DNA from: Massilia frigida
Lineage (GTDB): Bacteria; Pseudomonadota; Gammaproteobacteria; Burkholderiales; Burkholderiaceae_D
NCBI RefSeq assembly: GCF_011682175.1
Contig: NZ_WHJG01000039.1
Span: forward strand, 1-64,000
Length of the DNA stretch: 64,000 nucleotides
Reading direction: 5' to 3'
Positions within the stretch are counted from its first letter, which is position 1. Every line of letters begins with the position of its first letter. The notes under the pieces are model-generated. The model saw only the letters and a program-made list of their open reading frames with translations. It made no database searches and had not been told where the DNA came from. Positions 1-64,000 of the stretch are shown in pieces. A program made the position numbers and the translations under genes.

Positions 1-91
1 GCCTATCTGCGCATGTCCAAACTCGCTCATTTACCCGTCAATCCCTTGCAGGCCGCCGTGAAGCGGTCGGTTTCAATTAGGCGATACCGTG

Positions 92-1205
92 GCGGTCGTC
101 AAGTTTCACCGAAAACGTCATAGAGCCTCCGCGTCGGCATGAGCGGTCAGGGCAACGATGGCCTGCAGCTTATCGCAGACGATTTTGGCGGCGACATCCT
201 GGGCCACAGCTTGCTGGCTCAAGCCGGTGACGTGCTCCAGATTGAGCCGGTGCTTGAGCCGTTTGAACGCTTCCTCGATGCCCCAGCGCTTATGGTAGAG
301 CTCGGCAAAGCATTCTGCCGGGTAAATTTCTTCGTCGAAGAGATTGGTCATCAGAACGCGTTGCTCGCCGCTGGGAGAGGCGTTGCGGACCAATCGGACA
401 CGCTGCGGTTTGCGCGGACATTCGTAGTCGAGCGCGTCCGGCTTGTTCGGCGCAGGCAGCGTGACGACCTGCTCAAGCGCCTTCGAGTGCATGAACGTGC
501 GCACGCAGGTGAAGCCGCTTGCATTGTCGACGCGCATGCAGAACTTGATGGCGCGGTGGTTCAGCACTGCGACCAGCCAGCGGCAAGGGTAGCCGCGATC
601 GAGCAGTAACAGGTCGTCCGGGGAAAGTAGGTCCAGGTGTTCGAACAGGAACTGGCGTTCGCCGCATTGATGGACGTTGTGCAGGGAGGCGGCGAGCATC
701 AGGTCAGGCCCCGGCAAGAACAGGCCGAACAGGATTTGATCGGCCAGAGCGGCCCGCTTCACATGGCTGGCCCGCAGCCCGAAACGCACCGTCGAGGCGT
801 CGGCGGCGACCAGGCGCAACCCGCGCCAGCGCGGCACAAAACCGTCCGTTTCGGCGCGCTTGATGAGCCAGTCGTTGAGACCCGGAATGGCAGTCAGGGA
901 TAGTTTGGCGCGCGCCTGGGCGAAAGCCTGCTCGGACACCTCGTGAACGAGCTGGGCTTGTTGGCGCAGATGGGCGAAGAAGGTGTCCAATTCGGCTTGG
1001 ATACTCATCCGCATGCCCGTCAGCATGATGGCAACCAGCGTCGCCAAGGGAAGCTTGCGACAGCGCGAGAACGCCATTGGATGGTCGGCGTGGCGCGCTT
1101 CCTGCAAAAATTCTGTTGAGCATAGTCGGGCAGCGAAATCTTGAAACAGCATGGACAGAACGGACATGGCAGACAGTGGAAATAAAAATTCACACTGACG
1201 ACCGC
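92..1205. mobile_element. IS4-family insertion sequence
   Basis: A single transposase gene is bracketed by a perfect 10-bp inverted repeat, GCGGTCGTCA at 92-101 and its complement TGACGACCGC at 1196-1205. AT-rich sequence resembling CAATTA lies just outside each copy, so the true ends may extend 10-20 bases further out. I could not see a convincing target-site duplication. To the left, a reading frame open from base 1 to a stop at 121-123 could be the tail of an interrupted gene, but it is too short to identify. Confidence 0.7.
118..1167 (-). CDS. IS4-family transposase
   Basis: A 349-residue DDE transposase that cuts and pastes its own element. The catalytic residues are visible: the first Asp is D123 (ADAST), the second is D190 (LLLDRGYP), and the third acidic residue is E298. 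E298 sits in a perfect IS4 signature Y-(2)-R-(3)-E-(6)-K at Y291, R294, E298 and K305. The length fits intact IS4 transposases and no frameshift is seen, so the enzyme may still be active. It is the only gene inside the inverted repeats. Confidence 0.92.
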   Translation of the reverse strand: MSVLSMLFQDFAARLCSTEFLQEARHADHPMAFSRCRKLPLATLVAIMLTGMRMSIQAELDTFFAHLRQQAQLVHEVSEQAFAQARAKLSLTAIPGLNDWLIKRAETDGFVPRWRGLRLVAADASTVRFGLRASHVKRAALADQILFGLFLPGPDLMLAASLHNVHQCGERQFLFEHLDLLSPDDLLLLDRGYPCRWLVAVLNHRAIKFCMRVDNASGFTCVRTFMHSKALEQVVTLPAPNKPDALDYECPRKPQRVRLVRNASPSGEQRVLMTNLFDEEIYPAECFAELYHKRWGIEEAFKRLKHRLNLEHVTGLSQQAVAQDVAAKIVCDKLQAIVALTAHADAEAL

Positions 1206-1406
1206 GCTTTTAATTTGGTGTCAAGTACGGACTTGGTAATATTGAAAATAAATTACATAAATGCACACAATTCTCTTAACTTGGATGGATTGCCTCGCTG
1301 CCCCATCCGTCTATTCGATCCGGCATGGACATCATTCTGTAGAATGAGGTCTTGAGCGCACAGGGCATGTGGCGCGGCTTTGGAAAATCGACAATCAGGA
1401 GATGCG

Positions 1407-2012
1407 ATGGGTATTGGGGTTAGGCTTTTCTTCGTGACGGATTGGCCGTATTTATCCCTGCCAAGATCAGGCGACGAAGTCATGGACATCATTGACGACG
1501 CTACGACGTATTTTTTCGAGGTCGAATGCGGTATTCCATTGAGCGTGAGTAAACCGCATTGGTGCCAAAGTCTGGAAGAGGAGTGCCGTCATTTAAGTAA
1601 TTGGAAGGCTGCTTATCGGGCAGGCGATTATTATGAGGAGGCGATCCGCCCCCTGATGACGAACGATGGGGAACGGGCCTGCGCCGACCGCGTTTTTGAA
1701 GAATTTTTTTGGGCAGGGGTCGAAGGCGAGGCGAACTCTCATCACGATTTGGTCGATGCGCCGAGATTTACCGGATACTGCGGTCTTTTGTTGTTTGCAT
1801 TCGCCCCGGAAAGTGTTGATCCATTTCTCGATTCCCTGTCGGCGCTGATCTCCCGATTCGAGAAGATGAACCTGCGATCTATCGCACCGGCATCCATGTA
1901 TAACAACTGGTATGCGTCGCCGGACGAATGGATATCCTATCTGAAGGAATGGATGGAGCCGTTCGCAGCCGCCAGCAAGATGAAGGCAGGGCTGATTGCT
2001 CATTCCTGCTGA
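1407..2012 (+). CDS. Hypothetical protein beside an IS element
   Basis: I do not recognise this 201-residue protein. I chose ATG 1407 because AGGAG lies 6 bases upstream; an in-frame ATG at 1380 has no ribosome-binding site. There is no signal peptide or transmembrane segment. It is acidic and rich in Trp, Tyr and Phe (for example EEFFW and NNWYASPDEWISYLKEW), suggesting a compact globular cytoplasmic protein. Its coding sequence is visibly more AT-rich than the neighbours and it lies beside the insertion sequence, both consistent with recent acquisition. An immunity-type protein is one possibility, but no toxin partner is visible. Confidence 0.6.
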   Translation: MGIGVRLFFVTDWPYLSLPRSGDEVMDIIDDATTYFFEVECGIPLSVSKPHWCQSLEEECRHLSNWKAAYRAGDYYEEAIRPLMTNDGERACADRVFEEFFWAGVEGEANSHHDLVDAPRFTGYCGLLLFAFAPESVDPFLDSLSALISRFEKMNLRSIAPASMYNNWYASPDEWISYLKEWMEPFAAASKMKAGLIAHSC

Positions 2013-2116
2013 ATCCGATTCTGTGAATGGTGGCCTTCCCCCCATTCCGTGGGATGCGCAATGCCGCGAAAGGGTGTAAATTCCGCCAACACCCACCCTC
2101 ATCAAGAAGGAACATC

Positions 2117-2521
2117 ATGTCCATTACCGTCAAGCGCGATCTGTCGCAACCGATGCGCCATATCGTCCACGTGCGCAATCACCTGATCCCGGCCGATGGT
2201 TCGGTCGAAGAGGGCGGCGCCGATGCCGGCCCCTCGCCGCACGACCTGTACGATGCCGCCCTGGGCGCCTGCAAGGCCCTCACCGTGGTCTGGTACGCGA
2301 AGCGCAAGGGCATTCCGGTCGAGGACATCGAAGTGACCATCGAGCGCGATGCCAGCGACGAGCGCAAGGGTGTGTACCGCCTGTCCGCCGCGCTGCAATT
2401 CGGCGGCGACCTGTCCGAGGCCCAGCGCGCCGACCTGCTTTCCGCCGCCGAGAAATGCCCCATTCAAAAGCTGATGACCGGCGTGACCACCGAAATCACC
2501 ACCACCCTAGTGCAGCCATGA
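2117..2521 (+). CDS. OsmC/Ohr-family peroxiredoxin-like protein
   Basis: A 134-residue OsmC-family protein. Members reduce organic hydroperoxides using two conserved cysteines, seen here as C52 (GACKAL) and C114 (EKCPIQKL). The segment DAGPSPHDLYDAALGAC is the usual OsmC core before the first cysteine. Start 2117 follows AGAAGGA. The stop codon overlaps the start of the pirin gene (ATGA, 2518-2521), so the two are probably co-translated. The pairing suggests an oxidative-stress or detoxification unit; whether it is OsmC, Ohr or a YhfA-like subgroup is not settled. Confidence 0.88.
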   Translation: MSITVKRDLSQPMRHIVHVRNHLIPADGSVEEGGADAGPSPHDLYDAALGACKALTVVWYAKRKGIPVEDIEVTIERDASDERKGVYRLSAALQFGGDLSEAQRADLLSAAEKCPIQKLMTGVTTEITTTLVQP

Positions 2522-3387
2522 GCATCGCCTACTTTTTCAAGCCGCACGAAAAGGATATCGGCGGCGGCTTTCGCGTGCGCCGCGTGCTGCCGGCCGCGGC
2601 CAAGCAGGCGGTCGGGCCATTCATCTTCTTCGACCACTTCGGTCCCCTCGACGCGCCGGCCGAGGCCAATCACGATGTGCGTCCGCATCCGCACATCGGC
2701 CTGGCCACGGTGACGTATCTGTACGAAGGCGCCATCGAGCACCGCGACAGCGTCGGTTCGGTGCAGCGCATCGAACCGGGCGCGATCAACTGGATGACGG
2801 CTGGCAGCGGCATCGTCCATTCCGAACGCACCCCGCCTGACCTGGCCGGCAAGCCGCGCCGCTCGCACGGCCTGCAACTGTGGGCCGCGCTGCCGCGCGC
2901 GCACGAGGAAGACGCGCCCAGCTTCGCGCACACACCGGCGAGCGAGATCCCGCTGGCGCAGCTCGACGGCGCGCTGGTGCGGGTGCTGATCGGCAGCGCC
3001 TTCGGCCAGACCTCGCCGGTGGCGACCTTCAGCGAAACGCTGTACCTCGACATCGCGCTCGACGCCGGCCGCAGCATCGAACTCGATGATTTGCCGCCCG
3101 AAGCGGCGATCTATCCGGTAGCGGGCGAGATCGCGATCGACGGCGAGCTGCTCTCGCCGCACACGATGGCCTATATCGACGCCGGCAGCGGCGCCAGCGT
3201 GTACACCAGCGCCGGCGCGCAGTTCGTGGTCATCGGCGGCGCGCCGCTGGACGGCCAGCGCAGCATGTACTGGAATTTCGTCTCGTCGAGCAAGGAGCGC
3301 ATCGCGCGCGCCTGCGACGATTGGGAGCAGCAGCGTTTCGACAAGGTGCCTGGCGAGACCGAGTTCATTCCCTTGCCGAAGCGCTGA
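2518..3387 (+). CDS. Pirin family protein
   Basis: A 289-residue bicupin of the pirin family. The N-terminal cupin keeps the metal-binding set H57, H59, H101 and E103, close to the numbering of characterised pirins. The motifs FDHFGP, RPHPHIGLATVTYL and TAGSGIVHSE are diagnostic. Some bacterial pirins have quercetin 2,3-dioxygenase activity and others bind metabolic enzymes; the sequence does not decide which applies. No signal peptide, so cytoplasmic. It is the second gene of a two-gene operon with the OsmC-like gene, starting inside that gene's stop codon. Confidence 0.93.
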   Translation: MSIAYFFKPHEKDIGGGFRVRRVLPAAAKQAVGPFIFFDHFGPLDAPAEANHDVRPHPHIGLATVTYLYEGAIEHRDSVGSVQRIEPGAINWMTAGSGIVHSERTPPDLAGKPRRSHGLQLWAALPRAHEEDAPSFAHTPASEIPLAQLDGALVRVLIGSAFGQTSPVATFSETLYLDIALDAGRSIELDDLPPEAAIYPVAGEIAIDGELLSPHTMAYIDAGSGASVYTSAGAQFVVIGGAPLDGQRSMYWNFVSSSKERIARACDDWEQQRFDKVPGETEFIPLPKR

Positions 3388-3449
3388 CAGGGAACTTTGC
3401 GGCAGGGCAGCGGTCTAAGCCTTCACATCAACAAACCGTGGAGGCGGTC

Positions 3450-3557
3450 ATGAAGATTCCTGATGAGCTGCAAATTCCCGCTATCGTCTTTACGCTGCAG
3501 GCGGCGCTGCTGTTCGGCGTGGCGATGGTGTTCCTGGTACTTCTCCCCGGCGGCTGA
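3450..3557 (+). CDS. 35-residue single-span membrane peptide
   Basis: A small reading frame starting at ATG 3450 with GGAGG a few bases upstream. It encodes about 35 residues: a short polar head (MKIPDELQIP), then a hydrophobic stretch of about 20 residues (AIVFTLQAALLFGVAMVFLV) and a Pro-Gly-Gly end. The ribosome-binding site and clean membrane-span composition support translation. Family and function are unknown. It lies 60 bases after the pirin gene and could belong to that transcript. Confidence 0.55.
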   Translation: MKIPDELQIPAIVFTLQAALLFGVAMVFLVLLPGG

Positions 3558-3759
3558 GCCCGCCATGCCGGCGGCCGCTGCTGCCGCCGGCTTCACGACA
3601 CGGCGCTACCGCCAAGGCCTCGTCAAGCGCGCCCCCCCCCACGCGTTATGTTTCCGAGATGCAACGTTGTCGCGGATTTGAATGTTTCCTCAGTACACAA
3701 TATGTTGCCAGTGGGACATAATGCATCCCCAGCATTCAGCAACCCATTGAGGAACCAGT

Positions 3760-4956
3760 ATGAACCAACCACTGCGCCTGACCCTGGCGACCGCGATCTT
3801 GGCAGCGTTCAGCCTGTCGTCGCACGCCGCCGACGCGCCCACCGTCACCATCAGCGGGTTCGGCACGGCCGCCCTGACGGCCACCGATACGGACGATGTC
3901 GAGTACGCGCGTTTCAACCAGGCCGCCGGCGTCGGCAAGAGCCCGCGCGCCGGTGTCGATTCCAACTTCGGCATCCAGGGCACGGCCAAGATCAATGACT
4001 GGCTGTCGTTTACCGCGCAGGGCCTGGCCCGCAAGAACGCACGCGATGCCTATGGCGCCGAACTGAGCTGGGCGTTCGCCAAGTTCAAGGTCAGCGACGA
4101 GATCTCGATCCGCGTCGGCCGCATCGGCATGCCGATCTACATGATTTCCGACTTCCGCCAGGTGGGCTACGCCAACACCATGATCCGTCCGTCGCAGGAA
4201 GTGTATGGCCAGATCTACGGCGACTCGTACGACGGCGCCGATGCCATGTATCAGCACAACTTCGGCGATACCACCGTGACCGCCCAGATCGGCGTCGGCA
4301 CGATGTCGGCCAGGATTACGGACAACAACCGGATCAAGTACAAGCCGGCGACGACGGTCAATATCGTGGCTGAAAACGGCCCGTTCACCGTGCGTTTTGG
4401 TCGTGCCGACGCCAAGGTCAGCGTGGAAGGCAGCGAATCGATCGACGGCCTGATCGCGACGCTGCACAAGGTGGGGATGAGCAAGGTCGCCAACGACCTG
4501 TCGGTCACCGATGTCGACGGTTCGTTCACCTCGCTCGGCTTCACCATGGATTACAAGAATGTCCTGGTGCAGGGCGAATATGCCGTGCGCAAGACCGACT
4601 CGCTCACCCTGCCGGACACCAGCTCGTATTACGCGATGCTCGGTTACCGCTTCGGCAAGGTGACACCGTATTACTACTACGGCACGGTCAAGCAGGACAG
4701 CGCACGCACGTACGCCGGCTTGCCGGCCACCGGCCCGCTGGCAGCGCTCGGCGCCGGCGTCAACGTCGCCATCAAGGCTGGCCTGCAATCGACCAATGCG
4801 CTTGGCCTGCGCTGGGACTTCCACAAGTCCGCCGCACTCAAGGTCCAGGTCGACCGCATCAAGCCACGCGATGGCGCCGGCACCTTCCTCAGGGCCAAGC
4901 CCGGATTCAGCGACACGGTCAACGTGTACGCCGCCGGCATCGATTTTGTATTTTAA
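3760..4956 (+). CDS. Outer-membrane porin-like protein (copy 1)
   Basis: A 398-residue protein with a signal peptide (hydrophobic core LTLATAILAAFSL, cleavage after SHA near residue 23). The alternating beta-strand pattern and the terminal Phe (AAGIDFVF) are typical of outer-membrane barrels. ATG 3760 follows GAGGA. It is followed after 10 bases by a short phosphate-binding-protein-like gene, and the whole pair is repeated directly downstream. By analogy with phosphate-selective porins it may admit an anion, but the substrate is inferred only from the partner gene. The two copies differ most in loop-like segments such as residues around 148-168. Confidence 0.82.
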   Translation: MNQPLRLTLATAILAAFSLSSHAADAPTVTISGFGTAALTATDTDDVEYARFNQAAGVGKSPRAGVDSNFGIQGTAKINDWLSFTAQGLARKNARDAYGAELSWAFAKFKVSDEISIRVGRIGMPIYMISDFRQVGYANTMIRPSQEVYGQIYGDSYDGADAMYQHNFGDTTVTAQIGVGTMSARITDNNRIKYKPATTVNIVAENGPFTVRFGRADAKVSVEGSESIDGLIATLHKVGMSKVANDLSVTDVDGSFTSLGFTMDYKNVLVQGEYAVRKTDSLTLPDTSSYYAMLGYRFGKVTPYYYYGTVKQDSARTYAGLPATGPLAALGAGVNVAIKAGLQSTNALGLRWDFHKSAALKVQVDRIKPRDGAGTFLRAKPGFSDTVNVYAAGIDFVF

Positions 4957-4966
4957 GGAGAGCGGC

Positions 4967-5377
4967 ATGAAGACAACTATCGGCAAGATGCTGCTTGCAG
5001 CCGGCTTGTTTGCGGCGACCGTCCCCGCCCTGGCGGACATCGTGGTCATCGTCAACCCGAAGAATCCGGCCACGCGCATGTTCAGCGAACAGGCTGCCCA
5101 GTTTTTCGTCGGTAAATCGGCCCTGTTCACACCGGTCGAGTTCAACGAAGGCGCGGCCATCCGCACCGAGTTCTATAGCAAGGTGCTGCAGAAGGAACCG
5201 GCGCAGGTCAAGGCTATCTGGTCCAAGCTGGTGTTCACCGGCAAGGGCACGGCACCGAAGGAATATCATTCGGCAGCCGAGGTGAAGAAGGCGGTTGCGG
5301 CGGATGTGAGCGCGATCGGCTACATCGACAAGTCGGCCGTGGACGATAGCGTGAAAGTCATCCTCACGGTGCAGTAA
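4967..5377 (+). CDS. Short PstS-like phosphate-binding family protein (copy 1)
   Basis: A 136-residue exported protein with signal peptide ending VPALA (about residue 23). It resembles the N-terminal part of phosphate ABC-transporter binding proteins (IVVIVNPKNPATRMFSEQAAQFFVGKS, and AVAADVSAIGYIDKS near the end) but is only about half the usual length. No permease or ATPase lies nearby, so it may work with the upstream porin rather than a Pst importer. The start at 4967 follows AAGGAGAGCGGC. It differs from the copy at 6956-7366 at only about five residues. Confidence 0.78.
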   Translation: MKTTIGKMLLAAGLFAATVPALADIVVIVNPKNPATRMFSEQAAQFFVGKSALFTPVEFNEGAAIRTEFYSKVLQKEPAQVKAIWSKLVFTGKGTAPKEYHSAAEVKKAVAADVSAIGYIDKSAVDDSVKVILTVQ

Positions 5378-5748
5378 GCCATTGCGGCCCGGGCCGTTGC
5401 GCCCGGCAAGCAGTCACACGGCGTCATCCATTGCGCCGGTCCTTGCGGCCGGCGCATGCCTCCTCTTGCATCCCTCCCGTCATCATCTATTTCCCAGTGG
5501 CTCGCGATTGATTGCCGTACGTAATGCCGGCTGCCGCTTGGCCAGGCCTGGAACTTTTCACTTTGGCATGCCATAAAATCACCTTTCGAGAAGAAGCTTA
5601 TTTCTTAGGCTAGATTAAAGCCCATCAATGCCCGCCTGTGTTCCTTCGATACAACGCTTTCGTGAAATTGAACGCGTGCGCGGTACACAAATAGTTACTC
5701 GTGGCCCACACTGAAGCCTCAGTACTAGTGAACCATTGAGGAGAAAGT
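5378..5748. other. Intergenic region with second-copy leader and GC-rich hairpin
   Basis: Between the two cassettes there is no convincing gene. Near 5434-5455 GCGCCGG and CCGGCGC can pair into a hairpin, but no T tract follows, so it is a weak terminator candidate. The last 80 bases match the leader of the first porin (GTACACAA, then CCATTGAGGA), so they probably carry the promoter of the second copy. Confidence 0.5.
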
Positions 5749-6945
5749 ATGAATCAACCATTGCGTCTTGCCCTGGTCTCGGCAATCCTGGCAGCCTTCA
5801 GCATGGCGTCGCACGCGGCCGATGGCCCGACCGTCACCATCAGCGGATTCGGTACCGCGGCCCTGACCGCGACCGATACCGACGACGTCGAATTCGCGCG
5901 GCCGAATCAGCAGGCCGGTGTGGGCAAGAGCCCGCGTCCGGGTGTCGATTCCAATGTCGGCATCCAGGGCGCGGCCAAGATGAATGACTGGTTGTCGTTC
6001 ACGGTGCAGGGCCTGGCGCGCAAGAATGCCCGCGATGCCTGGGGCGCTGAGCTGAGCTGGGCGTTCGCCAAGTTCAAGGTCAATGACGAGCTGTCGATTC
6101 GCCTCGGCCGTATCGGCATGCCGATCTACATGATTTCGGATTTCCGCCAGGTGGGCTACGCCAACACCATGATCCGCCCACCCACCGAGGTGTATCGCCA
6201 GGTGAACGGCGACTCCTTCGATGGCGTCGATGTGGTGTATCAGCACAGTTTCGGCGACACCACGGTGACGGCGCAGGCGGGCATCGGCAATATGAAGGCC
6301 AGGAGCACTGACGATGCCAAGGTCAAGTACCGGCCGGCGACGGCGATTCACATCGTGGCCGAAAACGGGCCGTTCACCGTGCGCTTCGGCCGTGCCGATG
6401 CCAAGGTCACCGTGGAAGACAACAAGGCGCTCGACGGCTTGCTGGCCACCTTGCGCCGGGTTGGCCTGACCCAGGTCGCGCAAGACCTCAGCATTACCGA
6501 TGTCGACGGCTCCTTCACCTCGGTCGGCTTCACCATGGATTACAAGAACATCCTGGTGCAGGCCGAATATGCGATGCGCAGGACCGATTCGCTCATCATC
6601 GTGGACACCAATTCCTACTACGCCATGTTCGGCTATCGCTTCGGCAAGGTGACGCCGTACTACTACTACGGCGACACCAAGCAGGACAGCGCCCGTACAT
6701 ATGCCGGCTTGCCGACCAGCGGCCCGCTGGCGCCGCTGTCCGCTGGCGTGAACGGCGTGGTCAAGGCGGCGCAGCAATCGACCAACGCGCTCGGCGTGCG
6801 CTGGGACTTCAGCAAGTCCGCCGCGCTCAAGGTGCAGGTCGACCGCATCAAGCCACGCGATGGCGCCGGCACCTTCCTGAGAGCCAAGCCAGGCTTTCAC
6901 GACACGGTGAACGTGTATGCCGCCGGCATCGATTTCGTATTTTAA
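5749..6945 (+). CDS. Outer-membrane porin-like protein (copy 2)
   Basis: A 398-residue paralogue of the porin at 3760-4956, equal in length and aligning without visible gaps. It has the same signal peptide layout (cut after SHA) and terminal Phe (AAGIDFVF). The core segments GVGKSPRPGVDSN, FRQVGYANTMIRP and LKVQVDRIKPRDGAGTFLRAKPGF are shared, while surface-loop regions differ (EVYRQVNGDSFDGVDVV here). This pattern fits a barrel under constraint with loops free to vary. ATG 5749 follows GAGGAGAAAGT. It is followed 10 bases later by its own binding-protein partner. Confidence 0.82.
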   Translation: MNQPLRLALVSAILAAFSMASHAADGPTVTISGFGTAALTATDTDDVEFARPNQQAGVGKSPRPGVDSNVGIQGAAKMNDWLSFTVQGLARKNARDAWGAELSWAFAKFKVNDELSIRLGRIGMPIYMISDFRQVGYANTMIRPPTEVYRQVNGDSFDGVDVVYQHSFGDTTVTAQAGIGNMKARSTDDAKVKYRPATAIHIVAENGPFTVRFGRADAKVTVEDNKALDGLLATLRRVGLTQVAQDLSITDVDGSFTSVGFTMDYKNILVQAEYAMRRTDSLIIVDTNSYYAMFGYRFGKVTPYYYYGDTKQDSARTYAGLPTSGPLAPLSAGVNGVVKAAQQSTNALGVRWDFSKSAALKVQVDRIKPRDGAGTFLRAKPGFHDTVNVYAAGIDFVF

Positions 6946-6955
6946 GGAGAGCAGC

Positions 6956-7366
6956 ATGAAGACTATCATCGGCAAGATGCTGCTTGCGGCTGGCTTGTTC
7001 GCGGCGACCGTGCCCGCCCTGGCGGAAATCGTGGTCATCGTCAATCCCAAGAATCCGGCCACGCGCATGTTCAGCGAGCAAGCGGCTCAGTTTTTCATCG
7101 GCAAGTCGGCCTTGTTCACGCCGATCGAGTTCAATGAAGGCGCGGCCATCCGCACCGAGTTCTATAGCAAGGTGCTGCAGAAGGAACCGGCGCAGGTCAA
7201 GGCCATCTGGTCCAAACTGGTGTTCACCGGCAAGGGCACGGCACCGAAGGAATATCATTCGGCCGCCGAGGTGAAGAAGGCGGTCGCGGCGGATGTGAGC
7301 GCGATCGGCTACATCGACAAGTCGGCCGTGGACGATACCGTGAAAGTCATTCTCACGGTGCAGTAA
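6956..7366 (+). CDS. Short PstS-like phosphate-binding family protein (copy 2)
   Basis: A 136-residue exported protein nearly identical to the one at 4967-5377; the five differences I see are conservative (for example D/E after the signal peptide, V/I twice, S/T near the end). Signal peptide to about residue 23 (VPALA). It is the last gene of the duplicated unit and a strong hairpin follows at 7404-7437. Role as for copy 1: a periplasmic anion-binding partner of the porin is an inference from gene order. Confidence 0.78.
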   Translation: MKTIIGKMLLAAGLFAATVPALAEIVVIVNPKNPATRMFSEQAAQFFIGKSALFTPIEFNEGAAIRTEFYSKVLQKEPAQVKAIWSKLVFTGKGTAPKEYHSAAEVKKAVAADVSAIGYIDKSAVDDTVKVILTVQ

Positions 7367-7403
7367 GCAGCGGCGGGCGTCAGCGGCCCGCGCAAGAACA
7401 GGT

Positions 7404-7437
7404 ACAAGGCCCTTGCGCTGTGCGGCAAGGGCCTTGT
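7404..7437 (+). terminator. Rho-independent terminator after the duplicated cassette
   Basis: A perfect 13-bp stem (ACAAGGCCCTTGC at 7404-7416, GCAAGGGCCTTGT at 7425-7437) with an 8-base loop, followed by CGTTT. It lies 37 bases after the second binding-protein stop codon. Confidence 0.8.
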
Positions 7438-7521
7438 CGTTTCCGGCGCAGAAACTTGCCGCCGCACGCGCGCATCTGCTAGGCTGGGCGACCGCGGCAT
7501 GCCGCTCACCACGCCCATCCG

Positions 7522-8499
7522 ATGACGCCACTTCCCGCCGCCCCCCTGACCGTTCCCGCACCGGACGGCGTGCCCGTCTTCGGCCGCTTTGCCGGCGCCG
7601 CCACGTGCTTCGACTGGGCTCGCCTGGCCGCGCCGCACGCGCGCAGCCGCTGGTGGCGCCGCTTCCACCACAAGCGCTGGCACTACACCGCGCTCGCTAC
7701 CGATCAATTGTTTTGCGGCATAGCCATCGTCGATGTCGGCTGGACCAACACGGCCTTTGCGTATGTGTTCGAGCGCGGGCAGGGCGCGGTGGTCGCGGGC
7801 TTTTCGCGCGACGGTATTCCGGGGCTGACGGCGCGCCTGGCCGGTCACGCGGGTGAACAGAGCCGTTTCAGTTTTGCCGGCAGCCGCATCGCCATGTCGG
7901 CCAGCACGCTGTCGCTGCGCTGCAAGGACGTGCGGATCGATGCCGCCTTTGGCGCAGCGGGCGCGCCGCTGTTGCTGGCCGTGGGGCCGGTGCAGGGCGG
8001 GGCGGTGCATGCGACGCAGAAATCATCGGGCCTTGCACTCACGGGCACGGTGCGCGTCGGCGAGCGCGCGTACCAGCTCGATGGCGGCGTTGCCAGCTTC
8101 GACTATTCAAACGGTTTACTGGCGCGCAATACGGCGTGGCGCTGGGCGTCGGCGCACAGCCTGGAACTGGGCTTCAATTTGCAGGCCGGCTATTTCGGCT
8201 CGCACGAGAACGCCTTGTGGCTGGACGGCCGCCTGATCGGACTTGGCGCCGCCACGTTCGAGTTCGTCGAGGGCGATCCGATGGCGCCGTGGCACGTGTT
8301 CACCGACGACGGCTTGCTCGACCTGCATTTCACGCCGGAAGGGGCGCGCCGCGAGGACAAGAACCTGCTGGTGGCGGCCAGCCGCTATGTGCAGCCGATC
8401 GGTACGTTTTCCGGGTGGGTGAGGGCGAGTGCGGATGGGCCGCGCCGTACCGTGACGCGTCTGGCCGGCGTGACCGAAGACCACGCGTCGCGCTGGTAG
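7522..8499 (+). CDS. DUF2804 family protein
   Basis: A 325-residue protein matching my memory of the DUF2804 family: the N-terminal RFAGAATCFDWARL, the basic aromatic block RWWRRFHHKRWHY, the central LLARNTAWRWASAHS and the C-terminal NALWLDGRLIGLG. No signal peptide or membrane span is evident. The family has no established biochemical role; some members resemble lipocalin-like lipid-binding folds. No ribosome-binding site is obvious before ATG 7522. It appears to be a single-gene unit behind the terminator of the porin cassette. Confidence 0.75.
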   Translation: MTPLPAAPLTVPAPDGVPVFGRFAGAATCFDWARLAAPHARSRWWRRFHHKRWHYTALATDQLFCGIAIVDVGWTNTAFAYVFERGQGAVVAGFSRDGIPGLTARLAGHAGEQSRFSFAGSRIAMSASTLSLRCKDVRIDAAFGAAGAPLLLAVGPVQGGAVHATQKSSGLALTGTVRVGERAYQLDGGVASFDYSNGLLARNTAWRWASAHSLELGFNLQAGYFGSHENALWLDGRLIGLGAATFEFVEGDPMAPWHVFTDDGLLDLHFTPEGARREDKNLLVAASRYVQPIGTFSGWVRASADGPRRTVTRLAGVTEDHASRW

Positions 8500-8560
8500 C
8501 GCACCTCGGCGTGACTGGTTCGGCTTGCCCTTGCGCTTGCCCGGCTTTACTTCTGTGTCG

Positions 8561-8597
8561 AAAGTAGTTCCCATCAAAAAGGAGTGGGAACTACTTT
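8561..8597. terminator. Strong hairpin, possible bidirectional terminator
   Basis: A perfect 13-bp inverted repeat: AAAGTAGTTCCCA at 8561-8573 and TGGGAACTACTTT at 8585-8597, loop of 11 bases. It lies between the convergent ends of the DUF2804 gene and the secreted protein gene at 8716. The stem ends in AAA/TTT on both strands, which suits termination in both directions. Confidence 0.55.
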
Positions 8598-8715
8598 ACG
8601 GGCGAGCCTGGTTACATCCAGACGGTGCGAGCAAGACGCTTACGCGTTTCGCGAGGGCGGTCCCACCCGGAAGCAGGACGAATGCGAGCGCGTCGCGTGC
8701 TGTGAAAAACCTTGC

Positions 8716-9219
8716 TTATCGGCGAGTGCAGGCCCGGAAGTCGGCGCTTTGTACCGGTGGGTTTGCAGTCGCGGATCCCGTCGGGCCGGACTGGACGGTG
8801 ATATTTGAGAAGGTGACGTTCGCCAAGACCAAGTTCTGTCCAGGTGGGCAGGTAAAGTTGCCAGGACCTGGAGCATTGAGAGTAAGACAGCCTGACACGT
8901 TGCCGTTTCTATCGCTGACGAAATTCCCGGATGTCGAGACTGCCGTGTTAACCGTGGTCTTATTTGCTGCGCTGGGGCAGTTTCCATTTTTAGTTTGACA
9001 AACGAAGGTCGCTGTTGCATTAGCGCTGGCGTTAACGGTGATAGTAGCATTATCGCCCAATCCTGCTATTTTAAAGCACGTCTGCACACTGGTTCCGACC
9101 AGCGTCGACGTCACTCGCCCGACAAAGTGGGGATTCGCCGCATAAACGGTGGTAGTTGCGCCTAAAAGCGCCCCGCACAATGCCATCGTTTTTGCAAGAT
9201 GATTGATTCTGAGTTTCAT
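8716..9219 (-). CDS. Secreted Cys-containing hypothetical protein
   Basis: A 167-residue exported protein of unknown function. I place the start at 9219 (MKLRINHL) rather than 12 codons upstream because a purine-rich AGGGG lies just before it and the signal peptide then has normal length (cleavage near VYA|AN, about residue 28). The mature part is rich in Thr, Asn, Val and Ala and carries six cysteines spread through it, ending FRACTRR, so disulfides are likely in the periplasm or outside. It may be a small beta-rich surface or secreted protein. Confidence 0.65.
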   Translation of the reverse strand: MKLRINHLAKTMALCGALLGATTTVYAANPHFVGRVTSTLVGTSVQTCFKIAGLGDNATITVNASANATATFVCQTKNGNCPSAANKTTVNTAVSTSGNFVSDRNGNVSGCLTLNAPGPGNFTCPPGQNLVLANVTFSNITVQSGPTGSATANPPVQSADFRACTRR

Positions 9220-9664
9220 GATGTTGCCCCTGAAAAAGTGCTGCTTCGAATACATCTTTACTACTGCTACGCTGCAAAGCGCCCAATCGATCGATCAGTT
9301 ACCGCGCCTGGCTGCATGTTCGAGAGTAGGCTGCTGATACCTTGAAAATTTGTTCGATATCAGGGCTCGCGTTAAAGAGGTAAATTTTTCGTCTCAATTC
9401 AGCTATCGCGAAGGAACCCGCACACTGTTTTCCCGGTAGAACGTGAACTGCAGCGGTTCGGAAGGGGGATCCTTCGGAAGTAGCTCAGCGGCTTCTTTCA
9501 CGAGCACATGCTTGTCGTGCGCTTCGACCTGCCGGCACAGGGCGATGCCGTAGCGCGGGCGCGCCGAGGCCGGCACAAGGCGAGGCGCCAAGGCGAGGCA
9601 CAACATGCATATCTTTTTATCTTGACATCAAAATTCAATCGGCATATATTTCACATTCCTGATT

Positions 9665-9678
9665 TGGAAGCGTTTCCA
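9665..9678. promoter_or_regulatory. LacI/GalR-family operator candidate
   Basis: TGGAAGCGTTTCCA is a near-perfect palindrome with the central CG and TGGAA/TTCCA arms typical of LacI/GalR-family operators (often written TGGAAACGNTTCCA). It lies about 330 bases before the GH16 glucanase start. No lacI-type gene is in the window, so the regulator would act in trans. Confidence 0.5.
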
Positions 9679-9936
9679 TAATCGGGGGAACGGTAAGTTT
9701 CCACTCTCCAATACATCCAAAAAAACTGCGTGCGCAGGCATGCGGCCTGGCCGCCAAGGAGACCGATGTCCGGCGTGAAACCGTTCACGCCACAGGCGCC
9801 CCGGCGCCTCGATTGTCCCGCCCGATGCAGCCCGGGCCGCGCACTGCGCAGAGGGCCAGCTGCATGTTCGACCTGAATCTTGCCCGACCGCGCATGCAGC
9901 TCGCGTAGCCTGGCACAGCGCGATGCCGACGCTGAC

Positions 9937-9959
9937 GGAAGCGCTACCAAATCGCTTCC
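9937..9959. promoter_or_regulatory. Inverted repeat near the glucanase start
   Basis: GGAAGCG at 9937-9943 and CGCTTCC at 9953-9959 form a 7-bp inverted repeat with 9-base spacing, 45 bases before the GTG start of the glucanase gene. The half-sites resemble those of the operator at 9665-9678, so the same regulator could bind both. Confidence 0.35.
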
Positions 9960-10003
9960 GGCGCGGTGCCGCATTTTATGAAGAGTAGTTACGAGGAGAC
10001 ATT

Positions 10004-11878
<1,875 letters not shown>

Positions 11879-11897
11879 TTGCGTACGAGGGAGACAG

Positions 11898-11926
11898 CAG
11901 GGCGGTCGCGGATTGCGACCGCCCTG
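11898..11926. terminator. Hairpin between convergent genes
   Basis: A perfect 12-bp stem, CAGGGCGGTCGC (11898-11909) and GCGACCGCCCTG (11915-11926), loop of 5 bases. It sits 20 bases after the glucanase stop and just beyond the end of the convergent pseudogene. No T tract, so termination in both directions is probable but not certain. Confidence 0.55.
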
Positions 11927-11932
11927 TGCCGT

Positions 11933-12877
11933 CTACCTGGCCTTGCCGGACGGCGCCGGCTGGGCTACCGCCAGCCATTGCGTCGTTGGCTGAATCGCTG
12001 GCGCTTTGCGTTCCGCACCGAAGGCCGCTTCGGCCTTGGCCGGTGTCATCCCCGCAATCAGGGGAAGCCACTTGCCATCTTCGGATACCAGCATGGGGAT
12101 GACTGGTTTGATCGATTTCACAGCCAGCATGATTCCATATAGCAAGTTAAAATCCTGCTCCGCGCGTTGAGGCGTCAGTGCGCATGCGCGCGCCGGCGGC
12201 ACGGACCGTGTGGCCCAGTAGGATTGCCATGCCTTTGATGGATCGCCGTCGCATTTTATCCGGATCACTTTTTCGAGGAAGGGCAAGCCGCCATCCGCAC
12301 TGTCCCGCAATGTGCCGGGCACGAGGTAGAAGGTCGTGTTCATGACGGCTGCTGCCTTCTGCAAGCCTTTTTCAAACTGGTTGCGGGCTGGGCAATCGAG
12401 AGCGGAGAACATGAGAATCTTGCGTCCTCCGCCATTGCCATAAGTAATCTTGATCAGCTTGTCGTAGTCGATATTGGCCATGACTTCGGCGCGTAACTCG
12501 TCGAGCTGGCTGGGCGTCATCAGGCGCGGTTTGCCCGGTTGTAGCCCGACTGTGTGATAGCCTGGTTTGCTTTTGCCGGTGATGGTTCCCGCCTCGTTGG
12601 TGACGGTGAGCACTGTCCCGTCGGCAGCCTAGATGCCGTACATGCCCTTCACCAGCGCCGGTAATACGGTGATACCCGGGGCATTGAGGTCCGGCGCTGT
12701 CATCCCCGCCCGGCGGAGGTTTGCCTGGAGGTTGGCTTTGGCGCTGTTGCCATCGGCGAATGCGCTGGTCGATGCCATTACCGCAGCCAGTCCCAGCAAA
12801 GCGGCAATGGATGGGCGGGTGGTGCCACCGGGCACCTTGAACGAGGCAATTGCCGCGCGATGCATATGTGATTTCAC
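11933..12877 (-). pseudogene. DsbC-like protein gene broken by a nonsense codon
   Basis: A 945-base frame encoding a paralogue of the DsbC-like protein at 12982-13908, but interrupted by one in-frame TAG at 12629-12631 where the sister gene has TAC (MYGI-stop-AADG here, MYGIYTADG there). The remainder is open to 11933. Start GTG 12875-12877 follows AGAGG. The active-site CXXC is also lost: CPARN here against CPACN in the sister. A nonsense codon plus a lost catalytic cysteine points to decay after duplication. The downstream 226-codon part could be re-initiated but would lack a signal peptide. Confidence 0.85.
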
Positions 12878-12981
12878 TTGATTGCCTCTTTTAATTGAAC
12901 GTACAAAATAGCGATACGGGAAAATCATTGCGCAACCGCGCCAGGGGCGGGCGGCCGCAGGTAGCGAACGGCTTGCCCCGC

Positions 12982-13908
12982 TTACCTGGCTTTGCCGCCC
13001 GGCGCTGGCTGGGCCGGCTTGCTAGCCTGGGCTGCGGCCAGCCATTGCGTCGTCGGTTGAAGTGCGGATGTCTTGCGCTCCGGACCGAACGCCGCAGCCG
13101 CTTTGGCCGGTGTCAGCCCCGCAAACAGGGGAAGCCCCGTCCCATCCTCGGATACCAGCATGGGAATAGCCGGTTTGATGGCTTTCACAGCTTGCATAAT
13201 GCGGAACAGCAAGTAAAAGTCATATTCAGCACTCGCTGCGGTGATCGCGCATGCGCGCGCTGGCGGGACGGACCGGTTCGCCCAGTAGGTCTGCCATGCC
13301 TGGCCGGGATTGTCGTCGCATCGTATCCGGGCAACCTTGTCCAGGAAAGGCAAGCCGCCCGCCGAACTGTCCCGCAATGAGCCAGTCGCCAGGTAGAAGG
13401 TCGTGTTCATGAGCGGTGCCGCCTTGCGCAGATCCTTTTCCAGCTGATTGCAGGCTGGGCAATCGACAGCCGTAAACATCAGGATCTTGCGGCCTCCGCC
13501 ATTTCCATACGAGACCTTGATCAGCTTGTCGTACGCGAGATTGGCCATGATCTCGTTACGCAACTCGGCCAGCTGCTCAGGGGTCATCGGGCGCGGTTTT
13601 CCGGGTTGCAGCCCGACGGTACTGAGGCCGGTTCCTTTGCCGGTGATGGTTCCCGCCTCATTCGTGAGGCTGACGATTCTCCCGTCGGCGGTGTAGATCC
13701 CATACATGCCCTTCACCATGGCCGGCACGGTGACCACGCCCGGCGCGTCCAGGTCCGGCAAGGTCACCCCGGCGCGGCGGATATTCGCCTGCAAATTTGC
13801 CTTGGCGCTGCTGCTGTCGGCAAGTGCGCTGCCCGTTCCCATGACACAGGCCAGGCCCAGCAATGTGGCAATGACGGGGAAGCCCGCACGATGTGCGTTG
13901 ATTTTCAA
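12982..13908 (-). CDS. DsbC-like periplasmic thiol:disulfide protein
   Basis: A 308-residue exported thioredoxin-fold protein with DsbC/DsbG architecture: signal peptide to about residue 30 (GTGSALA), an N-terminal region with VKGMYGIYTADGRI as in DsbC dimerisation domains, and a thioredoxin-like domain with redox motif C150-P-A-C153 (MFTAVDCPACNQLEK). I place the start at TTG 13906-13908 because GAAGG lies 7 bases upstream and no ATG precedes the signal peptide; its broken sister uses GTG at the same place. It probably isomerises or reduces disulfides in the periplasm. The C-terminal tail (about 270-308) is Ala/Pro/Gln-rich. Confidence 0.8.
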   Translation of the reverse strand: MKINAHRAGFPVIATLLGLACVMGTGSALADSSSAKANLQANIRRAGVTLPDLDAPGVVTVPAMVKGMYGIYTADGRIVSLTNEAGTITGKGTGLSTVGLQPGKPRPMTPEQLAELRNEIMANLAYDKLIKVSYGNGGGRKILMFTAVDCPACNQLEKDLRKAAPLMNTTFYLATGSLRDSSAGGLPFLDKVARIRCDDNPGQAWQTYWANRSVPPARACAITAASAEYDFYLLFRIMQAVKAIKPAIPMLVSEDGTGLPLFAGLTPAKAAAAFGPERKTSALQPTTQWLAAAQASKPAQPAPGGKAR

Positions 13909-14032
13909 TGGGAAGCCTTCATAAAAATAGACATGCGAGGTGGCGTGCCGAAATAACGCCGTGCTCAAGCAGGGCGCTGCCGGCAGGCCCGGTGCGGCGG
14001 CGGGAATCGCCCGGACCGGACGATCCGTTGCT

Positions 14033-14572
14033 TCACTCGGCGGCGTCGAGCCAGAAAATGGCGTAGGCCTTGGCCGGCGTTTTCTCGGTCGGCTTTTCAA
14101 TCTGGACCTGGGCGCAGTCTTCCGCGACCAGGCTGCGCCAGTTGGGAATGCCGGCGTTGGCAAACACCGTGGTGGCCTTCGATGCGAGACTGATATCGAG
14201 CGCCAGGCGGGCATTGCGCGCCCCCGTTTTGGCGTAATTCACGCCGCGCAATTCAAAACCGAAGCTGGTCAGCCACGGCTCCCACAGGCCCGATTCCACG
14301 CCCTGCACGATGCGGCCGAACATATCCTTGAGCGGCAAGCCTTTCTTGATCACGCCGCGCAGCGGTTCGAGCGACGGCGCCGTGCGCGCATCGGTCGACA
14401 GCTTGCCCGCGCCGCGTTCCCCGATCGCCTTGATTTCCTTGGAAAAGGCCGCATCGCGTTCGGTGTAATCGCGCATCCGGGTGAAAAATTCGGTACTGAT
14501 GAACGGATTTTCAGGCCGGCCGACTGCTTCCTCGGGTACGCGTTTTACCGAAGGCTGTTTTTTCGTGGTCAT
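14033..14572 (-). CDS. Hypothetical protein
   Basis: I do not recognise this 179-residue protein. It has a charged N-terminus (MTTKKQPSVKRVPEE), no signal peptide or membrane span, and mixed alpha/beta composition ending in AIFWLDAAE. The upstream ribosome-binding site is weak. It lies 52 bases after the gene at 14625-15335 on the same strand, so the two may form an operon. Together they could be a cytoplasmic pair of unknown role. Confidence 0.6.
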   Translation of the reverse strand: MTTKKQPSVKRVPEEAVGRPENPFISTEFFTRMRDYTERDAAFSKEIKAIGERGAGKLSTDARTAPSLEPLRGVIKKGLPLKDMFGRIVQGVESGLWEPWLTSFGFELRGVNYAKTGARNARLALDISLASKATTVFANAGIPNWRSLVAEDCAQVQIEKPTEKTPAKAYAIFWLDAAE

Positions 14573-14624
14573 AGATTCAGTGCTTAATGGTCGTAGGTGA
14601 TAGAGCCGTAGTTTAACCTATCGC

Positions 14625-15335
14625 TCACTTGCCAAGCAGCGCAAGCGATGCATTCCATTGCCCCAGCCACGGATGCAGGAAATCGTGGCCCTGGAATGCC
14701 CGTTTCAGCTGCGATACCGGCACCCGGTACAGATCGTTCATTCCCAGCGCCAGGGTCACCGGATTCCACATCGCGTGCTTTTTCGATTTCCTGGCGCTGC
14801 CTTTGATGCGCGCGCCTTCATCGCCGAAGATGCCGCCGGCCTCATCGAGCGCCTTGCCGATATCGATCCGCAGCATGCCCGCAAACGCGGCGATCGCTTC
14901 ATCCTTGCTGATGCCAACACGCGCTTCCTGGGCCGTTTCAAGCACCAACGGCTTCGGTTCCGCATCGCGTTTCAGTTTGGCGGCCAGCTTTTCCAGCTCC
15001 TTCTTGAGAAAGCGCAGTTCGTGCAGCTCGCGCCGGAAACCCGGCGCCGGCAGCTGCACCACGATCTTGTACGCGTCCTTGGTAATCGTGATCAGCACAT
15101 CGTCGCTGCCGGCCACCAGGCGCGCGGTATCGCCTTCAAAGAAGATCGGCGCCGCATAACCGCCATTGGCGTCGCCAAACAGGTCGGGATACGTGGCGTC
15201 GTAATCGAGCCACACATAAGGCGTGAGCGCATGTTCTATCAGGCGCGCCAGGGTCCAGGGCGAACCGGTTTGCTGTTCCATCCACCCGCAGGCTTGTTCT
15301 GTTGTCGCCCGAAACGGCAGTTCGATGATCGTCAT
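14625..15335 (-). CDS. Hypothetical protein with central charged coiled-coil segment
   Basis: A 236-residue protein that I do not recognise. I chose ATG 15335 (MTIIELPFRA), with a purine-rich AGTGGA upstream; longer upstream starts lack support. Around residues 101-125 a Lys/Glu/Leu-rich stretch (LHELRFLKKELEKLAAKLK) suggests a short coiled coil. The C-terminal half is basic then hydrophobic. No export signal. First gene of a probable two-gene unit with the gene at 14033-14572. Confidence 0.6.
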   Translation of the reverse strand: MTIIELPFRATTEQACGWMEQQTGSPWTLARLIEHALTPYVWLDYDATYPDLFGDANGGYAAPIFFEGDTARLVAGSDDVLITITKDAYKIVVQLPAPGFRRELHELRFLKKELEKLAAKLKRDAEPKPLVLETAQEARVGISKDEAIAAFAGMLRIDIGKALDEAGGIFGDEGARIKGSARKSKKHAMWNPVTLALGMNDLYRVPVSQLKRAFQGHDFLHPWLGQWNASLALLGK

Positions 15336-15444
15336 TGTTTGTCCACTTACAGGAGTTCGGCGGCCGCGATGCGCGGCCAATACCGCCATCATAGGCGATC
15401 GCGGGGCAGGACAAGCGTTTTGAGCGGGCCGGCCGCGTGAGATA

Positions 15445-16800
15445 ATGGCCGGCATGACGCTCACAATCTCCAGGATTCTCCACGCCGGCTATGTATTCGA
15501 ATGCGCGGGCACGCTGATCGCTTGCGATCCGGTCTTCGAAAATCCCTTCAGCCGCAACTGCCACGCCTTTCCCGACGTCCGTTTCGAGCATGCGCAGGTC
15601 CGCGACCTGCGCTTCGACGCCGTCTTCATTTCGCATTTCCATGACGACCACTGCTCGTTCGACAGCCTGGATTTGCTGGACCGCGCCACGCCCATCTATA
15701 TCTACTGCATGTTCGACGAATTGTTCGCCATGGTGCGCGCGCTGGGCTTTACCCATGTTCACCCGCTGCGCATCGACGTGCCGGTGCCGATCGGCGCTTT
15801 CTCAGTGACCCCGCGCGAAGCCATGGATGCGGACGTCGACTCGATGTTCCATATCCAGGCTGCGGGCCTGAATGTGCTCAACGTCGTCGATTCGTGGATC
15901 GATCCGGCGACCCTGCCGGCATTGGCGCATTTTGCGCCGTGGGACATGGTGCTGTGGCCATTCCAGACCATGCGCGAAATCGAAGTCCTGTCGCCATCGC
16001 GCGCCGTGGCCGCGCCGGTGCACCTGCCGCAAGAGTGGTTCGAACAGCTGGCCGCACTCAAGCCGCGCTATGTGGTGCCCAGTTCCTGCCAGTTCGTGCA
16101 GGAGCCATGGTCCTGGTATAACCACGCGTTTTTCCCGGTCACGTACCGCCAGTTCGGCGAAGAGATGGGCGCGGCCCTGCCGGACGCGCGCATCGTCAGG
16201 ATGAATCCATCGGTGTCGTTCGTGCTGGGCCAGCATGCGCTCAGCGCCGCGCCGCCCTTGAGCTGGGTGGTCCCGGTGGGCGAGCAGGATGTCGATTACC
16301 AGTATCAGGGGCACGCGCAGGCGCCGCGCACGGCCGATATCGCGCGCCATTTTCCGCCCTTGACGGCGGCGCAGCACGAGCGCGTGATGCGCTACTGCGA
16401 AGCGGGCCTGCTGGACAAATACCGCGACATGGAACTGCCGGAAGAGAGTTTTTTCGCAACGCCGCGCGTGTGGCGTTTATCGGTATTCGACCATGAAGGG
16501 CAGGGCAGGCATTTTCATTACCGGATCGAAGGCGACCATATCGCGCCGCTGGCCGGCGTGCCGGATGCCCTGTCGTGGACGACCGAGGTGCCGCTCGCGC
16601 GGCTGTATGCGGCGCTGGAACTGGGCGAGGCCCTGACGTCGATGTATTTGCGGATGAATGACGCGGTATTCGACGCGCAGACCGAAGCCGACCTGCTCGA
16701 CGCCGAACTGGTGGACGATCCCTTGATCCGCTGCCTGTTCAACGATGTATTTGGCGCCTATCAGGCGGCGCAGCTACGCCGCATCCAGGAGCGCGGCTAG
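15445..16800 (+). CDS. Metallo-beta-lactamase-fold hydrolase
   Basis: A 451-residue protein whose first 250 residues have the metallo-beta-lactamase fold: LHAGYVFECAGTLIACDPVF and the metal motif HFHDDH (about residues 66-71), followed by APVHLP and VVPSSCQFVQ where later ligands would fall. It resembles the UlaG/N-acylphosphatidylethanolamine-type branch. The C-terminal 200 residues are an extension without an obvious match. Starts at 15445 and 15454 are both possible; neither has a clear ribosome-binding site. It runs convergently into the FHA gene with only two bases between stops. Substrate unknown. Confidence 0.8.
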   Translation: MAGMTLTISRILHAGYVFECAGTLIACDPVFENPFSRNCHAFPDVRFEHAQVRDLRFDAVFISHFHDDHCSFDSLDLLDRATPIYIYCMFDELFAMVRALGFTHVHPLRIDVPVPIGAFSVTPREAMDADVDSMFHIQAAGLNVLNVVDSWIDPATLPALAHFAPWDMVLWPFQTMREIEVLSPSRAVAAPVHLPQEWFEQLAALKPRYVVPSSCQFVQEPWSWYNHAFFPVTYRQFGEEMGAALPDARIVRMNPSVSFVLGQHALSAAPPLSWVVPVGEQDVDYQYQGHAQAPRTADIARHFPPLTAAQHERVMRYCEAGLLDKYRDMELPEESFFATPRVWRLSVFDHEGQGRHFHYRIEGDHIAPLAGVPDALSWTTEVPLARLYAALELGEALTSMYLRMNDAVFDAQTEADLLDAELVDDPLIRCLFNDVFGAYQAAQLRRIQERG

Positions 16801-16802
16801 CG

Positions 16803-18320
16803 TCAAGCGGTCTGCATTTCCGCCGCGCCGTGCGTCGATTTCAACGCCGAGCGCACGATCCAGCATTCCGGATACGGCTCGCTGGCAAAGCGCGTATGGC
16901 GGGGAAACTGGGCCAGCCGGTCCAGCGCGGCGCCGGGACTGAGCGCGGTTTCCTTGCCGGTCGCCGGGTCCAGGTGCCAGAAACCGCCATTCTGGTGATA
17001 TATAACCGGCATCACCGACGCCCGCGGCGCCGCACCGAACGGCGCCAGCGGAAAACCTGGATGCCGCCCCGGCTCCAGGAAATAGAAGCACTCCGCATGC
17101 GCACCCTGGTCGATGCGGTGCACGATCACACCGTGCGGCATGATCGCCGTCACATTCAGCTCCACGATCCCCTTGATGCTGGCCGACAGCTCGATGCGCA
17201 TGCCCAGCCGCAGCGGTACCGGCTTGTTCTTGCCCGGCCACACGCCGTCGAGCAAGATGCCGTAGCGCGACACATCTTCGATTTCAAAGCCGTTCAAGCC
17301 CCGGCGAATCACCGCGTGGCGCCCCGACAGACGGCGCGTGAGGCCGTCACGGTCCTGGCCATCGTCGCCAAAGTGGGTCAGCAGCACGTCCGCCTCGGGG
17401 TCGTACAGTTCAAACCGGCCCAGCACGCACTCCGCCATGGCGAACAGGCGCACCTGGCGCTGCGATCCGGCTTCGGGCGCGGCGTTGACCAGGCAGGCGC
17501 AGGCGGTCGGGTGCGGATGCGGATCGGAATCCTCGGGCACGTCGATTTCGATCAGGTCTTCGTCCCAGGCGATGGTCGAAAAGCCCAGGTCGACCTTGCC
17601 GGGCTTGGCGTCGAGATTCAGGTTGGCGATTGAGGCGTTGCGTGCGTGCACGTCGATATCGAGGCGTCCGCCGCCAGCCTGGGCGTTGACCCGGGCGATG
17701 GAGGCGTCATCGGCCATCACGCGTACGTTTTTGTGGGTCGACAGGAAGGTTTGGTGGATTTCGGTGAGGGTTGCATCGGGGCGCGGTACGAGGATGACCA
17801 GCGTGCACACCCACTTATGGCGGATGCGGTTGTCCTGCAGGTTGAACAGCTCGACCTCGATGCGGTACTGCCCGTGTTCCTTGTCGCGCGACGAAAATTC
17901 GATGAACAGGGGCCGCCAGTCGCCGCGCAAGGTGCGCACGAAGGAGTGGCGCGCGTTGCCCTGCGGGATCAGCGCCGACTGCAATTGCATGGTCACCAGC
18001 GGCGCGCTATCGGGCGGCATGCCGCGCAGCTCGACCTTGATGGACTGGCGTCCGCCCGCCGCGCGCGGATCGAAACCGGAGATGTGCAGGTGCGGACGCA
18101 GCTGCGTCACGGTCGCTTCCTCAGGGTAGGTGAACGGCGCCGCCCCGGGCTTGGCCGTCGGACGCGAGCTGCGCAGGGCGCTGATCAGTTCATAGCTGGA
18201 ATTCGCGGGCCCCGCCGGGGCCGGTATGGCCGACTGGGCATGGCCGTTCGAACAGGCGTTTTCCCCTGGCATGACCCAGAAGGTGCAATGCGGATGCAGG
18301 GGATTGTTGCATTTTTTCAT
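16803..18320 (-). CDS. FHA-domain protein with N-terminal zinc-ribbon-like motif
   Basis: A 505-residue cytoplasmic protein. The first 30 residues hold C-x8-C-x10-C plus His (CNNPLHPHC, ACSNGH), resembling a small metal-binding ribbon. The middle is beta-rich. A forkhead-associated domain lies at about 295-400, with GRFELYD, SGRHAVI and SRYGILLDG, the elements that read phosphothreonine. The C-terminal 90 residues are unassigned. It follows a PP2C phosphatase on the same strand, and a Ser/Thr kinase operon lies 5 kb upstream, so it is a plausible phospho-reader of that pathway (inference from context). Confidence 0.85.
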   Translation of the reverse strand: MKKCNNPLHPHCTFWVMPGENACSNGHAQSAIPAPAGPANSSYELISALRSSRPTAKPGAAPFTYPEEATVTQLRPHLHISGFDPRAAGGRQSIKVELRGMPPDSAPLVTMQLQSALIPQGNARHSFVRTLRGDWRPLFIEFSSRDKEHGQYRIEVELFNLQDNRIRHKWVCTLVILVPRPDATLTEIHQTFLSTHKNVRVMADDASIARVNAQAGGGRLDIDVHARNASIANLNLDAKPGKVDLGFSTIAWDEDLIEIDVPEDSDPHPHPTACACLVNAAPEAGSQRQVRLFAMAECVLGRFELYDPEADVLLTHFGDDGQDRDGLTRRLSGRHAVIRRGLNGFEIEDVSRYGILLDGVWPGKNKPVPLRLGMRIELSASIKGIVELNVTAIMPHGVIVHRIDQGAHAECFYFLEPGRHPGFPLAPFGAAPRASVMPVIYHQNGGFWHLDPATGKETALSPGAALDRLAQFPRHTRFASEPYPECWIVRSALKSTHGAAEMQTA

Positions 18321-18437
18321 AGCAATACTCGCCGTTCATGAGTGTTAAAGCTTACGCGCTTTTAACGATGCGTGGCACGCCAAACGCCCATGCCATACAA
18401 CAATATTTGTGTTTTGAAACAGAGTGTTGTCCGGGCA

Positions 18438-19421
18438 TCAAGGCTCGCCTCGGTAAAGTTGTTGGGTCGATATCGGCGCCGCCGTCTCGTCGTTGTACAA
18501 GGGCCGCAGCACGATGGCCGTCAGGTTATCGATGTGCAACTCGGGTGGTGGATTGCTGCTCATTTCCGCAAACAGGGCCGCGCTCATGCCATGTGCGCTG
18601 TGGTGCCCGTTGAACAGCCGCGGCCAGCGGGCCAGCCACGCGCGCGGGTCGGCGCACGCCCAGAAACCGTCGCTGGCCAGCAAGTACACCGCGCGCGGAT
18701 CGAGTTCCAGTGCGCGCCGGTCCGGCAAGTGGTACAGATACGAGGGCAGGTTGCGCGGCGACAGTTCATACAAGTCATCGGCCAGCTCGGCCGGATTGGC
18801 GAATGCATTGCCTAAAATGAAAGCTTGCGAAATCTGGGAGCGGTGTTCGCCATGAACCTGCTGCCACCATTCGTGCTCGCCCAGCAAGCCGGCCATCGCA
18901 AACGCGGTCGCGGGAACATGGTCGACCGTCATCGGCGTGACCTGCGCATCGATCATTTCATACAGGCGCGAATCGCCCACGTGGTACAGCAGCGCCGGCT
19001 TGCCGGGGCGTAGTTCCAGCATGGTGAGGGTGGTGCCGGGCCGCTTGCCGGTGGTCGGATCGCAGCCGAAATGGTGCTGCAATTGCCCGTGCAGCAAGTC
19101 GAGCCGGGCCGACAGCTCGCCCAGCGTACGGCACGCGGGAATCTCCAGCAAGCCGGCCACGACCGCCTCGGCCGCCTCGCGTCCGCGCCCATGGCCGCCC
19201 ATGCCGTCGAGCACTGCCACGCGCATGTGGCCGGCGGGCCAGTGGGCCACCTGCTGGCGCTGCCCGGCTTGCTCGCGCAGGAACACGGCGCTGCCGGTGC
19301 TGTCGATCACCAGGTAATTATCCTGGTTCTCCAGGTGCGGCGGCGCGTTGGCGCCGGCACTGGAGTGCACCGACACGTCGAGATAGGGGCCAAAATCCAG
19401 GCTGGGGGCGGCTGTTGTCAT
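18438..19421 (-). CDS. PP2C-family Ser/Thr protein phosphatase
   Basis: A 327-residue PP2C (PPM) phosphatase that would remove phosphate from Ser/Thr using two metal ions. Motifs in order: ENQDNYLVID (about 31-40), VLDGMGGHGRG (about 70-80, metal-binding Asp), GTTLTML, HVGDSRLY, TVDH, LLASDGFW and IDNLTAIVL near the end. I use ATG 19421; a TTG at 19445 is possible, but its Shine-Dalgarno-like sequence is too close. The neighbouring FHA protein and the kinase at 25644-26648 make it the likely antagonist of that kinase. Confidence 0.92.
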   Translation of the reverse strand: MTTAAPSLDFGPYLDVSVHSSAGANAPPHLENQDNYLVIDSTGSAVFLREQAGQRQQVAHWPAGHMRVAVLDGMGGHGRGREAAEAVVAGLLEIPACRTLGELSARLDLLHGQLQHHFGCDPTTGKRPGTTLTMLELRPGKPALLYHVGDSRLYEMIDAQVTPMTVDHVPATAFAMAGLLGEHEWWQQVHGEHRSQISQAFILGNAFANPAELADDLYELSPRNLPSYLYHLPDRRALELDPRAVYLLASDGFWACADPRAWLARWPRLFNGHHSAHGMSAALFAEMSSNPPPELHIDNLTAIVLRPLYNDETAAPISTQQLYRGEP

Positions 19422-19487
19422 CGGGCTGGGCGCAGTGTTTGGCAATCCTGACAGCTTATCGGTAAACTTGCCGCACCAAAACGACGA

Positions 19488-20741
19488 TCAGATGGCGGTT
19501 TCCCGCTTTCCTGTCGCGAGCGCGATGGCGTTGACGATTACGCAAGCGCCGGCAATGGCCAGCGCGGCCTGCACGCCGACCCGGTCCGCAAGCGCGCCCC
19601 AGACCATGCTGCCGGCGGTGTAGCCGCCCGCCATCACGAACAGGTAGATCGACAGGGTGCGCGCGCGTATGCTGGCCGGAAAAGCCAGCTGCGCCGCCGC
19701 GTTCAGGGTCGAGACCGTCGCCGACCATGCCATGCCGGCCGCGACAATGAGCGGCACCAGCAAGGCCAGCGAGCGGATGAATGGCAGCAGGCACAGCATG
19801 GCGCCGTAGACCAGCAGCGAGCCGCTCAGCAAGCGCGTCTTGCCGACCCGCGTGCGCAGCGACGGCAGCAGGAAGGCGCCGCACACGGCCCCCGCGCCCA
19901 GGCTGCCCATCAGGGTGCCGAACACGCCCGAATCCATGTGCAGCACCTGGCGCACGAACACCGGCAGCAGGGCGGCGAACGCAATCGTCGCGAAAAACAC
20001 CGTGCAGACATTGAGCAGGATGCGCCGGTAGCGCCCGCAGCCAAGGGCGGTGCTCAGGCCGAGTTTGAGGCTGCTTGCAAAATCGACCTTGGCGCGCGGC
20101 TCGGGCACGCCGTCGCGCCACCACGACCAGTACACCGCCAGCAATCCGATAAACGACAGCGCATTGACCAGGAACAGCGCGCCGGCGCCGACCCAGTTGA
20201 ACAGCAGCCCGCCCAGCGCCGGTCCGAGGATGGCCGCCACGTTGTAGCTGAGATTGTTGAGGGTGGCGGCCGCTTCGACCTCGTCCGGTTCGACCAGGCC
20301 CGACATCGACGCTTGCCAGGCCGGCCACATGAAAGCCGCGCCCGAGCCCATGCAGAACGTCAACGCCAGCACCGGCGCGGCCGAGACCCGGCCGCTGATG
20401 GCCAGCGCCGCCATGGCGCAGGCGCACAGGGCCATGAACAGATTACAGAAGAACAAAAACTTGGGGCGGTCCACCGCATCGGCAATCACGCCGGCGAACA
20501 GCGCAAACAGAAAGATGGGAATGTAGCTGGCGGTCTGCACCAGGCTCGTCGTCGACGCCGAGCTTGCCACACAGGCAATCAGCCAGGCCGAGGCGAAGGT
20601 CTGGGTCCAGGTACCGAGGTTCGATATCAGGTTGGCGCTCCACAGATGGCGGAAGCGCGCGTGGCGCAGCGGCTTGGACAAGGGCACCTTGGCGCACAGC
20701 GAGGGCGCCGGAAGCGGAACGGACAGGCTAGGTTTAGACAT
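19488..20741 (-). CDS. MFS exporter, EntS/MFS_3-like
   Basis: A 417-residue major facilitator protein with about 12 transmembrane helices. Features include an N-terminal RHARFRHLWSANLISNLGTWTQ, the loop-2/3 motif GVIADAVDRPK and a matching GALADRVGVQA late in the sequence. The layout is that of the MFS_3 (enterobactin-exporter-like) branch, which exports siderophores or drugs; the substrate here is unknown. It lies between the PP2C gene and a divergent acetyltransferase gene. Nothing in the sequence ties it to the phospho-signalling genes apart from position. Confidence 0.88.
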   Translation of the reverse strand: MSKPSLSVPLPAPSLCAKVPLSKPLRHARFRHLWSANLISNLGTWTQTFASAWLIACVASSASTTSLVQTASYIPIFLFALFAGVIADAVDRPKFLFFCNLFMALCACAMAALAISGRVSAAPVLALTFCMGSGAAFMWPAWQASMSGLVEPDEVEAAATLNNLSYNVAAILGPALGGLLFNWVGAGALFLVNALSFIGLLAVYWSWWRDGVPEPRAKVDFASSLKLGLSTALGCGRYRRILLNVCTVFFATIAFAALLPVFVRQVLHMDSGVFGTLMGSLGAGAVCGAFLLPSLRTRVGKTRLLSGSLLVYGAMLCLLPFIRSLALLVPLIVAAGMAWSATVSTLNAAAQLAFPASIRARTLSIYLFVMAGGYTAGSMVWGALADRVGVQAALAIAGACVIVNAIALATGKRETAI

Positions 20742-20856
20742 GATCGTTCCAGTCTACGGTGCGCTCGTGCCGGGCGTCAACATCCGGGCGAAAATGGCCT
20801 GCACAATCGCGGCCAAACGTGCACAATGGTGCTCTGCCAACCTGACCAAACCGACA

Positions 20857-21312
20857 ATGCATATCCGTCCTATCGAGCGCAGCGACATCCCGGCCGTCGT
20901 CGCGATGTTTCGCGCGCTGGCCACCGAGTTCATCGTGCACGAATCGCCGCCGGAAGTGGTCGCCACTTTCCTGCGCGAGAATGACGAGCAGGGTTTCCAG
21001 GGCTTTCTGGCCAAGGGCTATGTGTACCATGTGGCCGAGATCGACGGCGAACCGGCCGGCTTCATCGCCGTACGCGAGTGCAAGCATCTGTATCACATGT
21101 TCGTGGCCAAGAAGTTCCACGGACGCGGCGTCGCGCGCGCCATGTGGAACGTGGCCCGGGGCGCGGCGCTTGCGGGCGGCGGCGACGGCAGCTTTACCGT
21201 CAATTCCTCCAATTACGCGCTGCCGGTCTACCATTCCATGGGGTTCGAGCGCACCGCGCCCATGCAGAGCGTCAACGGCCTGTATTTCAACCCGATGAAG
21301 CTGTCCGCCTGA
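20857..21312 (+). CDS. GNAT-family N-acetyltransferase
   Basis: A 151-residue acetyltransferase with the N-terminal HIRPIERSDIPAVVAMF and the acetyl-CoA-binding signature VAKKFHGRGVARAMW (about residues 83-97). The C-terminal PVYHSMGFERTAP is also typical of the family. ATG 20857 begins this conserved segment; upstream in-frame starts add only unrelated residues. It is the only plus-strand gene inserted within the minus-strand kinase/phosphatase region. Substrate unknown. Confidence 0.87.
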   Translation: MHIRPIERSDIPAVVAMFRALATEFIVHESPPEVVATFLRENDEQGFQGFLAKGYVYHVAEIDGEPAGFIAVRECKHLYHMFVAKKFHGRGVARAMWNVARGAALAGGGDGSFTVNSSNYALPVYHSMGFERTAPMQSVNGLYFNPMKLSA

Positions 21313-21318
21313 GCACCT

Positions 21319-21762
21319 TCAGCGGCGCGCTTCCTCGGCGCGCCGCAGCCACAGGCTGCTCGACCAGCCGCGCACGTCCTTGCCCTCGATGCGCGCGCTG
21401 ACCTGCCACCAGTCGCCGTCGCGCAGGCCGGTCGTGGTCACCACGGTTCCCGCCGGCGCCACGGCGATGCGCCGCGCGCCGATGCCTTTGTTGGCGCGCA
21501 GGTTCAAATCGTCGAACACGGTGTAGCTGACGCCCGCGTACGAAGGCGGCGCTGCTGCCAGCGCCGGCTGCATTGGTGGCTGCGGCGGCAGCAGCGATAG
21601 CAGCAGGGCGCCCAGCGCCCAGGTGCCGGCCACCAGGATGCTTGCCGCGCGCAGGTTCGGCCGGCGCCACCAGCGCGCCGGCGTCAGCCACGCCGCCAGC
21701 ACCAGGGTGGCGACCAGGCCCGCCGCATAGGCGCCCATGGCCAGGTAAGGTGCGCTTGGCAT
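21319..21762 (-). CDS. Membrane-anchored SH3-like domain protein
   Basis: A 147-residue protein with two hydrophobic spans (about 8-26 and 39-61) followed by a bacterial SH3-like domain (about 76-140: YTVFDDLNLRANKGIGARRIAVAPAGTVVTT ... GDWWQVSA ... GWSSSLWLR, reading around short gaps). Such domains often bind peptidoglycan peptides or proteins. ATG 21762 follows GGAGAGCACC, 10 bases after the preceding gene, making it the last member of the kinase operon. A periplasmic domain near a SEDS protein suits cell-wall sensing, which is inference. Confidence 0.75.
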   Translation of the reverse strand: MPSAPYLAMGAYAAGLVATLVLAAWLTPARWWRRPNLRAASILVAGTWALGALLLSLLPPQPPMQPALAAAPPSYAGVSYTVFDDLNLRANKGIGARRIAVAPAGTVVTTTGLRDGDWWQVSARIEGKDVRGWSSSLWLRRAEEARR

Positions 21763-21772
21763 GGTGCTCTCC

Positions 21773-23290
21773 TTAGGCGTCGAAACGCAGCACGTAATGG
21801 CCCGCCACCAGGTGATGACCGGATGGCAGCATGTAAGGCTTTTCGGCGCTCGCCTCGCCGATGCTGGCCACGAACGCCAGCTTGTCGTCGAGGTGGTACA
21901 GCGCCTGGGTTGCGCTCAGGCGCCCGATCCGGTAGCCGCCTGGCCCCGCCTCGAAGCTGAACGCGCTGCGCGACAGGCCGATGCGGTCGGCGCTGGCGCT
22001 GTCCATCCCGCCGGCCAGGCGCAGGAAGCGCGCCGAATCGAGCACGCGCAGCGCCGCCAGCATCGGCGCATTGCGCCCGAACGCAAAGCGCGCGCCGCTG
22101 GCCACGGGAGCCGAAACCGGATGCGGCAGGCGTAGCAGGGCGCGGTAGCGCTCCGCCATGGCGGGAGCGACCGCCAGCAGTTCCACCGCGCGCGCGTCGA
22201 CCGGCGTGAAGATGGCGGGCGCCTTGATCGGCTGGCGTCCGGCGCCGGTCACCGCGAACAGCTGGTCGGCCGCGTCGACGGCGAAGCCGAGTGCCACCTC
22301 CTCGCCATCGGCGGCCAGCAGCAGCGAGGGTGCAAGGCCGATCTCCATCGACACGGCGCCGGTCTCGTGGTAGCGGCTCAGGCAAGGCAGCGCGAGGCCG
22401 GCCAGGCTGACGCGCTGCTGCGCGAGCGGGGCGTAGGTGGCGTCGCTCCCGACTGGCGCGGCGGCGGGACGGTGGCTGAACGGCACGGCGGTGTCGCCGC
22501 TGTCGGGAGCGAGCGGCGCGCGTGCCTTCCAGACCGCCGCCGGCTTGGCGCAGGGCGCGGGGATGGGGGCCGCACCGGCGCGCCGCACGCGCATCAGCAG
22601 GCGCGTGCCGGCGTCGCCTTTGGCGCTCACGATGTAATGGCCGCTCAGTGGATCGAGCGCGCAGTCGAATGCGCCCTTGGGCCGCACCTGCACCTCGATG
22701 GGGGCGTCGGGACCATCGTTAATGAGCAAAATGGCACCTTCCGTGGCGAACGGCCAGGCCGGCACCGCGTGGCTGGCCAGGTCGGCATCGTGGCCGATCA
22801 GGGCCAGGCGCTGCTGCGGGTAGATCGGGCACACCGCCTGCCAGATGGCGCTGTCGCGCGAGCTTTCCACTGTATACAAGGGCTGCTCGCCGGCGGCCGG
22901 CAGGTACACCGCGTGGCCGAACTTGACCTCGACCTGGCCCGGTTCCAGCGCATCGGTGCCGATCACGTCGTAGCGCACATCGTCGCTGCCGAGCAGGTCG
23001 CCGAAGTCTTTCTGGTGCAGGGCCGTGAGCGACTGCGCCAGGTCGCGCACGCGCGCGCCGCGTGTGAGGTGGCGGTCGTCGTCGACCTCATCCTGCGCCA
23101 GCATCAGGGTGATATGGGAAAAACAGCGCGTGGGCGCGCGCCCGCGGTGTTCGCGCGGGGAGCGTTCGAGCAGGTCGCGCAGCAGCGGGCGGCGCGAGAA
23201 CAGCGCCAGGCCGGGCGCCTGCCACAGGGTTTCGGCGTTGAACACATCGTTCACCTTGCCCAGGACTTCATGTTGGACGTAGACCGGCAT
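21773..23290 (-). CDS. Unrecognised protein with C-terminal FHA-like domain
   Basis: A 505-residue protein with no signal peptide or membrane span. The first 380 residues match nothing I know. The last 110 have the layout of a forkhead-associated domain: FAFGRNAPMLAALRVLD, then IGLSRSAFSFEAG, YRIGRLSATQALYHLDD, and LPSGHHLVAGHYVLRFD, corresponding to the GR, SR, Ser-x-Asn-like and final beta-strand elements. The usual Asn after Ser is replaced, so phosphopeptide binding is uncertain. The start at 23290 overlaps the end of the SEDS gene by 40 bases, implying translational coupling. A scaffold for the kinase pathway is likely by context. Confidence 0.7.
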   Translation of the reverse strand: MPVYVQHEVLGKVNDVFNAETLWQAPGLALFSRRPLLRDLLERSPREHRGRAPTRCFSHITLMLAQDEVDDDRHLTRGARVRDLAQSLTALHQKDFGDLLGSDDVRYDVIGTDALEPGQVEVKFGHAVYLPAAGEQPLYTVESSRDSAIWQAVCPIYPQQRLALIGHDADLASHAVPAWPFATEGAILLINDGPDAPIEVQVRPKGAFDCALDPLSGHYIVSAKGDAGTRLLMRVRRAGAAPIPAPCAKPAAVWKARAPLAPDSGDTAVPFSHRPAAAPVGSDATYAPLAQQRVSLAGLALPCLSRYHETGAVSMEIGLAPSLLLAADGEEVALGFAVDAADQLFAVTGAGRQPIKAPAIFTPVDARAVELLAVAPAMAERYRALLRLPHPVSAPVASGARFAFGRNAPMLAALRVLDSARFLRLAGGMDSASADRIGLSRSAFSFEAGPGGYRIGRLSATQALYHLDDKLAFVASIGEASAEKPYMLPSGHHLVAGHYVLRFDA

Positions 23291-25647
23291 GCTTGATTCT
23301 CCTCGAATGATTGCGCACTGATTGCACTGAACGCTAGCAGGGGGCAGATGAAAAACAGCAGATGGCTGCCGCCGGCCGACAGAAAACTCATGGGCTGGCC
23401 CATGATCGGGAAGATCGCCAGGTTGGTCCCCCACGACAGCAGGAAGTGGCCCAGCACGAATGCGGCCCCGCCGCACAGGGCGAAGCAGCGGAAGCGCCAC
23501 AGCCAGGCCTGGCGGAAGTCGCGCGTGCGCTCGCTGGCGCCGAAGGCGCGCGCCGCCGTCTGCAGCAGGCCGACCAGGAACAGCGCCTGCAAGGCCCACA
23601 GCGCCAGTGCGCCCAGCAGGCCGTGGCGGTTCAGGAAGAAGGAGGGCGCAAAATCATCCTGCACCGCCGGAATATGCAGCGCGCTGCCCCCAAGCTGGCC
23701 CATGGCCCCCAATCCCAGCACATTGTCGGCGCCCCACCAGGCGCCTTCGGCGATGGCGCGCGCCGCCAGCAGCAACTGCTGGCCGGTATGCGGATGCTGG
23801 GCCGGGTCGAGCCATACCAGAAAGCGGTCGGCGTAAAAGCCCCATTGCGCCACTTCCGCCACGCCGGCGCTGCGCAGCCAGGCGATGCCGCCGGCGGCCA
23901 GGCACGCCAGGCCTAACAAGACGGCGGTCGCGGCGTGGGTGCGGGTGGCCAGCGCCCAGGCCAGCGCCATCGCCATGCACCACACCAGCAGCAGGATCAA
24001 GGGCGAATAATCGTCGACCTGGACCAGCGCCAGCCCGAGCAGCGCGGCGAACAGCAGGACCGGGGCCGCCAGCCGCAGCCAGCGCCGCGCGGGACTCGAT
24101 TGTTGCGGCATGTCCGCATGCCAGCCAAGGCCGATGGCGAGGCAGTGGGCGGTGAGCGCGGTCAATGCCAGCTTGGCAAATTCGACCGGCTGCAAGTCGA
24201 ACACGCCGGTTTCGTCGCCGAAGACGACCTGCATCAGCAATGCCGCCAGTGCCGCCAGCGCAAACAGGGCGAGCACCCATTCGAGGCTGGCCTGCGGCAT
24301 CGCCGGGGCGCCGGAACGCACCCGCAGGCGCAGGTGCGCGCCGATGCCAAGGCCGATCGCCAGCAGCGCCACCGATTTCTGGAAGTGGCGCAGCGCGGCC
24401 GATTCGGCGCCGCCGAAGCCCAGTTCCAGCTGCGCCAGCAAGCCCACCGCCAGCAGCAGCAGGCCCGCCGCCGTGGCCAAGGTCAGGCGCGCCGGCACCA
24501 GCAGGCAGCCCCACAGCGCGCTCCACGCCAGCAGCATCGACCAGCCCACGCCCGGTGCGCTGCCCGAACGCTGGAACAGCAGCGCGGCCACGCCGGCAAT
24601 GGCCAGCAGCACGCTGGCGCCGGCCGCCGCGCGCAGCGCGTGCGCCGTATTGCGTGTAAATGGCCAGGCGCCGCGCTGCCAGTGCACGGCCGCCGCGGCG
24701 GCCAGCAAGATGCACAGGCCCAGCGCAAGCGACCATGGCCGCCCGCTGGGCAGCGTCCACAGGCCGCGCTTTTTCCACTGCCACGCCACCTGGGCCGGCA
24801 GCAGCGCTTGCGCTTGCGCGTACAGCGCCACGTGGCGTTGCGGCAGCAGGTACAGCACGCCGTCGTCGATGTGCACGCCGAACCGGGTGCGCCCGGCCAC
24901 CAGCGTCTGCACGCCGGCCAGTGCTTCGGCGCTGCGCGCCAGGTCGACCGAACCGGCGGCGGACGAGATCATGAGCGGTGCGCGTTCGGCCGCGCCGGAA
25001 AGCAGCAGGCCGTCGCGGGCGCGCGCGATGGTGGCGCTGGCGCCGTCCACATAGGCGATCCCGAGCCGGTTGCCGCAATACAGATTGCCGCCGAAAGTGA
25101 GCGGGCGCGCCACCGTCAGCGCGTGCGGCATGGCGCGGTTCCACAGCGCGACGGCGCGCGCGGCGAGGCCGGCGTCCGGGCACGCTGGCTGGGCGCTGTC
25201 GTTGCGGTACAGGGTGGCGCCGTCGTAGCGCCATGCGGCGCCGGGGCCGCCGAACGCGACTTGCCTCGCACTGGCAGCGGCGACATCGAAGCGCGCGGCG
25301 CCGATGCGCAGCGACTGGCCGGCGCGCAGGGCGCTCGATCCCATGCGGCGCTCGAGGCCATCGCGCTGGAGCAGCACCTGCTTGCCGGCGCTGACATTGC
25401 TGGCCCACCAGCTGCCGTCAGGGGCGCGGCGCAGTGCCAGATGGGCGCTGTCGGCCTGGGGCGCGGCCAGTTCGGCGTTGCCGACGGTGAGCGATTCGCC
25501 CGGCCGCAGCGCCACCGAGATGCGCTCGGGCGACCATGCCGGCGGCGCGCGCCACAGGCACACCAGTTGCAGCAGGCACAGGACCGCGAGCAGGGCGGCG
25601 GTCAGGATGAAGCCGGGCGAACGATCCGCAAGCCGAAAGCGCATCAT
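23251..25647 (-). CDS. SEDS (RodA/FtsW-type) protein with N-terminal FHA-like domain
   Basis: A 798-residue membrane protein. After one N-terminal span (about 12-30), residues 45-130 look like a forkhead-associated fold: LRPGESLTVGNAEL, a WWASNVSAGKQVLL strand pair, then LRAGQSLRIGAARFDV. A long soluble part follows, then about 10-12 spans from residue 350 carrying SEDS hallmarks: LQPVEFAKLALTALTAH, a QDDFAPSFFLNRHG loop and FPIMGQPMSFLSAGGSHLLF. SEDS proteins polymerise peptidoglycan glycan strands, usually with a class B PBP, and none is encoded nearby. Start 25647 overlaps the kinase stop (ATGA). Confidence 0.85.
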   Translation of the reverse strand: MMRFRLADRSPGFILTAALLAVLCLLQLVCLWRAPPAWSPERISVALRPGESLTVGNAELAAPQADSAHLALRRAPDGSWWASNVSAGKQVLLQRDGLERRMGSSALRAGQSLRIGAARFDVAAASARQVAFGGPGAAWRYDGATLYRNDSAQPACPDAGLAARAVALWNRAMPHALTVARPLTFGGNLYCGNRLGIAYVDGASATIARARDGLLLSGAAERAPLMISSAAGSVDLARSAEALAGVQTLVAGRTRFGVHIDDGVLYLLPQRHVALYAQAQALLPAQVAWQWKKRGLWTLPSGRPWSLALGLCILLAAAAAVHWQRGAWPFTRNTAHALRAAAGASVLLAIAGVAALLFQRSGSAPGVGWSMLLAWSALWGCLLVPARLTLATAAGLLLLAVGLLAQLELGFGGAESAALRHFQKSVALLAIGLGIGAHLRLRVRSGAPAMPQASLEWVLALFALAALAALLMQVVFGDETGVFDLQPVEFAKLALTALTAHCLAIGLGWHADMPQQSSPARRWLRLAAPVLLFAALLGLALVQVDDYSPLILLLVWCMAMALAWALATRTHAATAVLLGLACLAAGGIAWLRSAGVAEVAQWGFYADRFLVWLDPAQHPHTGQQLLLAARAIAEGAWWGADNVLGLGAMGQLGGSALHIPAVQDDFAPSFFLNRHGLLGALALWALQALFLVGLLQTAARAFGASERTRDFRQAWLWRFRCFALCGGAAFVLGHFLLSWGTNLAIFPIMGQPMSFLSAGGSHLLFFICPLLAFSAISAQSFEENQACRSTSNMKSWAR

Positions 25648-26648
25648 GGCTGGATGCTCGCGGGCAGGGCGGCGCGGATGGCGCCGATCATGCGGCTGAT
25701 TTGCATGGCGTGGCGCGGGCGCCGCGCGCGCTCGGCGCCGAGCAGGGCGCGCAGCAGGAGCAGTGCCTCGTCCGCGCCGCCGGTGCTGGTTTCGGTCGCC
25801 GGGCTCCACGTGCAGGCGTCAGCCCGGCGTCCGAAGGCGCGCGCGAAATGGGCGGCTTCATCGTCGTGCAGGGTGGGAGGAGGGCGGTTTCCGTGGCGCG
25901 CCAGCAGCATGGCGGCGCCCTCGGTGCGGTGTTCGCGGTAAGCCTGGCCGCAATCGCTGCAAAAGCGCAGCGGCAGGCCGCCCGTGACCAGGTAGTAAAA
26001 CAGGGCGCCGAGGGCGAAGTAATCGGTGCGCGTGTCGGTATGGTAGCCGCCGGCGGAGTCCGGGAAGAACTGTTCCGGCGCCTGCCAGCTGGCCGTGCCG
26101 GCATAGGCGCTGGCCCGGCCGTCGGCCAGCAGGCGGCTGGTGCCGAAATCGGCAAGCTTGACGCTGCCGTGACGGCGTGAAAGCAGTACATTGGCCGGCT
26201 TCAAATCGAGATACGACCAGCCGTACTGGTGAACCTTGGCCAGCGCCTGGTTGATTTGCGCTAGCCAGTCGAGCAACTGGCCGGCGGCGAGCGGGCGGCC
26301 GGCATCGCGTTCAATGGCGATATGGCGGCCAAGGTCGGTGTCGAGCAGTTCGAGTGCCATGACGGGCAAGCCATCGTGTTCGCCGCTGTCGAGCAGGCGC
26401 ACGACGTGGCGCTCGTCCCACGGGGCGAGCGAGCGCAGGAAGGCGATTTCGTTGCGCGCGCTGGTGATCCAGCGCTCCTGCTGCAGGGGATGGGCGCGCG
26501 CCATCTGGTCGCGGTTGACCAGCTTGAGGGCCACCTCGCCGCGCGGCCCCAGCGCGCGCCAGACTACGCCGTAGGCGGAGCCGCCCAGCTGGCCGCACAG
26601 GCGGTACTGCCCCGCACCAAGCGCGATGATTGCGTCCGCTGTTTCCAT
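25644..26648 (-). CDS. Ser/Thr protein kinase (Hanks type)
   Basis: A 334-residue soluble kinase. Residues: glycine-rich loop LGGSAYGVVW (21-30), ATP lysine K42 (VALKLV), helix-C E67, catalytic loop YLDLKPANV with D148 and N153, DFG at 167-169 and APE at 190-192. The HRD motif is YLD here, so it is a non-RD kinase that may not need activation-loop phosphorylation. Residues 230-233 (CSDC) could bind metal. No transmembrane or PASTA domain. Start 26648 follows AGGGGGAAGC. It heads the operon and overlaps the SEDS gene by 4 bases. Confidence 0.93.
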   Translation of the reverse strand: METADAIIALGAGQYRLCGQLGGSAYGVVWRALGPRGEVALKLVNRDQMARAHPLQQERWITSARNEIAFLRSLAPWDERHVVRLLDSGEHDGLPVMALELLDTDLGRHIAIERDAGRPLAAGQLLDWLAQINQALAKVHQYGWSYLDLKPANVLLSRRHGSVKLADFGTSRLLADGRASAYAGTASWQAPEQFFPDSAGGYHTDTRTDYFALGALFYYLVTGGLPLRFCSDCGQAYREHRTEGAAMLLARHGNRPPPTLHDDEAAHFARAFGRRADACTWSPATETSTGGADEALLLLRALLGAERARRPRHAMQISRMIGAIRAALPASIQP

Positions 26649-26713
26649 GCTTCCCCCTCGGTTGCCGGCACCTGCCGTCAGCAAGCCATAGCCGGGGGGA
26701 CGGGAAAGGGGGA

Positions 26714-26763
26714 GGCAGGACGAAAAAAAGGCACGAGACACGCGTGCCCGGGTAAAACTGGGG
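26714..26763. repeat. Direct repeat copy 1 with terminator-like hairpin
   Basis: About 50 bases, from GGCAGGAC through a run of seven A and a hairpin (GGCACG 26730-26735, CGTGCC 26743-26748) to AAAACTGGG, closely match 27462-27512. Read on the minus strand this copy is a hairpin followed by T7, a rho-independent terminator form, yet no minus-strand gene ends there. It is 26 bases before the truncated AraC gene. Confidence 0.75.
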
Positions 26764-26789
26764 GCCAGGGCTTTGTCTGGCCGAACTCC

Positions 26790-27335
26790 ATGTCGCTGAC
26801 ACAACAAGCGATCGTGCCGCTGGCCCTGCGTTTCCGGCATTCGGCGCAAGGGGCGGTGCAACGCTACGTCGATTGCTTCGGCCTGGTCCCGCAGTTTGGT
26901 GCTGACGCCAATATGATGATCCTGTGGTCGGACGACTTGCAACTGGCCTTGCCGTACGCCGACGAAGCGCTCTGTCGCGTGAATGCCGAGTACGCGGATC
27001 GGCAGCACGCCGGCTTGCCCGAAACCGGGTACGGCGCCAGCTATGCCGTGCTGTGGCTGGCCACGCAGCCTCTCGGCAGCGTCGGCCTGGGCGATCTGGC
27101 TGAAGCACTGGGCATGAGCGTGCGCAACTTGCAGCGCGCCCTGCATGGCGAGCGCAGCTCATGGACACGGCTGCTCGACGAGGCGCGCCGCGCGGCCCTC
27201 TCGGGCATGCTCAAGGAGGGCTGCTCGCTCGACGCTGCCGCGCAGCGGCTTGGATACCACGATGCGAGCAGCGTCGGCCGCGCTGCACGCCGATGGTTTG
27301 GGCAGGCGCCCAAACGCTGGGTCAAGGGATTGTAG
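26790..27335 (+). pseudogene. N-terminally truncated AraC-type regulator
   Basis: A 181-residue frame with an intact C-terminal AraC DNA-binding domain (about 90-178: LGDLAEALGMSVRNLQRAL, then SLDAAAQRLGYHDASSVGRAARRWFG). The preceding part (IVPLALRFRHSAQGAVQRYV to LPYADEALCRVN) matches the end of the arabinose-binding-type effector domain of full-length relatives, which run to about 330 residues, so roughly 150 N-terminal residues are missing. The truncation point is near repeat copy 1. The ATG at 26790 has no clear ribosome-binding site. It may be a remnant, or a short DNA-binding protein that lost effector control. Confidence 0.65.
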
Positions 27336-27461
27336 ATGGCGTGCCCCGAAGCGGGCGAGGGCGCCCGCGAAAACGGCTGACCAGCCGGCGTGGGGAGGGG
27401 GGGCACGGCATGCGCTGATCTCGGGGGGGGCGATCCGGGACGCAAGAGTGGAACAGCGGAA

Positions 27462-27512
27462 GGCAGGACCAAAAAAAATGGCACGAGAAACTCGTGCCCG
27501 GGCAAAACTGGG
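27462..27512. repeat. Direct repeat copy 2 with terminator hairpin
   Basis: Second copy of the roughly 50-base repeat seen at 26714-26763 (GGCAGGAC, A8, hairpin, AAAACTGGG). It lies immediately beyond the end of the minus-strand Gly-zipper gene. Confidence 0.75.
27471..27498 (-). terminator. Rho-independent terminator of the Gly-zipper gene
   Basis: On the minus strand GGCACGAG-TTT-CTCGTGCC (27480-27498) is followed by A then T8. It lies about 28 bases past the stop codon of the gene at 27526-28059. Confidence 0.85.
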
Positions 27513-27525
27513 AGACTACCTGGTA

Positions 27526-28059
27526 TTAACGGCCGTATCCGTATCCGTGACCGTAGCCCTGACCGTAGCCCTGACCGTAGCCGTGACCATGGCCGTGACC
27601 ATGGCCGTGACCATGGCCGTAGCCGTGATGATATCTGCGGCCACGCTCGACATACACGACCGCCGCAGTGCCGTAGTAGCGCGGAGGCGGCGCGTAATAG
27701 ACCGGAGCTGGCTGGTAGTAGCTGCGCGATTCGACATACACCGGAGCCGGTTCGCGGTAGCGGCGCTCGTAGCGGGGCTCTTCGTAGCGGGGCTCTTCGT
27801 AGCGGGTTTCATAACGCGTGTCGTAACGGTTGTCGGAGTACGCGCGGTTGTCGCGGTCGCGGGTGTGGATCGAATTGCCGACCACCGCGCCGATGACGCC
27901 ACCGACCAAGGCGCCGTTGCGCGATCCGGTGCTGTTGCCGATCGCTGCGCCGGCGACGGCGCCGATCGCCGTATTGACGCCGCGGTCGCTAGCCATTGCG
28001 GTGGAGGAGATGGCCGCTGCGGCCAGAATCACCGCACCAACAAATTTTGTGTTCAACAT
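27526..28059 (-). CDS. Gly-zipper outer-membrane-type protein with His/Gly-rich tail
   Basis: A 177-residue exported protein. Signal peptide to about residue 23 (STAMA); Gly-zipper segment (about 28-62: IGAVAGAAIGNSTGS, ALVGGVIGAVVGNSI) of the kind that packs in membranes; a charged segment with RYEEPRYEEPRYERRY repeats; a Pro/Tyr-rich part; and a C-terminal tail of repeated HG and YGQG units (about 145-177). The tail could bind divalent metals. Start 28059 follows AAGGAAACGCT. The terminator follows at once, so it is a single-gene unit. Function unknown; related Gly-zipper lipoproteins are linked to envelope stability. Confidence 0.8.
   Translation of the reverse strand: MLNTKFVGAVILAAAAISSTAMASDRGVNTAIGAVAGAAIGNSTGSRNGALVGGVIGAVVGNSIHTRDRDNRAYSDNRYDTRYETRYEEPRYEEPRYERRYREPAPVYVESRSYYQPAPVYYAPPPRYYGTAAVVYVERGRRYHHGYGHGHGHGHGHGHGYGQGYGQGYGHGYGYGR
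27528..27632. repeat. Tandem repeat encoding the His/Gly tail
   Basis: Repeats of 6 and 12 bases (units such as CCATGGCCGTGA and CCGTAGCCCTGA on the plus strand) encode the HG/YG/QG tail of the Gly-zipper protein in frame. They are prone to length change without breaking the frame. Confidence 0.8.
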
Positions 28060-28273
28060 AGCGTTTCCTTTGGCCTCAACCGAGATCGGGATGATCACGC
28101 AAGCGCTGGGGCATGACGCCACTATAGCCGTACTCCATGGGAACTCCATTGGTAATACAGAATCTTACAAATGCGCGGGTACTGTAACAACGGTCGCGTG
28201 CGATCTTTGCCCTTGCGTAAGCCGCCTGGCGCCCCATCTGACCTCGGTTACCCCTCCTTTTCCGGACTTGCCC

Positions 28274-29407
28274 ATGCCTGCGCGCGCCATCTTCATCGTC
28301 CTGGCCCTTCTGTCAATGTTGCATGTCTATATAGGCATGCGGCTGGTGCCGGCCATCGATCCCGGGCCGCTGGGCGTGGCCGTGGCGGTCGCCTTGCTGG
28401 CCGCGTCCACCCTGCTGATGCCGGCCGGCCTGCTGTCGGTGCGCTTCAAGCGCTGGCGCTGGGCCGACCAGCTGGCGTGGGCCGGAATGCTGACGATGGG
28501 CTTGTTTTCCTCGCTGCTGGTACTGACGCTGGTGCGCGACCTGGGCTTGCTGGCGCTTGGACTGGCCGGCGCCGCCGCCCCCGCCATCGTGCGTGGCACG
28601 GCCATGGCGGTGCCGCTGCTGGCGCTGGGCGTGACCCTGGTTGGCCTGGTCAATGCCCGCCGCGTGGCGCGCGTGGTCGATGTGGACGTGCCGATCGCCG
28701 GCTTGCCGGCTGCGCTGCACGGCTACTCGATCGTGCAGATATCCGACGTGCACGTGGGACCGACCATCAAGCGCGGCTATCTGAACGCCATCGTCACCAA
28801 GGTCAACGCGCTCAATCCGGACGCCATCGCCATCACGGGTGATCTGGTCGATGGCAGCGTGCGGCGCCTGCGCGCCCACACCGAGCCGCTGGCGCGCCTG
28901 TCGGCCCGCGATGGCACTTTTTTCGTCACCGGCAACCACGAATACTATTCCGGCGCCGACGAGTGGATCGCCGAGATGCGCCGCCTTGGCCTGACGGTGC
29001 TGATGAACGAGCACGTGGTGTGCGAGCGTGGCGACGCCGCCCTGATGATCGCCGGCGTGACCGACTTCACGGCGCACCATTTCGACGAATCGCACCGCAG
29101 CAATCCGCGCGCGGCGGCGGCCGGCGCGCCGGACCACGTGACCGTGCGCATCCTGCTGGCACACCAGCCGCGCAGCGCCCCTGCCGCGGCGGACGCCGGC
29201 TTTCACTTGCAGCTCTCGGGCCACACGCACGGCGGCCAGTTCTTCCCGTGGAACCTGTTCGTGCCCTTGCAGCAGCCGTTCACGGCGGGCCTGAACCGCA
29301 TGCGCGAGCTGTGGGTCTACACCAGCCGCGGCACCGGCTACTGGGGCCCGCCCAAGCGCTTCGGCGCGCCGTCCGAGATCACGCGCGTGCGCCTGGTTGC
29401 GGCGTGA
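28274..29407 (+). CDS. Membrane-anchored metallophosphoesterase
   Basis: A 377-residue protein with about four N-terminal transmembrane helices (residues 1-125) and a calcineurin-type metallophosphoesterase domain. The metal motifs appear in order: ISDVHVG (about 157-163), GDLVDG, GNHEYY, LAHQP and SGHTHGG. This arrangement resembles the YkuE/YaeI group, some of which act on lipid-linked pyrophosphates. Start 28274 begins the first helix. The gene ends 75 bases before tRNA-Pro and no operon partner is seen. Confidence 0.9.
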   Translation: MPARAIFIVLALLSMLHVYIGMRLVPAIDPGPLGVAVAVALLAASTLLMPAGLLSVRFKRWRWADQLAWAGMLTMGLFSSLLVLTLVRDLGLLALGLAGAAAPAIVRGTAMAVPLLALGVTLVGLVNARRVARVVDVDVPIAGLPAALHGYSIVQISDVHVGPTIKRGYLNAIVTKVNALNPDAIAITGDLVDGSVRRLRAHTEPLARLSARDGTFFVTGNHEYYSGADEWIAEMRRLGLTVLMNEHVVCERGDAALMIAGVTDFTAHHFDESHRSNPRAAAAGAPDHVTVRILLAHQPRSAPAAADAGFHLQLSGHTHGGQFFPWNLFVPLQQPFTAGLNRMRELWVYTSRGTGYWGPPKRFGAPSEITRVRLVAA

Positions 29408-29443
29408 GGGACGGCGGCCGGCCGAATTAAATGGCGGCGGCCC

Positions 29444-29473
29444 TTGACCGTCACCCGCCGCTGCCAGTATGAT
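29444..29473 (+). promoter_or_regulatory. Sigma-70 promoter of tRNA-Pro
   Basis: TTGACC at 29444-29449 and TATGAT at 29468-29473, 18-base spacing, placed so that transcription would begin just before the tRNA at 29483. Confidence 0.7.
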
Positions 29474-29482
29474 TCGGGTCAG

Positions 29483-29559
29483 CGGAGTGTGGCGCAGTCC
29501 GGTAGCGCACCTGGTTTGGGACCAGGGGGTCCAAGGTTCGAATCCTTGTACTCCGACCA
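29483..29559 (+). tRNA. tRNA-Pro (UGG)
   Basis: A 77-base cloverleaf with encoded CCA. The acceptor arm pairs CGGAGTG with TACTCCG (one G-U pair). The anticodon stem CCTGG/CCAGG encloses TTTGGGA, giving anticodon UGG at 29517-29519 (reads CCA). The T arm contains GGTTCGAATCC. It has its own promoter upstream and a terminator downstream. Confidence 0.97.
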
Positions 29560-29568
29560 GCATGATTG

Positions 29569-29598
29569 AAAAAGCCGACAAGATATTGTCGGCTTTTT
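29569..29598 (+). terminator. Terminator of tRNA-Pro
   Basis: AAAAAGCCGACA (29569-29580) pairs perfectly with TGTCGGCTTTTT (29587-29598), ending in T5. It lies 10 bases after the tRNA. Confidence 0.9.
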
Positions 29599-29604
29599 CG
29601 CATT

Positions 29605-30285
29605 CAAGCCTTGCATGCGCGGAGCGGTTCAAGGAACTGGACGCCGACAAGCGCGTCTGGTGGGACAAGGATGGCAATAACATCCCGGCGCAGAAGCGCT
29701 TTCTGAGCGAGGTCAAGCAAGGTGTGGTACCGCAGACCTTGTGGACTTACGAGGCCGTCGGGCACACGCAAGACGCAAAAAAGCAGCTCAACGAGATCTT
29801 GCCGAAGGATCGTCACGAGGATGTCTTCTCGACCCCCAAGCCGCTGCAATTGATGGACCGGATCTTGCGATTGGCCACCAATCCCGGCGACCTGGTCGTG
29901 GATTTTTTCGCCGGGTTCGGTACGCTCGCGCAAGCGATCCTGCAGCTCAACAAGGAAGGGAAGGGCGATCGGCGCTCTATTCTCGCATCGAATGCCGAGG
30001 CGACCGACGCCGAGCCCGAGAAGAACTTATGCCGCGACGTGTGCGCCACCCGGGTGCGCCGCGCGGCGCAAGGATATGCGTCCAGCAAGGACCAGCAGAT
30101 CGACGGCTTGGGCGGTGGCTTCGCCTACGCCCGCGCGCGCCAGATTCCCGCCCACCGGCGCGATCGTCTACACCTGGACCCCGGCGGCACTGGCGGGAAT
30201 GGTCAATGAAAACAATCTGCGAGAAGTTCCGGCAGACCTGACGCGTGGCTTCCGGTTCGGCAAACTGGGAGGAGAGCAAGCGTGA
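29605..30285 (+). pseudogene. Remnant of a type III restriction-modification methyltransferase (mod)
   Basis: The frame beginning just after the tRNA terminator encodes the C-terminal half of a type III Mod enzyme: AQKRFLSEVKQGVVPQTLWTYEAVGHTQDAKK, then TPKPLQLMDRILRLA and the AdoMet-binding DFFAGFGTLAQAIL (DxFxGxGT in intact enzymes), each seen as short blocks. The N-terminal half with the DPPY-type motif is absent. Around 30090-30170 the frame shifts: GLGGGFAYARA continues in a different frame as PTGAIVYTWTPAALAG and ends at 30285. A 5'-truncated, frameshifted mod gene directly after a tRNA suggests debris of an integrated island. Confidence 0.75.
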
Positions 30286-30449
30286 GCCGTATCGATCCGA
30301 TGGTGTTTCAAGAGCGGCACATCAGCGCGATCGTGGCGCGCTTCCAGAATTTGCGCGATGACTACAAGCGCCTCGCCAATCCGAAAGAACTCGGCAAGCT
30401 TCGCAAGCAGTCGGCCGCGGGCAGCGTCGGCCCACCGCGCATGTCTTGA
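30282..30449 (+). pseudogene. N-terminal fragment of a type III restriction subunit (res)
   Basis: A GTG start at 30282 overlaps the stop of the mod remnant by 4 bases (GTGA), the usual mod-res junction. It encodes about 55 residues (MSRIDPMVFQERHISAIVARFQNLRDDY), resembling the extreme N-terminus of Res helicase/nuclease proteins (FQERxxxAxxxRF). The frame then ends before any helicase motif, so the restriction subunit is deleted. The res assignment is inferred from position and this short match. Confidence 0.5.
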
Positions 30450-30848
30450 ATTACGGTTATGTGTTCCTGGCAAACCGCGAAAGCCACGAAGGCTTGAAAG
30501 AGGCCGCCGCCGTCATCAACAAGCTGAAGGAGCATACGGCGCATGTCATGCCCGAAACGGTCGTTACCATCACGGCGGACTCGTCGTTTGTGCAGCTTGT
30601 AAAAACCGGGCAAACGGCGGCCATTTTCCCTGATGGGCCGCAGCGCAAGGACGCCGCGCCGCTATGGCGGGAACCACGTCCTTGTTTTCCGGCGCGCCGA
30701 CGAGCAACTCGTCGATGACGGGCTGTCCGCGGCAGGGCGCCTGCGATACGAGTAAGCGCTACGGCGTCCGGACGACTACGGATCGCCATCACTCCGGCAC
30801 GCTTGCCGCAAATGCGCTATCGTTGGAATCCTTCCGCCCTTTTCCAGG
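30450..30848. other. Degenerate region downstream of the RM remnants
   Basis: About 400 bases with no supportable gene. A frame from TTG 30446 (NYGYVFLANRESHEGLKEAA, then HVMPETVVTI) has coding-like composition to about 30630 but matches nothing I know and then degrades. It is probably further island debris. The last 40 bases before 30849 may hold the promoter or leader of the M28 peptidase gene. Confidence 0.45.
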
Positions 30849-32294
30849 ATGTCACGCATGTCACGCACGTTCCACCAGCCTGTGTTGTCCCTTCTCGCCG
30901 CCAGCCTGTTCAGTGGCGGCGCGTTCGCCGCCGCCCCCGGCAACGACCCCGCCGCCCTGGCGAAAATCCGCGACACCGCGCTCGAAAGCGGCTGGGCCTA
31001 CGAGCGCCTGGCCGACATGACGGATCTGATCGGGCCGCGCCTGTCCGGATCGGCCGGCGCCGCCGCCGCCGTCACCCAGGTGGCCGACGCCATGCGCAAG
31101 CTGGGCGCCACGGTGACGCTGCAACCGGTCAAGGTGCCGCACTGGGTGCGGGGCGAAGAAAAGGGCGAGCTGGTGGACTACCGCGGCCGGCCGTCCGGCG
31201 TGACCCAGCGCGTGGTGCTCACCGCTTTGGGCGGTTCATCGGCCACCCCGGCGGCGGGGCTGGTGGCGAGCGTGATCGTGGTGCGCAGCTTCGATGAACT
31301 CAAGGCGCGCAGCGCCGAGGTGAAAGGCCGCATCGTGCTGTTCGACGTGGCCTTCGACCAGGGCATGGCCGATCGCGGCCAGGCCTCGCAAGCCTACCGC
31401 CAGGGCTCGAAATACCGGGTCGGCGGCCCGCGCATGGCCGCTGAAATGGGTGCGGCGGCGGCGCTGGTGCGCTCGGTCGGCGGCGCCGACTTCCGCCTGC
31501 CGCATACCGGCAACAGCGGCATGAAGGATGGCGCGCGCATTCCGGCCGCCGCCGTCAGCGCCGAAGACGCCATGCTGATGGTGCGCCTGGCCGCGCGCGG
31601 TCCGCTCAGCATGCGCCTGACGCTCACCCCGCAGATCCTGCCAGACGCCGACAGTTTCAACGTCATCGCCGACTGGCCCGGCACCGACAAGGCCGACGAA
31701 ATCGTGGTCGTCTCCGGCCACCTCGATTCCTGGGACCTGGCCACCGGCGCCAATGACGACGGCACCGGCGTGGCCAGCGCGATGGGGGTGATCGAGACGC
31801 TGAAAAAGCTCGACTACCGGCCGCGCCGCACGATCCGCGTAATCGCCTGGGCCAACGAAGAAAACGGCGGACGCGGGGCGCAAGCGTATTTCGAGGCGAA
31901 CAAGGCGGCGCTCGGCAAGCAGATTGCCGCGATCGAGAGCGACAGCGGGGCGGGGCGTCCGTTCGGCCTGCGCGCCAGCGTGACGGCGCGCGATGCGGCG
32001 CAGTTCGCGCCCTTGCAAGCCGCGCTCGAACCGATGGGCGCCGGCGCCTTCCAGCGTGTCGATGTCATGGGGTCGGGCGACCTAAACGAACTCGAACAGG
32101 CCGGCGTGCCGAGTTTTACGCCGCTGCTCGACACCTCGGACTACTTCCATTACCACCATTCGGCCGCCGATACGCTCGACAAGGTCAATCCGGCCAACCT
32201 GCGCCGCCACGTGGCGCTGATGGCCGCCACCAGCTGGTTCCTGGCCAATACCGACAAGCCGGTGGCGCGCTGGGTCGACGCCACCAAAGAGTGA
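30849..32294 (+). CDS. Secreted M28-family zinc aminopeptidase/carboxypeptidase
   Basis: A 481-residue exported metallopeptidase. Signal peptide to about residue 28 (SGGAFAAA); a PA-like insert around 130-260; and the M28 catalytic part with two-zinc ligands in GHLDSWD (about 290-296), GANDDGTG, ANEENGG (catalytic Glu pair), ESDSG and YHHSAADT. This set matches M28 aminopeptidases and glutamate-carboxypeptidase-like enzymes acting on peptides in the periplasm or outside. A second ATG lies 3 codons in. Single-gene unit; the next gene is convergent. Confidence 0.92.
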   Translation: MSRMSRTFHQPVLSLLAASLFSGGAFAAAPGNDPAALAKIRDTALESGWAYERLADMTDLIGPRLSGSAGAAAAVTQVADAMRKLGATVTLQPVKVPHWVRGEEKGELVDYRGRPSGVTQRVVLTALGGSSATPAAGLVASVIVVRSFDELKARSAEVKGRIVLFDVAFDQGMADRGQASQAYRQGSKYRVGGPRMAAEMGAAAALVRSVGGADFRLPHTGNSGMKDGARIPAAAVSAEDAMLMVRLAARGPLSMRLTLTPQILPDADSFNVIADWPGTDKADEIVVVSGHLDSWDLATGANDDGTGVASAMGVIETLKKLDYRPRRTIRVIAWANEENGGRGAQAYFEANKAALGKQIAAIESDSGAGRPFGLRASVTARDAAQFAPLQAALEPMGAGAFQRVDVMGSGDLNELEQAGVPSFTPLLDTSDYFHYHHSAADTLDKVNPANLRRHVALMAATSWFLANTDKPVARWVDATKE

Positions 32295-32301
32295 AACCGG
32301 C

Positions 32302-33168
32302 TCAGAACGCGTTGAGCGGAATCTTCAGGTAGCGCACGCCGTTCGCTTCGGGTGGCGGCAGTTCGCCGGCCTGCAAGTTGACCTGGATCGCGGGCAGGAT
32401 CAGGGTCGGCATGGCGAGCGTGGCGTCGCGCGCGCTGCGCATGGCGACGAAATCGGCCTCGCTTACGCCATCGCGCACGTGGATATTGTGTGCGCGCTGC
32501 GCGGCCACGGTGGTCTGCCACGCCGGTGCGCGGCCGTCGGGCGGATAGTCGTGGCACATGAACAGGCGCGTGGCGGGCGCCAGCGCGAGGAGGCGCCGCG
32601 CCGACCGGTATAGCTGCGCCGCGCTGCCGCCGGGGAAGTCGCAGCGCGCGGTGCCCACATCCGGCATGAACAAGGTATCGCCGACGAAGACGGCATCGCC
32701 AATCGCGTACGCCATGTCGGCCGGCGTGTGGCCCGGCACGTGCAGCGCGCGCGCTTGCAGTTCGCCGATGGCGAACGGTTCGTCGGGCTCGAACAGATGG
32801 TTAAACCGGGTGGCCCCGCCCGGATCGGCGAACAGCGCGGAAAACGCACGCTGCACGGTGCGGATGCCGGCGCCGATGCCGGTGCGCCCGCCCAGTTGCG
32901 CGGCCAGGTAGGGCGCCGCCGACAGGTGGTCGGCATGGGCGTGGGTTTCGAGCAGCCAGGCGACGCTGAGCGCATTGGCGCGCACGAAATCGATGACGCG
33001 GTCGGCCGATGCGGTGGCGGTGCGGCCCGAGCACGCATCGAAATCGAGCACCGGGTCGATGATCGCGCAGGGCGTGCCCGGGCCGGCGAACACCACGTAG
33101 GTGATGGTGGCGGTGGCGTCGTCGAAAAAGGCCTGGATCTGTGCTTGCATGGAGAAGGCGGCTGTCAT
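32302..33168 (-). CDS. Persulfide-dioxygenase-like metallo-beta-lactamase-fold hydrolase
   Basis: A 288-residue glyoxalase-II-type protein. The metal motif THAHADHL (H76, H78, D80, H81) is followed by HVPGHTPADMAY, VGDTLFMPDVGTARCDFPGG and LFMCHDYPPDGR. The segments DVGTARCDFPGG and CHDYPP are hallmarks of the ETHE1/persulfide-dioxygenase and Blh branch, which use mononuclear iron to oxidise persulfides. Start 33168 (MTAAFSM) is preferred over an internal ATG at 33150. A terminator for the next minus-strand gene lies just upstream, so this gene is transcribed alone. Confidence 0.87.
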   Translation of the reverse strand: MTAAFSMQAQIQAFFDDATATITYVVFAGPGTPCAIIDPVLDFDACSGRTATASADRVIDFVRANALSVAWLLETHAHADHLSAAPYLAAQLGGRTGIGAGIRTVQRAFSALFADPGGATRFNHLFEPDEPFAIGELQARALHVPGHTPADMAYAIGDAVFVGDTLFMPDVGTARCDFPGGSAAQLYRSARRLLALAPATRLFMCHDYPPDGRAPAWQTTVAAQRAHNIHVRDGVSEADFVAMRSARDATLAMPTLILPAIQVNLQAGELPPPEANGVRYLKIPLNAF

Positions 33169-33197
33169 GGATGCCTGATTATATTCCCACGGCACGT

Positions 33198-33234
33198 AAA
33201 AAAGCCCGGCGCTTCCTTTCGGAACTGGCCGGGC
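33198..33234 (-). terminator. Rho-independent terminator
   Basis: On the minus strand GCCCGGC (33228-33234) pairs with GCCGGGC (33204-33210) and is followed by T6, 20 bases past the small membrane protein gene at 33254-33445. Confidence 0.8.
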
Positions 33235-33253
33235 CGGTTGCGCTGTGGCGCGA

Positions 33254-33445
33254 CTAAAAATTCAGTCGCGGCAGGTAGTTACCCGGGATGATGCCGAAAA
33301 CCGACAGGACGATCAGGATCAGGAGAATGATGAACAGCACGCGGACGATCTGCGCCACAGGCGCCGGCAGTGGCAGCATGCTGACGAGCCACCAGATCAG
33401 TCCGAAGACGACCAGGTAAACGATGAGGCTGATGAGGATATTCAT
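33254..33445 (-). CDS. Small two-span membrane protein (Thivi_2564-like)
   Basis: A 63-residue protein that is nearly all membrane: a first span at about 2-24 (ISLIVYLVVFGLIWWLVSML), a short Pro loop, and a second span at about 31-53 (IVRVLFIILLILIVLSVFG), ending NYLPRLNF. Size and pattern match the Thivi_2564 family of small membrane proteins, whose function is unknown. ATG 33445 was chosen because upstream codons are not hydrophobic and it lies behind a purine-rich stretch. It has its own terminator. Confidence 0.8.
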   Translation of the reverse strand: MNILISLIVYLVVFGLIWWLVSMLPLPAPVAQIVRVLFIILLILIVLSVFGIIPGNYLPRLNF

Positions 33446-33580
33446 GATGGTTTCCAATACGGCTGTTGTTATATAAGTAGTGCTTCGGAGTAGACAGAAC
33501 GGACGATATCGGAAAAGCATCGGTCGATCCGTTCGGTAGGGCACATAGCGCATGCTTGCATGACGCCGGCGTGGCTGCTG

Positions 33581-33952
33581 TCAATCGATAAGCAGGCGGC
33601 GGATGGCGCGTGCCCGGCCGCGAAATGGCCGGCCGTACATGGTCTGGATGCCGCTGGTGAAATTTTGTCCCCACACCAGGTGCGCGCGCGGCAACTGCAT
33701 TTCGCATGACCAATACCACATGCGCTGGAAATGCTCGCGCAGGTTGGCGTACAGCAGCGCCAGCTCGCGCCGGGTTGGCAATTCGCCCCCGCATTGCGCC
33801 GCCCAGTCGCACGCAAGTCCCCACGGAACCTCTTCTAGCTCGTCCGGCAGCAACACCAGATGGTGGTCCCGGCAGTTGTTCTTTCCAAGAATCAGACCGG
33901 CATAGAGCTCGCCAGTGGGCAGGGTGTGTTTGACACTCGTATAGTCGCGCAT
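33581..33952 (-). CDS. DUF1566-like small protein
   Basis: A 123-residue cytoplasmic protein. The stretch WGLACDWAAQCGGELPTRRE, LALLYAN, and later WYWSCEMQ resembles the DUF1566/Lcl-like domain, in which W..A..YC....LPT..EL..L and YWSS are conserved. This domain is common in phage tail-fibre-like and secreted bacterial proteins; here it stands alone without signal peptide. Start 33952 follows CGGAGAACCC. No partner genes are evident. Confidence 0.7.
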   Translation of the reverse strand: MRDYTSVKHTLPTGELYAGLILGKNNCRDHHLVLLPDELEEVPWGLACDWAAQCGGELPTRRELALLYANLREHFQRMWYWSCEMQLPRAHLVWGQNFTSGIQTMYGRPFRGRARAIRRLLID

Positions 33953-34148
33953 GGGTTCTCCGTCAGTTTACATGTCTTGCTTAGAGCGGCCGGACGAAGC
34001 CAAGTTGCACTTAAGTGTTTGATTTCTATATGGGAATTAGAAGTGCGGTTCTTATACTTGACAAAAATTTTCCTGTCAAACAGTTGAACCTAAACATTTG
34101 ATCGGGCTCAAACCTTACTCATTCACGTCACAAGGTAAGGAACCTGTA

Positions 34149-35645
34149 ATGAATAAATTTGTCACTTTTGCTTCGGACATCCGTGTCGGTACGTTGCTGT
34201 GCAGTAGCATGACGGTCTTGCTGACCGCGTGCGGCGGTGGTGCCGACGAGCAGGGCTTGTCCCAGGCTAAGCAGCAAACGCAGACGGCCGGCTATATCGT
34301 CAGCACCGAAACGACCGCTGCCGCCACGGCGCCGGTCGATGCGCTGATGGCGACCCGCGCCGCCGGCGACCAGGCCGAACCCGCCGCCGTTGCTCCGCAG
34401 GACACTGGTGCCGATACCGCGAGCAGCAGCGCAACGATCTACACCGAGAAAGATTTCGCCCTGACCGGCTATGGCGCCGGCGACGCCATGCCAGCCCGGA
34501 CCGGCGCGATGGCGTACGGCGCCAGCGATGCCGCCGCCCTGGCCGCCGCCACGGCCACCACCGCCACCGCCGCCGGCGCGCAAGGAGCGGCGCAGGCGGC
34601 ACCCGTCATTCCATCGACCACCTACACGTTGTACGTGGCACCGAACGGCAACGATCGTAACGCGGGCAGCGCCTCCGCGCCGTTCAAGACGCTGGCGCGC
34701 GCGGCGAAAGCGGCTAAAGCAAGCACCACCGTGTTCGTGGCGCCCGGCACCTATCCGGGTGGCATCAAGACCAACGTCAGCGGCTCCGCGAATGGACGTA
34801 TCTATTTCGTGTCGACCACGAAGTGGGGCGCCAAGATCGTGGCTGCCGGTTCCAGCGGCAAGACCGGCTGGGATAACCGGGGCAGCTATGTGGACATCGT
34901 CGGCTTTCACGTCGACGGCAGTGGCGGCAAGTGGACCGGGGGCATCTACAACGGCGGCTCCTACGACATGATCCGCGCCAATTACGTGCATCACATCGCC
35001 AAGGGCGTCAGCTGCACCAGCGCCGGCGGCTCGGCCATCGGCGTGGACAGCTACTACAAGGGCGTCAAGTCGGACGTGATCGGCAACCTCGTGCACGACA
35101 TCGGCCCCGCCGGCTGCCGCTTTGTGCAGGGTATTTACGTCAGCACCTCGGGCAGCGTGAAGAACAACGTGGTGTACCGCGTGGCGGAAGGGGCGATCCA
35201 CCTGTGGCACGATGCCAACCACGTGATCATCACCAACAACACGGTGACGACCTCGAACACCGGCATCATCGTCGGCGGCGGCGACTTCTATCACACCAGG
35301 GGACCGAACGATTTCACTGCGGTGTACAGCAACATCGTGTACGACAACAAGATGGGCGTGTCGGAGCAGGGCAAGACCGGTAAGAACAATACCTACCGCA
35401 ACAACCTGGTGTTCCAGAACTCGACCTATAACTGGAAACTCAACAATGGCTTGAAACATACCGAGACGGTCACCTCCGATCCCTTGTTCGTGGCGTACGC
35501 GCGGACCGGCACGCCGGACCTGCGCCTGAGCAGCAGCTCGCCTGCGATCGGACGCGGTACGCCGACCGAGGCGCTCGACTACGACTTCCTGGAAAATCCG
35601 CGCAATGCGACCACCGGTTTCGACATCGGCGCCTATCAGCACTAA
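34149..35645 (+). CDS. Right-handed beta-helix lipoprotein
   Basis: A 498-residue probable lipoprotein: signal with lipobox LTAC (C28) followed by GGGADEQ. Residues 60-155 are low-complexity Ala/Thr/Gly sequence, probably a surface linker. From about 157 the pattern TLYVAPNGNDRNAGSASAPF starts a DUF1565/parallel beta-helix domain, with repeated rungs such as SVKNNVVYRVAEGAIH and ANHVIITNNTVTTSNTGI. Such domains usually bind or cleave acidic polysaccharides (lyase-like), but no catalytic residues can be named. Start 34149 follows AAGGAAC. The preceding 190 bases are AT-rich and may hold its promoter. Confidence 0.82.
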   Translation: MNKFVTFASDIRVGTLLCSSMTVLLTACGGGADEQGLSQAKQQTQTAGYIVSTETTAAATAPVDALMATRAAGDQAEPAAVAPQDTGADTASSSATIYTEKDFALTGYGAGDAMPARTGAMAYGASDAAALAAATATTATAAGAQGAAQAAPVIPSTTYTLYVAPNGNDRNAGSASAPFKTLARAAKAAKASTTVFVAPGTYPGGIKTNVSGSANGRIYFVSTTKWGAKIVAAGSSGKTGWDNRGSYVDIVGFHVDGSGGKWTGGIYNGGSYDMIRANYVHHIAKGVSCTSAGGSAIGVDSYYKGVKSDVIGNLVHDIGPAGCRFVQGIYVSTSGSVKNNVVYRVAEGAIHLWHDANHVIITNNTVTTSNTGIIVGGGDFYHTRGPNDFTAVYSNIVYDNKMGVSEQGKTGKNNTYRNNLVFQNSTYNWKLNNGLKHTETVTSDPLFVAYARTGTPDLRLSSSSPAIGRGTPTEALDYDFLENPRNATTGFDIGAYQH

Positions 35646-35801
35646 ACAGCGGTAAAACAGCGGTAAACTTCCCCGATGCCACCGGCCTGTCATGGCCGGC
35701 GCATGTCAATACGCCACGTCCGGTATCCAAGCCGGGCGTGCGCTTCGCGCAGCGATCCGGTACGATGAAGGGCGAACCCCCATTGTTGAAGGAGATCCCC
35801 G

Positions 35802-36959
35802 ATGTTGCGAATTCCGATGTCCCATTGCCTGAGCGTTGCGCTGATGACGCTGGCGCTGCCTGCCGCGCTGGCCCAGTTGCCCACCAGCGATGCGGCGCCT
35901 GCCGCCAAAGGCTGGCGCGCGGAATTGGTCAGCGAAGGCCTGTCCCATCCGTGGTCGATGGCGTGGTTGCCTGACGGACGCCTGCTGGTCACTACCAAGG
36001 AAGGCACGCTGCATCTGCTCAAGGGCAAGCGTTTCCAGCAAGTCGCGCTGGAGGGCTTGCCGCCGGTGTTTACGAACGGGCAGGGCGGCCTGCTCGATAT
36101 TGCCATCCATCCGGGCGACAAGAAAAATCCGCGCATTTACATGACCATGGCCACCGGCACCGATGAGGCCAACCGCACCACCCTGGTCCAGGGCGTGTTC
36201 GACGGCAATCGCGTGCATGGCATCAAGACCTTGTTCCGCGCCCAGCCCGACAAGAGTGGTGGCCAGCATTTCGGCGCGCGCCTGTTGTGGCAAAAGGATG
36301 GCAGCTTGTTGATGAGCATCGGCGACGGCGGCAATCCGCCCCAGCAGGTGGGCGGCATGCTGGCGCGCGACCAGGCCCAGAACCTGGGCAGCCATAACGG
36401 CTCCATCTTGCGCCTGACCGATGCCGGCAAGGCGGTGCCCGGCAATCCGCTGGCGGCGCGCCCGGGTGCGCTGCCGGAAATCTGGAGTTACGGCCACCGC
36501 AACATCCAGGGCATGGCGCTCGATGCCAATGGCCGCGTGTGGGCCACCGAACACGGGCCGCGCGGCGGCGATGAACTTAATCTGGTCGAAGCGGGTCAAA
36601 ACTATGGATGGCCCGTGCAAAGCTATGGGCGCGATTATCGAACGGGTGAACCGGTCGGCCAGCTGGTCGTGCCCGGCATGACGCAACCGAAGATTGCATG
36701 GGTGCCTTCGCCGGGCGCGTCCGGCCTGACCCAGTACAGCGGCAGCCAGTTCCCGCAATGGCGCGGCAGCCTGTTCAGCGGCGGGCTGGCGAGTACCGAC
36801 GTGCGGCGCATCGTGCTGGACAAGGACGGCAATGTGCTGTCGCAGGAGCGGCTGGAAATCGGCAAGCGCGTGCGCGATGTGCGCCAGGGGCCTGACGGGC
36901 ATTTGTACGTGATTACCGATGAAGACAACGGCCAGTTGCTGCGTATCGTGGCGCAGTAA
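35802..36959 (+). CDS. PQQ-type soluble aldose sugar dehydrogenase (YliI-like)
   Basis: A 385-residue exported six-bladed propeller enzyme. Signal peptide to about residue 24 (PAALAQ). Family motifs: SHPWSMAWLPDGRLLVTTK, GQGGLLDIAIHP, GGQHFGARLLW, IWSYGHRNIQGMA, EHGPRGGDELN and GQNYGWP. The His in GGQHFG corresponds to the catalytic base of soluble glucose dehydrogenase. These enzymes oxidise aldoses in the periplasm using PQQ. Start 35802 follows AAGGAGATCCCCG. Single-gene unit. Confidence 0.92.
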   Translation: MLRIPMSHCLSVALMTLALPAALAQLPTSDAAPAAKGWRAELVSEGLSHPWSMAWLPDGRLLVTTKEGTLHLLKGKRFQQVALEGLPPVFTNGQGGLLDIAIHPGDKKNPRIYMTMATGTDEANRTTLVQGVFDGNRVHGIKTLFRAQPDKSGGQHFGARLLWQKDGSLLMSIGDGGNPPQQVGGMLARDQAQNLGSHNGSILRLTDAGKAVPGNPLAARPGALPEIWSYGHRNIQGMALDANGRVWATEHGPRGGDELNLVEAGQNYGWPVQSYGRDYRTGEPVGQLVVPGMTQPKIAWVPSPGASGLTQYSGSQFPQWRGSLFSGGLASTDVRRIVLDKDGNVLSQERLEIGKRVRDVRQGPDGHLYVITDEDNGQLLRIVAQ

Positions 36960-37130
36960 GCGGCGCCGGGTGGCGATACGGGTATCGGGCTTGGGCCAGG
37001 GTGGGCCAGCGCCCGCACCGCCATGTTCCCGGCAGCGGCGCGGCAGGCTCGGGTCGGCGCTGTTCCGGCGCGGACGGCCCGGAGCCGGGTCCGGATTCGC
37101 GGTGCGCCGGTGCGCCCGCGTTCCCTCGGG

Positions 37131-38486
37131 TCAGGCCAACAAGGTCGAGACCATTGCGGTATCCATGCCCAACAGGTCGATCGTCGTGTCGTGCGCGAAT
37201 GCGGACGGCATGTCGTTCGCATGATCGGACGGCGTGCGCTGCGGTGAAAACAACAGGATTGCGTAGTCGACGTGCACCTGGTAACTATCGATTGCCGTCG
37301 TCGCCGACACCATCGACAGCAGAGTGCGCGCTGCCGCGGCTGCGTCACTGCCCTTATACGCGGCAATTTCTGTGGGCACATCCAGCTCGGCCGTGAAGTT
37401 CCAGGCAACGCTGACTTTGTTTGCGATGGTTTGCTTGTCGGTCAGTCCCTGGGCCGATGTGTTCGACTGCGCACCCCCAAGGATCGCGAGCGAGGCATTG
37501 GCGCGGGTGAGCTGGCCCGAATCGATGGCGGACGTCCAGAAATCGAGCCCTGCCTGGTTCGGGTCGCGGTTCAACAGATTGTTAAAGATGGATTTGACGA
37601 ACACGTGGGTGTCGCCGGGGTACAGCGCCTTCGATTCGGCGCTCGTACCGAACGAGTCGATGAGGTTCCGGATGCCCGCATCACTGCCGTATTTGCCGCT
37701 CAATTCGCTGACGTTGTCGGGTGCCTTCAACGCCGCCAGCTGCGACTGGAAGGCGCGCAAGCCGGCCGGATCGGCGGCGCGTCCGAAATAGCCCAGATAC
37801 AGCGATTCCGCCAGCATGCTGTAGCGCAGGTCGATAACGCCATCGGCGAAGGCGACCTGCTCCACATTGCGCACCTCATCGGTACCCTCCAGGCCGTCTT
37901 TGGCTGAGATCGTCAGGCGGGTACCCATATTGACCATGCTGTAGGCCGCCCGGTCGCCGGAATAGATCAGGGCATCGTCGCCGGCGCCGCCATCGATTTT
38001 CTCGCCGCCCATGGTGGAAGAGAGCTTGTCGTTTGCGCTGGTGCCGGCAATGGGGGTGGGCGTGCTCACCGTCGCCGTCTCCAGGTCCGCGTAGAGACGC
38101 ACGCTTCTGCCGGATGACCCCGGGTACATCAAGACGCTGGCATAGAAGGTTCCCGAGGAGGGAGCAATGAAATCGTGCAGATAAGTGCTGCCATCGGCGG
38201 AATAGCGGTATTCCTGGACAATTGCTTCGCCGCGTTCGTTGTATACCCAAATCATGGGCGCTTGCTGGTCGTCTGTCGCGCGAATCGCGTATTGCTTGCC
38301 GGCCACTGCAGTCCAGCTCAGGACTTTTTTGTAGTTGGGGCCCGGAGCCGGGTCGCCGACTCCAGCCGACAGATCCCATCCGAATTCCATGGGCGCGGGG
38401 ATGTAAGCCTGCAAGTTTAGCCTGGTGGCCGCAGCCATGTCCTCGGGAAGCAAGTGAAATTCGGTGGTTATCGTCGTGGTCGTCAT
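37131..38486 (-). CDS. DUF4214-domain secreted-type protein
   Basis: A 451-residue protein without a classical signal peptide. The N-terminal 140 residues are beta-rich (PPC-like: YAIRATDDQQAPMIWVYNER, SGTFYASVLMY). An RTX-like segment follows (about 146-175: GTSANDKLSS, GGEKIDGGAGDDALIYSGDR), then a DUF4214 region (about 225-370) with AESLYLGYFGRAADPAGLRAF and NNLLNRDPNQAGLDFW. Proteins of this build are usually exported by type I secretion and act at the cell surface. The C-terminus ends DLLGMDTAMVSTLLA, a hydrophobic end typical of such substrates. Start 38486 follows AAGGGCGCAGC. Confidence 0.82.
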   Translation of the reverse strand: MTTTTITTEFHLLPEDMAAATRLNLQAYIPAPMEFGWDLSAGVGDPAPGPNYKKVLSWTAVAGKQYAIRATDDQQAPMIWVYNERGEAIVQEYRYSADGSTYLHDFIAPSSGTFYASVLMYPGSSGRSVRLYADLETATVSTPTPIAGTSANDKLSSTMGGEKIDGGAGDDALIYSGDRAAYSMVNMGTRLTISAKDGLEGTDEVRNVEQVAFADGVIDLRYSMLAESLYLGYFGRAADPAGLRAFQSQLAALKAPDNVSELSGKYGSDAGIRNLIDSFGTSAESKALYPGDTHVFVKSIFNNLLNRDPNQAGLDFWTSAIDSGQLTRANASLAILGGAQSNTSAQGLTDKQTIANKVSVAWNFTAELDVPTEIAAYKGSDAAAAARTLLSMVSATTAIDSYQVHVDYAILLFSPQRTPSDHANDMPSAFAHDTTIDLLGMDTAMVSTLLA

Positions 38487-38862
38487 GCTGCGCCCTTATC
38501 GGCCGGCCGAAGCCAAAGCGGGGATTCTAAGGGCAATGCTGGTCAAAAAGGAAGAGCTTGTAAATATATAATTTTGCGTATTGGATAACGAGCGCCGCTG
38601 CCGATGCTGATGACGTCGCAGGATGAACGGGCGCCACGATAGCTCAGGGGACGCGTTGCCGTTTCCCGCATCGCTCGTTTCGCTGCGCAAGGCAAAGTAC
38701 GCGCCGGCGCGGGTGGAGCATGAGCGGCAAAGCAAAGCCCACGCATGCGTGGGCTGTTTCCTGGCTGGGCAAGGGCGTTACCGCCGCGCCAGCCGCAATG
38801 GGGCAGCGAGCGGCGCCGGCGTCGGGTTCGCCTGCGCCGCGCTGCCGCGGACGGAAGAAGCG
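38487..38862. other. Intergenic region between two minus-strand surface-protein genes
   Basis: No supportable gene. It contains the 20-bp palindrome annotated at 38736-38755. The AT-rich part at 38540-38590 lies upstream of the DUF4214 gene and may carry its promoter. Confidence 0.5.
38736..38755 (-). terminator. Perfect 20-bp palindrome downstream of the lectin gene
   Basis: AGCCCACGCATGCGTGGGCT is fully self-complementary. On the minus strand it is followed by TTGCTTTGC and lies 108 bases after the lectin stop codon. It could terminate the lectin transcript; the stem leaves no loop unless its centre opens. Confidence 0.45.
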
Positions 38863-40188
38863 TCAGCTATCCGTATCGTTGCTCAACTGCGCGCTCTGGC
38901 CGGATGCGCCCGCGCCACTGCTGGCAGACTCGGACGCCCCTACCGGCGTCTGGCCGAAGGACTGGATGGTGCCGCCCATGAACTCATACCCGGTGAGCGA
39001 CGGCCCCCACGACGAGCCGTTCCACCACTTGTGGTACAGCGCGCTGTCCGAGCCCGTGGCAAACACATCGAGCCGGTTGGCGGCCCACGACACCGCGCGC
39101 GGTTGCGAGGACAGGATACCGCCCATGTATTCGAACCCGGTCAGCGACGGACCCCAGTTGCTGCCGTCCCACCACTTGTGATACAGCGCGCTGTCGGTGC
39201 CGACCACGAACACATCGATGCGGTTCGGACCCCATGACACCGCCTCGGGGTTGCCAACGCACACGCCGCCGAGGCGTTCCAGGTTGTTCCCGGCAGGCAG
39301 CCAGGCACTGCCGTTCCACCACTTGTGATACAGCGCGCCATCGGTGCCGGTGACGAAGACGTCGAGGCGGTTGTTGCCCCATGCCACCGCGCGCGGCGCC
39401 GAGGTGCATACGCCGCCCAGCTTTTCGTAACCGGTCAGCGATGGCCCCCAGTTGCTGCCATCCCACCACTTGTGATACAGCGCGCGGTCGGTGCCGACGA
39501 CGAACACGTCGAGCCGGTTCGGTCCCCACGAGACGACTTCGGGCTGCTCCATGATGATGCCGCCCATGTTTTCGTAGCCGGTCAGCGATGGTCCCCAGGT
39601 CGATCCGCTGCGCCACTTGTGGTACAGGGCGCGGTCGGTGCCGATGACAAACACGTCGAGCCGGTTGGGACCCCACGAAATGGCGCGCGGGTCGCCGATG
39701 CACACGCCGCCCAGATTGGTATAGCCGGTGAGCGAAGGCGACCAGGTGCTGCCGTTCCAGGACTTGTGATACAGCGCGCTGTCGGTGCCGGTCACGAACA
39801 GGTCCAGGCGGTTGGGCTGGGTCGAGATCGCCTGCGGCGCGCTGGTGCCGATACCACCCATGAATTCGTAGCCGGTCACGGACGGATTCCAGCTGGCGCC
39901 ATTCCACCACTTGTGGTTCATGCCACGGTTCGTTCCCAGCGCGAACACGTCGAGCCGGTTCGGACCCCACGACACCACCGGGGACGAACTGGGCCGACGC
40001 GGACCCGCCTGCATCGCCAGCGCTTGCGCGTCGGGCGTGTCCGCCTGCGCCATGCCGGCCGCCGCAGGCTGGCTCATCATGTGAGCGCCCGGCATGCCGT
40101 GCGCGCTGGCCGGGGCGGCGGCGCTGCCGGCGTCCGACATCCCGCCACTGGTGATTGAATCCGTCATTTCCGATTGCATCGATTTCAT
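38863..40188 (-). CDS. Seven-bladed PLL-type lectin
   Basis: A 441-residue protein with an unstructured Met/Ala/Gly-rich head (about 1-70) and seven consecutive repeats of about 49 residues (about 70-415), each built as [23 protein letters not shown] then [12 protein letters not shown]. This matches PLL-family fucose/O-methyl-sugar-binding beta-propeller lectins from Photorhabdus and relatives. Seven repeats close one propeller. No signal peptide is seen, so export would need another route or cell lysis. The Ser/Gly-rich tail (about 416-441) ends NDTDS. Start 40188 follows AGGGAAACAGC. Confidence 0.88.
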
Positions 40189-40581
40189 GCTGTTTCCCTT
40201 TCGGTTCGTTGATGGTCTTCCTGCACGGCGTCGTGATGACGGCGCAGACGCGCAGGCCTGTATAAATTATCGACGCATTCCACAAGGGAACTTTTGACGG
40301 GGGTGAAGGGGCGACGCTGCCGTTTCCGGATGCGGGAATAAAAATACCTATCGAGAAATCAAAGCAATAGATTTCCAGCTGGAAACTAAATTGCGACACC
40401 TGCCGCGCGAACTTGCCGCCTGCGACACCCTGCGGCGCTGGCACTGGCACTGGCGCTGGCACTGGCACTGGCACTGGCACCGGTACTGGCGTTGCCGCCA
40501 GTGCCCGTCCTGCCGGTACTGTTGCCGCTGCCGCTGCCGCTGCCGTTGCCGCTGCTACCGGTGCCGCCGCCGGCGCCTTCG
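40189..40581. other. Intergenic region with low-complexity repeats
   Basis: About 390 bases upstream of the lectin gene. The stretch 40437-40570 is a degenerate hexamer array (GGCACT repeats, then CCGCTG-type units); it has no ribosome-binding site or known protein and I do not treat it as a gene. The AT-rich stretch at 40320-40395 may hold the lectin promoter. Confidence 0.5.
40437..40570. repeat. Hexanucleotide low-complexity tract
   Basis: Imperfect tandem GGCACT/GGCGCT units from about 40437 to 40490, followed by GCCGCT/GCCGTT units to about 40570. Noncoding as far as can be seen; it starts right after the stop of the acidic protein gene. Confidence 0.7.
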
Positions 40582-40782
40582 CTAGTCGTCGCCCGGCCCC
40601 TCGCCAGGCATGGTGTCCGCCATCAGCCGCAGATCGTCGTCATCTTCTTCGTCGTCATCCGGTCCGTCCGGCGTTTGCAGATCGTCGTCCGGAAACGGGA
40701 TACTCGCGTCCGGCACGCCGCGCGTGCGCGACAAGGGTGACGGCATGGCGCCGGACTGGTCGTTTTCGTGAGCATTGGACAT
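40582..40782 (-). CDS. Small acidic protein
   Basis: A 66-residue protein with a strongly acidic centre (DGPDDDEEDDDD, about 39-50) and a Gly-Asp end. No signal peptide, membrane span or known domain. ATG 40782 follows GGAGACTTGCC at good spacing, which supports translation. It is probably intrinsically disordered. It sits between the PEP-CTERM and lectin genes on the same strand; no link to either is evident. Confidence 0.6.
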   Translation of the reverse strand: MSNAHENDQSGAMPSPLSRTRGVPDASIPFPDDDLQTPDGPDDDEEDDDDLRLMADTMPGEGPGDD

Positions 40783-40860
40783 GGCAAGTCTCCACTAAAG
40801 TGATGACTCGTTGGACAAGGGCGTACCCTGCAAAGTTCCCGCCCGGTTTGTGCGCGCGCA

Positions 40861-41463
40861 TCAACCGGCGTGGCGCCGCCGTGCAATCAGCAGGCCGGCG
40901 ACGCCGATGCCGATCAGGCCGAGCGAAGCCGGCTCCGGCACCGGAACCGGCACCGGAATGGTCGGCACCGTGGTCGTCGCATTGCTCAACGAGAAACTCA
41001 GATCGTTGAACTGGTAAGGGCCGCCACGCAAATCTTCAAAACTGACCAGCGCGCTTCCCGGCATCCAATCCTGCTGCACCCGCGCGTGCGGGCGCCGGTC
41101 CGGATTGCGGCTGGCGGAACCGCTGTAAAAATCGCGTCCCGTCGTATTCACGTGCAGGCGAAACATCAGTTCACTGCCAACCACGAACCGGCCGAGGTTG
41201 AAGATGCCGCCGGGCGGCGTGCTGCGGTTGCTGAACATGAACACATCGTTATTGTCGATCCCGTCATCGGTAAACAAATACAGGTCGTTGGCATAGTTGG
41301 CCGAGCTGCCCTGATAAGTTGCCACGATGGCGCCCGCGTTCGCGGCGAGCACGGCCAGCCCCTCGGTTCCGGGCGAGGCGATGGGAATGGCGAACGCCGC
41401 CCCGGGCGCGAGTAGCGCGGTCAAGGCCACGCCGCCGGCAATGAGTCGAGAAAAGAATGTCAT
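40861..41463 (-). CDS. PEP-CTERM sorted exported protein
   Basis: A 200-residue exported protein. Signal peptide to about residue 25 (PGAAFA), a beta-rich central domain, then the sorting signal VPEPASLGLIGIGVAGLLIARRRHAG: the PEP motif, a hydrophobic span and a basic tail (about 175-200). Such proteins are processed by an exosortase during export, often together with exopolysaccharide; no exosortase gene is in the window. Start 41463 follows AGGGAGCGCGCGC. The middle domain has no recognised enzymatic motif. Confidence 0.88.
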   Translation of the reverse strand: MTFFSRLIAGGVALTALLAPGAAFAIPIASPGTEGLAVLAANAGAIVATYQGSSANYANDLYLFTDDGIDNNDVFMFSNRSTPPGGIFNLGRFVVGSELMFRLHVNTTGRDFYSGSASRNPDRRPHARVQQDWMPGSALVSFEDLRGGPYQFNDLSFSLSNATTTVPTIPVPVPVPEPASLGLIGIGVAGLLIARRRHAG

Positions 41464-41648
41464 GCGCGCGCTCCCTGCATCAGATCTGATATTTCCAAGG
41501 ATGAAATACGACGGAGAAGTCCCATCATAGCGACTACCCGATGGCGCCAGAGCTATGCGATTTGCGTATAGCTTTTTATCGAATATTCATATTTCAGAGC
41601 TAGCTCGGAGGCTTAGACTGCTTGTCATTCTTGACTAATGGCTAAGCA

Positions 41649-42797
41649 ATGAAAATCATCAAACTGACGACGTATCGGGTTCCGCCGCGCTGGATGCTGT
41701 TGAAGATCGAGACCGACGAAGGCTTCGTCGGCTGGGGCGAACCGGTGATCGAAGGCCGTGCGCGCACGGTCGAAGCGGCGGTCCACGAGATGACGCCATT
41801 CCTGATCGGCCAGGACCCGGGCCGCATCAACGACCTGTGGCAAGCCATGTACCGTGGCGGTTTCTACCGTGGTGGCGCGATCCTGATGAGCGCCATCGCC
41901 GGCATCGACCAGGCCTTGTGGGACATCAAGGGCAAGCTGCTCGGCGTGCCGGTCTACGACCTGCTGGGCGGCCGGGTACGCGACAAGATGAAGATGTACA
42001 GCTGGGTGGGCGGCGACCGTCCGTCGGACGTCATCGCAGGCATCCGCAAGCTGCGCGAAGTCGGCATCGACACCTTCAAGATGAACGGCACCGAGGAAAT
42101 GCGCATGCTCGACAGCGCCCGCTCGGTCGACCAGGCGGTCGGACGCATCGCCGAAATTCGCGAAGCCTTCGGCAACGAGATCGAATTCGGCATCGACTTC
42201 CACGGCCGCGTGGCAGCGCCCATGGCCAAGGTGCTGCTGCGCGCCCTCGAACCGTACCGCCCCCTGTTTGTCGAAGAGCCGGTGCTGGCCGAGCAGGCCG
42301 AGTATTATCCGCGCCTGGCCGAATCGACCTCGATCCCGCTGGCGGCCGGTGAGCGCATGTACTCGCGCTTCGAATTCAAGCGCGTGCTTGAACAGGGCGG
42401 CCTGGCGATCCTGCAACCGGACCTGTCGCATGCCGGCGGCATCACCGAATGCGTCAAGATCGCCGCCATGGCCGAAGCCTACGACGTCGCCGTGGCCCCG
42501 CATTGCCCGCTCGGCCCCGTGGCGCTGGCGGCCTGCCTGCACCTCGACTTCGTATCGCACAACGCCGTGCTGCAGGAGCAGAGCATGGGCATCCATTACA
42601 ACCAGGGCGCCGAACTGCTCGACTACGTCAAGAACAAGGAAGACTTCCGCATGGAAGGCGGCTACATCGCGGCCCTGACCAAGCCGGGCCTGGGTGTCGA
42701 GGTGGACGAAGAACGCGTGATCGAGGCCAGCAAGCATGCGCCCGACTGGCGCAATCCGCTGTGGCGCCATGAAGATGGCAGCGTCGCCGAGTGGTAG
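41649..42797 (+). CDS. dgoD: D-galactonate dehydratase
   Basis: A 382-residue enolase-superfamily enzyme converting D-galactonate to 2-dehydro-3-deoxygalactonate. Ligand and catalytic residues fall at the positions I recall for E. coli DgoD: D183, H185 (GIDFHGRV), E209 (FVEEP), E235 (AAGERM) and H285 (APHCPLGP). The C-terminal [17 protein letters not shown] is also conserved. It is the first gene of a plus-strand cluster with beta-galactosidase, lactonase, importer, kinase, aldolase and dehydrogenase genes, completing the De Ley-Doudoroff route. The upstream AT-rich gap (41464-41648) should carry the promoter. Confidence 0.95.
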
Positions 42798-42845
42798 CAG
42801 TCAAAAAAAAGACGCAAGCAATACCATAATAATAACGGAGACAAG

Positions 42846-45284
42846 ATGCACCTGAGCGTTAAATGCCTGCCGCTGCTGGTGGCGGGCACCTTTGCCAGCA
42901 CCGCGTGCGGCCAGGCCCTGCTGCACATCGACGCCAGCGCGCCGGCCAGGGCGCCGCTCGAAAACCAGCTGCAAATGGGTGCCACGGTGTCGCCGTCGGG
43001 TGAGCGCATCGGCGCCAACAGCCAGTACCTGACCCGCAACGGCAAGCCGTGGATGCCGGTGATGGGCGAATTCCATTACAGCCGCACCCCGGCCGACGAA
43101 TGGGAAGCGGAGCTGCGCAAGATGAAGGCGGCCGGCATCGACGTCGTCGCCACCTACATCATGTGGAACCACCACGAAGAGCGGCAGGGCATTTACGTCT
43201 GGAACGGCCAGCGCGACCTGCGCCGCTTCGTGCAACTGGCCGCTAGCGCGGGCCTCGACGTGGTGGTGCGGATCGGCCCCTGGGTGCACGCGGAAGTGCG
43301 CTATGGCGGCATTCCCGACTGGGTCGTGGGCGCGATGCCCACACGCGGCGACGACCCGCAGTACCTGCGCCAGGTGGCAGGCCTGTACGGCCAGATCGGC
43401 CGCCAGCTCAAGGGCTTGCTGTGGAAGGATGGCGGCCGCGTGATCGGCGTGCAGATCGAAAACGAATACAACCTCAATGGCCCGGGCGAAGGCGCCGGCC
43501 ATATCAGCACCCTCAAGCGCATGGCGCGCGCCGCCGGCCTGGACGTGCCGCTGTACACCGTCACCGGCTGGGAGCAGACCGTGTATCGGTCCGGTGAAGT
43601 CACGCCGGTGTTCGGCGGCTATCCCGACGAGCCATGGGCACGCGCCACCGGTGAACTGCCGCCGAAAGAAACCTACGCCTTCCGCTTCGACAGCCGCGTC
43701 AGCGGCGACCTTGGTGCGCAGACCAAAGCCAGCGCGCGCGGCACCGCCGACACCGATATCGACAAAACCCCGTTCCTGGGCGCCGAATATGGCGCGGGCC
43801 TGCCGTTCATGTACCGCCGCCGCCCGGTAGTGTCGAGCGACGACATCGCGTCGATGCTGCCGGTACAGCTGGGTTCCGGCGTGAACCTGGTCGGTTACTA
43901 CATGTTCCACGGAGGGCGCAATCCGGCCGGCATGACCACGCTCGAAGAAAGCACGCTCACCGGCGGCTACAACGACACGCCGATGATCAGCTACGACTTC
44001 CAGGCGCCACTCGGCCCGGATGGCCAGCAGCGTCCCGTGCTCACGCGCCTGCGTCCCTTTCACCTGTTCATGCGCGACTTCGGCGAGCGCCTCGCGCCCA
44101 TGACGGTGCGTAAACCCGACGTGGTGCCCACCGGCCCGGACGACCTGAAAACGCCGCGCTTTTCCGTGCGCAGCCAGGGTGACAGCGCGTTTCTGTTCGT
44201 GAGCAACCACGTGCGCCAGTATCCGATGCCGGTGCAGCGCCAGGTGCGCTTCTCGGTCAAGCTGCCCGCCCAGACCGTGGAGTTCCCGCGCCAGCCGGTC
44301 GACCTGGCCGACGGCAGCTATTTCATCTGGCCGGTCAACATGGACCTGGACGGCACCCGCCTGGCGTATGCCACGGCGCAGCCGGTGGCGCGGCTCGATA
44401 ACGGCAAGGCAGGCGTCGTGTACGTGTTCGCGGCCAGCGCCGGCATTCCGGTCGAACTGGGGTTCGCCGCCGCCGCCGCAAGCAGCCTGACAGCGCCCGG
44501 CGCCCGCATTGCCCAGGACGGCGGCAAGACCGTCATCGACGGCATTACTCCCGGCACGCAGGCGGCGGTGACGATCCGGCGCGACGGCAAGCCACCCGTG
44601 ACGCTGCTGGTGCTCACGCCGGAACAATCGGAGCAACTGGCCATCGGCCAGCTGGCCGGCCAGCGCCGTCTCGTGATCGGCGCCCAGCAAACCTGGTTTG
44701 CCGACGGTGGCTTGCGCATGCGCTCGGACGGCAATCCGGCCTTCCGCTTCGCCGTCTATCCGGCGCTGGCGCGCATGCCGAAAGCCGACATGCCACTCCA
44801 CGCCGGCCAGGACGGCATGTTCCAGTCGTTTGCCGCCACGCTGCCGGCGCGCAGCCCTGAGGCGACGTTCAAGCCGGTGCGCGCGGCGCGTCCGGCACGC
44901 CCGGTAATGATCGGCGGCCTGGCCAACGCCGCGCTGCAACCGCTGCCCGAGAGTTTCAGCGCCGCCGCAGCCTGGTCGATCGACCTGCCGCGCGACACGA
45001 ACCGGCTCGATGCGCTGGTCGAACTCGATTTCGTCGGCGACATCGGACGCCTGTTCAACGGCACCCGCATGCTGGACGACTGGTACTACAGCGGCTACGG
45101 CTGGCAATTCGCGGCGCGCCACGCAGGCAGCGGTCCGCTGACCCTGTCGGTGCTGCCACTGCGCGCCGACGCCCCGGTCTATATTCCGAAAGAAGGCCGC
45201 CCGGACTTCGGCGGCAAGGAGCCGATCGCCGAACTGCGCGCCGTGCGCGTGACCCCGATTTACCGTCTCGACGTGAAGCCGTGA
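42846..45284 (+). CDS. GH35 beta-galactosidase
   Basis: An 812-residue glycoside hydrolase family 35 enzyme releasing terminal beta-galactose. The signal-peptide-like N-terminus (LPLLVAGTFASTACGQA) suggests export; the Cys in TAC could also make it a lipoprotein. The TIM barrel (about 60-400) shows GEFHYSRTPADEWEAEL, TYIMWNHHEE, RIGPWVHAEVRYGGIPDW and the acid/base motif IENEYN (E207); E314 in GAEYG is a candidate nucleophile. The C-terminal half holds beta-sandwich domains. Start 42846 follows CGGAGACAAG, 48 bases after dgoD. Confidence 0.92.
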   Translation: MHLSVKCLPLLVAGTFASTACGQALLHIDASAPARAPLENQLQMGATVSPSGERIGANSQYLTRNGKPWMPVMGEFHYSRTPADEWEAELRKMKAAGIDVVATYIMWNHHEERQGIYVWNGQRDLRRFVQLAASAGLDVVVRIGPWVHAEVRYGGIPDWVVGAMPTRGDDPQYLRQVAGLYGQIGRQLKGLLWKDGGRVIGVQIENEYNLNGPGEGAGHISTLKRMARAAGLDVPLYTVTGWEQTVYRSGEVTPVFGGYPDEPWARATGELPPKETYAFRFDSRVSGDLGAQTKASARGTADTDIDKTPFLGAEYGAGLPFMYRRRPVVSSDDIASMLPVQLGSGVNLVGYYMFHGGRNPAGMTTLEESTLTGGYNDTPMISYDFQAPLGPDGQQRPVLTRLRPFHLFMRDFGERLAPMTVRKPDVVPTGPDDLKTPRFSVRSQGDSAFLFVSNHVRQYPMPVQRQVRFSVKLPAQTVEFPRQPVDLADGSYFIWPVNMDLDGTRLAYATAQPVARLDNGKAGVVYVFAASAGIPVELGFAAAAASSLTAPGARIAQDGGKTVIDGITPGTQAAVTIRRDGKPPVTLLVLTPEQSEQLAIGQLAGQRRLVIGAQQTWFADGGLRMRSDGNPAFRFAVYPALARMPKADMPLHAGQDGMFQSFAATLPARSPEATFKPVRAARPARPVMIGGLANAALQPLPESFSAAAAWSIDLPRDTNRLDALVELDFVGDIGRLFNGTRMLDDWYYSGYGWQFAARHAGSGPLTLSVLPLRADAPVYIPKEGRPDFGGKEPIAELRAVRVTPIYRLDVKP

Positions 45285-45288
45285 ACCG

Positions 45289-46131
45289 ATGACGGCGCCA
45301 TCTTTACGTTTATCGCAGCACCCCGGGCGCTGCCTGCGCTGGGACGCGCGCAGCCACCGCTGGTGGTGGGCGGGCGACGGCGCGCACGCGGTGCACGCCG
45401 TCGCCGAGCGGGACCCGGCGCCGCTGGCCTGCCGCCTGCCCGATGCCGCCGGCCTGCTGGCGCACTGCGCGTCCGGGCGCGTGCTGCTCGGCCTGAGCAA
45501 GCGCCTCGGCTTTTCCGAGCCGGGCCGCGACGCCAGAGCGCGCCAGTTGCGTGTGCAGCCGCTGGTGGCGGTGGACGCCGCCGAGCCGCGCACCGCGATC
45601 AGCGACGGCTGCACCGACCGCCGCGGCTTCCTGGTGTTCGGTACCCGCAACGTGGCCAAGGATGGGCGCGCGATCGGCAGTTTCTATCAGTTGTCAAGCA
45701 AGCACGGCTTGCGCCGGCTGGCGTTGCCGGTCGTGGCCGAGGCGAGCGCGATCTGCTTCAGTGCCGACGGCAAGCGCATGTTCTTCGCCGACGCGCGTGG
45801 CAGCCAACTGCTCGACTGCGACTACGACGCCGAGCGTGGCCGCGTGGGCGCCGTCAGGGTGTTCGCGCAGCTCGATGCCGGCGCCACCCCGCGCGGCGCG
45901 GCGCTGGACGCCGCCGGCTGCCTGTGGAACGCCCAGTCGGGCCAGTTGGTCCAGTACGCGCCCGGCGGCAAAGTAGTACGGCGCATTGCGCTCGATTGCA
46001 GCAGCATCGCTTTTGGCGGTGCTGGTCTTACGCAGCTCGCCGCGGTAGGCGAGGGCGGTTTGTTTACCGTGTCTGTACCCGGCGTCGCGGGCCAGCCAGA
46101 CAGTCCATTCGACGATCATCCATCACAATAA
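45289..46131 (+). CDS. SMP-30/gluconolactonase-family lactonase
   Basis: A 280-residue propeller protein of the SMP-30/gluconolactonase/LRE family: AISDGCTDRRGFLVFGTRN, then SFYQLSSKHGL, AEASAICFSADGKRMFFADA and CLWNAQSGQLVQY follow the usual strand spacing. In this operon it would open galactono-1,4(5)-lactone to galactonate, the step between the dehydrogenase and dgoD. The function is inferred from context, since the family also includes regucalcin-like and arabinolactonase enzymes. It starts 4 bases after the beta-galactosidase stop. No signal peptide, so cytoplasmic. Confidence 0.82.
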   Translation: MTAPSLRLSQHPGRCLRWDARSHRWWWAGDGAHAVHAVAERDPAPLACRLPDAAGLLAHCASGRVLLGLSKRLGFSEPGRDARARQLRVQPLVAVDAAEPRTAISDGCTDRRGFLVFGTRNVAKDGRAIGSFYQLSSKHGLRRLALPVVAEASAICFSADGKRMFFADARGSQLLDCDYDAERGRVGAVRVFAQLDAGATPRGAALDAAGCLWNAQSGQLVQYAPGGKVVRRIALDCSSIAFGGAGLTQLAAVGEGGLFTVSVPGVAGQPDSPFDDHPSQ

Positions 46132-46148
46132 TTCAACAGGAGACCACC

Positions 46149-47138
46149 ATGAAAACCTTCCCTACTCTCGCAAGACTGGCCGCAGCCGCTGTCGTGGCAT
46201 GCGCTTTCGGCGCCGCCCAGGCGGCCGATCCGGTCAAGATCGGCTTCCTGGTCAAGCAGGCCGAGGAACCATGGTTCCAGGATGAATGGCGCTTCGCCGA
46301 GCAAGCCGCCAAGGACAAGGGCTTCACGCTGATCAAGATCGGCATCCCGAATGGCGAAAAAATGATTGCCGCGATCGACAACCTGGCCGCGCAAAAAGCG
46401 CAAGGTTTCGTCATCTGCGCGCCGGACGTCAAGCTGGGCAAGGCGGTCGAACGCGCCGCCACGCGCAATAACATGAAAGTCATCTCGGTCGACGACCGCC
46501 TGCTCGATGGCGCCGGCAAACCGCTGGCATCGGTGCCGCACATGGGCATTTCGGGCTACGAAATCGGCAAGCAGGCCGGTGCCGGACTGGCCGCCGAAAT
46601 CAAGGCGCGCGGCTGGAACCTGGCCGAAGTCGGCATCCTGCGCGTGTCGTACGACCAGCTGCCGACGGCGCGCGAGCGCACCATGGGCGCGGTCGATACG
46701 CTCAAAGCGGCCGGCGTGCCGGCGGCGAATGTGGTCGATGCGGCGCAATCGAAGACCGATACCGAATCGGCCTTCAACGCCGCCAACATCGCCTACACCA
46801 AGCAGCAGCGCTTCAAGCGCTGGGTGGCGGTGGGCCTGAACGATGAAGCGGTGCTCGGCGCCGTGCGCGCGGCCGAAGGACGCGGCATGCGCGGCGACGC
46901 CATGATCGGCATCGGCATCGGCGGCAGCAAGACGGCGCTGAACGAATTCGCCAAGCCGCAGCCGACCGGTTTCTTCGGCACCGTGATGATCAGCCCGAAA
47001 CGCCATGGCTATGAAACCGCCGCCAATCTGTACGACTGGATCGCCACCAACAAGGCGGCGGCTGCGGAAACGCTCACCGCCGGCACGCTGATGACACGTG
47101 CCAATGCCGCCAAGGTACACGCCGAAATGGAGCAGTGA
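46149..47138 (+). CDS. araF: Sugar ABC transporter, periplasmic binding protein (AraF-like)
   Basis: A 329-residue periplasmic sugar-binding protein. Signal peptide to about residue 25 (GAAQAADP); the mature start VKIGFLVKQAEEPWFQDEW, then ISVDDRLL, HMGISGYEIGKQAG and VGLNDEAVLGAVRA match L-arabinose-binding proteins. E. coli AraF also binds D-galactose, and here the surrounding genes are for galactose, so galactose is the more likely substrate. Start 46149 follows ACAGGAGACCACC. The ATPase gene follows after 6 bases. Confidence 0.9.
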   Translation: MKTFPTLARLAAAAVVACAFGAAQAADPVKIGFLVKQAEEPWFQDEWRFAEQAAKDKGFTLIKIGIPNGEKMIAAIDNLAAQKAQGFVICAPDVKLGKAVERAATRNNMKVISVDDRLLDGAGKPLASVPHMGISGYEIGKQAGAGLAAEIKARGWNLAEVGILRVSYDQLPTARERTMGAVDTLKAAGVPAANVVDAAQSKTDTESAFNAANIAYTKQQRFKRWVAVGLNDEAVLGAVRAAEGRGMRGDAMIGIGIGGSKTALNEFAKPQPTGFFGTVMISPKRHGYETAANLYDWIATNKAAAAETLTAGTLMTRANAAKVHAEMEQ

Positions 47139-47144
47139 TCCACG

Positions 47145-48664
<1,520 letters not shown>

Positions 48665-48668
<4 letters not shown>

Positions 48669-49651
48669 GCACCATCCCACTCACCCACACCGGCGTCCCC
48701 GCGCCGGCAGGCCGCCAGCGCGCGCTCCTGATCGAATACAGCATGCCGCTGGCGTATGCGGTGCTGTTCGCCGTGCTGGCGGCCACGGTCGATAACTTTT
48801 TCTCGGTCGCCAACGTGGTCGGGCTGATGCTGTCGGTGGCGCAGATCGGCATGGTCGCCTGCACCATGATGCTGTGCCTGGCCTCGCGCGACTTCGACCT
48901 GTCGGTCGGCTCCACCATCGCCTTTGCTGGCGTGCTCGGGGCCATGGTCCTGGAACGCACCGGCAGCGTCACGCTGGCGGTGGGCGCCGGCCTGGGCGCG
49001 GGTGCGCTGATCGGCGCCGGCAACGGCGTGCTGATTGCCTACCTGCGCGTCAACGCGCTGATCGCCACCCTGGCCACCATGCTGATGGTGCGCGGGCTGG
49101 CCTTCATCGCCTCGCAAGGGCAGGCGGTAGGCATCAATTCCGACGCCTTTATCGCGTTTGGCGACGCCCAGGTGTTCGGGCTGCCGCTGCCGGTGCTGGT
49201 GGCCGGCGCCTGCTTCCTGATTTTCGGCGTGCTGCTCAATCATACGGTTTTTGGACGCAATACGCTGGCCATCGGCGGCAATCCGGAAGCGGCGCGCCTG
49301 GCTGGCGTCAAGGTCGAGAAGCTACGCGTGTGGATCTTTCTGCTGCAAGGGCTGGTGACCGCGCTGGCGGGCCTGATCCTGGCGTCGCGCATTACCAGCG
49401 GCCAGCCGAATGCGGCGCAGGGCTTCGAACTGGATGTGATTTCGGCGTGCGTGCTCGGTGGCGTGTCGCTCCAGGGCGGCAAGGCGCGCATCTTCGGTGT
49501 GCTGATCGGGGTCTTGATCATGGGGACCGTGGAGAACGTCATGAATCTGCTGAACGTCGATTCGTTTTACCAGTATCTGGTGCGCGGGTCGATTTTGCTG
49601 GCCGCGGTGCTGCTCGATCAGTTGAAAGCGCGGGGAGAGCGCCGGACCTAA
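48665..49651 (+). CDS. araH: Sugar ABC transporter, permease (AraH-like)
   Basis: A 328-residue inner-membrane permease of the AraH/RbsC group with about 8-10 hydrophobic spans. Diagnostic segments include [40 protein letters not shown], the cytoplasmic [12 protein letters not shown] and [20 protein letters not shown]. It forms the channel with two AraG-like subunits. It is the last gene of the importer trio; a REP-like hairpin follows at 49696-49729. Confidence 0.95.
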
Positions 49652-49695
49652 GTTCGTTTCCGCCACCACCTGCACGTCGTTCCCGCCACTTTCTC

Positions 49696-49729
49696 GTCGT
49701 TCCCGCGTCTAGCCCTGCGCGGGAACGAC
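49696..49729. repeat. REP-like palindromic element, possible terminator
   Basis: GTCGTTCCCGCG (49696-49707) and CGCGGGAACGAC (49718-49729) form a perfect 12-bp inverted repeat with a 10-base loop; an extra half-copy CGTCGTTCCCGCC lies at 49675-49687. The sequence resembles REP elements common in proteobacterial genomes. Placed between araH and the LysR gene, it may end or stabilise the upstream mRNA. Confidence 0.65.
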
Positions 49730-49762
49730 AGATAGTGATCGGAACGTCCGATGTCATATGTG

Positions 49763-49790
49763 TTGACGTTTTGGCTAGTGAGCATATATC
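49763..49790 (+). promoter_or_regulatory. Promoter of the LysR-type regulator gene
   Basis: TTGACG at 49763-49768 and TATATC at 49785-49790 with 16-base spacing. CATATG just upstream and ATATATCAT overlapping the -10 could be autoregulatory sites. Confidence 0.5.
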
Positions 49791-49820
49791 ATCGACCTCC
49801 CTGATTCCCGACAGCCATCC

Positions 49821-50780
49821 ATGTCCGATCCACGCTCCGACCGCTTTGTCCGTTCGCATCTCAAGACCCGCCACCTGGTGCTGCTGGTCGAACTGGGCCG
49901 GCACGGCTCCATCATGCACGCCGCGCAGGCCGCGAACCTGACCCAGCCTGCCGCCTCCAAGCTGCTCGGCGAACTCGAACACGCCCTTGGCGTGCAGCTG
50001 TTCGAGCGCCTGCCGCGCGGCGTGGCGCCCACCTGGTACGGCCAGGTGCTGATCCGCCGCGCCGGCGCCGCCCTGGCCGAGATGGACGCCGCCCACCAGG
50101 AAGTGATGGAACTGCTGTCCGGCCTGCGCGGCCGGGTCGACGTCGGCACCGTGCTCACGCCGTCCACCAGCCTGGTGCCCGAGGCGGTCAACCTGCTCAA
50201 GTCGCGCCACGCGCGCGTGCACGTCTCGATCAGCGTCGATACCAGCAAGATCCTGGTGCGGCGCCTGCGCGCCGGCGAACTCGATCTGGTGATCGGCCGC
50301 ATTCTCGACACCGGCGCCGCCGCCGAACTGCATTTCGAACCGGTCACCGACGAACCCCACAGCCTGATCGTGCGCGCCGGCCATCCGCTGGCCGAGCGCA
50401 GCAACCTCACGCTCGACGAACTGGCGCGCCAGGGCTGGATCTTGCCGCCCAACGGCAGCATCCTGCGCGACCGCCTGACCGCCTTGTTCCTCGCGCGCGG
50501 CCTCGAACCGCCAGCCGAAACGGTCGAAACGCTGGCCCTGCCCGTGATCGCGCACCTGCTGACCGGCAGCGACATGGTGGTGGCGCTGCCGCTGGAACTG
50601 GCCCAGCCCTACCTGCAAACGGGCCTGCTGACCGTGCTGCCGTTCGACCTGAACATCCGCATGGACATGTACGGCATCATCACGCGCCGCCATCACCAGC
50701 TGTCGCCCGGCGCCGAGAGCATGCTGGCCACGATGCGCGAAGTGGCGGCCCTGCGCTATCCCCCTTCTCAAGCCATATGA
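49821..50780 (+). CDS. LysR-family regulator, GbpR-like
   Basis: A 319-residue LysR-type regulator. The winged HTH lies at about 14-75 (HLVLLVELGRHGSIMHAAQAA, LTQPAASKLLGELE) and the effector domain follows (VGTVLTPSTSLVPEAVNLL, then LDLVIGRIL). The form of the N-terminus and the effector region resembles GbpR, the galactose/arabinose-responsive regulator of sugar-binding proteins in Azospirillum and Agrobacterium. Position within the galactose cluster supports that role. An ATATGATT/AATCATAT inverted repeat just downstream is a candidate binding site for control of the TonB receptor gene. Confidence 0.88.
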   Translation: MSDPRSDRFVRSHLKTRHLVLLVELGRHGSIMHAAQAANLTQPAASKLLGELEHALGVQLFERLPRGVAPTWYGQVLIRRAGAALAEMDAAHQEVMELLSGLRGRVDVGTVLTPSTSLVPEAVNLLKSRHARVHVSISVDTSKILVRRLRAGELDLVIGRILDTGAAAELHFEPVTDEPHSLIVRAGHPLAERSNLTLDELARQGWILPPNGSILRDRLTALFLARGLEPPAETVETLALPVIAHLLTGSDMVVALPLELAQPYLQTGLLTVLPFDLNIRMDMYGIITRRHHQLSPGAESMLATMREVAALRYPPSQAI

Positions 50781-50821
50781 TTTGAGCATGCTTTTTTGTA
50801 AATAAGCAATTGGAATCATAT
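50775..50821. promoter_or_regulatory. Candidate LysR operator before the TonB receptor gene
   Basis: ATATGATT (50775-50782) and AATCATAT (50814-50821) are perfect 8-bp inverted copies 31 bases apart; the left arm overlaps the regulator's stop codon. The sequence between is AT-rich. It lies about 90 bases before the receptor start. Confidence 0.35.
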
Positions 50822-50913
50822 CCCTGGAGTCCGTACGATCCTGACCATGACCCGGAGTCGCGGACAGCAAAGCGAACTGTGCATGGCAGGACCCTACAAT
50901 CCAGGAGACCCGT

Positions 50914-53478
50914 ATGAAACAGAAGAAGCTCAGTTGGCTGATCGCGAGCCTGTTCGCCTTGCCGCTCGCCGCGGCGGACGCCCACGCCCAAGCGGACCAG
51001 GTGCAGCAAGTGAGCGTGTCCGGCATCCGTTGCTCGGTGCGCAATGCGCTGGCGGTCAAGGAAGCGTCGGACAGCATGGTCGAAGTGATCGCCTCCGAAG
51101 ACATCGGCAAGCTGCCCGACACCACCATCGCCGAATCGCTCGCGCGCTTGCCCGGCCTGTCGTCCGGCATGGACCGTGGAAACGCCAGCCAGGTGGTGGC
51201 GCGCGGCCTGGGACCGCGCTTCATCGGCGCCACCCTGAACGGACGCGAACTGGCCACCTCGGAGCCGGATCGCTCGGTGCGTTTCGAGCAGTTTCCATCG
51301 GAGTCGCTCAGCGGCGCCACTGTCTACAAGACCCAGTCGGCCGAACTGGTGGAAGGCGGCGTGGCCACCACGATCGACCTGAAAACCGTGCAGCCGCTCA
51401 AATACAGCGGCCGCCAGGCTTGGCTGCGCGCCGATGCGCTGTACTACGCGCTGGGGCGCGATATCCCGGGCGCGAAAAAAACCGCGCCGCGCGTCGGTGG
51501 CATCTACCTTGACCAGTTCTTCGGCAAGTCGCTCGGCGTGGCGCTCGCGTTCAGCTACCAGGACCAGCCGTCGCTGCAAAAGAACAAGGATCACTGGGGC
51601 TTCAACGAAACGCATTCGGGCGACCTGGATGGCGACGGCAAGGCCGACAAAACGCCGTGGGGCTTCCAGGACAAGGTCTTGCGCGGCACCGACGAGCGCT
51701 CCAGCGTCCTCGGGAAAGCCGAATGGAAAAATGGCGAGAGCCTGCTCAGCGCCGACGCCTACTACGCGCTGGCCAAGATTCGCGAACCGGGCTTGCAGCA
51801 CTGGAGCGGCGACATCGGCAACTGGGACAACGCCCAGAAGACGCGCTACAGCAAGCTGGATATCCGCGACGGCTACGTGGCCGGCGCCAGCGTGGCCGAT
51901 GTGGGCTTGAGCAACCACGACTCGCTATGGGTGCAGGATACCCGCACCCTGGCGCTGGGCGTGAACGGCAAAACCACGGCCGGCGCGTGGAAGCTCGAAG
52001 CGGACCTGTCCACCTCGCGCGCGCAGCGCGCCAGCCAGTGGCGCGACCTGCGCCAGTTCAGCCGTGGCACGGGCACCATCAGCTGGTCCTTCACCGGCAA
52101 TGAGCGGCAAGACTTCTCGCTCGGCCAGGACAGCGGCAACCCCGCCGGCTTCTGGGGGCCGACCATGCATATCGATACCGACGGCCACCTCAAGGATGAA
52201 CTGGGCGCGCTGCACCTGAACGCGGCGCGCGATATCGACGTCGGTCCCGTCAACCGCCTCAAGTTCGGCGCGCGCGCCACCCACCGCGAAAAATCGTACG
52301 GCCAGACCACCTGGGAGGTCGCGCCGCTGGCGGCGATTCCCGACGCCGACTACGAAACCGTCAACGTGGCCGGCATGGCGCCCTATATCGCGCTGCGCGA
52401 CTTCGGCGCCAGCACGGCTGCCGCTTTCGGCCCGGGCGCTTTCGACGCGGCGGGCTGCCCGCGCAGCCAGAACGACCTGCTGTCGGGCTGGACGGTGCGC
52501 GAGCGCGGCGCCTCGCTGTACGGCCAGGCCGACCTCGATGGCACGCTGTTCGGCAAGACCTTTCGCGGCAACGCCGGCGTGCGCGTGGTCCACACCAAAC
52601 AGACCGGCGAAGGCATGCAGGCGCTCAACGGCGGCGCGCCGACGGCGGTCAGCGAGGGCACCTCGTACACCGAAGTGCTGCCCAGCGTGAACCTGATTTT
52701 CAACATGGACGACCAGCAGGAACGCCAGCTGCGTCTGAGCGTCGCGCGTGCCATGTCGCGCGCGCCGCTCGACGAAATGCGTGCCTCGCGCAACCTGAAC
52801 GTGGACGCCAATCCCGCCCAGCCGCTCACCGGCAGCGCCGGCAATCCGCAGTTGGAGCCCATGCTGGCCGACCAGATCGACCTGGCGTACCAGTGGTATT
52901 TCGACAAAGGGGCGCTGCTGTCGGCGGGCCTGTTCTACAAGGAGATCAGCCGCTACATCGGCATCACCAGCGACCAGGCCACGCTGGACGGGCGCAGTGC
53001 GCTGGTGACGCGCTCGCTCAACGGCAAGGGCGGCAATATTCGCGGGGTCGAGCTGGTGTACCAGCAATCGTTCGCCAACCGCCTTGGCGTCTCCAGCAAC
53101 TACGCCTACACTGCCAGTAACGTCCACGAAAATATCCCGGCCGGCAAACCGTTCCCGATCGAAGGGCTGATGCGGCACAACGGCGGCCTGACCGTCTGGT
53201 ACGAACAAGCCGGCTACCAAGCACGCACGTCCGCCAACTACCACAGCGCGTTTGTGCGCAACCCGACCTGGGGCGCGGGCCAACTGGTCGAAAACGACGC
53301 GGAAACCTACGTCGCGCTATCGTTCGCCAAGCACCTCACGCCGACACTTCAGCTGCGTTTCGGTGTCGATAACCAGACCAACCAAAAAGTCGTCTACACC
53401 AGCGCCAACAATCCGTACGAGCAGGAAGTCACCGAGTTCGGACGGCGTTTCAACCTGGGCTTGTCGTTCAAATTATGA
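50914..53478 (+). CDS. TonB-dependent outer-membrane receptor (carbohydrate-type)
   Basis: An 854-residue TonB-dependent receptor. Signal peptide to about residue 25 (ADAHAQ); TonB-box-like VQQVSVSG follows; the plug domain runs to about 170 (EDIGKLPDTTIAESLARLPGL, then QVVARGLGPRFIGATLNGREL), and the rest is a 22-strand barrel ending FNLGLSFKL with terminal aromatic/hydrophobic strand. The GKLPD-type plug is characteristic of sugar-oligomer receptors of the Caulobacter/Xanthomonas type. Within the galactose cluster it probably takes up galactosides across the outer membrane. Start 50914 follows GGAGACCCGT. Confidence 0.92.
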   Translation: MKQKKLSWLIASLFALPLAAADAHAQADQVQQVSVSGIRCSVRNALAVKEASDSMVEVIASEDIGKLPDTTIAESLARLPGLSSGMDRGNASQVVARGLGPRFIGATLNGRELATSEPDRSVRFEQFPSESLSGATVYKTQSAELVEGGVATTIDLKTVQPLKYSGRQAWLRADALYYALGRDIPGAKKTAPRVGGIYLDQFFGKSLGVALAFSYQDQPSLQKNKDHWGFNETHSGDLDGDGKADKTPWGFQDKVLRGTDERSSVLGKAEWKNGESLLSADAYYALAKIREPGLQHWSGDIGNWDNAQKTRYSKLDIRDGYVAGASVADVGLSNHDSLWVQDTRTLALGVNGKTTAGAWKLEADLSTSRAQRASQWRDLRQFSRGTGTISWSFTGNERQDFSLGQDSGNPAGFWGPTMHIDTDGHLKDELGALHLNAARDIDVGPVNRLKFGARATHREKSYGQTTWEVAPLAAIPDADYETVNVAGMAPYIALRDFGASTAAAFGPGAFDAAGCPRSQNDLLSGWTVRERGASLYGQADLDGTLFGKTFRGNAGVRVVHTKQTGEGMQALNGGAPTAVSEGTSYTEVLPSVNLIFNMDDQQERQLRLSVARAMSRAPLDEMRASRNLNVDANPAQPLTGSAGNPQLEPMLADQIDLAYQWYFDKGALLSAGLFYKEISRYIGITSDQATLDGRSALVTRSLNGKGGNIRGVELVYQQSFANRLGVSSNYAYTASNVHENIPAGKPFPIEGLMRHNGGLTVWYEQAGYQARTSANYHSAFVRNPTWGAGQLVENDAETYVALSFAKHLTPTLQLRFGVDNQTNQKVVYTSANNPYEQEVTEFGRRFNLGLSFKL

Positions 53479-53486
53479 GAGGAACC

Positions 53487-54362
53487 ATGCACACGCAATT
53501 ACTTGGCATCGACTGGGGAACCAGTAACCGCCGCGCCTACCTGGTCGGACGCGATGGCAAATGTCTCGCGCACCATGCCGACGACCAGGGCATGCTGGCC
53601 GTCGGCGGCGACTTTGCCGGCGCGCTGGCGGCGCTGCGCGCCAGCATGGGCGTCGACCCCGGCATCCCGGTCGTCATGTCCGGCATGGTCGGTTCGGCCA
53701 GCGGCTGGCAGGAAGTAGCGTATCTGGATACCAGCGTGCCGCTGACCGCGCTGCCAGCCCACCTGGCGAGCGTGGCGGGCCACCCCGGCTGCTTCATCGT
53801 GCCCGGCTACTGTACCCGCGACGGCGCGGTGGACGTGATGCGCGGCGAAGAGACGCAACTGCTCGGCGCCGTCGGGCGCGGGCTGGGCGACGGCTGGGTG
53901 GTGCTGCCGGGAACCCACAGCAAGTGGGTCTACCTGCGCGGCGGGCGCATCGACCAGCTGGTCACCTACATGACCGGCGAACTGTTTTCGATGCTGGCAG
54001 CTGGCGGCACCCTGTCCACACTGATGGCCGACGGCCCCGATGACGACAGCGCCTTTGCCGCCGGCCTGCAGGAAGCGCGGCGCGCGCGGCCGCTATCGAA
54101 CGCGCTGTTCGGGGTGCGCGCGCGTGTGGTCTCGAAGTCCATGGCGGCGGCGCAGGCGCGCTCCTTCGTCAGCGGCCTGCTGATCGGCACCGAGTTCGTG
54201 GCGGCGCAGGGCCACGCCGACAGCGCCATCGACATCATCGCCTCGCCCGCGCTCAGTGCCCGCTACGAGAGCGCGGCCGCGCATTACGGCATGCCGGCGC
54301 GCGCCCACGATCCGGACGAGGTCTACCTGGCCGCGCTGGCCCACTTTTTTGAAAGACTCTGA
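53487..54362 (+). CDS. dgoK: 2-Dehydro-3-deoxygalactonokinase
   Basis: A 291-residue sugar-acid kinase phosphorylating KDGal at C6. The N-terminal LLGIDWGTSNRRAYLV is the phosphate-binding loop of the DgoK family; VMSGMVGSASGWQEV, GEETQLLGAV, LPGTHSKWV and FVSGLLIGTEF are conserved. I use ATG 53487, with GAGAGGA immediately upstream; ATG 53475 overlaps the receptor stop and is also possible. The aldolase gene starts 2 bases after its stop, so the two are tightly coupled. Confidence 0.94.
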   Translation: MHTQLLGIDWGTSNRRAYLVGRDGKCLAHHADDQGMLAVGGDFAGALAALRASMGVDPGIPVVMSGMVGSASGWQEVAYLDTSVPLTALPAHLASVAGHPGCFIVPGYCTRDGAVDVMRGEETQLLGAVGRGLGDGWVVLPGTHSKWVYLRGGRIDQLVTYMTGELFSMLAAGGTLSTLMADGPDDDSAFAAGLQEARRARPLSNALFGVRARVVSKSMAAAQARSFVSGLLIGTEFVAAQGHADSAIDIIASPALSARYESAAAHYGMPARAHDPDEVYLAALAHFFERL

Positions 54363-54364
54363 GC

Positions 54365-54988
54365 ATGGACCTGACCCAATTCACGCCACCACTGGTCGCC
54401 ATCTTGCGCGGCCTGCAAGCGCCTGACGCCGAGGCGGCCGGCGCGGCCCTGTTCGGGGCCGGCTTTCGCCTGCTTGAAGTGCCCCTCAACCGCCCCGGCG
54501 CGCTGGAATCGATCGCGCTGCTCGCGCGCATGGCGCCGGCCGGGTCCATCGTCGGCGGCGGCACCATGCTCAGCGTGGCCGATGTGGACGCGGTGCATGC
54601 GGCCGGCGGGCGCATGCTGGTCGCGCCGAACTGCAACACCCAAGTGATCGCGCGCGCCGCCGCCCTGGGCATGCTGTGCGCGCCCGGCGTGGCAACCCCA
54701 AGCGAAGCGTTCGACGCGCTCGGCGCCGGTGCCCATGCGCTCAAGATCTTCCCGGCTGAGATGGTCGGTTATGCCGGCCTGACAGCGTTCAAGACGGTGC
54801 TGCCGCCAGGCACGCCGCTGTGGCCGGTCGGCGGCGTCTCGCCCGACACCATGGCAGCCTGGGTCGCGGCCGGGGCCACCGGTTTCGGCATCGGCGGCGC
54901 CTTGTACACGCCCGGCGTCACGCCGGACCAGCTGGGCGTGCGTGCGGACGCATTTGTCGCCGCCTGGCGCGCCACCCAGGCCGGCTAG
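54365..54988 (+). CDS. dgoA: 2-Dehydro-3-deoxy-6-phosphogalactonate aldolase
   Basis: A 207-residue class I KDPG/KDPGal aldolase splitting KDPGal into pyruvate and glyceraldehyde 3-phosphate. The Schiff-base lysine is K127 (LKIFPAE), with E38 (LLEVPLNRP) as proton-transfer residue; VAILRG, GGGTMLS, VAPNCN and PVGGVSPD complete the family pattern. It is not fused to dgoD, unlike some annotated dgoA genes. Together with dgoK and dgoD it completes galactonate breakdown in this cluster. Confidence 0.94.
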   Translation: MDLTQFTPPLVAILRGLQAPDAEAAGAALFGAGFRLLEVPLNRPGALESIALLARMAPAGSIVGGGTMLSVADVDAVHAAGGRMLVAPNCNTQVIARAAALGMLCAPGVATPSEAFDALGAGAHALKIFPAEMVGYAGLTAFKTVLPPGTPLWPVGGVSPDTMAAWVAAGATGFGIGGALYTPGVTPDQLGVRADAFVAAWRATQAG

Positions 54989-55029
54989 CCGCCCGGACCA
55001 CACCTCCACAACGAGAACAAGGAAACACC

Positions 55030-55794
55030 ATGGAATTTGCGAATTACCCGAGCCTGGCCGGCAAAGCCGTCTTCGTGACCGGCGGCGGTTCGGGCATCGG
55101 GGCCGATATCGTGGCCGCCTTTGCGCGCCAGGGCGCGCGCGTGGCCTTTGCCGACCGCGACCTCGCCTCGTCCACCGAGCTGGTCGACGGCCTGGCCGGC
55201 ACGGTGCCGCACACCCCGTACTTCATCGGCTGCGACCTGTCCGACATCGATGCGCTGCGCGCCAGCGTGAAGGCGGCGGCCGGGCAACTGGGCGACTTCG
55301 ATGTGCTGGTCAACAATACCGCCAACGACGAGCGCCACGATTTTTTGCAGGTCAGTCCGGAGTACTTCGACGCCAAGATCGCGATCAACCTCAAGGTGGC
55401 GTTCTTCGCGGCCCAGGCGGTGATGGAAGGCATGCAGCGGCGCGGCGGCGGTGCCATCATCAACCTCGGCTCGACCGGCTGGAAGAACAAGGTGGCCGGC
55501 TACCCGGTGTACGCCTCGGCCAAGTCGGCCGTGAACGGCCTCACGCGCAGCCTGGCGCGCGAATTCGGCAAGAGCGGCATTCGCGTCAACACGCTCACGC
55601 CGGGCTGGGTCATGACCCCGCGCCAGCTCGACAAATGGGTCGACCCGGCCGGCGAGCGCGCCATGGATGAAAACCAGTGCCTGCCGGGACGCATCGTCGG
55701 CCAGGACGTGGCCAGCATGGCGCTGTTTTTAGGCGCGCACGATAGCCGCATGGTGACGGCCCAGGAATTCGTCGTCGATGCCGGCTGGACGTGA
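55030..55794 (+). CDS. SDR dehydrogenase, probable D-galactose 1-dehydrogenase
   Basis: A 254-residue short-chain dehydrogenase. Cofactor loop TGGGSGIG (17-24), a D64-like acidic FADRD after beta-2 (suggesting NAD preference), NNTAN in place of the usual NNAG, the catalytic Ser in NLGSTGW and YASAK with active-site Tyr and Lys, and a C-terminal VDAGWT. In a De Ley-Doudoroff cluster an SDR of this type would oxidise galactose to galactonolactone, the first step. Enzymes oxidising L-arabinose or L-fucose are close relatives, so the sugar is inferred. Start 55030 follows AAGGAAACACC. Confidence 0.85.
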   Translation: MEFANYPSLAGKAVFVTGGGSGIGADIVAAFARQGARVAFADRDLASSTELVDGLAGTVPHTPYFIGCDLSDIDALRASVKAAAGQLGDFDVLVNNTANDERHDFLQVSPEYFDAKIAINLKVAFFAAQAVMEGMQRRGGGAIINLGSTGWKNKVAGYPVYASAKSAVNGLTRSLAREFGKSGIRVNTLTPGWVMTPRQLDKWVDPAGERAMDENQCLPGRIVGQDVASMALFLGAHDSRMVTAQEFVVDAGWT

Positions 55795-55885
55795 CGCGGC
55801 CCACGTTTCAACGGTGCGCCAAGTTGTGAATGTTGCAAGTTAAAATCGAGGGAGGAAACCATAAAGCGCGTTGAGGGGGTGATTT

Positions 55886-56311
55886 TTGCTTACTTGGCTA
55901 TATGACGAGGCGGGCAGGGCGGCCGCCATCCTGGATGAATTCTGCTTGCGCACCCTCGGTGGCGAGCCGGCCGGCTTGGTGTTCGGCCTGAGCGCGTTTT
56001 CACTCAGGGGCGAGCATATCGGCTGGTTCGAGGATGGGGTGTTGTACGATGTCGACAACCAACGCCTCGGCTTCCTGGCGGGCGCCAGGGGCATGGCGCA
56101 CGACTTTCCGGCGCTGTTGCCGCCGCCGCCAGAACCGGTGTTCGGCAAGCGCCCGACTGTGCCGACCCTGCGCGCGCGGCCGGTGCGCCGGCCCGCCGGC
56201 GGCTGGTCGCCGCATGGCTTGCCGGGCTACATCGACGCCAGCGCCACCCTGGCCGCGCTGGAGACACCGCAGCCCGCAGCGCGCGCCGCGCTGAACGAGC
56301 TTCCGGGCTGA
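55886..56311 (+). CDS. 4-fold beta flower-like protein
   Basis: A 141-residue protein starting at TTG 55886, with GAGGGGGTG upstream. The first 75 residues (MLTWLYDEAGRAAAIL, FSLRGEHIGWFEDGVLYD, QRLGFLAGAR) match the 4-fold beta flower domain, a small beta-structure of unknown role. The remainder is Pro/Arg-rich (LLPPPPEPVFGKRP) and likely disordered. No signal peptide. It sits alone between the galactose cluster and a histidine kinase gene. Confidence 0.72.
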   Translation: MLTWLYDEAGRAAAILDEFCLRTLGGEPAGLVFGLSAFSLRGEHIGWFEDGVLYDVDNQRLGFLAGARGMAHDFPALLPPPPEPVFGKRPTVPTLRARPVRRPAGGWSPHGLPGYIDASATLAALETPQPAARAALNELPG

Positions 56312-56454
56312 CGGCGCCCGGTGTTGCAGCACGCCGACGCTAGACAAACGGTACGTCGCTTACCCGAGCATGATGATACGATCGCGATCACGCATGCGCC
56401 AGCGCTTGGCCGGCCGCATGCCTTCATCATCGACGACAATAACCCGGGCACTGG

Positions 56455-58986
56455 ATGCGTCTGACATTTGACTTTCTCTCCAACGGCGGAGAACTCGGCG
56501 CCCTGATGCGCGCCAGGGAGTGGGGCACGACACCGCTTGGCCCGCCCGAACACTGGCCAACGCTGCTCAAGAGCACGATCCGCCTGATCCTCACCTCCCG
56601 CCATCCCATGTTCCTCTGGTGGGGCGGCGAACTGGTGCAGTTCTATAACGATGCCTACCGCCTGACCATGGGTCCGGAGCGCCATCCGGGCGCGCTGGGC
56701 CAGCGCGGGCGCGACTGCTGGGAAGAAATCTGGCCCATCATCGGCCCGCAGATCGAGACGGTCATGGCCGGCGGCGGCAGCACCTGGCACGAAGACCAGC
56801 TGGTGCCGGTCACGCGCCACGGCAAGCGCGAGGATGTCTGGTGGACTTACGGTTACAGCCCGATCGAAGACCACGACGGCGTGCACGGCGTGCTGGTGGT
56901 GTGCAACGACGTGACGGCCCAGCACAATGCCAAGGCGGCGCTGGAACGCATGAACCTGGCCCTGACCGAACAGATCGCCCAGCGCGAGCATGCGCAGCGG
57001 CTCGAAGGCATCCAGACCGGGCAGCGCTTGCGCGCCGAACAAGCCCTGCGCGAGCAGCGCGAAGCCGAAACCACGCGCCTGCGCTCGCTGTTCGAGCAGG
57101 CGCACGGCTTCATGTGCATCCTGCGCGGGCCGCAGCATGTCTTTGAATTTGCCAACTCGGCCTACCTGCGCCTGGTGGGTGAACGCGCGCTGATCGGCAA
57201 GAGCGTGCGCGAGGCGCTGCCCGACATCGTCGGCCAGGGGTTTTTCGAGCTGCTCGATGCGGTGTACGCCAGCGGCAAGCCATACAAGGCGGGCGACCTG
57301 CGCATCGAACTGCGCGTGACGCCCGACAGCGCGCCGGTCCATGCCTACATCGACTTCGTGTACCAGCCGATCATGGAAAACGGCAGCGTGAGCGGGATTT
57401 TCGTGCAGGGCTTCGATGTGACCGACCGCACCATGGCCCGCCAGGCGCTGCAGCGCAGCGAACTGCGCCTGAAAGAAGGCATGAAAGTGGCGCGCATGGT
57501 GGTGTGGGACTGGGACCTGGCCAGCAACGAGGTGGTCTTTTCCGACAACGCGCCGGAACTGTTCGGCGCCAACTGGACCGACATGCGCCATGTCTGGGAT
57601 TATCTCGATCCCGACGACCTGCGCAGGATGGAACTAGGGCGCCGCGACGCGCTCCAATCGCATGGCAGCTACGGCGAAGTGGTGCGCCTGCGCCGGCCCG
57701 ACAATGGCCAGACGGTCTGGCTGCAGGTGTACGGCACCGTGGTGGCGGACCAGGCTGGCGATGCGCACTGCATACGCGGCGTATCGATCGATGTCAGCGC
57801 CCGCAAGCGCGCCGAGGAATCGTTGCGCGAGGCGGGGCGCCACAAGGATGAATTCCTGGCCATGCTGTCGCACGAGCTGCGCAATCCGCTGGCGCCAATC
57901 CGCTCGGCCGCGCACTTGCTGGCGATGGCGCCAGAGAACGCCTCGCGCGTGAAAACGTCGAGCGTCATCATCGAACGCCAGGTCAACCATATGACTAGCC
58001 TGATCAATGACCTGCTCGATGTTTCGCGCGTCAATACCGGGCTGGTGGTGCTCGACAGGCAACTGATCGACCTGCACCAGGTGGTGCTGGAATCGGTCGA
58101 GCAGACCCAGCCGCTCATTAGCGAACGCGGCCACGTGCTCAGCCTCGACGTGCCGGCCGAGGGCGAGGTGGCGGTGTGGGGCGACCGCAAGCGCCTGGTG
58201 CAGGTGCTGACCAACCTGCTGCACAATGCGGCCAAGTACACGCAGCCGGGTGGCCGCATCAGCCTCGAGATCAGCCATCATGCCGACACGGTCGAGCTGC
58301 ACGTGCGCGACAACGGCATCGGCCTCGATGCCATGCTGATGCCGCACATCTTCGACCTGTTCACCCAAGAAAAACGTTCCTCCGACCGTTCCCAGGGCGG
58401 GCTGGGCCTGGGGCTGGCGCTGGTGCGCAGCCTGGTATCGCTGCACGGCGGCCACGTGACGGCGGCCAGCCCGGGAGCGGGGGAGGGCGCGACCTTTTCC
58501 GTATACCTGCAACAGCACGCGGCGCCGCCCGGCGCGGGCGGCGCCGGGCGCGGGACTGGCCAGCACGCCGGCGCGGGCTTGCGCCTGATGCTGGTCGACG
58601 ACAACAAGGATGCCGCGAACGCCATGGCCATGGTGCTGGAATCGGCCGGCCACGTCGTCATGGTCGAGCACGACCCGCTCCGCGCGCTGGAAAGCGCGGG
58701 CAGCTTCGGGCCGGACGCCTGCCTGCTCGACATCGGCTTGCCCGGCATGGACGGCAACGAACTGGCGCGCCGCCTGCGCGCCAGCACGCATGCGCGCGCC
58801 GCCACCCTGATCGCCGTGACTGGCTACGGCAATAAATACGACAAGGCCAGCGCGGTGCAGGCAGGTTTCGACCATTATTTCGTCAAGCCGGCCAATACAG
58901 CCGAGCTGATCGGTGTGCTGGCCCGCATCAAGCCGCATGCAGGCGCAAGCTGCAGTTCGCCGCTTGGCGAGCGGATCGAAGGCTGA
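56455..58986 (+). CDS. Hybrid sensor histidine kinase with receiver domain
   Basis: An 843-residue soluble hybrid kinase. It has three PAS-like sensor regions (about 40-165, 205-330 and 335-455); the second and third end in FDVTDRT and SIDVSARKR, typical PAC ends. Then come HisKA with phospho-acceptor H473 (MLSHELRNPLAP), HATPase with NLLHNAAKYT, DNGIGLD and GLGLGLALV, and a C-terminal receiver with acceptor D759 (LLDIGLPGMDG) and K near VKPAN. No transmembrane segment, so it should sense an intracellular cue. No cognate response regulator lies beside it. Confidence 0.93.
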   Translation: MRLTFDFLSNGGELGALMRAREWGTTPLGPPEHWPTLLKSTIRLILTSRHPMFLWWGGELVQFYNDAYRLTMGPERHPGALGQRGRDCWEEIWPIIGPQIETVMAGGGSTWHEDQLVPVTRHGKREDVWWTYGYSPIEDHDGVHGVLVVCNDVTAQHNAKAALERMNLALTEQIAQREHAQRLEGIQTGQRLRAEQALREQREAETTRLRSLFEQAHGFMCILRGPQHVFEFANSAYLRLVGERALIGKSVREALPDIVGQGFFELLDAVYASGKPYKAGDLRIELRVTPDSAPVHAYIDFVYQPIMENGSVSGIFVQGFDVTDRTMARQALQRSELRLKEGMKVARMVVWDWDLASNEVVFSDNAPELFGANWTDMRHVWDYLDPDDLRRMELGRRDALQSHGSYGEVVRLRRPDNGQTVWLQVYGTVVADQAGDAHCIRGVSIDVSARKRAEESLREAGRHKDEFLAMLSHELRNPLAPIRSAAHLLAMAPENASRVKTSSVIIERQVNHMTSLINDLLDVSRVNTGLVVLDRQLIDLHQVVLESVEQTQPLISERGHVLSLDVPAEGEVAVWGDRKRLVQVLTNLLHNAAKYTQPGGRISLEISHHADTVELHVRDNGIGLDAMLMPHIFDLFTQEKRSSDRSQGGLGLGLALVRSLVSLHGGHVTAASPGAGEGATFSVYLQQHAAPPGAGGAGRGTGQHAGAGLRLMLVDDNKDAANAMAMVLESAGHVVMVEHDPLRALESAGSFGPDACLLDIGLPGMDGNELARRLRASTHARAATLIAVTGYGNKYDKASAVQAGFDHYFVKPANTAELIGVLARIKPHAGASCSSPLGERIEG

Positions 58987-59094
58987 TGGCGGCCATGCCG
59001 CCACGCGGCGTTGGCGCCTTGCCGGCGGACCGGGCGCCCCCGCGGGCAGCGGCAGGCGCGTTCATGGCCGGGCGCAGGCGTGTCTCGATGCCGG

Positions 59095-59748
59095 CTATGC
59101 AGCAAGGGTGAAGGTGTTGGTGCTCCAGCAGGCATGCCGCGCCCGCTGTTCGGTGGTCCAGCCACTGCGGCGCAGCTCGGCGGCGATCATGCGGTTGATG
59201 ATGCCGTGCGCCACCAGCAGCACCGGTCCGGAGCGCGCCAGCAGCGTCAGGCGCGCAGCCCCCTGGCGTGCACGCAGGCGCGTTGCTTGCCTGCTCTCGG
59301 CGCCATTGGCGTAACCGGCCATCCACATCAGCCGCAACAGCACGGCCCAGCAGGCGGGCGGCAAGCGCGCACAGCGGCTCCATACGGGCGGCATCGACAG
59401 CGTGGGCAGCGCCGCTTCGCGAAACAAGGCGTCGGCAAGGGCGGGTGTATGGCCGAGCGCCCTGACCGACGCCAGCGCCCGCGGCAGTGTGCTGGACACG
59501 ATCGTGGCGGCCGCGTCGGCGGAGGCGATGCTCGCTTGTGGAATGGCCTGGTCGACGACCCCGGCCGCATCGTAAGCGGCGATCCAGGCGGGCATGCCGG
59601 CCAGTGCCACCCATCCGCGATCGGTCAGCAATGGTTTTCCATGCCGCATGAGTGTGATGGTCGGGTTCCCCGGGGATGGCGCGCTGTTGTCAGATGCTAA
59701 GATGGGTTCGCCTCGTGCCGCACGGGTGCTGTCGTATTGAAAACGCAA
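59095..59748 (-). CDS. Histidine phosphatase family protein
   Basis: A 217-residue member of the phosphoglycerate-mutase-like superfamily. The catalytic motif is LMRHGKP (R35, H36) and the second His lies in LLVAHGIINRMI near the C-terminus. The middle part (TIVSSTLPRALASVRAL) has the S(S)xxxR phosphate-pocket segment. These enzymes dephosphorylate small metabolites or phosphoproteins; the substrate here is unknown. It is transcribed towards the histidine kinase gene and divergently from the lipid kinase gene. Confidence 0.85.
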   Translation of the reverse strand: MRFQYDSTRAARGEPILASDNSAPSPGNPTITLMRHGKPLLTDRGWVALAGMPAWIAAYDAAGVVDQAIPQASIASADAAATIVSSTLPRALASVRALGHTPALADALFREAALPTLSMPPVWSRCARLPPACWAVLLRLMWMAGYANGAESRQATRLRARQGAARLTLLARSGPVLLVAHGIINRMIAAELRRSGWTTEQRARHACWSTNTFTLAA

Positions 59749-59801
59749 TTTCTACGCTGGTGATAAAGTGTAGCATTATTTAACACCACGTCAGCCTCGC
59801 C

Positions 59802-60764
59802 ATGCCCGGACCGCTTTTCATCATTCTCAACGCCGGCTCCGGCCACGCGGAAACCGAACTCCAGCGTACAACCATCGAAGACGTGCTCAGTGCCGCCGGG
59901 CGCCCGTTCGAGCTCGCCGTGGTCGACCAGGCTGGCGAGCTCGGCGGCATTGCGCGGCGCATGGCCGGACAGGCGCGCGCCAGCGATGGCGTGCTGGTCG
60001 CCGCCGGCGGCGACGGCACCATCAACACGGTGGCGCGCGCGGCGGTGGAGAGCGGATGCCAGTTCGGCGTGCTACCGCAGGGCACCTTCAACTATTTCGG
60101 CCGCACCCACCAGATACCGGAAGACTTGGCCGGGGCCGTGCAAGCGCTCTTGCAGGCGCGCGTGGAGCCGGTGCAGGTGGGACTGGTCAACGAGCGCGTG
60201 TTCCTGGTCAACGCCAGCATCGGCCTGTATCCCAGGCTGCTCGAAGAGCGCGAGATCGACAAGAAACAGTACGGACGCAGCCGGCTGGTGGCGCTGCTGT
60301 CGGCGCTCAAGACGGTGCTCGGTGCCTACCGGCATTTGCACATCACCGTCGAGCTCAACGGCAAGACGCGCACCCTGCGCACCTCCACCCTGTTCGTCGG
60401 GAATAACCGTTTGCAGATGGAGCAGGTCGGCATCGGGCCGCTGGCCGAGCGCATCGAGGATGGCAAGCTGGCGGCGCTGGCGCCCCAGCCGGTCGGCAAG
60501 CTGGGCATGCTGGCCCTGCTGCTGCGAGGTGCGCTCGGGCGCCTGGGCGACGCGCCCAATCTGCACGCCTTCGGCCTGACCAGCATGACGGTCAGGCAGC
60601 GCGGGCTGGCCGGACGGCGCCGGATCAAGGTCGCCATCGACGGCGAGGTGACGCATCTGCAGGCGCCGCTGGTGTTTCGCGTACTGGAAGGGCAACTGAT
60701 GCTGCTCAAGCCCGTGCCGGCGGCCACGGCGCCGGAACAGGAGCCGCTGGCGCTCGCTTCCTGA
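59802..60764 (+). CDS. Diacylglycerol kinase-family lipid kinase
   Basis: A 320-residue cytoplasmic kinase of the DAGK/YegS family. Motifs: FIILNAGSGHAE at the N-terminus, the ATP-binding GGDGTINTVA (about 67-77), PQGTFNYFGR and a C-terminal IDGEVTHLQAPLVF. These enzymes phosphorylate diacylglycerol or related lipids. Start 59802 gives the conserved N-terminal strand; no strong ribosome-binding site is seen. It is divergent from the histidine phosphatase gene and upstream of an ion-channel gene. Confidence 0.9.
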   Translation: MPGPLFIILNAGSGHAETELQRTTIEDVLSAAGRPFELAVVDQAGELGGIARRMAGQARASDGVLVAAGGDGTINTVARAAVESGCQFGVLPQGTFNYFGRTHQIPEDLAGAVQALLQARVEPVQVGLVNERVFLVNASIGLYPRLLEEREIDKKQYGRSRLVALLSALKTVLGAYRHLHITVELNGKTRTLRTSTLFVGNNRLQMEQVGIGPLAERIEDGKLAALAPQPVGKLGMLALLLRGALGRLGDAPNLHAFGLTSMTVRQRGLAGRRRIKVAIDGEVTHLQAPLVFRVLEGQLMLLKPVPAATAPEQEPLALAS

Positions 60765-60882
60765 ACGTCGGACCGCGCGGTCGCCGCGCACCTGTTGCTT
60801 TGCAGCGATTCCGTGCACGTGGTGGACAGCGCGCGTATTGACTGGTCTACAATGCCGTCTTTCCGTACGACTTCTTTCGACC

Positions 60883-61560
60883 ATGAACGCTTTCAGCCTG
60901 ATGCGCAGCACCCACCGCCACCCGTCCGCCATCCTGCTGATGGTACAGTTGCTCGGCATGCTGCTGTATCCGTTCATCGAATCGACGCCGAGCGGGCTGG
61001 TGGTGTTCAACGCCTTCGGCATCGTGGTGCTCGGCTTCACCACGCGCATGGTGCGGCGCACGCCCGGCCACGCCTGGATCAGCGCCGCCATCGCCCTGCC
61101 CATCATCGTGCTGCTGGTGCTGCAGATGATGTCCGGGCGCGGCGGCCTGCTGCCATGGTCGTCCGCGCTCGAAGCGCTGTTCTACTTCTACGCCGCGGCC
61201 AGCCTGATCGCCTACATGATGGAAGACCGCCTTGCCACCACCGACGAACTGTTCGCCGCCGGTGCCACCTTCACCCTGATCGCCTGGGGCTTCACGCATC
61301 TGTTCGTGCTGGTGCAAGCCATGCATCCCGGGACTTACGCCGCCGCCGTCAACGCGGCCGACGCGCGCACCTGGACCGAACTCAATTACCTCAGCTTCGC
61401 GCTGCTATCGAGCACCGGCATCGGCGATGTGATTCCGCTCACGGCGCACGCGCGCGCGCTGGCCAGCGTCGAGATGTTCGTCGGCCTGATTTACCTGGCG
61501 GCGGTGGTGTCGCGCCTGATCGGCTTCACCCTGCAGCAGACCAAGGATGGACGCGGCTAG
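60883..61560 (+). CDS. Two-TM-type potassium channel protein
   Basis: A 225-residue membrane protein with about six hydrophobic segments ending in an ion-channel unit. Before the last helix the sequence LSSTGIGDVIPLT contains a selectivity-filter-like TGIGD (compare TVGYGD in classical channels), preceded by a pore-helix-like LNYLSFALLSS. Ile replacing Tyr in the filter is seen in some bacterial channels and may change selectivity. Its stop codon shares CTAG (61557-61560) with the convergent MocR gene. Confidence 0.75.
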   Translation: MNAFSLMRSTHRHPSAILLMVQLLGMLLYPFIESTPSGLVVFNAFGIVVLGFTTRMVRRTPGHAWISAAIALPIIVLLVLQMMSGRGGLLPWSSALEALFYFYAAASLIAYMMEDRLATTDELFAAGATFTLIAWGFTHLFVLVQAMHPGTYAAAVNAADARTWTELNYLSFALLSSTGIGDVIPLTAHARALASVEMFVGLIYLAAVVSRLIGFTLQQTKDGRG

Positions 61561-62978
61561 CGCGCCATCTGTGCCTGCACGATGCGCCCGATGGTGGCCA
61601 GTGCCGCCTCGGCGCGCGCGTCCCAGGCATGGCCGTAATTGAGGCGCAGGCAGTTTTCAAACCCCGGCTGCGGCGAAAAGATCGGTCCTGGCGCGACGCT
61701 GATGCCCACGGCCAGCGCGGCCGCGTGCACCGCCAGCGCATCGACCCCGCCCGGCAGTTCCAGCCATAGCAGATAGCCGCCCTTGGGGCGCGTCACGCGC
61801 GTGCCGTGCGGGAAGTGGCGCCGCACGGCGTCCATGAATACCGCCTGCTGCGAAGCGAGCGTGTGGCGCAGCAGGCGCAGATGGCGGTCGTAGCCGCCTT
61901 TTTCCAGGTACAGCGCGAGCGCGCCCTGGGCTGGCGCGCAGGTGGTCAGGGTGCTGGCCAGCTTCTGGCGCGCCAGCTGTCGCGTGTAGCGTCCGGCCGC
62001 CACCCAGCCGACCCGGTAGCCGGGCGCCAGGCATTTCGAGAATGACGAACAGTGCATCACCAGGCCCTCGGTATCGAAGGCCTTGGCCGGCAGCGGGCGC
62101 TTGCCGCTGAAATACAGCTCGCCGAAGACATCGTCCTCGATCAGCGGCACCTGGTAGCGCGCCAGCAGGCGCACCAGGTCGCGCTTTTTCTCGTCGGGCA
62201 TCAGGCTGCCGAGGGGATTCTGGAAGTTCGTCATCAGCCAGCACGCCTTGGGGCGGTGCCGTTCGAGCGCGCGTTCGGCCGCGCCCAGGTCCATGCCGTC
62301 GCGCGGGTGGGTCGGCACCGCGATCGCCTCCAGGCCCTGGCGCTCGATCGCCTGCAGCGCGCCGTAAAAGGCGGGCGACTCGATCAGCACCGCGTCGCCG
62401 GGGCGCGCCACCGCCATCAGGCACAGGCTCAATGCTTCCAGCGCGCCGTTGGTGACGATGATCTCGTCGGCCGGCACGGTCATCCCGTCGATCAGGTAGC
62501 GCAGCGAAATCTGGCGCCGCAGGCGCGCGTTGCCCGGGGTGAGATCGTCGACGCTGGCCCACGGGTCGAGCTGCTGCACGCTGGTGCTCATCATGCGCGC
62601 CAGGCGCGCCAGCGGGAACAGCAGCGGGCTGGGAAAGGCCGAACCGAACGGCACCACATCGCGCCGCATGGTCGTCTCCAGCAGGTCGAACACGCGTTCG
62701 CTCATGGCGATCGGCAGTGCATCTTCGGCCGGACGCGAGGCCGTATCCGGTTCCGGCGGCAGGCGCGCGGCGCCGACGCTGACGAAATAACCGGAGCGCT
62801 CGCGCGAGCGCACCAGGCCCTGGGCTTCGAGCGTGTAATAGGCCTCGAACACGGTAGCCGGGCTCACCCCGCGGCTGGCGCTGGTCTTGCGCACCGACGG
62901 CAGGCGGTCGCCCGGCTGCAGCACGCCGTTGAGGATCGATTCGGAGATATCGCGCGCGAGCGCTTCATAAAGTTTCAT
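61557..62978 (-). CDS. MocR-type regulator (GntR HTH + aminotransferase domain)
   Basis: A 473-residue MocR protein. The N-terminal GntR winged HTH (about 1-70: LQPGDRLPSVRKTSASRGVSPATVFEAYYTL) is followed by a fold-type I aminotransferase-like domain with FQNPLGS and the PLP-lysine region CSSFSKCLAPGYRVGWV. Such regulators sense PLP and amino compounds. Start 62978 (MKLYEAL) matches the usual family start. It lies divergent to the cobalamin riboswitch. Target genes are not evident. Confidence 0.92.
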   Translation of the reverse strand: MKLYEALARDISESILNGVLQPGDRLPSVRKTSASRGVSPATVFEAYYTLEAQGLVRSRERSGYFVSVGAARLPPEPDTASRPAEDALPIAMSERVFDLLETTMRRDVVPFGSAFPSPLLFPLARLARMMSTSVQQLDPWASVDDLTPGNARLRRQISLRYLIDGMTVPADEIIVTNGALEALSLCLMAVARPGDAVLIESPAFYGALQAIERQGLEAIAVPTHPRDGMDLGAAERALERHRPKACWLMTNFQNPLGSLMPDEKKRDLVRLLARYQVPLIEDDVFGELYFSGKRPLPAKAFDTEGLVMHCSSFSKCLAPGYRVGWVAAGRYTRQLARQKLASTLTTCAPAQGALALYLEKGGYDRHLRLLRHTLASQQAVFMDAVRRHFPHGTRVTRPKGGYLLWLELPGGVDALAVHAAALAVGISVAPGPIFSPQPGFENCLRLNYGHAWDARAEAALATIGRIVQAQMAR

Positions 62979-63089
62979 GGTGCGGCCAGGGCCAGGCGGG
63001 GGCGAGGTGGAACAAGTGCTGCATCTTAAATCATATTTCCGCGCCTGGCGTTCCCAGCGGCACGCCGGTCGAGGTAAAATGGACAACAT

Positions 63090-63276
63090 ACGCCAAGGTG
63101 CGCTCCGCTTTTCTGCCGGAGTGTGAAACGGGAAGCCGGTGACAAGAGAAGCCCTCTCTGACAATCCGGCGCAGCCCCCGCTGCTGTAGGCCTGACGACG
63201 CTGTTCAAACGCCACTGTGCACCGCATGGGAAGGCAAGGACAGCCGAGGATGACGGCGAGCCAGAAGACCGGCCAT
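63090..63276 (+). ncRNA. Cobalamin riboswitch
   Basis: The conserved landmarks of the adenosylcobalamin aptamer occur in order: GAAACGGGAAGCCGGTG (63125-63141), AATCCGGCGCAGCCCCCGC (B12-box region, 63163-63181), GGGAAGGC (about 63228) and GAGCCAGAAGACCGGCC (63258-63274). A CAAAACC/GGTTTTG hairpin at about 63294-63316 may be part of the expression platform. The next plus-strand gene is the TonB receptor at 63652, so B12-dependent repression of that gene is expected. Confidence 0.95.
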
Positions 63277-63409
63277 GGCGTTAAGTACTGGTGCAAAACC
63301 CGGGGAGTGGTTTTGTCCATTTGCAGTCGACATCGATGCATTGCCTTGTGACGGCCGGCCGCCTGGCGCCCCGGCCATGCGCCCCTGCGCGCCCACAAGC
63401 CAACGCCCA

Positions 63410-63566
63410 ACCGGGGTCTGACCTCTGATTAGAAATTAGTTGCTTGACTGGGCCAGTCCCCAATTAAGCACGTGCGTGACGGCATTTTAATCAACAAAAT
63501 TTGGGCGATGCCCGGGTTTTGCATCGCCGTGCGCAAAATGTTTCGAGTCAGAGGTCAGACCCCGGT
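63410..63566. mobile_element. MITE-like element with 19-bp terminal inverted repeats
   Basis: ACCGGGGTCTGACCTCTGA (63410-63428) and its exact complement TCAGAGGTCAGACCCCGGT (63548-63566) bound a 157-base noncoding stretch. Inside is a second perfect hairpin, GGCGATGC (63504-63511) and GCATCGCC (63521-63528). No transposase is encoded, so it would be a non-autonomous element. It lies between the cobalamin riboswitch and the receptor gene. Confidence 0.65.
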
Positions 63567-63651
63567 GGGGAGATTTTTGTCGAAGTGCAAGTTGGCGTGA
63601 TTTTTCCTCGCGATGTGCCTTGATCTTCTATGGATTCAAGAAAGTAATCGC

Positions 63652-64000
63652 ATGCGTAAATTAAAGTTTCAAACATGTCTGCTGGCGACGTCGGTCACGG
63701 CCGTCCGGCTGGCGTTCGCGGCCGAGGCACCGGCCATGCCGGATGCTCCGGTGATGCAGGAGGTGCTGGTGTCGGGCAACCGGGCGGCCCCGCCGGGCGT
63801 CGCCGATTCGGCCACCGAGGGCACGGTCAGCCTGCGCCAGCTGGCCGTGCGCCCCTTGCTGCGCACGGCGGAGCTGCTGGAAACCGTGCCCGGGGTGATC
63901 GTCACCCAGCATTCCGGCGACGGCAAGGCGAACCAGTATTTTTTGCGTGGCTATAACCTCGACCACGGCAGCGATTTCGCGACCAGTGTGCTGGGCATGC
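63652..64000 (+). CDS. TonB-dependent receptor, N-terminal part (cut by window end)
   Basis: The first 116 codons of a TonB-dependent receptor. Signal peptide to about residue 24 (TAVRLAFAA); TonB-box-like APVMQEVLVSG; then the plug start LAVRPLLRTAELLETVPGVIVTQHSGDGKANQYFLRGYNLDHG. This plug is common in receptors annotated for metals or cobamides. The cobalamin riboswitch upstream suggests transport of B12 or a related corrinoid or cobalt, although the MITE-like insertion and a long gap of 376 bases separate them. The gene continues beyond the window. Confidence 0.88.
   Translation, partial: MRKLKFQTCLLATSVTAVRLAFAAEAPAMPDAPVMQEVLVSGNRAAPPGVADSATEGTVSLRQLAVRPLLRTAELLETVPGVIVTQHSGDGKANQYFLRGYNLDHGSDFATSVLGM

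Follow-up and report, generated by a model that had tools for sequence, protein, structure and literature searches.

A putative third SEDS–class B PBP pair with linked Ser/Thr kinase, phosphatase and FHA genes in the Massilia group

The window, a 64,000-nucleotide stretch of Massilia frigida contig NZ_WHJG01000039.1, contains a six-gene operon (operon A) on the minus strand. In order of transcription, it encodes a kinase (KIN, 25644..26648), a SEDS protein (23251..25647), an FHA-tail protein (FHAC, 21773..23290), an SH3b membrane protein (21319..21762), a PP2C phosphatase (18438..19445), and a zinc-ribbon-like/FHA protein (ZFHA, 16803..18320). All six frames are open at these coordinates, confirming the cluster of the original prediction in position, strand, and order. 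Of the 79 loci fetched, 66 have the same gene order with no change of strand, indicating that the cluster is not due to chance and that the linkage is kept rather than scattered among relatives. The other 13 loci comprise seven truncated where the contig stops (L036, L056, L080, L097, L098, L105, and L108), four in which ZFHA lies outside the fetched flank (L062, L065, L069, and L096; so does PP2C in three of the four), L106, in which PP2C is not seen, and L110, a distant Paracoccaceae MAG without the full six-gene set.

In the window, KIN and SEDS overlap by 4 bp and SEDS and FHAC by 40 bp, as predicted; both overlaps recur in some relatives, not in all. An MFS transporter gene (19488..20741, minus strand; PF05977, 3.2e-97) and a GNAT acetyltransferase frame (20632..21312, plus strand; PF13673, 1.5e-28), whose true start probably lies inside the frame, separate SH3b from PP2C. 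They occupy this position in 21/79 and 32/79 loci, respectively, and are insertions rather than core genes, the MFS gene being confined to part of the group. In loci without them, a 4-bp overlap often joins SH3b to PP2C. Therefore, PP2C and ZFHA, correctly placed by the prediction on the same strand, are not mere neighbours but part of the unit.

KIN (334 aa) is a soluble Hanks-type Ser/Thr kinase (PF00069, 2e-29, over the cut-off). Residues K42, E67, D148, K150, and N153 and the DFG motif are kept in 73/73 aligned sequences. No transmembrane (TM) segment is predicted, and a Pfam scan gives no PASTA match, in line with the expectation that no PASTA kinase is present. The phosphatase (335 aa, with an uncertain TTG start) matches NCBIfam Stp1/IreP at 3e-10, which is under the model's own cut-off, and is below threshold in Pfam (0.004); residues D80, D259, and D306 are kept in 64/64 sequences and D158 in 63/64. 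The SH3b protein combines two TMs with a bacterial SH3 domain (PF08239, 2.4e-8, over the cut-off) that is probably periplasmic.

FHAC and ZFHA are soluble proteins of 505 aa each. The Pfam scan finds no PF00498 (FHA) match in FHAC, ZFHA, or SEDS, and no Pfam match at all in ZFHA; the four PF00498 matches of the genome all lie outside this contig. The sequences being too divergent for Pfam FHA, their assignment relies on motif and fold. ZFHA has the phosphothreonine motif GR...S(R)xH, with R302, S332, and H335 kept in 71/71 sequences, as are C4, C12, C23, and H27. The motif is partial in FHAC, in which G405-R406 and S440 are conserved (R406 in 76/76, S440 in 75/76) and the alignment shows no motif histidine. 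A remote FHAC homologue (locus L212) bears the canonical motif GRS..SRRH. With the FHAC model, Foldseek gives no match at E <= 0.001 and aligns some 115 columns with FHA domains at prob near 1.00. PCNA, first by E-value, is discounted (prob 0.06). The FHA folds are supported, not proved, and both proteins could be readers of kinase products.

The SEDS protein (798 aa) matches PF01098 at 7.7e-22 (78.2 bits against a cut-off of 26.4). Its 14 predicted TMs are laid out as TM1, an FHA-like head (about residues 38-293), three TMs, and the 10-TM SEDS core. The helices of the structure model are consistent with this core, and the top Foldseek matches are FtsW/RodA, with the O-antigen ligase WaaL also among the matches. 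Residues D665 and R608 align with the catalytic Asp D262 and the PH1 Arg R210 of E. coli RodA. Equivalents of D262/R210 are present in 35/35 aligned SEDS proteins plus L135, L136, L137, and L110, and in 73/73 sequences of a larger alignment; those of RodA Q111, E114, K117, D159, R210, D262, and S344 are kept in all 35. The retained catalytic residues support the idea of a dedicated SEDS enzyme. A WaaL-like SEDS in which His replaces the catalytic Asp, with the DPxxDP Asp as catalytic, was rejected: checked against the E. coli mrdB sequence and the residue numbering in PMC10449877, RodA D262 is the Asp of HTDF, conserved as D665. Residues H618 and H620 are invariant, as is the HPHTG stretch, unlike in RodA.

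The PL2 loop residues K97/R101/W102 (RodA numbering) are deleted in 35/35 third-SEDS sequences. PMC10449877 describes R101 and W102 as important to the activity of RodA. Their absence indicates a divergent SEDS protein, neither RodA nor FtsW, whose substrate or processivity may differ. The third SEDS forms a clade separate from RodA and FtsW with 100/100 support in a tree without actinobacterial sequences. On this tree a recent duplicate of either protein is rejected, although the placement of the clade is limited by long branches and compositional bias, both of which were flagged. The genome encodes three PF01098 proteins, RodA (contig C175), FtsW (contig C88), and the third SEDS; the genes for RodA and FtsW each share their contig with a transpeptidase gene no more than 7 kb away.

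The head of the third SEDS resembles an FHA domain weakly (CT664 FHA domain, Foldseek prob 0.72 and 0.82, E about 1). In the alignment the head lacks the FHA Arg and Ser, the phosphothreonine residues. By TM parity it is probably periplasmic, and is therefore probably unable to read kinase products. Thus, the predicted FHA-like head stands as a weak fold likeness, but is unlikely to be what reads the kinase output.

The third SEDS and a divergent class-B-like PBP have exactly matching distributions among 145 Oxalobacteraceae genomes, both being present in the same 24; because these 24 fall in four genera, the co-occurrence represents few independent events. The two genes share a contig in 18/24 genomes and in all 18 are convergent, 14.5-28.4 kb apart. 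The PBP, first recognised via remote locus L135, heads operon B, which also encodes an SPFH-like protein and a kinase-FGE protein. In Massilia frigida operon B lies outside the window, on contig C77. In genome G111, operons A and B are collinear, and the end of C77 and the window align side by side; by this comparison, the left edge of the window falls between the two operons, at a DDE transposase gene (118..1167, minus strand; PF01609, 5e-10) at the contig edge. The PBPs are about 820-1120 aa long; the Massilia frigida frame (1116 aa) has a transpeptidase domain (PF00905, 7.5e-15) and no match to the transglycosylase PF00912. Among 26 fetched PBP loci, SxxK is intact in 24/24 and SxN and KTG in 25/25 covering loci. 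The Massilia frigida PBP has no PBP_dimer match at E <= 0.5, and an N-terminal TM, found in the L135 and L137 PBPs, is not above threshold in its frame. A PBP hidden within FHAC or other operon A genes was sought, with no match. Counting both operons, the conserved unit comprises about 13 genes. Hence the absence of a PBP claimed by the original prediction is true of the window but not of the system, to which a PBP just off the window edge belongs, in a convergent operon with a second kinase, and six genes do not make up the whole system.

Outside the Massilia group the system is sporadic. FHAC is found in 5/300 Burkholderiales genomes, one of them (G660) outside Oxalobacteraceae. The third SEDS is found in 4/398 genomes of the phylum (two outside Oxalobacteraceae), in 1/43 genomes of the G660 family (it is missing from the other genome of the genus), in 1/195 of the order of G243, and in 6/385 of the class of G523, one of the six being weak (G1109). 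Outside Oxalobacteraceae but within Burkholderiales, the overlapping KIN-SEDS-FHAC arrangement is kept (G660), and the PBP adjoins KIN-SEDS-FHAC, with a PP2C. In another class of the phylum, the PBP directly adjoins SEDS in 5/5 informative loci. Of these, L212 alone combines PBP and SEDS with an FHAC homologue (that with the canonical motif) and a divergent kinase; phospho-control may therefore have been acquired later. No plasmid match was found for SEDS or PBP and no phage match for FHAC, and PADLOC gives only generic kinase matches and a marginal PP2C match (3.6e-4), arguing against a mobile element or defence island.

On balance, we favour the interpretation that the locus encodes an auxiliary third SEDS–class B PBP peptidoglycan synthase equipped with a cytoplasmic Ser/Thr phospho-switch of its own. 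Gene content, conservation, co-occurrence, active-site conservation, and SEDS fold were established here; we infer phosphorylation, complex formation, substrate, and physiological role, as follows. SEDS would polymerise lipid-linked muropeptide via RodA-type catalytic and pyrophosphate-binding residues, and the convergent PBP would cross-link the product. Cytosolic KIN and the kinase-FGE protein would phosphorylate proteins at the cytoplasmic face; FHAC and ZFHA would bind the phosphothreonines and then gate or recruit the synthase, and PP2C would reset the switch. The SH3b protein may contact the wall from the periplasmic side, the SPFH-like protein may scaffold the synthase site, and the SEDS head may make protein contacts in the periplasm, perhaps with the PBP. 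As the cell also has RodA/PBP2-like and FtsW/FtsI-like pairs, the role could be inducible wall reinforcement or repair.

The third SEDS might instead polymerise or ligate another undecaprenyl-linked glycan, such as a secondary wall or surface polymer, as its missing PL2 loop, separate clade, WaaL fold match, and non-RodA HPHTG stretch would allow. We regard this as unlikely, since the equivalents of D262/R210/E114/K117/D159 are retained and a transpeptidase with intact SxxK/SxN/KTG motifs co-occurs perfectly and adjoins SEDS in other classes, which points to peptidoglycan. Another reading makes SEDS–PBP the envelope arm of a signalling or conflict (stress/suicide) system whose kinases, FGE, and caspase-like proteins answer attack. 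Caspase-FGE and AAA proteins do lie near L135, operon B encodes kinase-FGE and SPFH-like proteins, and occurrence beyond the Massilia group is patchy. However, throughout that group the system is kept and syntenic, the PADLOC matches are kinase-generic apart from the marginal PP2C one, nuclease and toxin domains are absent among the scanned operon A and B proteins, and a text search of PMC7159879 finds neither FtsW nor a transpeptidase named, making this reading improbable.

We give still less credence to incidental linkage, in which one conserved chromosomal site happens to house both a wall enzyme pair and a distinct kinase-phosphatase-FHA pathway. It would accommodate the four of five other-class PBP–SEDS loci without FHAC, PP2C, or a related kinase in the stretch fetched, and a probably periplasmic SEDS head without phosphothreonine residues, but not readily the overlapping genes retained in another family or FHAC beside PBP–SEDS, plus a divergent kinase, at L212.

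Gram-negative wall growth is usually described with two SEDS–PBP pairs. Compared with the established pairs RodA-PBP2 of E. coli and FtsW-FtsI, as portrayed in PMC10449877 and PMC8765783, the third SEDS shares the 10-TM core fold and the catalytic-site equivalents listed above, and its transpeptidase partner likewise lacks a transglycosylase domain. Unlike those pairs, it has a separate clade, a lost PL2 loop, a head domain, a PBP of about 820-1120 aa without a PBP_dimer match in the Massilia frigida copy, and phospho-genes in its neighbourhood.

The likeness to the actinobacterial pstP-rodA-pbpA-pknA-pknB locus, with fhaA/fhaB (PMC6554272), drawn by the original prediction, holds: SEDS, class B PBP, Ser/Thr kinase(s), PP2C, and FHA proteins are genetically linked in both. 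Unlike that locus, the Massilia system is proteobacterial, is an extra beside RodA and FtsW, is split into two convergent operons, has a soluble kinase without TM or PASTA and a 14-TM SEDS whose head is probably periplasmic, and adds SH3b, SPFH-like, and kinase-FGE proteins. Knockdown of the mycobacterial pstP operon stops growth (PMC6554272), whereas the third system looks additional, so its deletion should not be lethal. The kinase-linked SEDS–PBP arrangement, otherwise known from mycobacteria and kin, is here a conserved third pair. We consider it probable that Proteobacteria hold an unrecognised third SEDS–bPBP class, neither elongasome nor divisome, marked by QDDF/MGQPM-type signatures and an FHA-like ectodomain in the periplasm, which in the Massilia-Duganella-Rugamonas group came under a kinase-phosphatase-FHA relay of the two-operon unit, converging on the actinobacterial solution. 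If true, Ser/Thr phosphorylation would have a new route to control peptidoglycan synthesis, and the pair would allow the gating of a SEDS enzyme by FHA readers to be tested in a non-actinobacterium that also has RodA and FtsW.

The threonine phosphorylation pathway of type VI secretion, PpkA-PppA-Fha, also joins a kinase, a PP2C, and an FHA reader in one locus. As predicted, no type VI secretion structural genes occur among the scanned window and operon B proteins; SEDS and PBP stand in place of secretion-system genes. The flanks hold metallophosphoesterase, M28 peptidase, porin, and pirin genes.

The six clustered genes are all open reading frames on the minus strand at the coordinates originally assigned to them: a soluble Hanks-type Ser/Thr kinase (KIN; 26648–25644), a third SEDS protein (25647–23251), an FHA-tail protein (FHAC; 23290–21773), an SH3b protein (21762–21319), a PP2C phosphatase (19445–18438), and a zinc-ribbon/FHA protein (ZFHA; 18320–16803). 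The 4-bp KIN/SEDS and 40-bp SEDS/FHAC overlaps are present as described. The assembly is a 7.79-Mb draft, in which positions 1–64000 of contig C188 form the window. Conservation of the neighbourhood was assessed in 79 loci retrieved via the SEDS protein; in 66 of them all six genes keep their order and share a strand. Thirteen loci do not show the full set: seven end at a contig edge, in four ZFHA lies past the fetched flank (together with PP2C in three), no PP2C is seen in L106, and the last, L110, belongs to a distantly related Paracoccaceae MAG. The nearest named loci are those of Massilia aquatica, M. rubra, M. mucilaginosa, and M. atriviolacea (SEDS identity 89–90%). SH3b and PP2C frequently overlap by 4 bp in loci without the MFS and GNAT genes, indicating that the six genes are one operon-like unit. 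Upstream of KIN, 62 of the 66 complete loci share reading frames (mechanical frames, both strands), indicating that the chromosomal site is largely conserved. The cluster is thus real and conserved, and it is more complete than the original prediction had it.

The original prediction found no PBP. This holds inside the window, but a PBP gene is a neighbour on another contig, C77, out of sight of that reading. In L135, a locus from another Burkholderiales family, KIN-SEDS-FHAC adjoins a divergent 1054-aa transpeptidase-domain protein, with a same-family PP2C close by. The M. frigida homologue (C77:131259–134606; E 3.2e-163, 40% identity) is a 1116-aa frame that matches PF00905, with no transglycosylase match in a Pfam scan. 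When the sets are compared, the PBP and the third SEDS occur in the identical 24 of 145 Oxalobacteraceae genomes, which belong to only four genera and so cannot be counted as 24 independent events; the congeneric G125 has neither. The two genes share a contig in 18 of the 24, always convergent and 14.5–28.4 kb apart, and are split over different contigs in six, the M. frigida draft included. In genome G111, the end of C77 and the left part of the window (from window position 2039) align next to each other on a single contig, at G111 positions 49–11876 and from 11996 onward, respectively, and from this alignment we infer that C77 and C188 adjoin in M. frigida. The first 2 kb of the window, which do not align in G111, contain a DDE transposase gene, the likely cause of the contig break.

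Six genes (B2–B7) after the PBP are conserved in six relatives and in M. frigida; the conserved unit therefore comprises ~13 genes in two convergent operons. In locus L174, no Pfam model matches B2, B4, or B5, and B3 reaches a match only below threshold. Over the cut-off, B6 matches a zinc ribbon and SPFH/Band 7, while B7 combines a Ser/Thr kinase with an FGE-sulfatase domain, SHOCT being sub-threshold. The M. frigida B7 is like that of L174, and its B6 is sub-threshold for all of these models. Elsewhere on C77 (101515–101941), two adjoining short frames match consecutive parts of a transpeptidase domain, as if a gene had been interrupted. Next to the L135 cluster, 1265–6717 encodes a caspase-FGE protein and an AAA ATPase whose C-terminal part is long.

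The third SEDS matches Pfam FTSW_RODA_SPOVE over the cut-off. Its AlphaFold2 model (36-row alignment, mean pLDDT 79.5, pTM 0.79) is most similar to P. aeruginosa FtsW (E 5.2e-7, TM-score 0.67 on the target), followed by a RodA–PBP complex and, more weakly, WaaL (9.3e-3) and T. thermophilus RodA (4.8e-2). With E. coli MrdB (NZ_CP028745.1) as reference and residue roles from PMC10449877, the equivalents of RodA Q111, E114, K117, D159, R210, D262, and S344 are kept in 35/35 third-SEDS rows. PL2 loop residues K97, R101, and W102 are deleted in all 35, and the R48 position is mostly Lys. The catalytic Asp and PH1 Arg are alignable in L135, L136, L137, and L110 too. In a 30-row tree without actinobacterial sequences, the third SEDS is a separate clade (support 100/100) from RodA and FtsW, whether these come from the same genomes or from others; the tree carries program warnings for long branches and dissimilar composition. 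At residues 618–624 (window ~23,780–23,796) lies an HPHTGQQ stretch, of which H618 and H620 are invariant in the Massilia group (73/73); L136 and L137 have DLGFQ there, and the RodA mechanism does not account for the two histidines.

In the model, a helix (11–32) precedes a head (~38–293), three more helices, and a 10-TM core. Hydropathy alone recovers 12 of the 14 modelled segments, and gives 14 in the L137 SEDS, consistent with this scheme. The catalytic loop is periplasmic in RodA and FtsW, and counting segments backwards from there would put the head on the periplasmic side; the invariant Cys156 and Cys191 (73/73) would suit such a location. The FHA likeness claimed for the head survives as a weak fold resemblance in the model search, but the phosphothreonine-binding Arg and Ser are missing from the sequence alignment. 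Taken with the predicted topology, this makes the head an unlikely reader of the cytoplasmic kinase.

The putative signalling residues are nearly invariant: KIN K42, E67, D148, K150, N153, and DFG (73/73); PP2C D80, D259, and D306 (64/64) and D158 (63/64); ZFHA R302, S332, and H335 (71/71); and FHAC Arg406 (76/76) and Ser440 (75/76), the FHA His not being kept in FHAC. Structure prediction of FHAC (pLDDT 73.7, pTM 0.46) returned the FHA domains of APLF, GarA, DgcB, and FhaA with probabilities of 0.99–1.00, but every E exceeds 0.001. Pfam FHA matches neither FHAC nor ZFHA, which counts against the assignment; in L212, a distant homologue of FHAC (E 4e-14) has a canonical GRS..SRRH motif. No TM segment was found in KIN, FHAC, ZFHA, or PP2C, which suggests that all four should be cytoplasmic.

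Genome surveys find the family only sporadically beyond the Massilia group. Five loci that extend past the SEDS gene (L136, L137, L212, L213, and L214) come from the same phylum but, by kinship, from another class, probably Alphaproteobacteria, since a named relative, L110, comes from a Paracoccaceae MAG. L110 itself, which is cut off by a contig start, and the weak match G1109 are not among the five. In all five, a PBP homologue with SxxK-, SxN-, and KTG-type motifs lies directly upstream of SEDS. L212 additionally has FHAC upstream and a divergent kinase; L136, L137, L213, and L214 show no FHAC or PP2C within the fetched stretch. The simplest history would be an old SEDS–bPBP pair later put under kinase, phosphatase, and FHA control. 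In L137, the PBP–SEDS pair is followed, at 14201–15154, by a P-loop-like protein whose match to DO-GTPase2 is weak and sub-threshold (E 0.012).

The Massilia system is most likely a predicted third SEDS–bPBP synthase with phospho-control. In its parts it closely matches the mycobacterial pstP locus, which combines PP2C, rodA, and pbpA with kinases and a pair of FHA genes (PMC6554272), and by analogy it may work similarly. However, it has no PASTA kinase, so the likeness is one of parts and not of membership. Among the matches listed from the open-access literature (PMC), none describes a proteobacterial third-SEDS system.

Two further regions of the window contain paired frames. At 11933–14214, a frame of 226 aa and a long one are similar and adjacent; one of them gives a weak thioredoxin-like match below threshold, and short genes with no Pfam match lie alongside. 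At 3760–7366, two similar 398-aa frames, of which the one scanned matches a Gram-negative porin, look like a tandem duplication, and the region cross-matches itself in G111.
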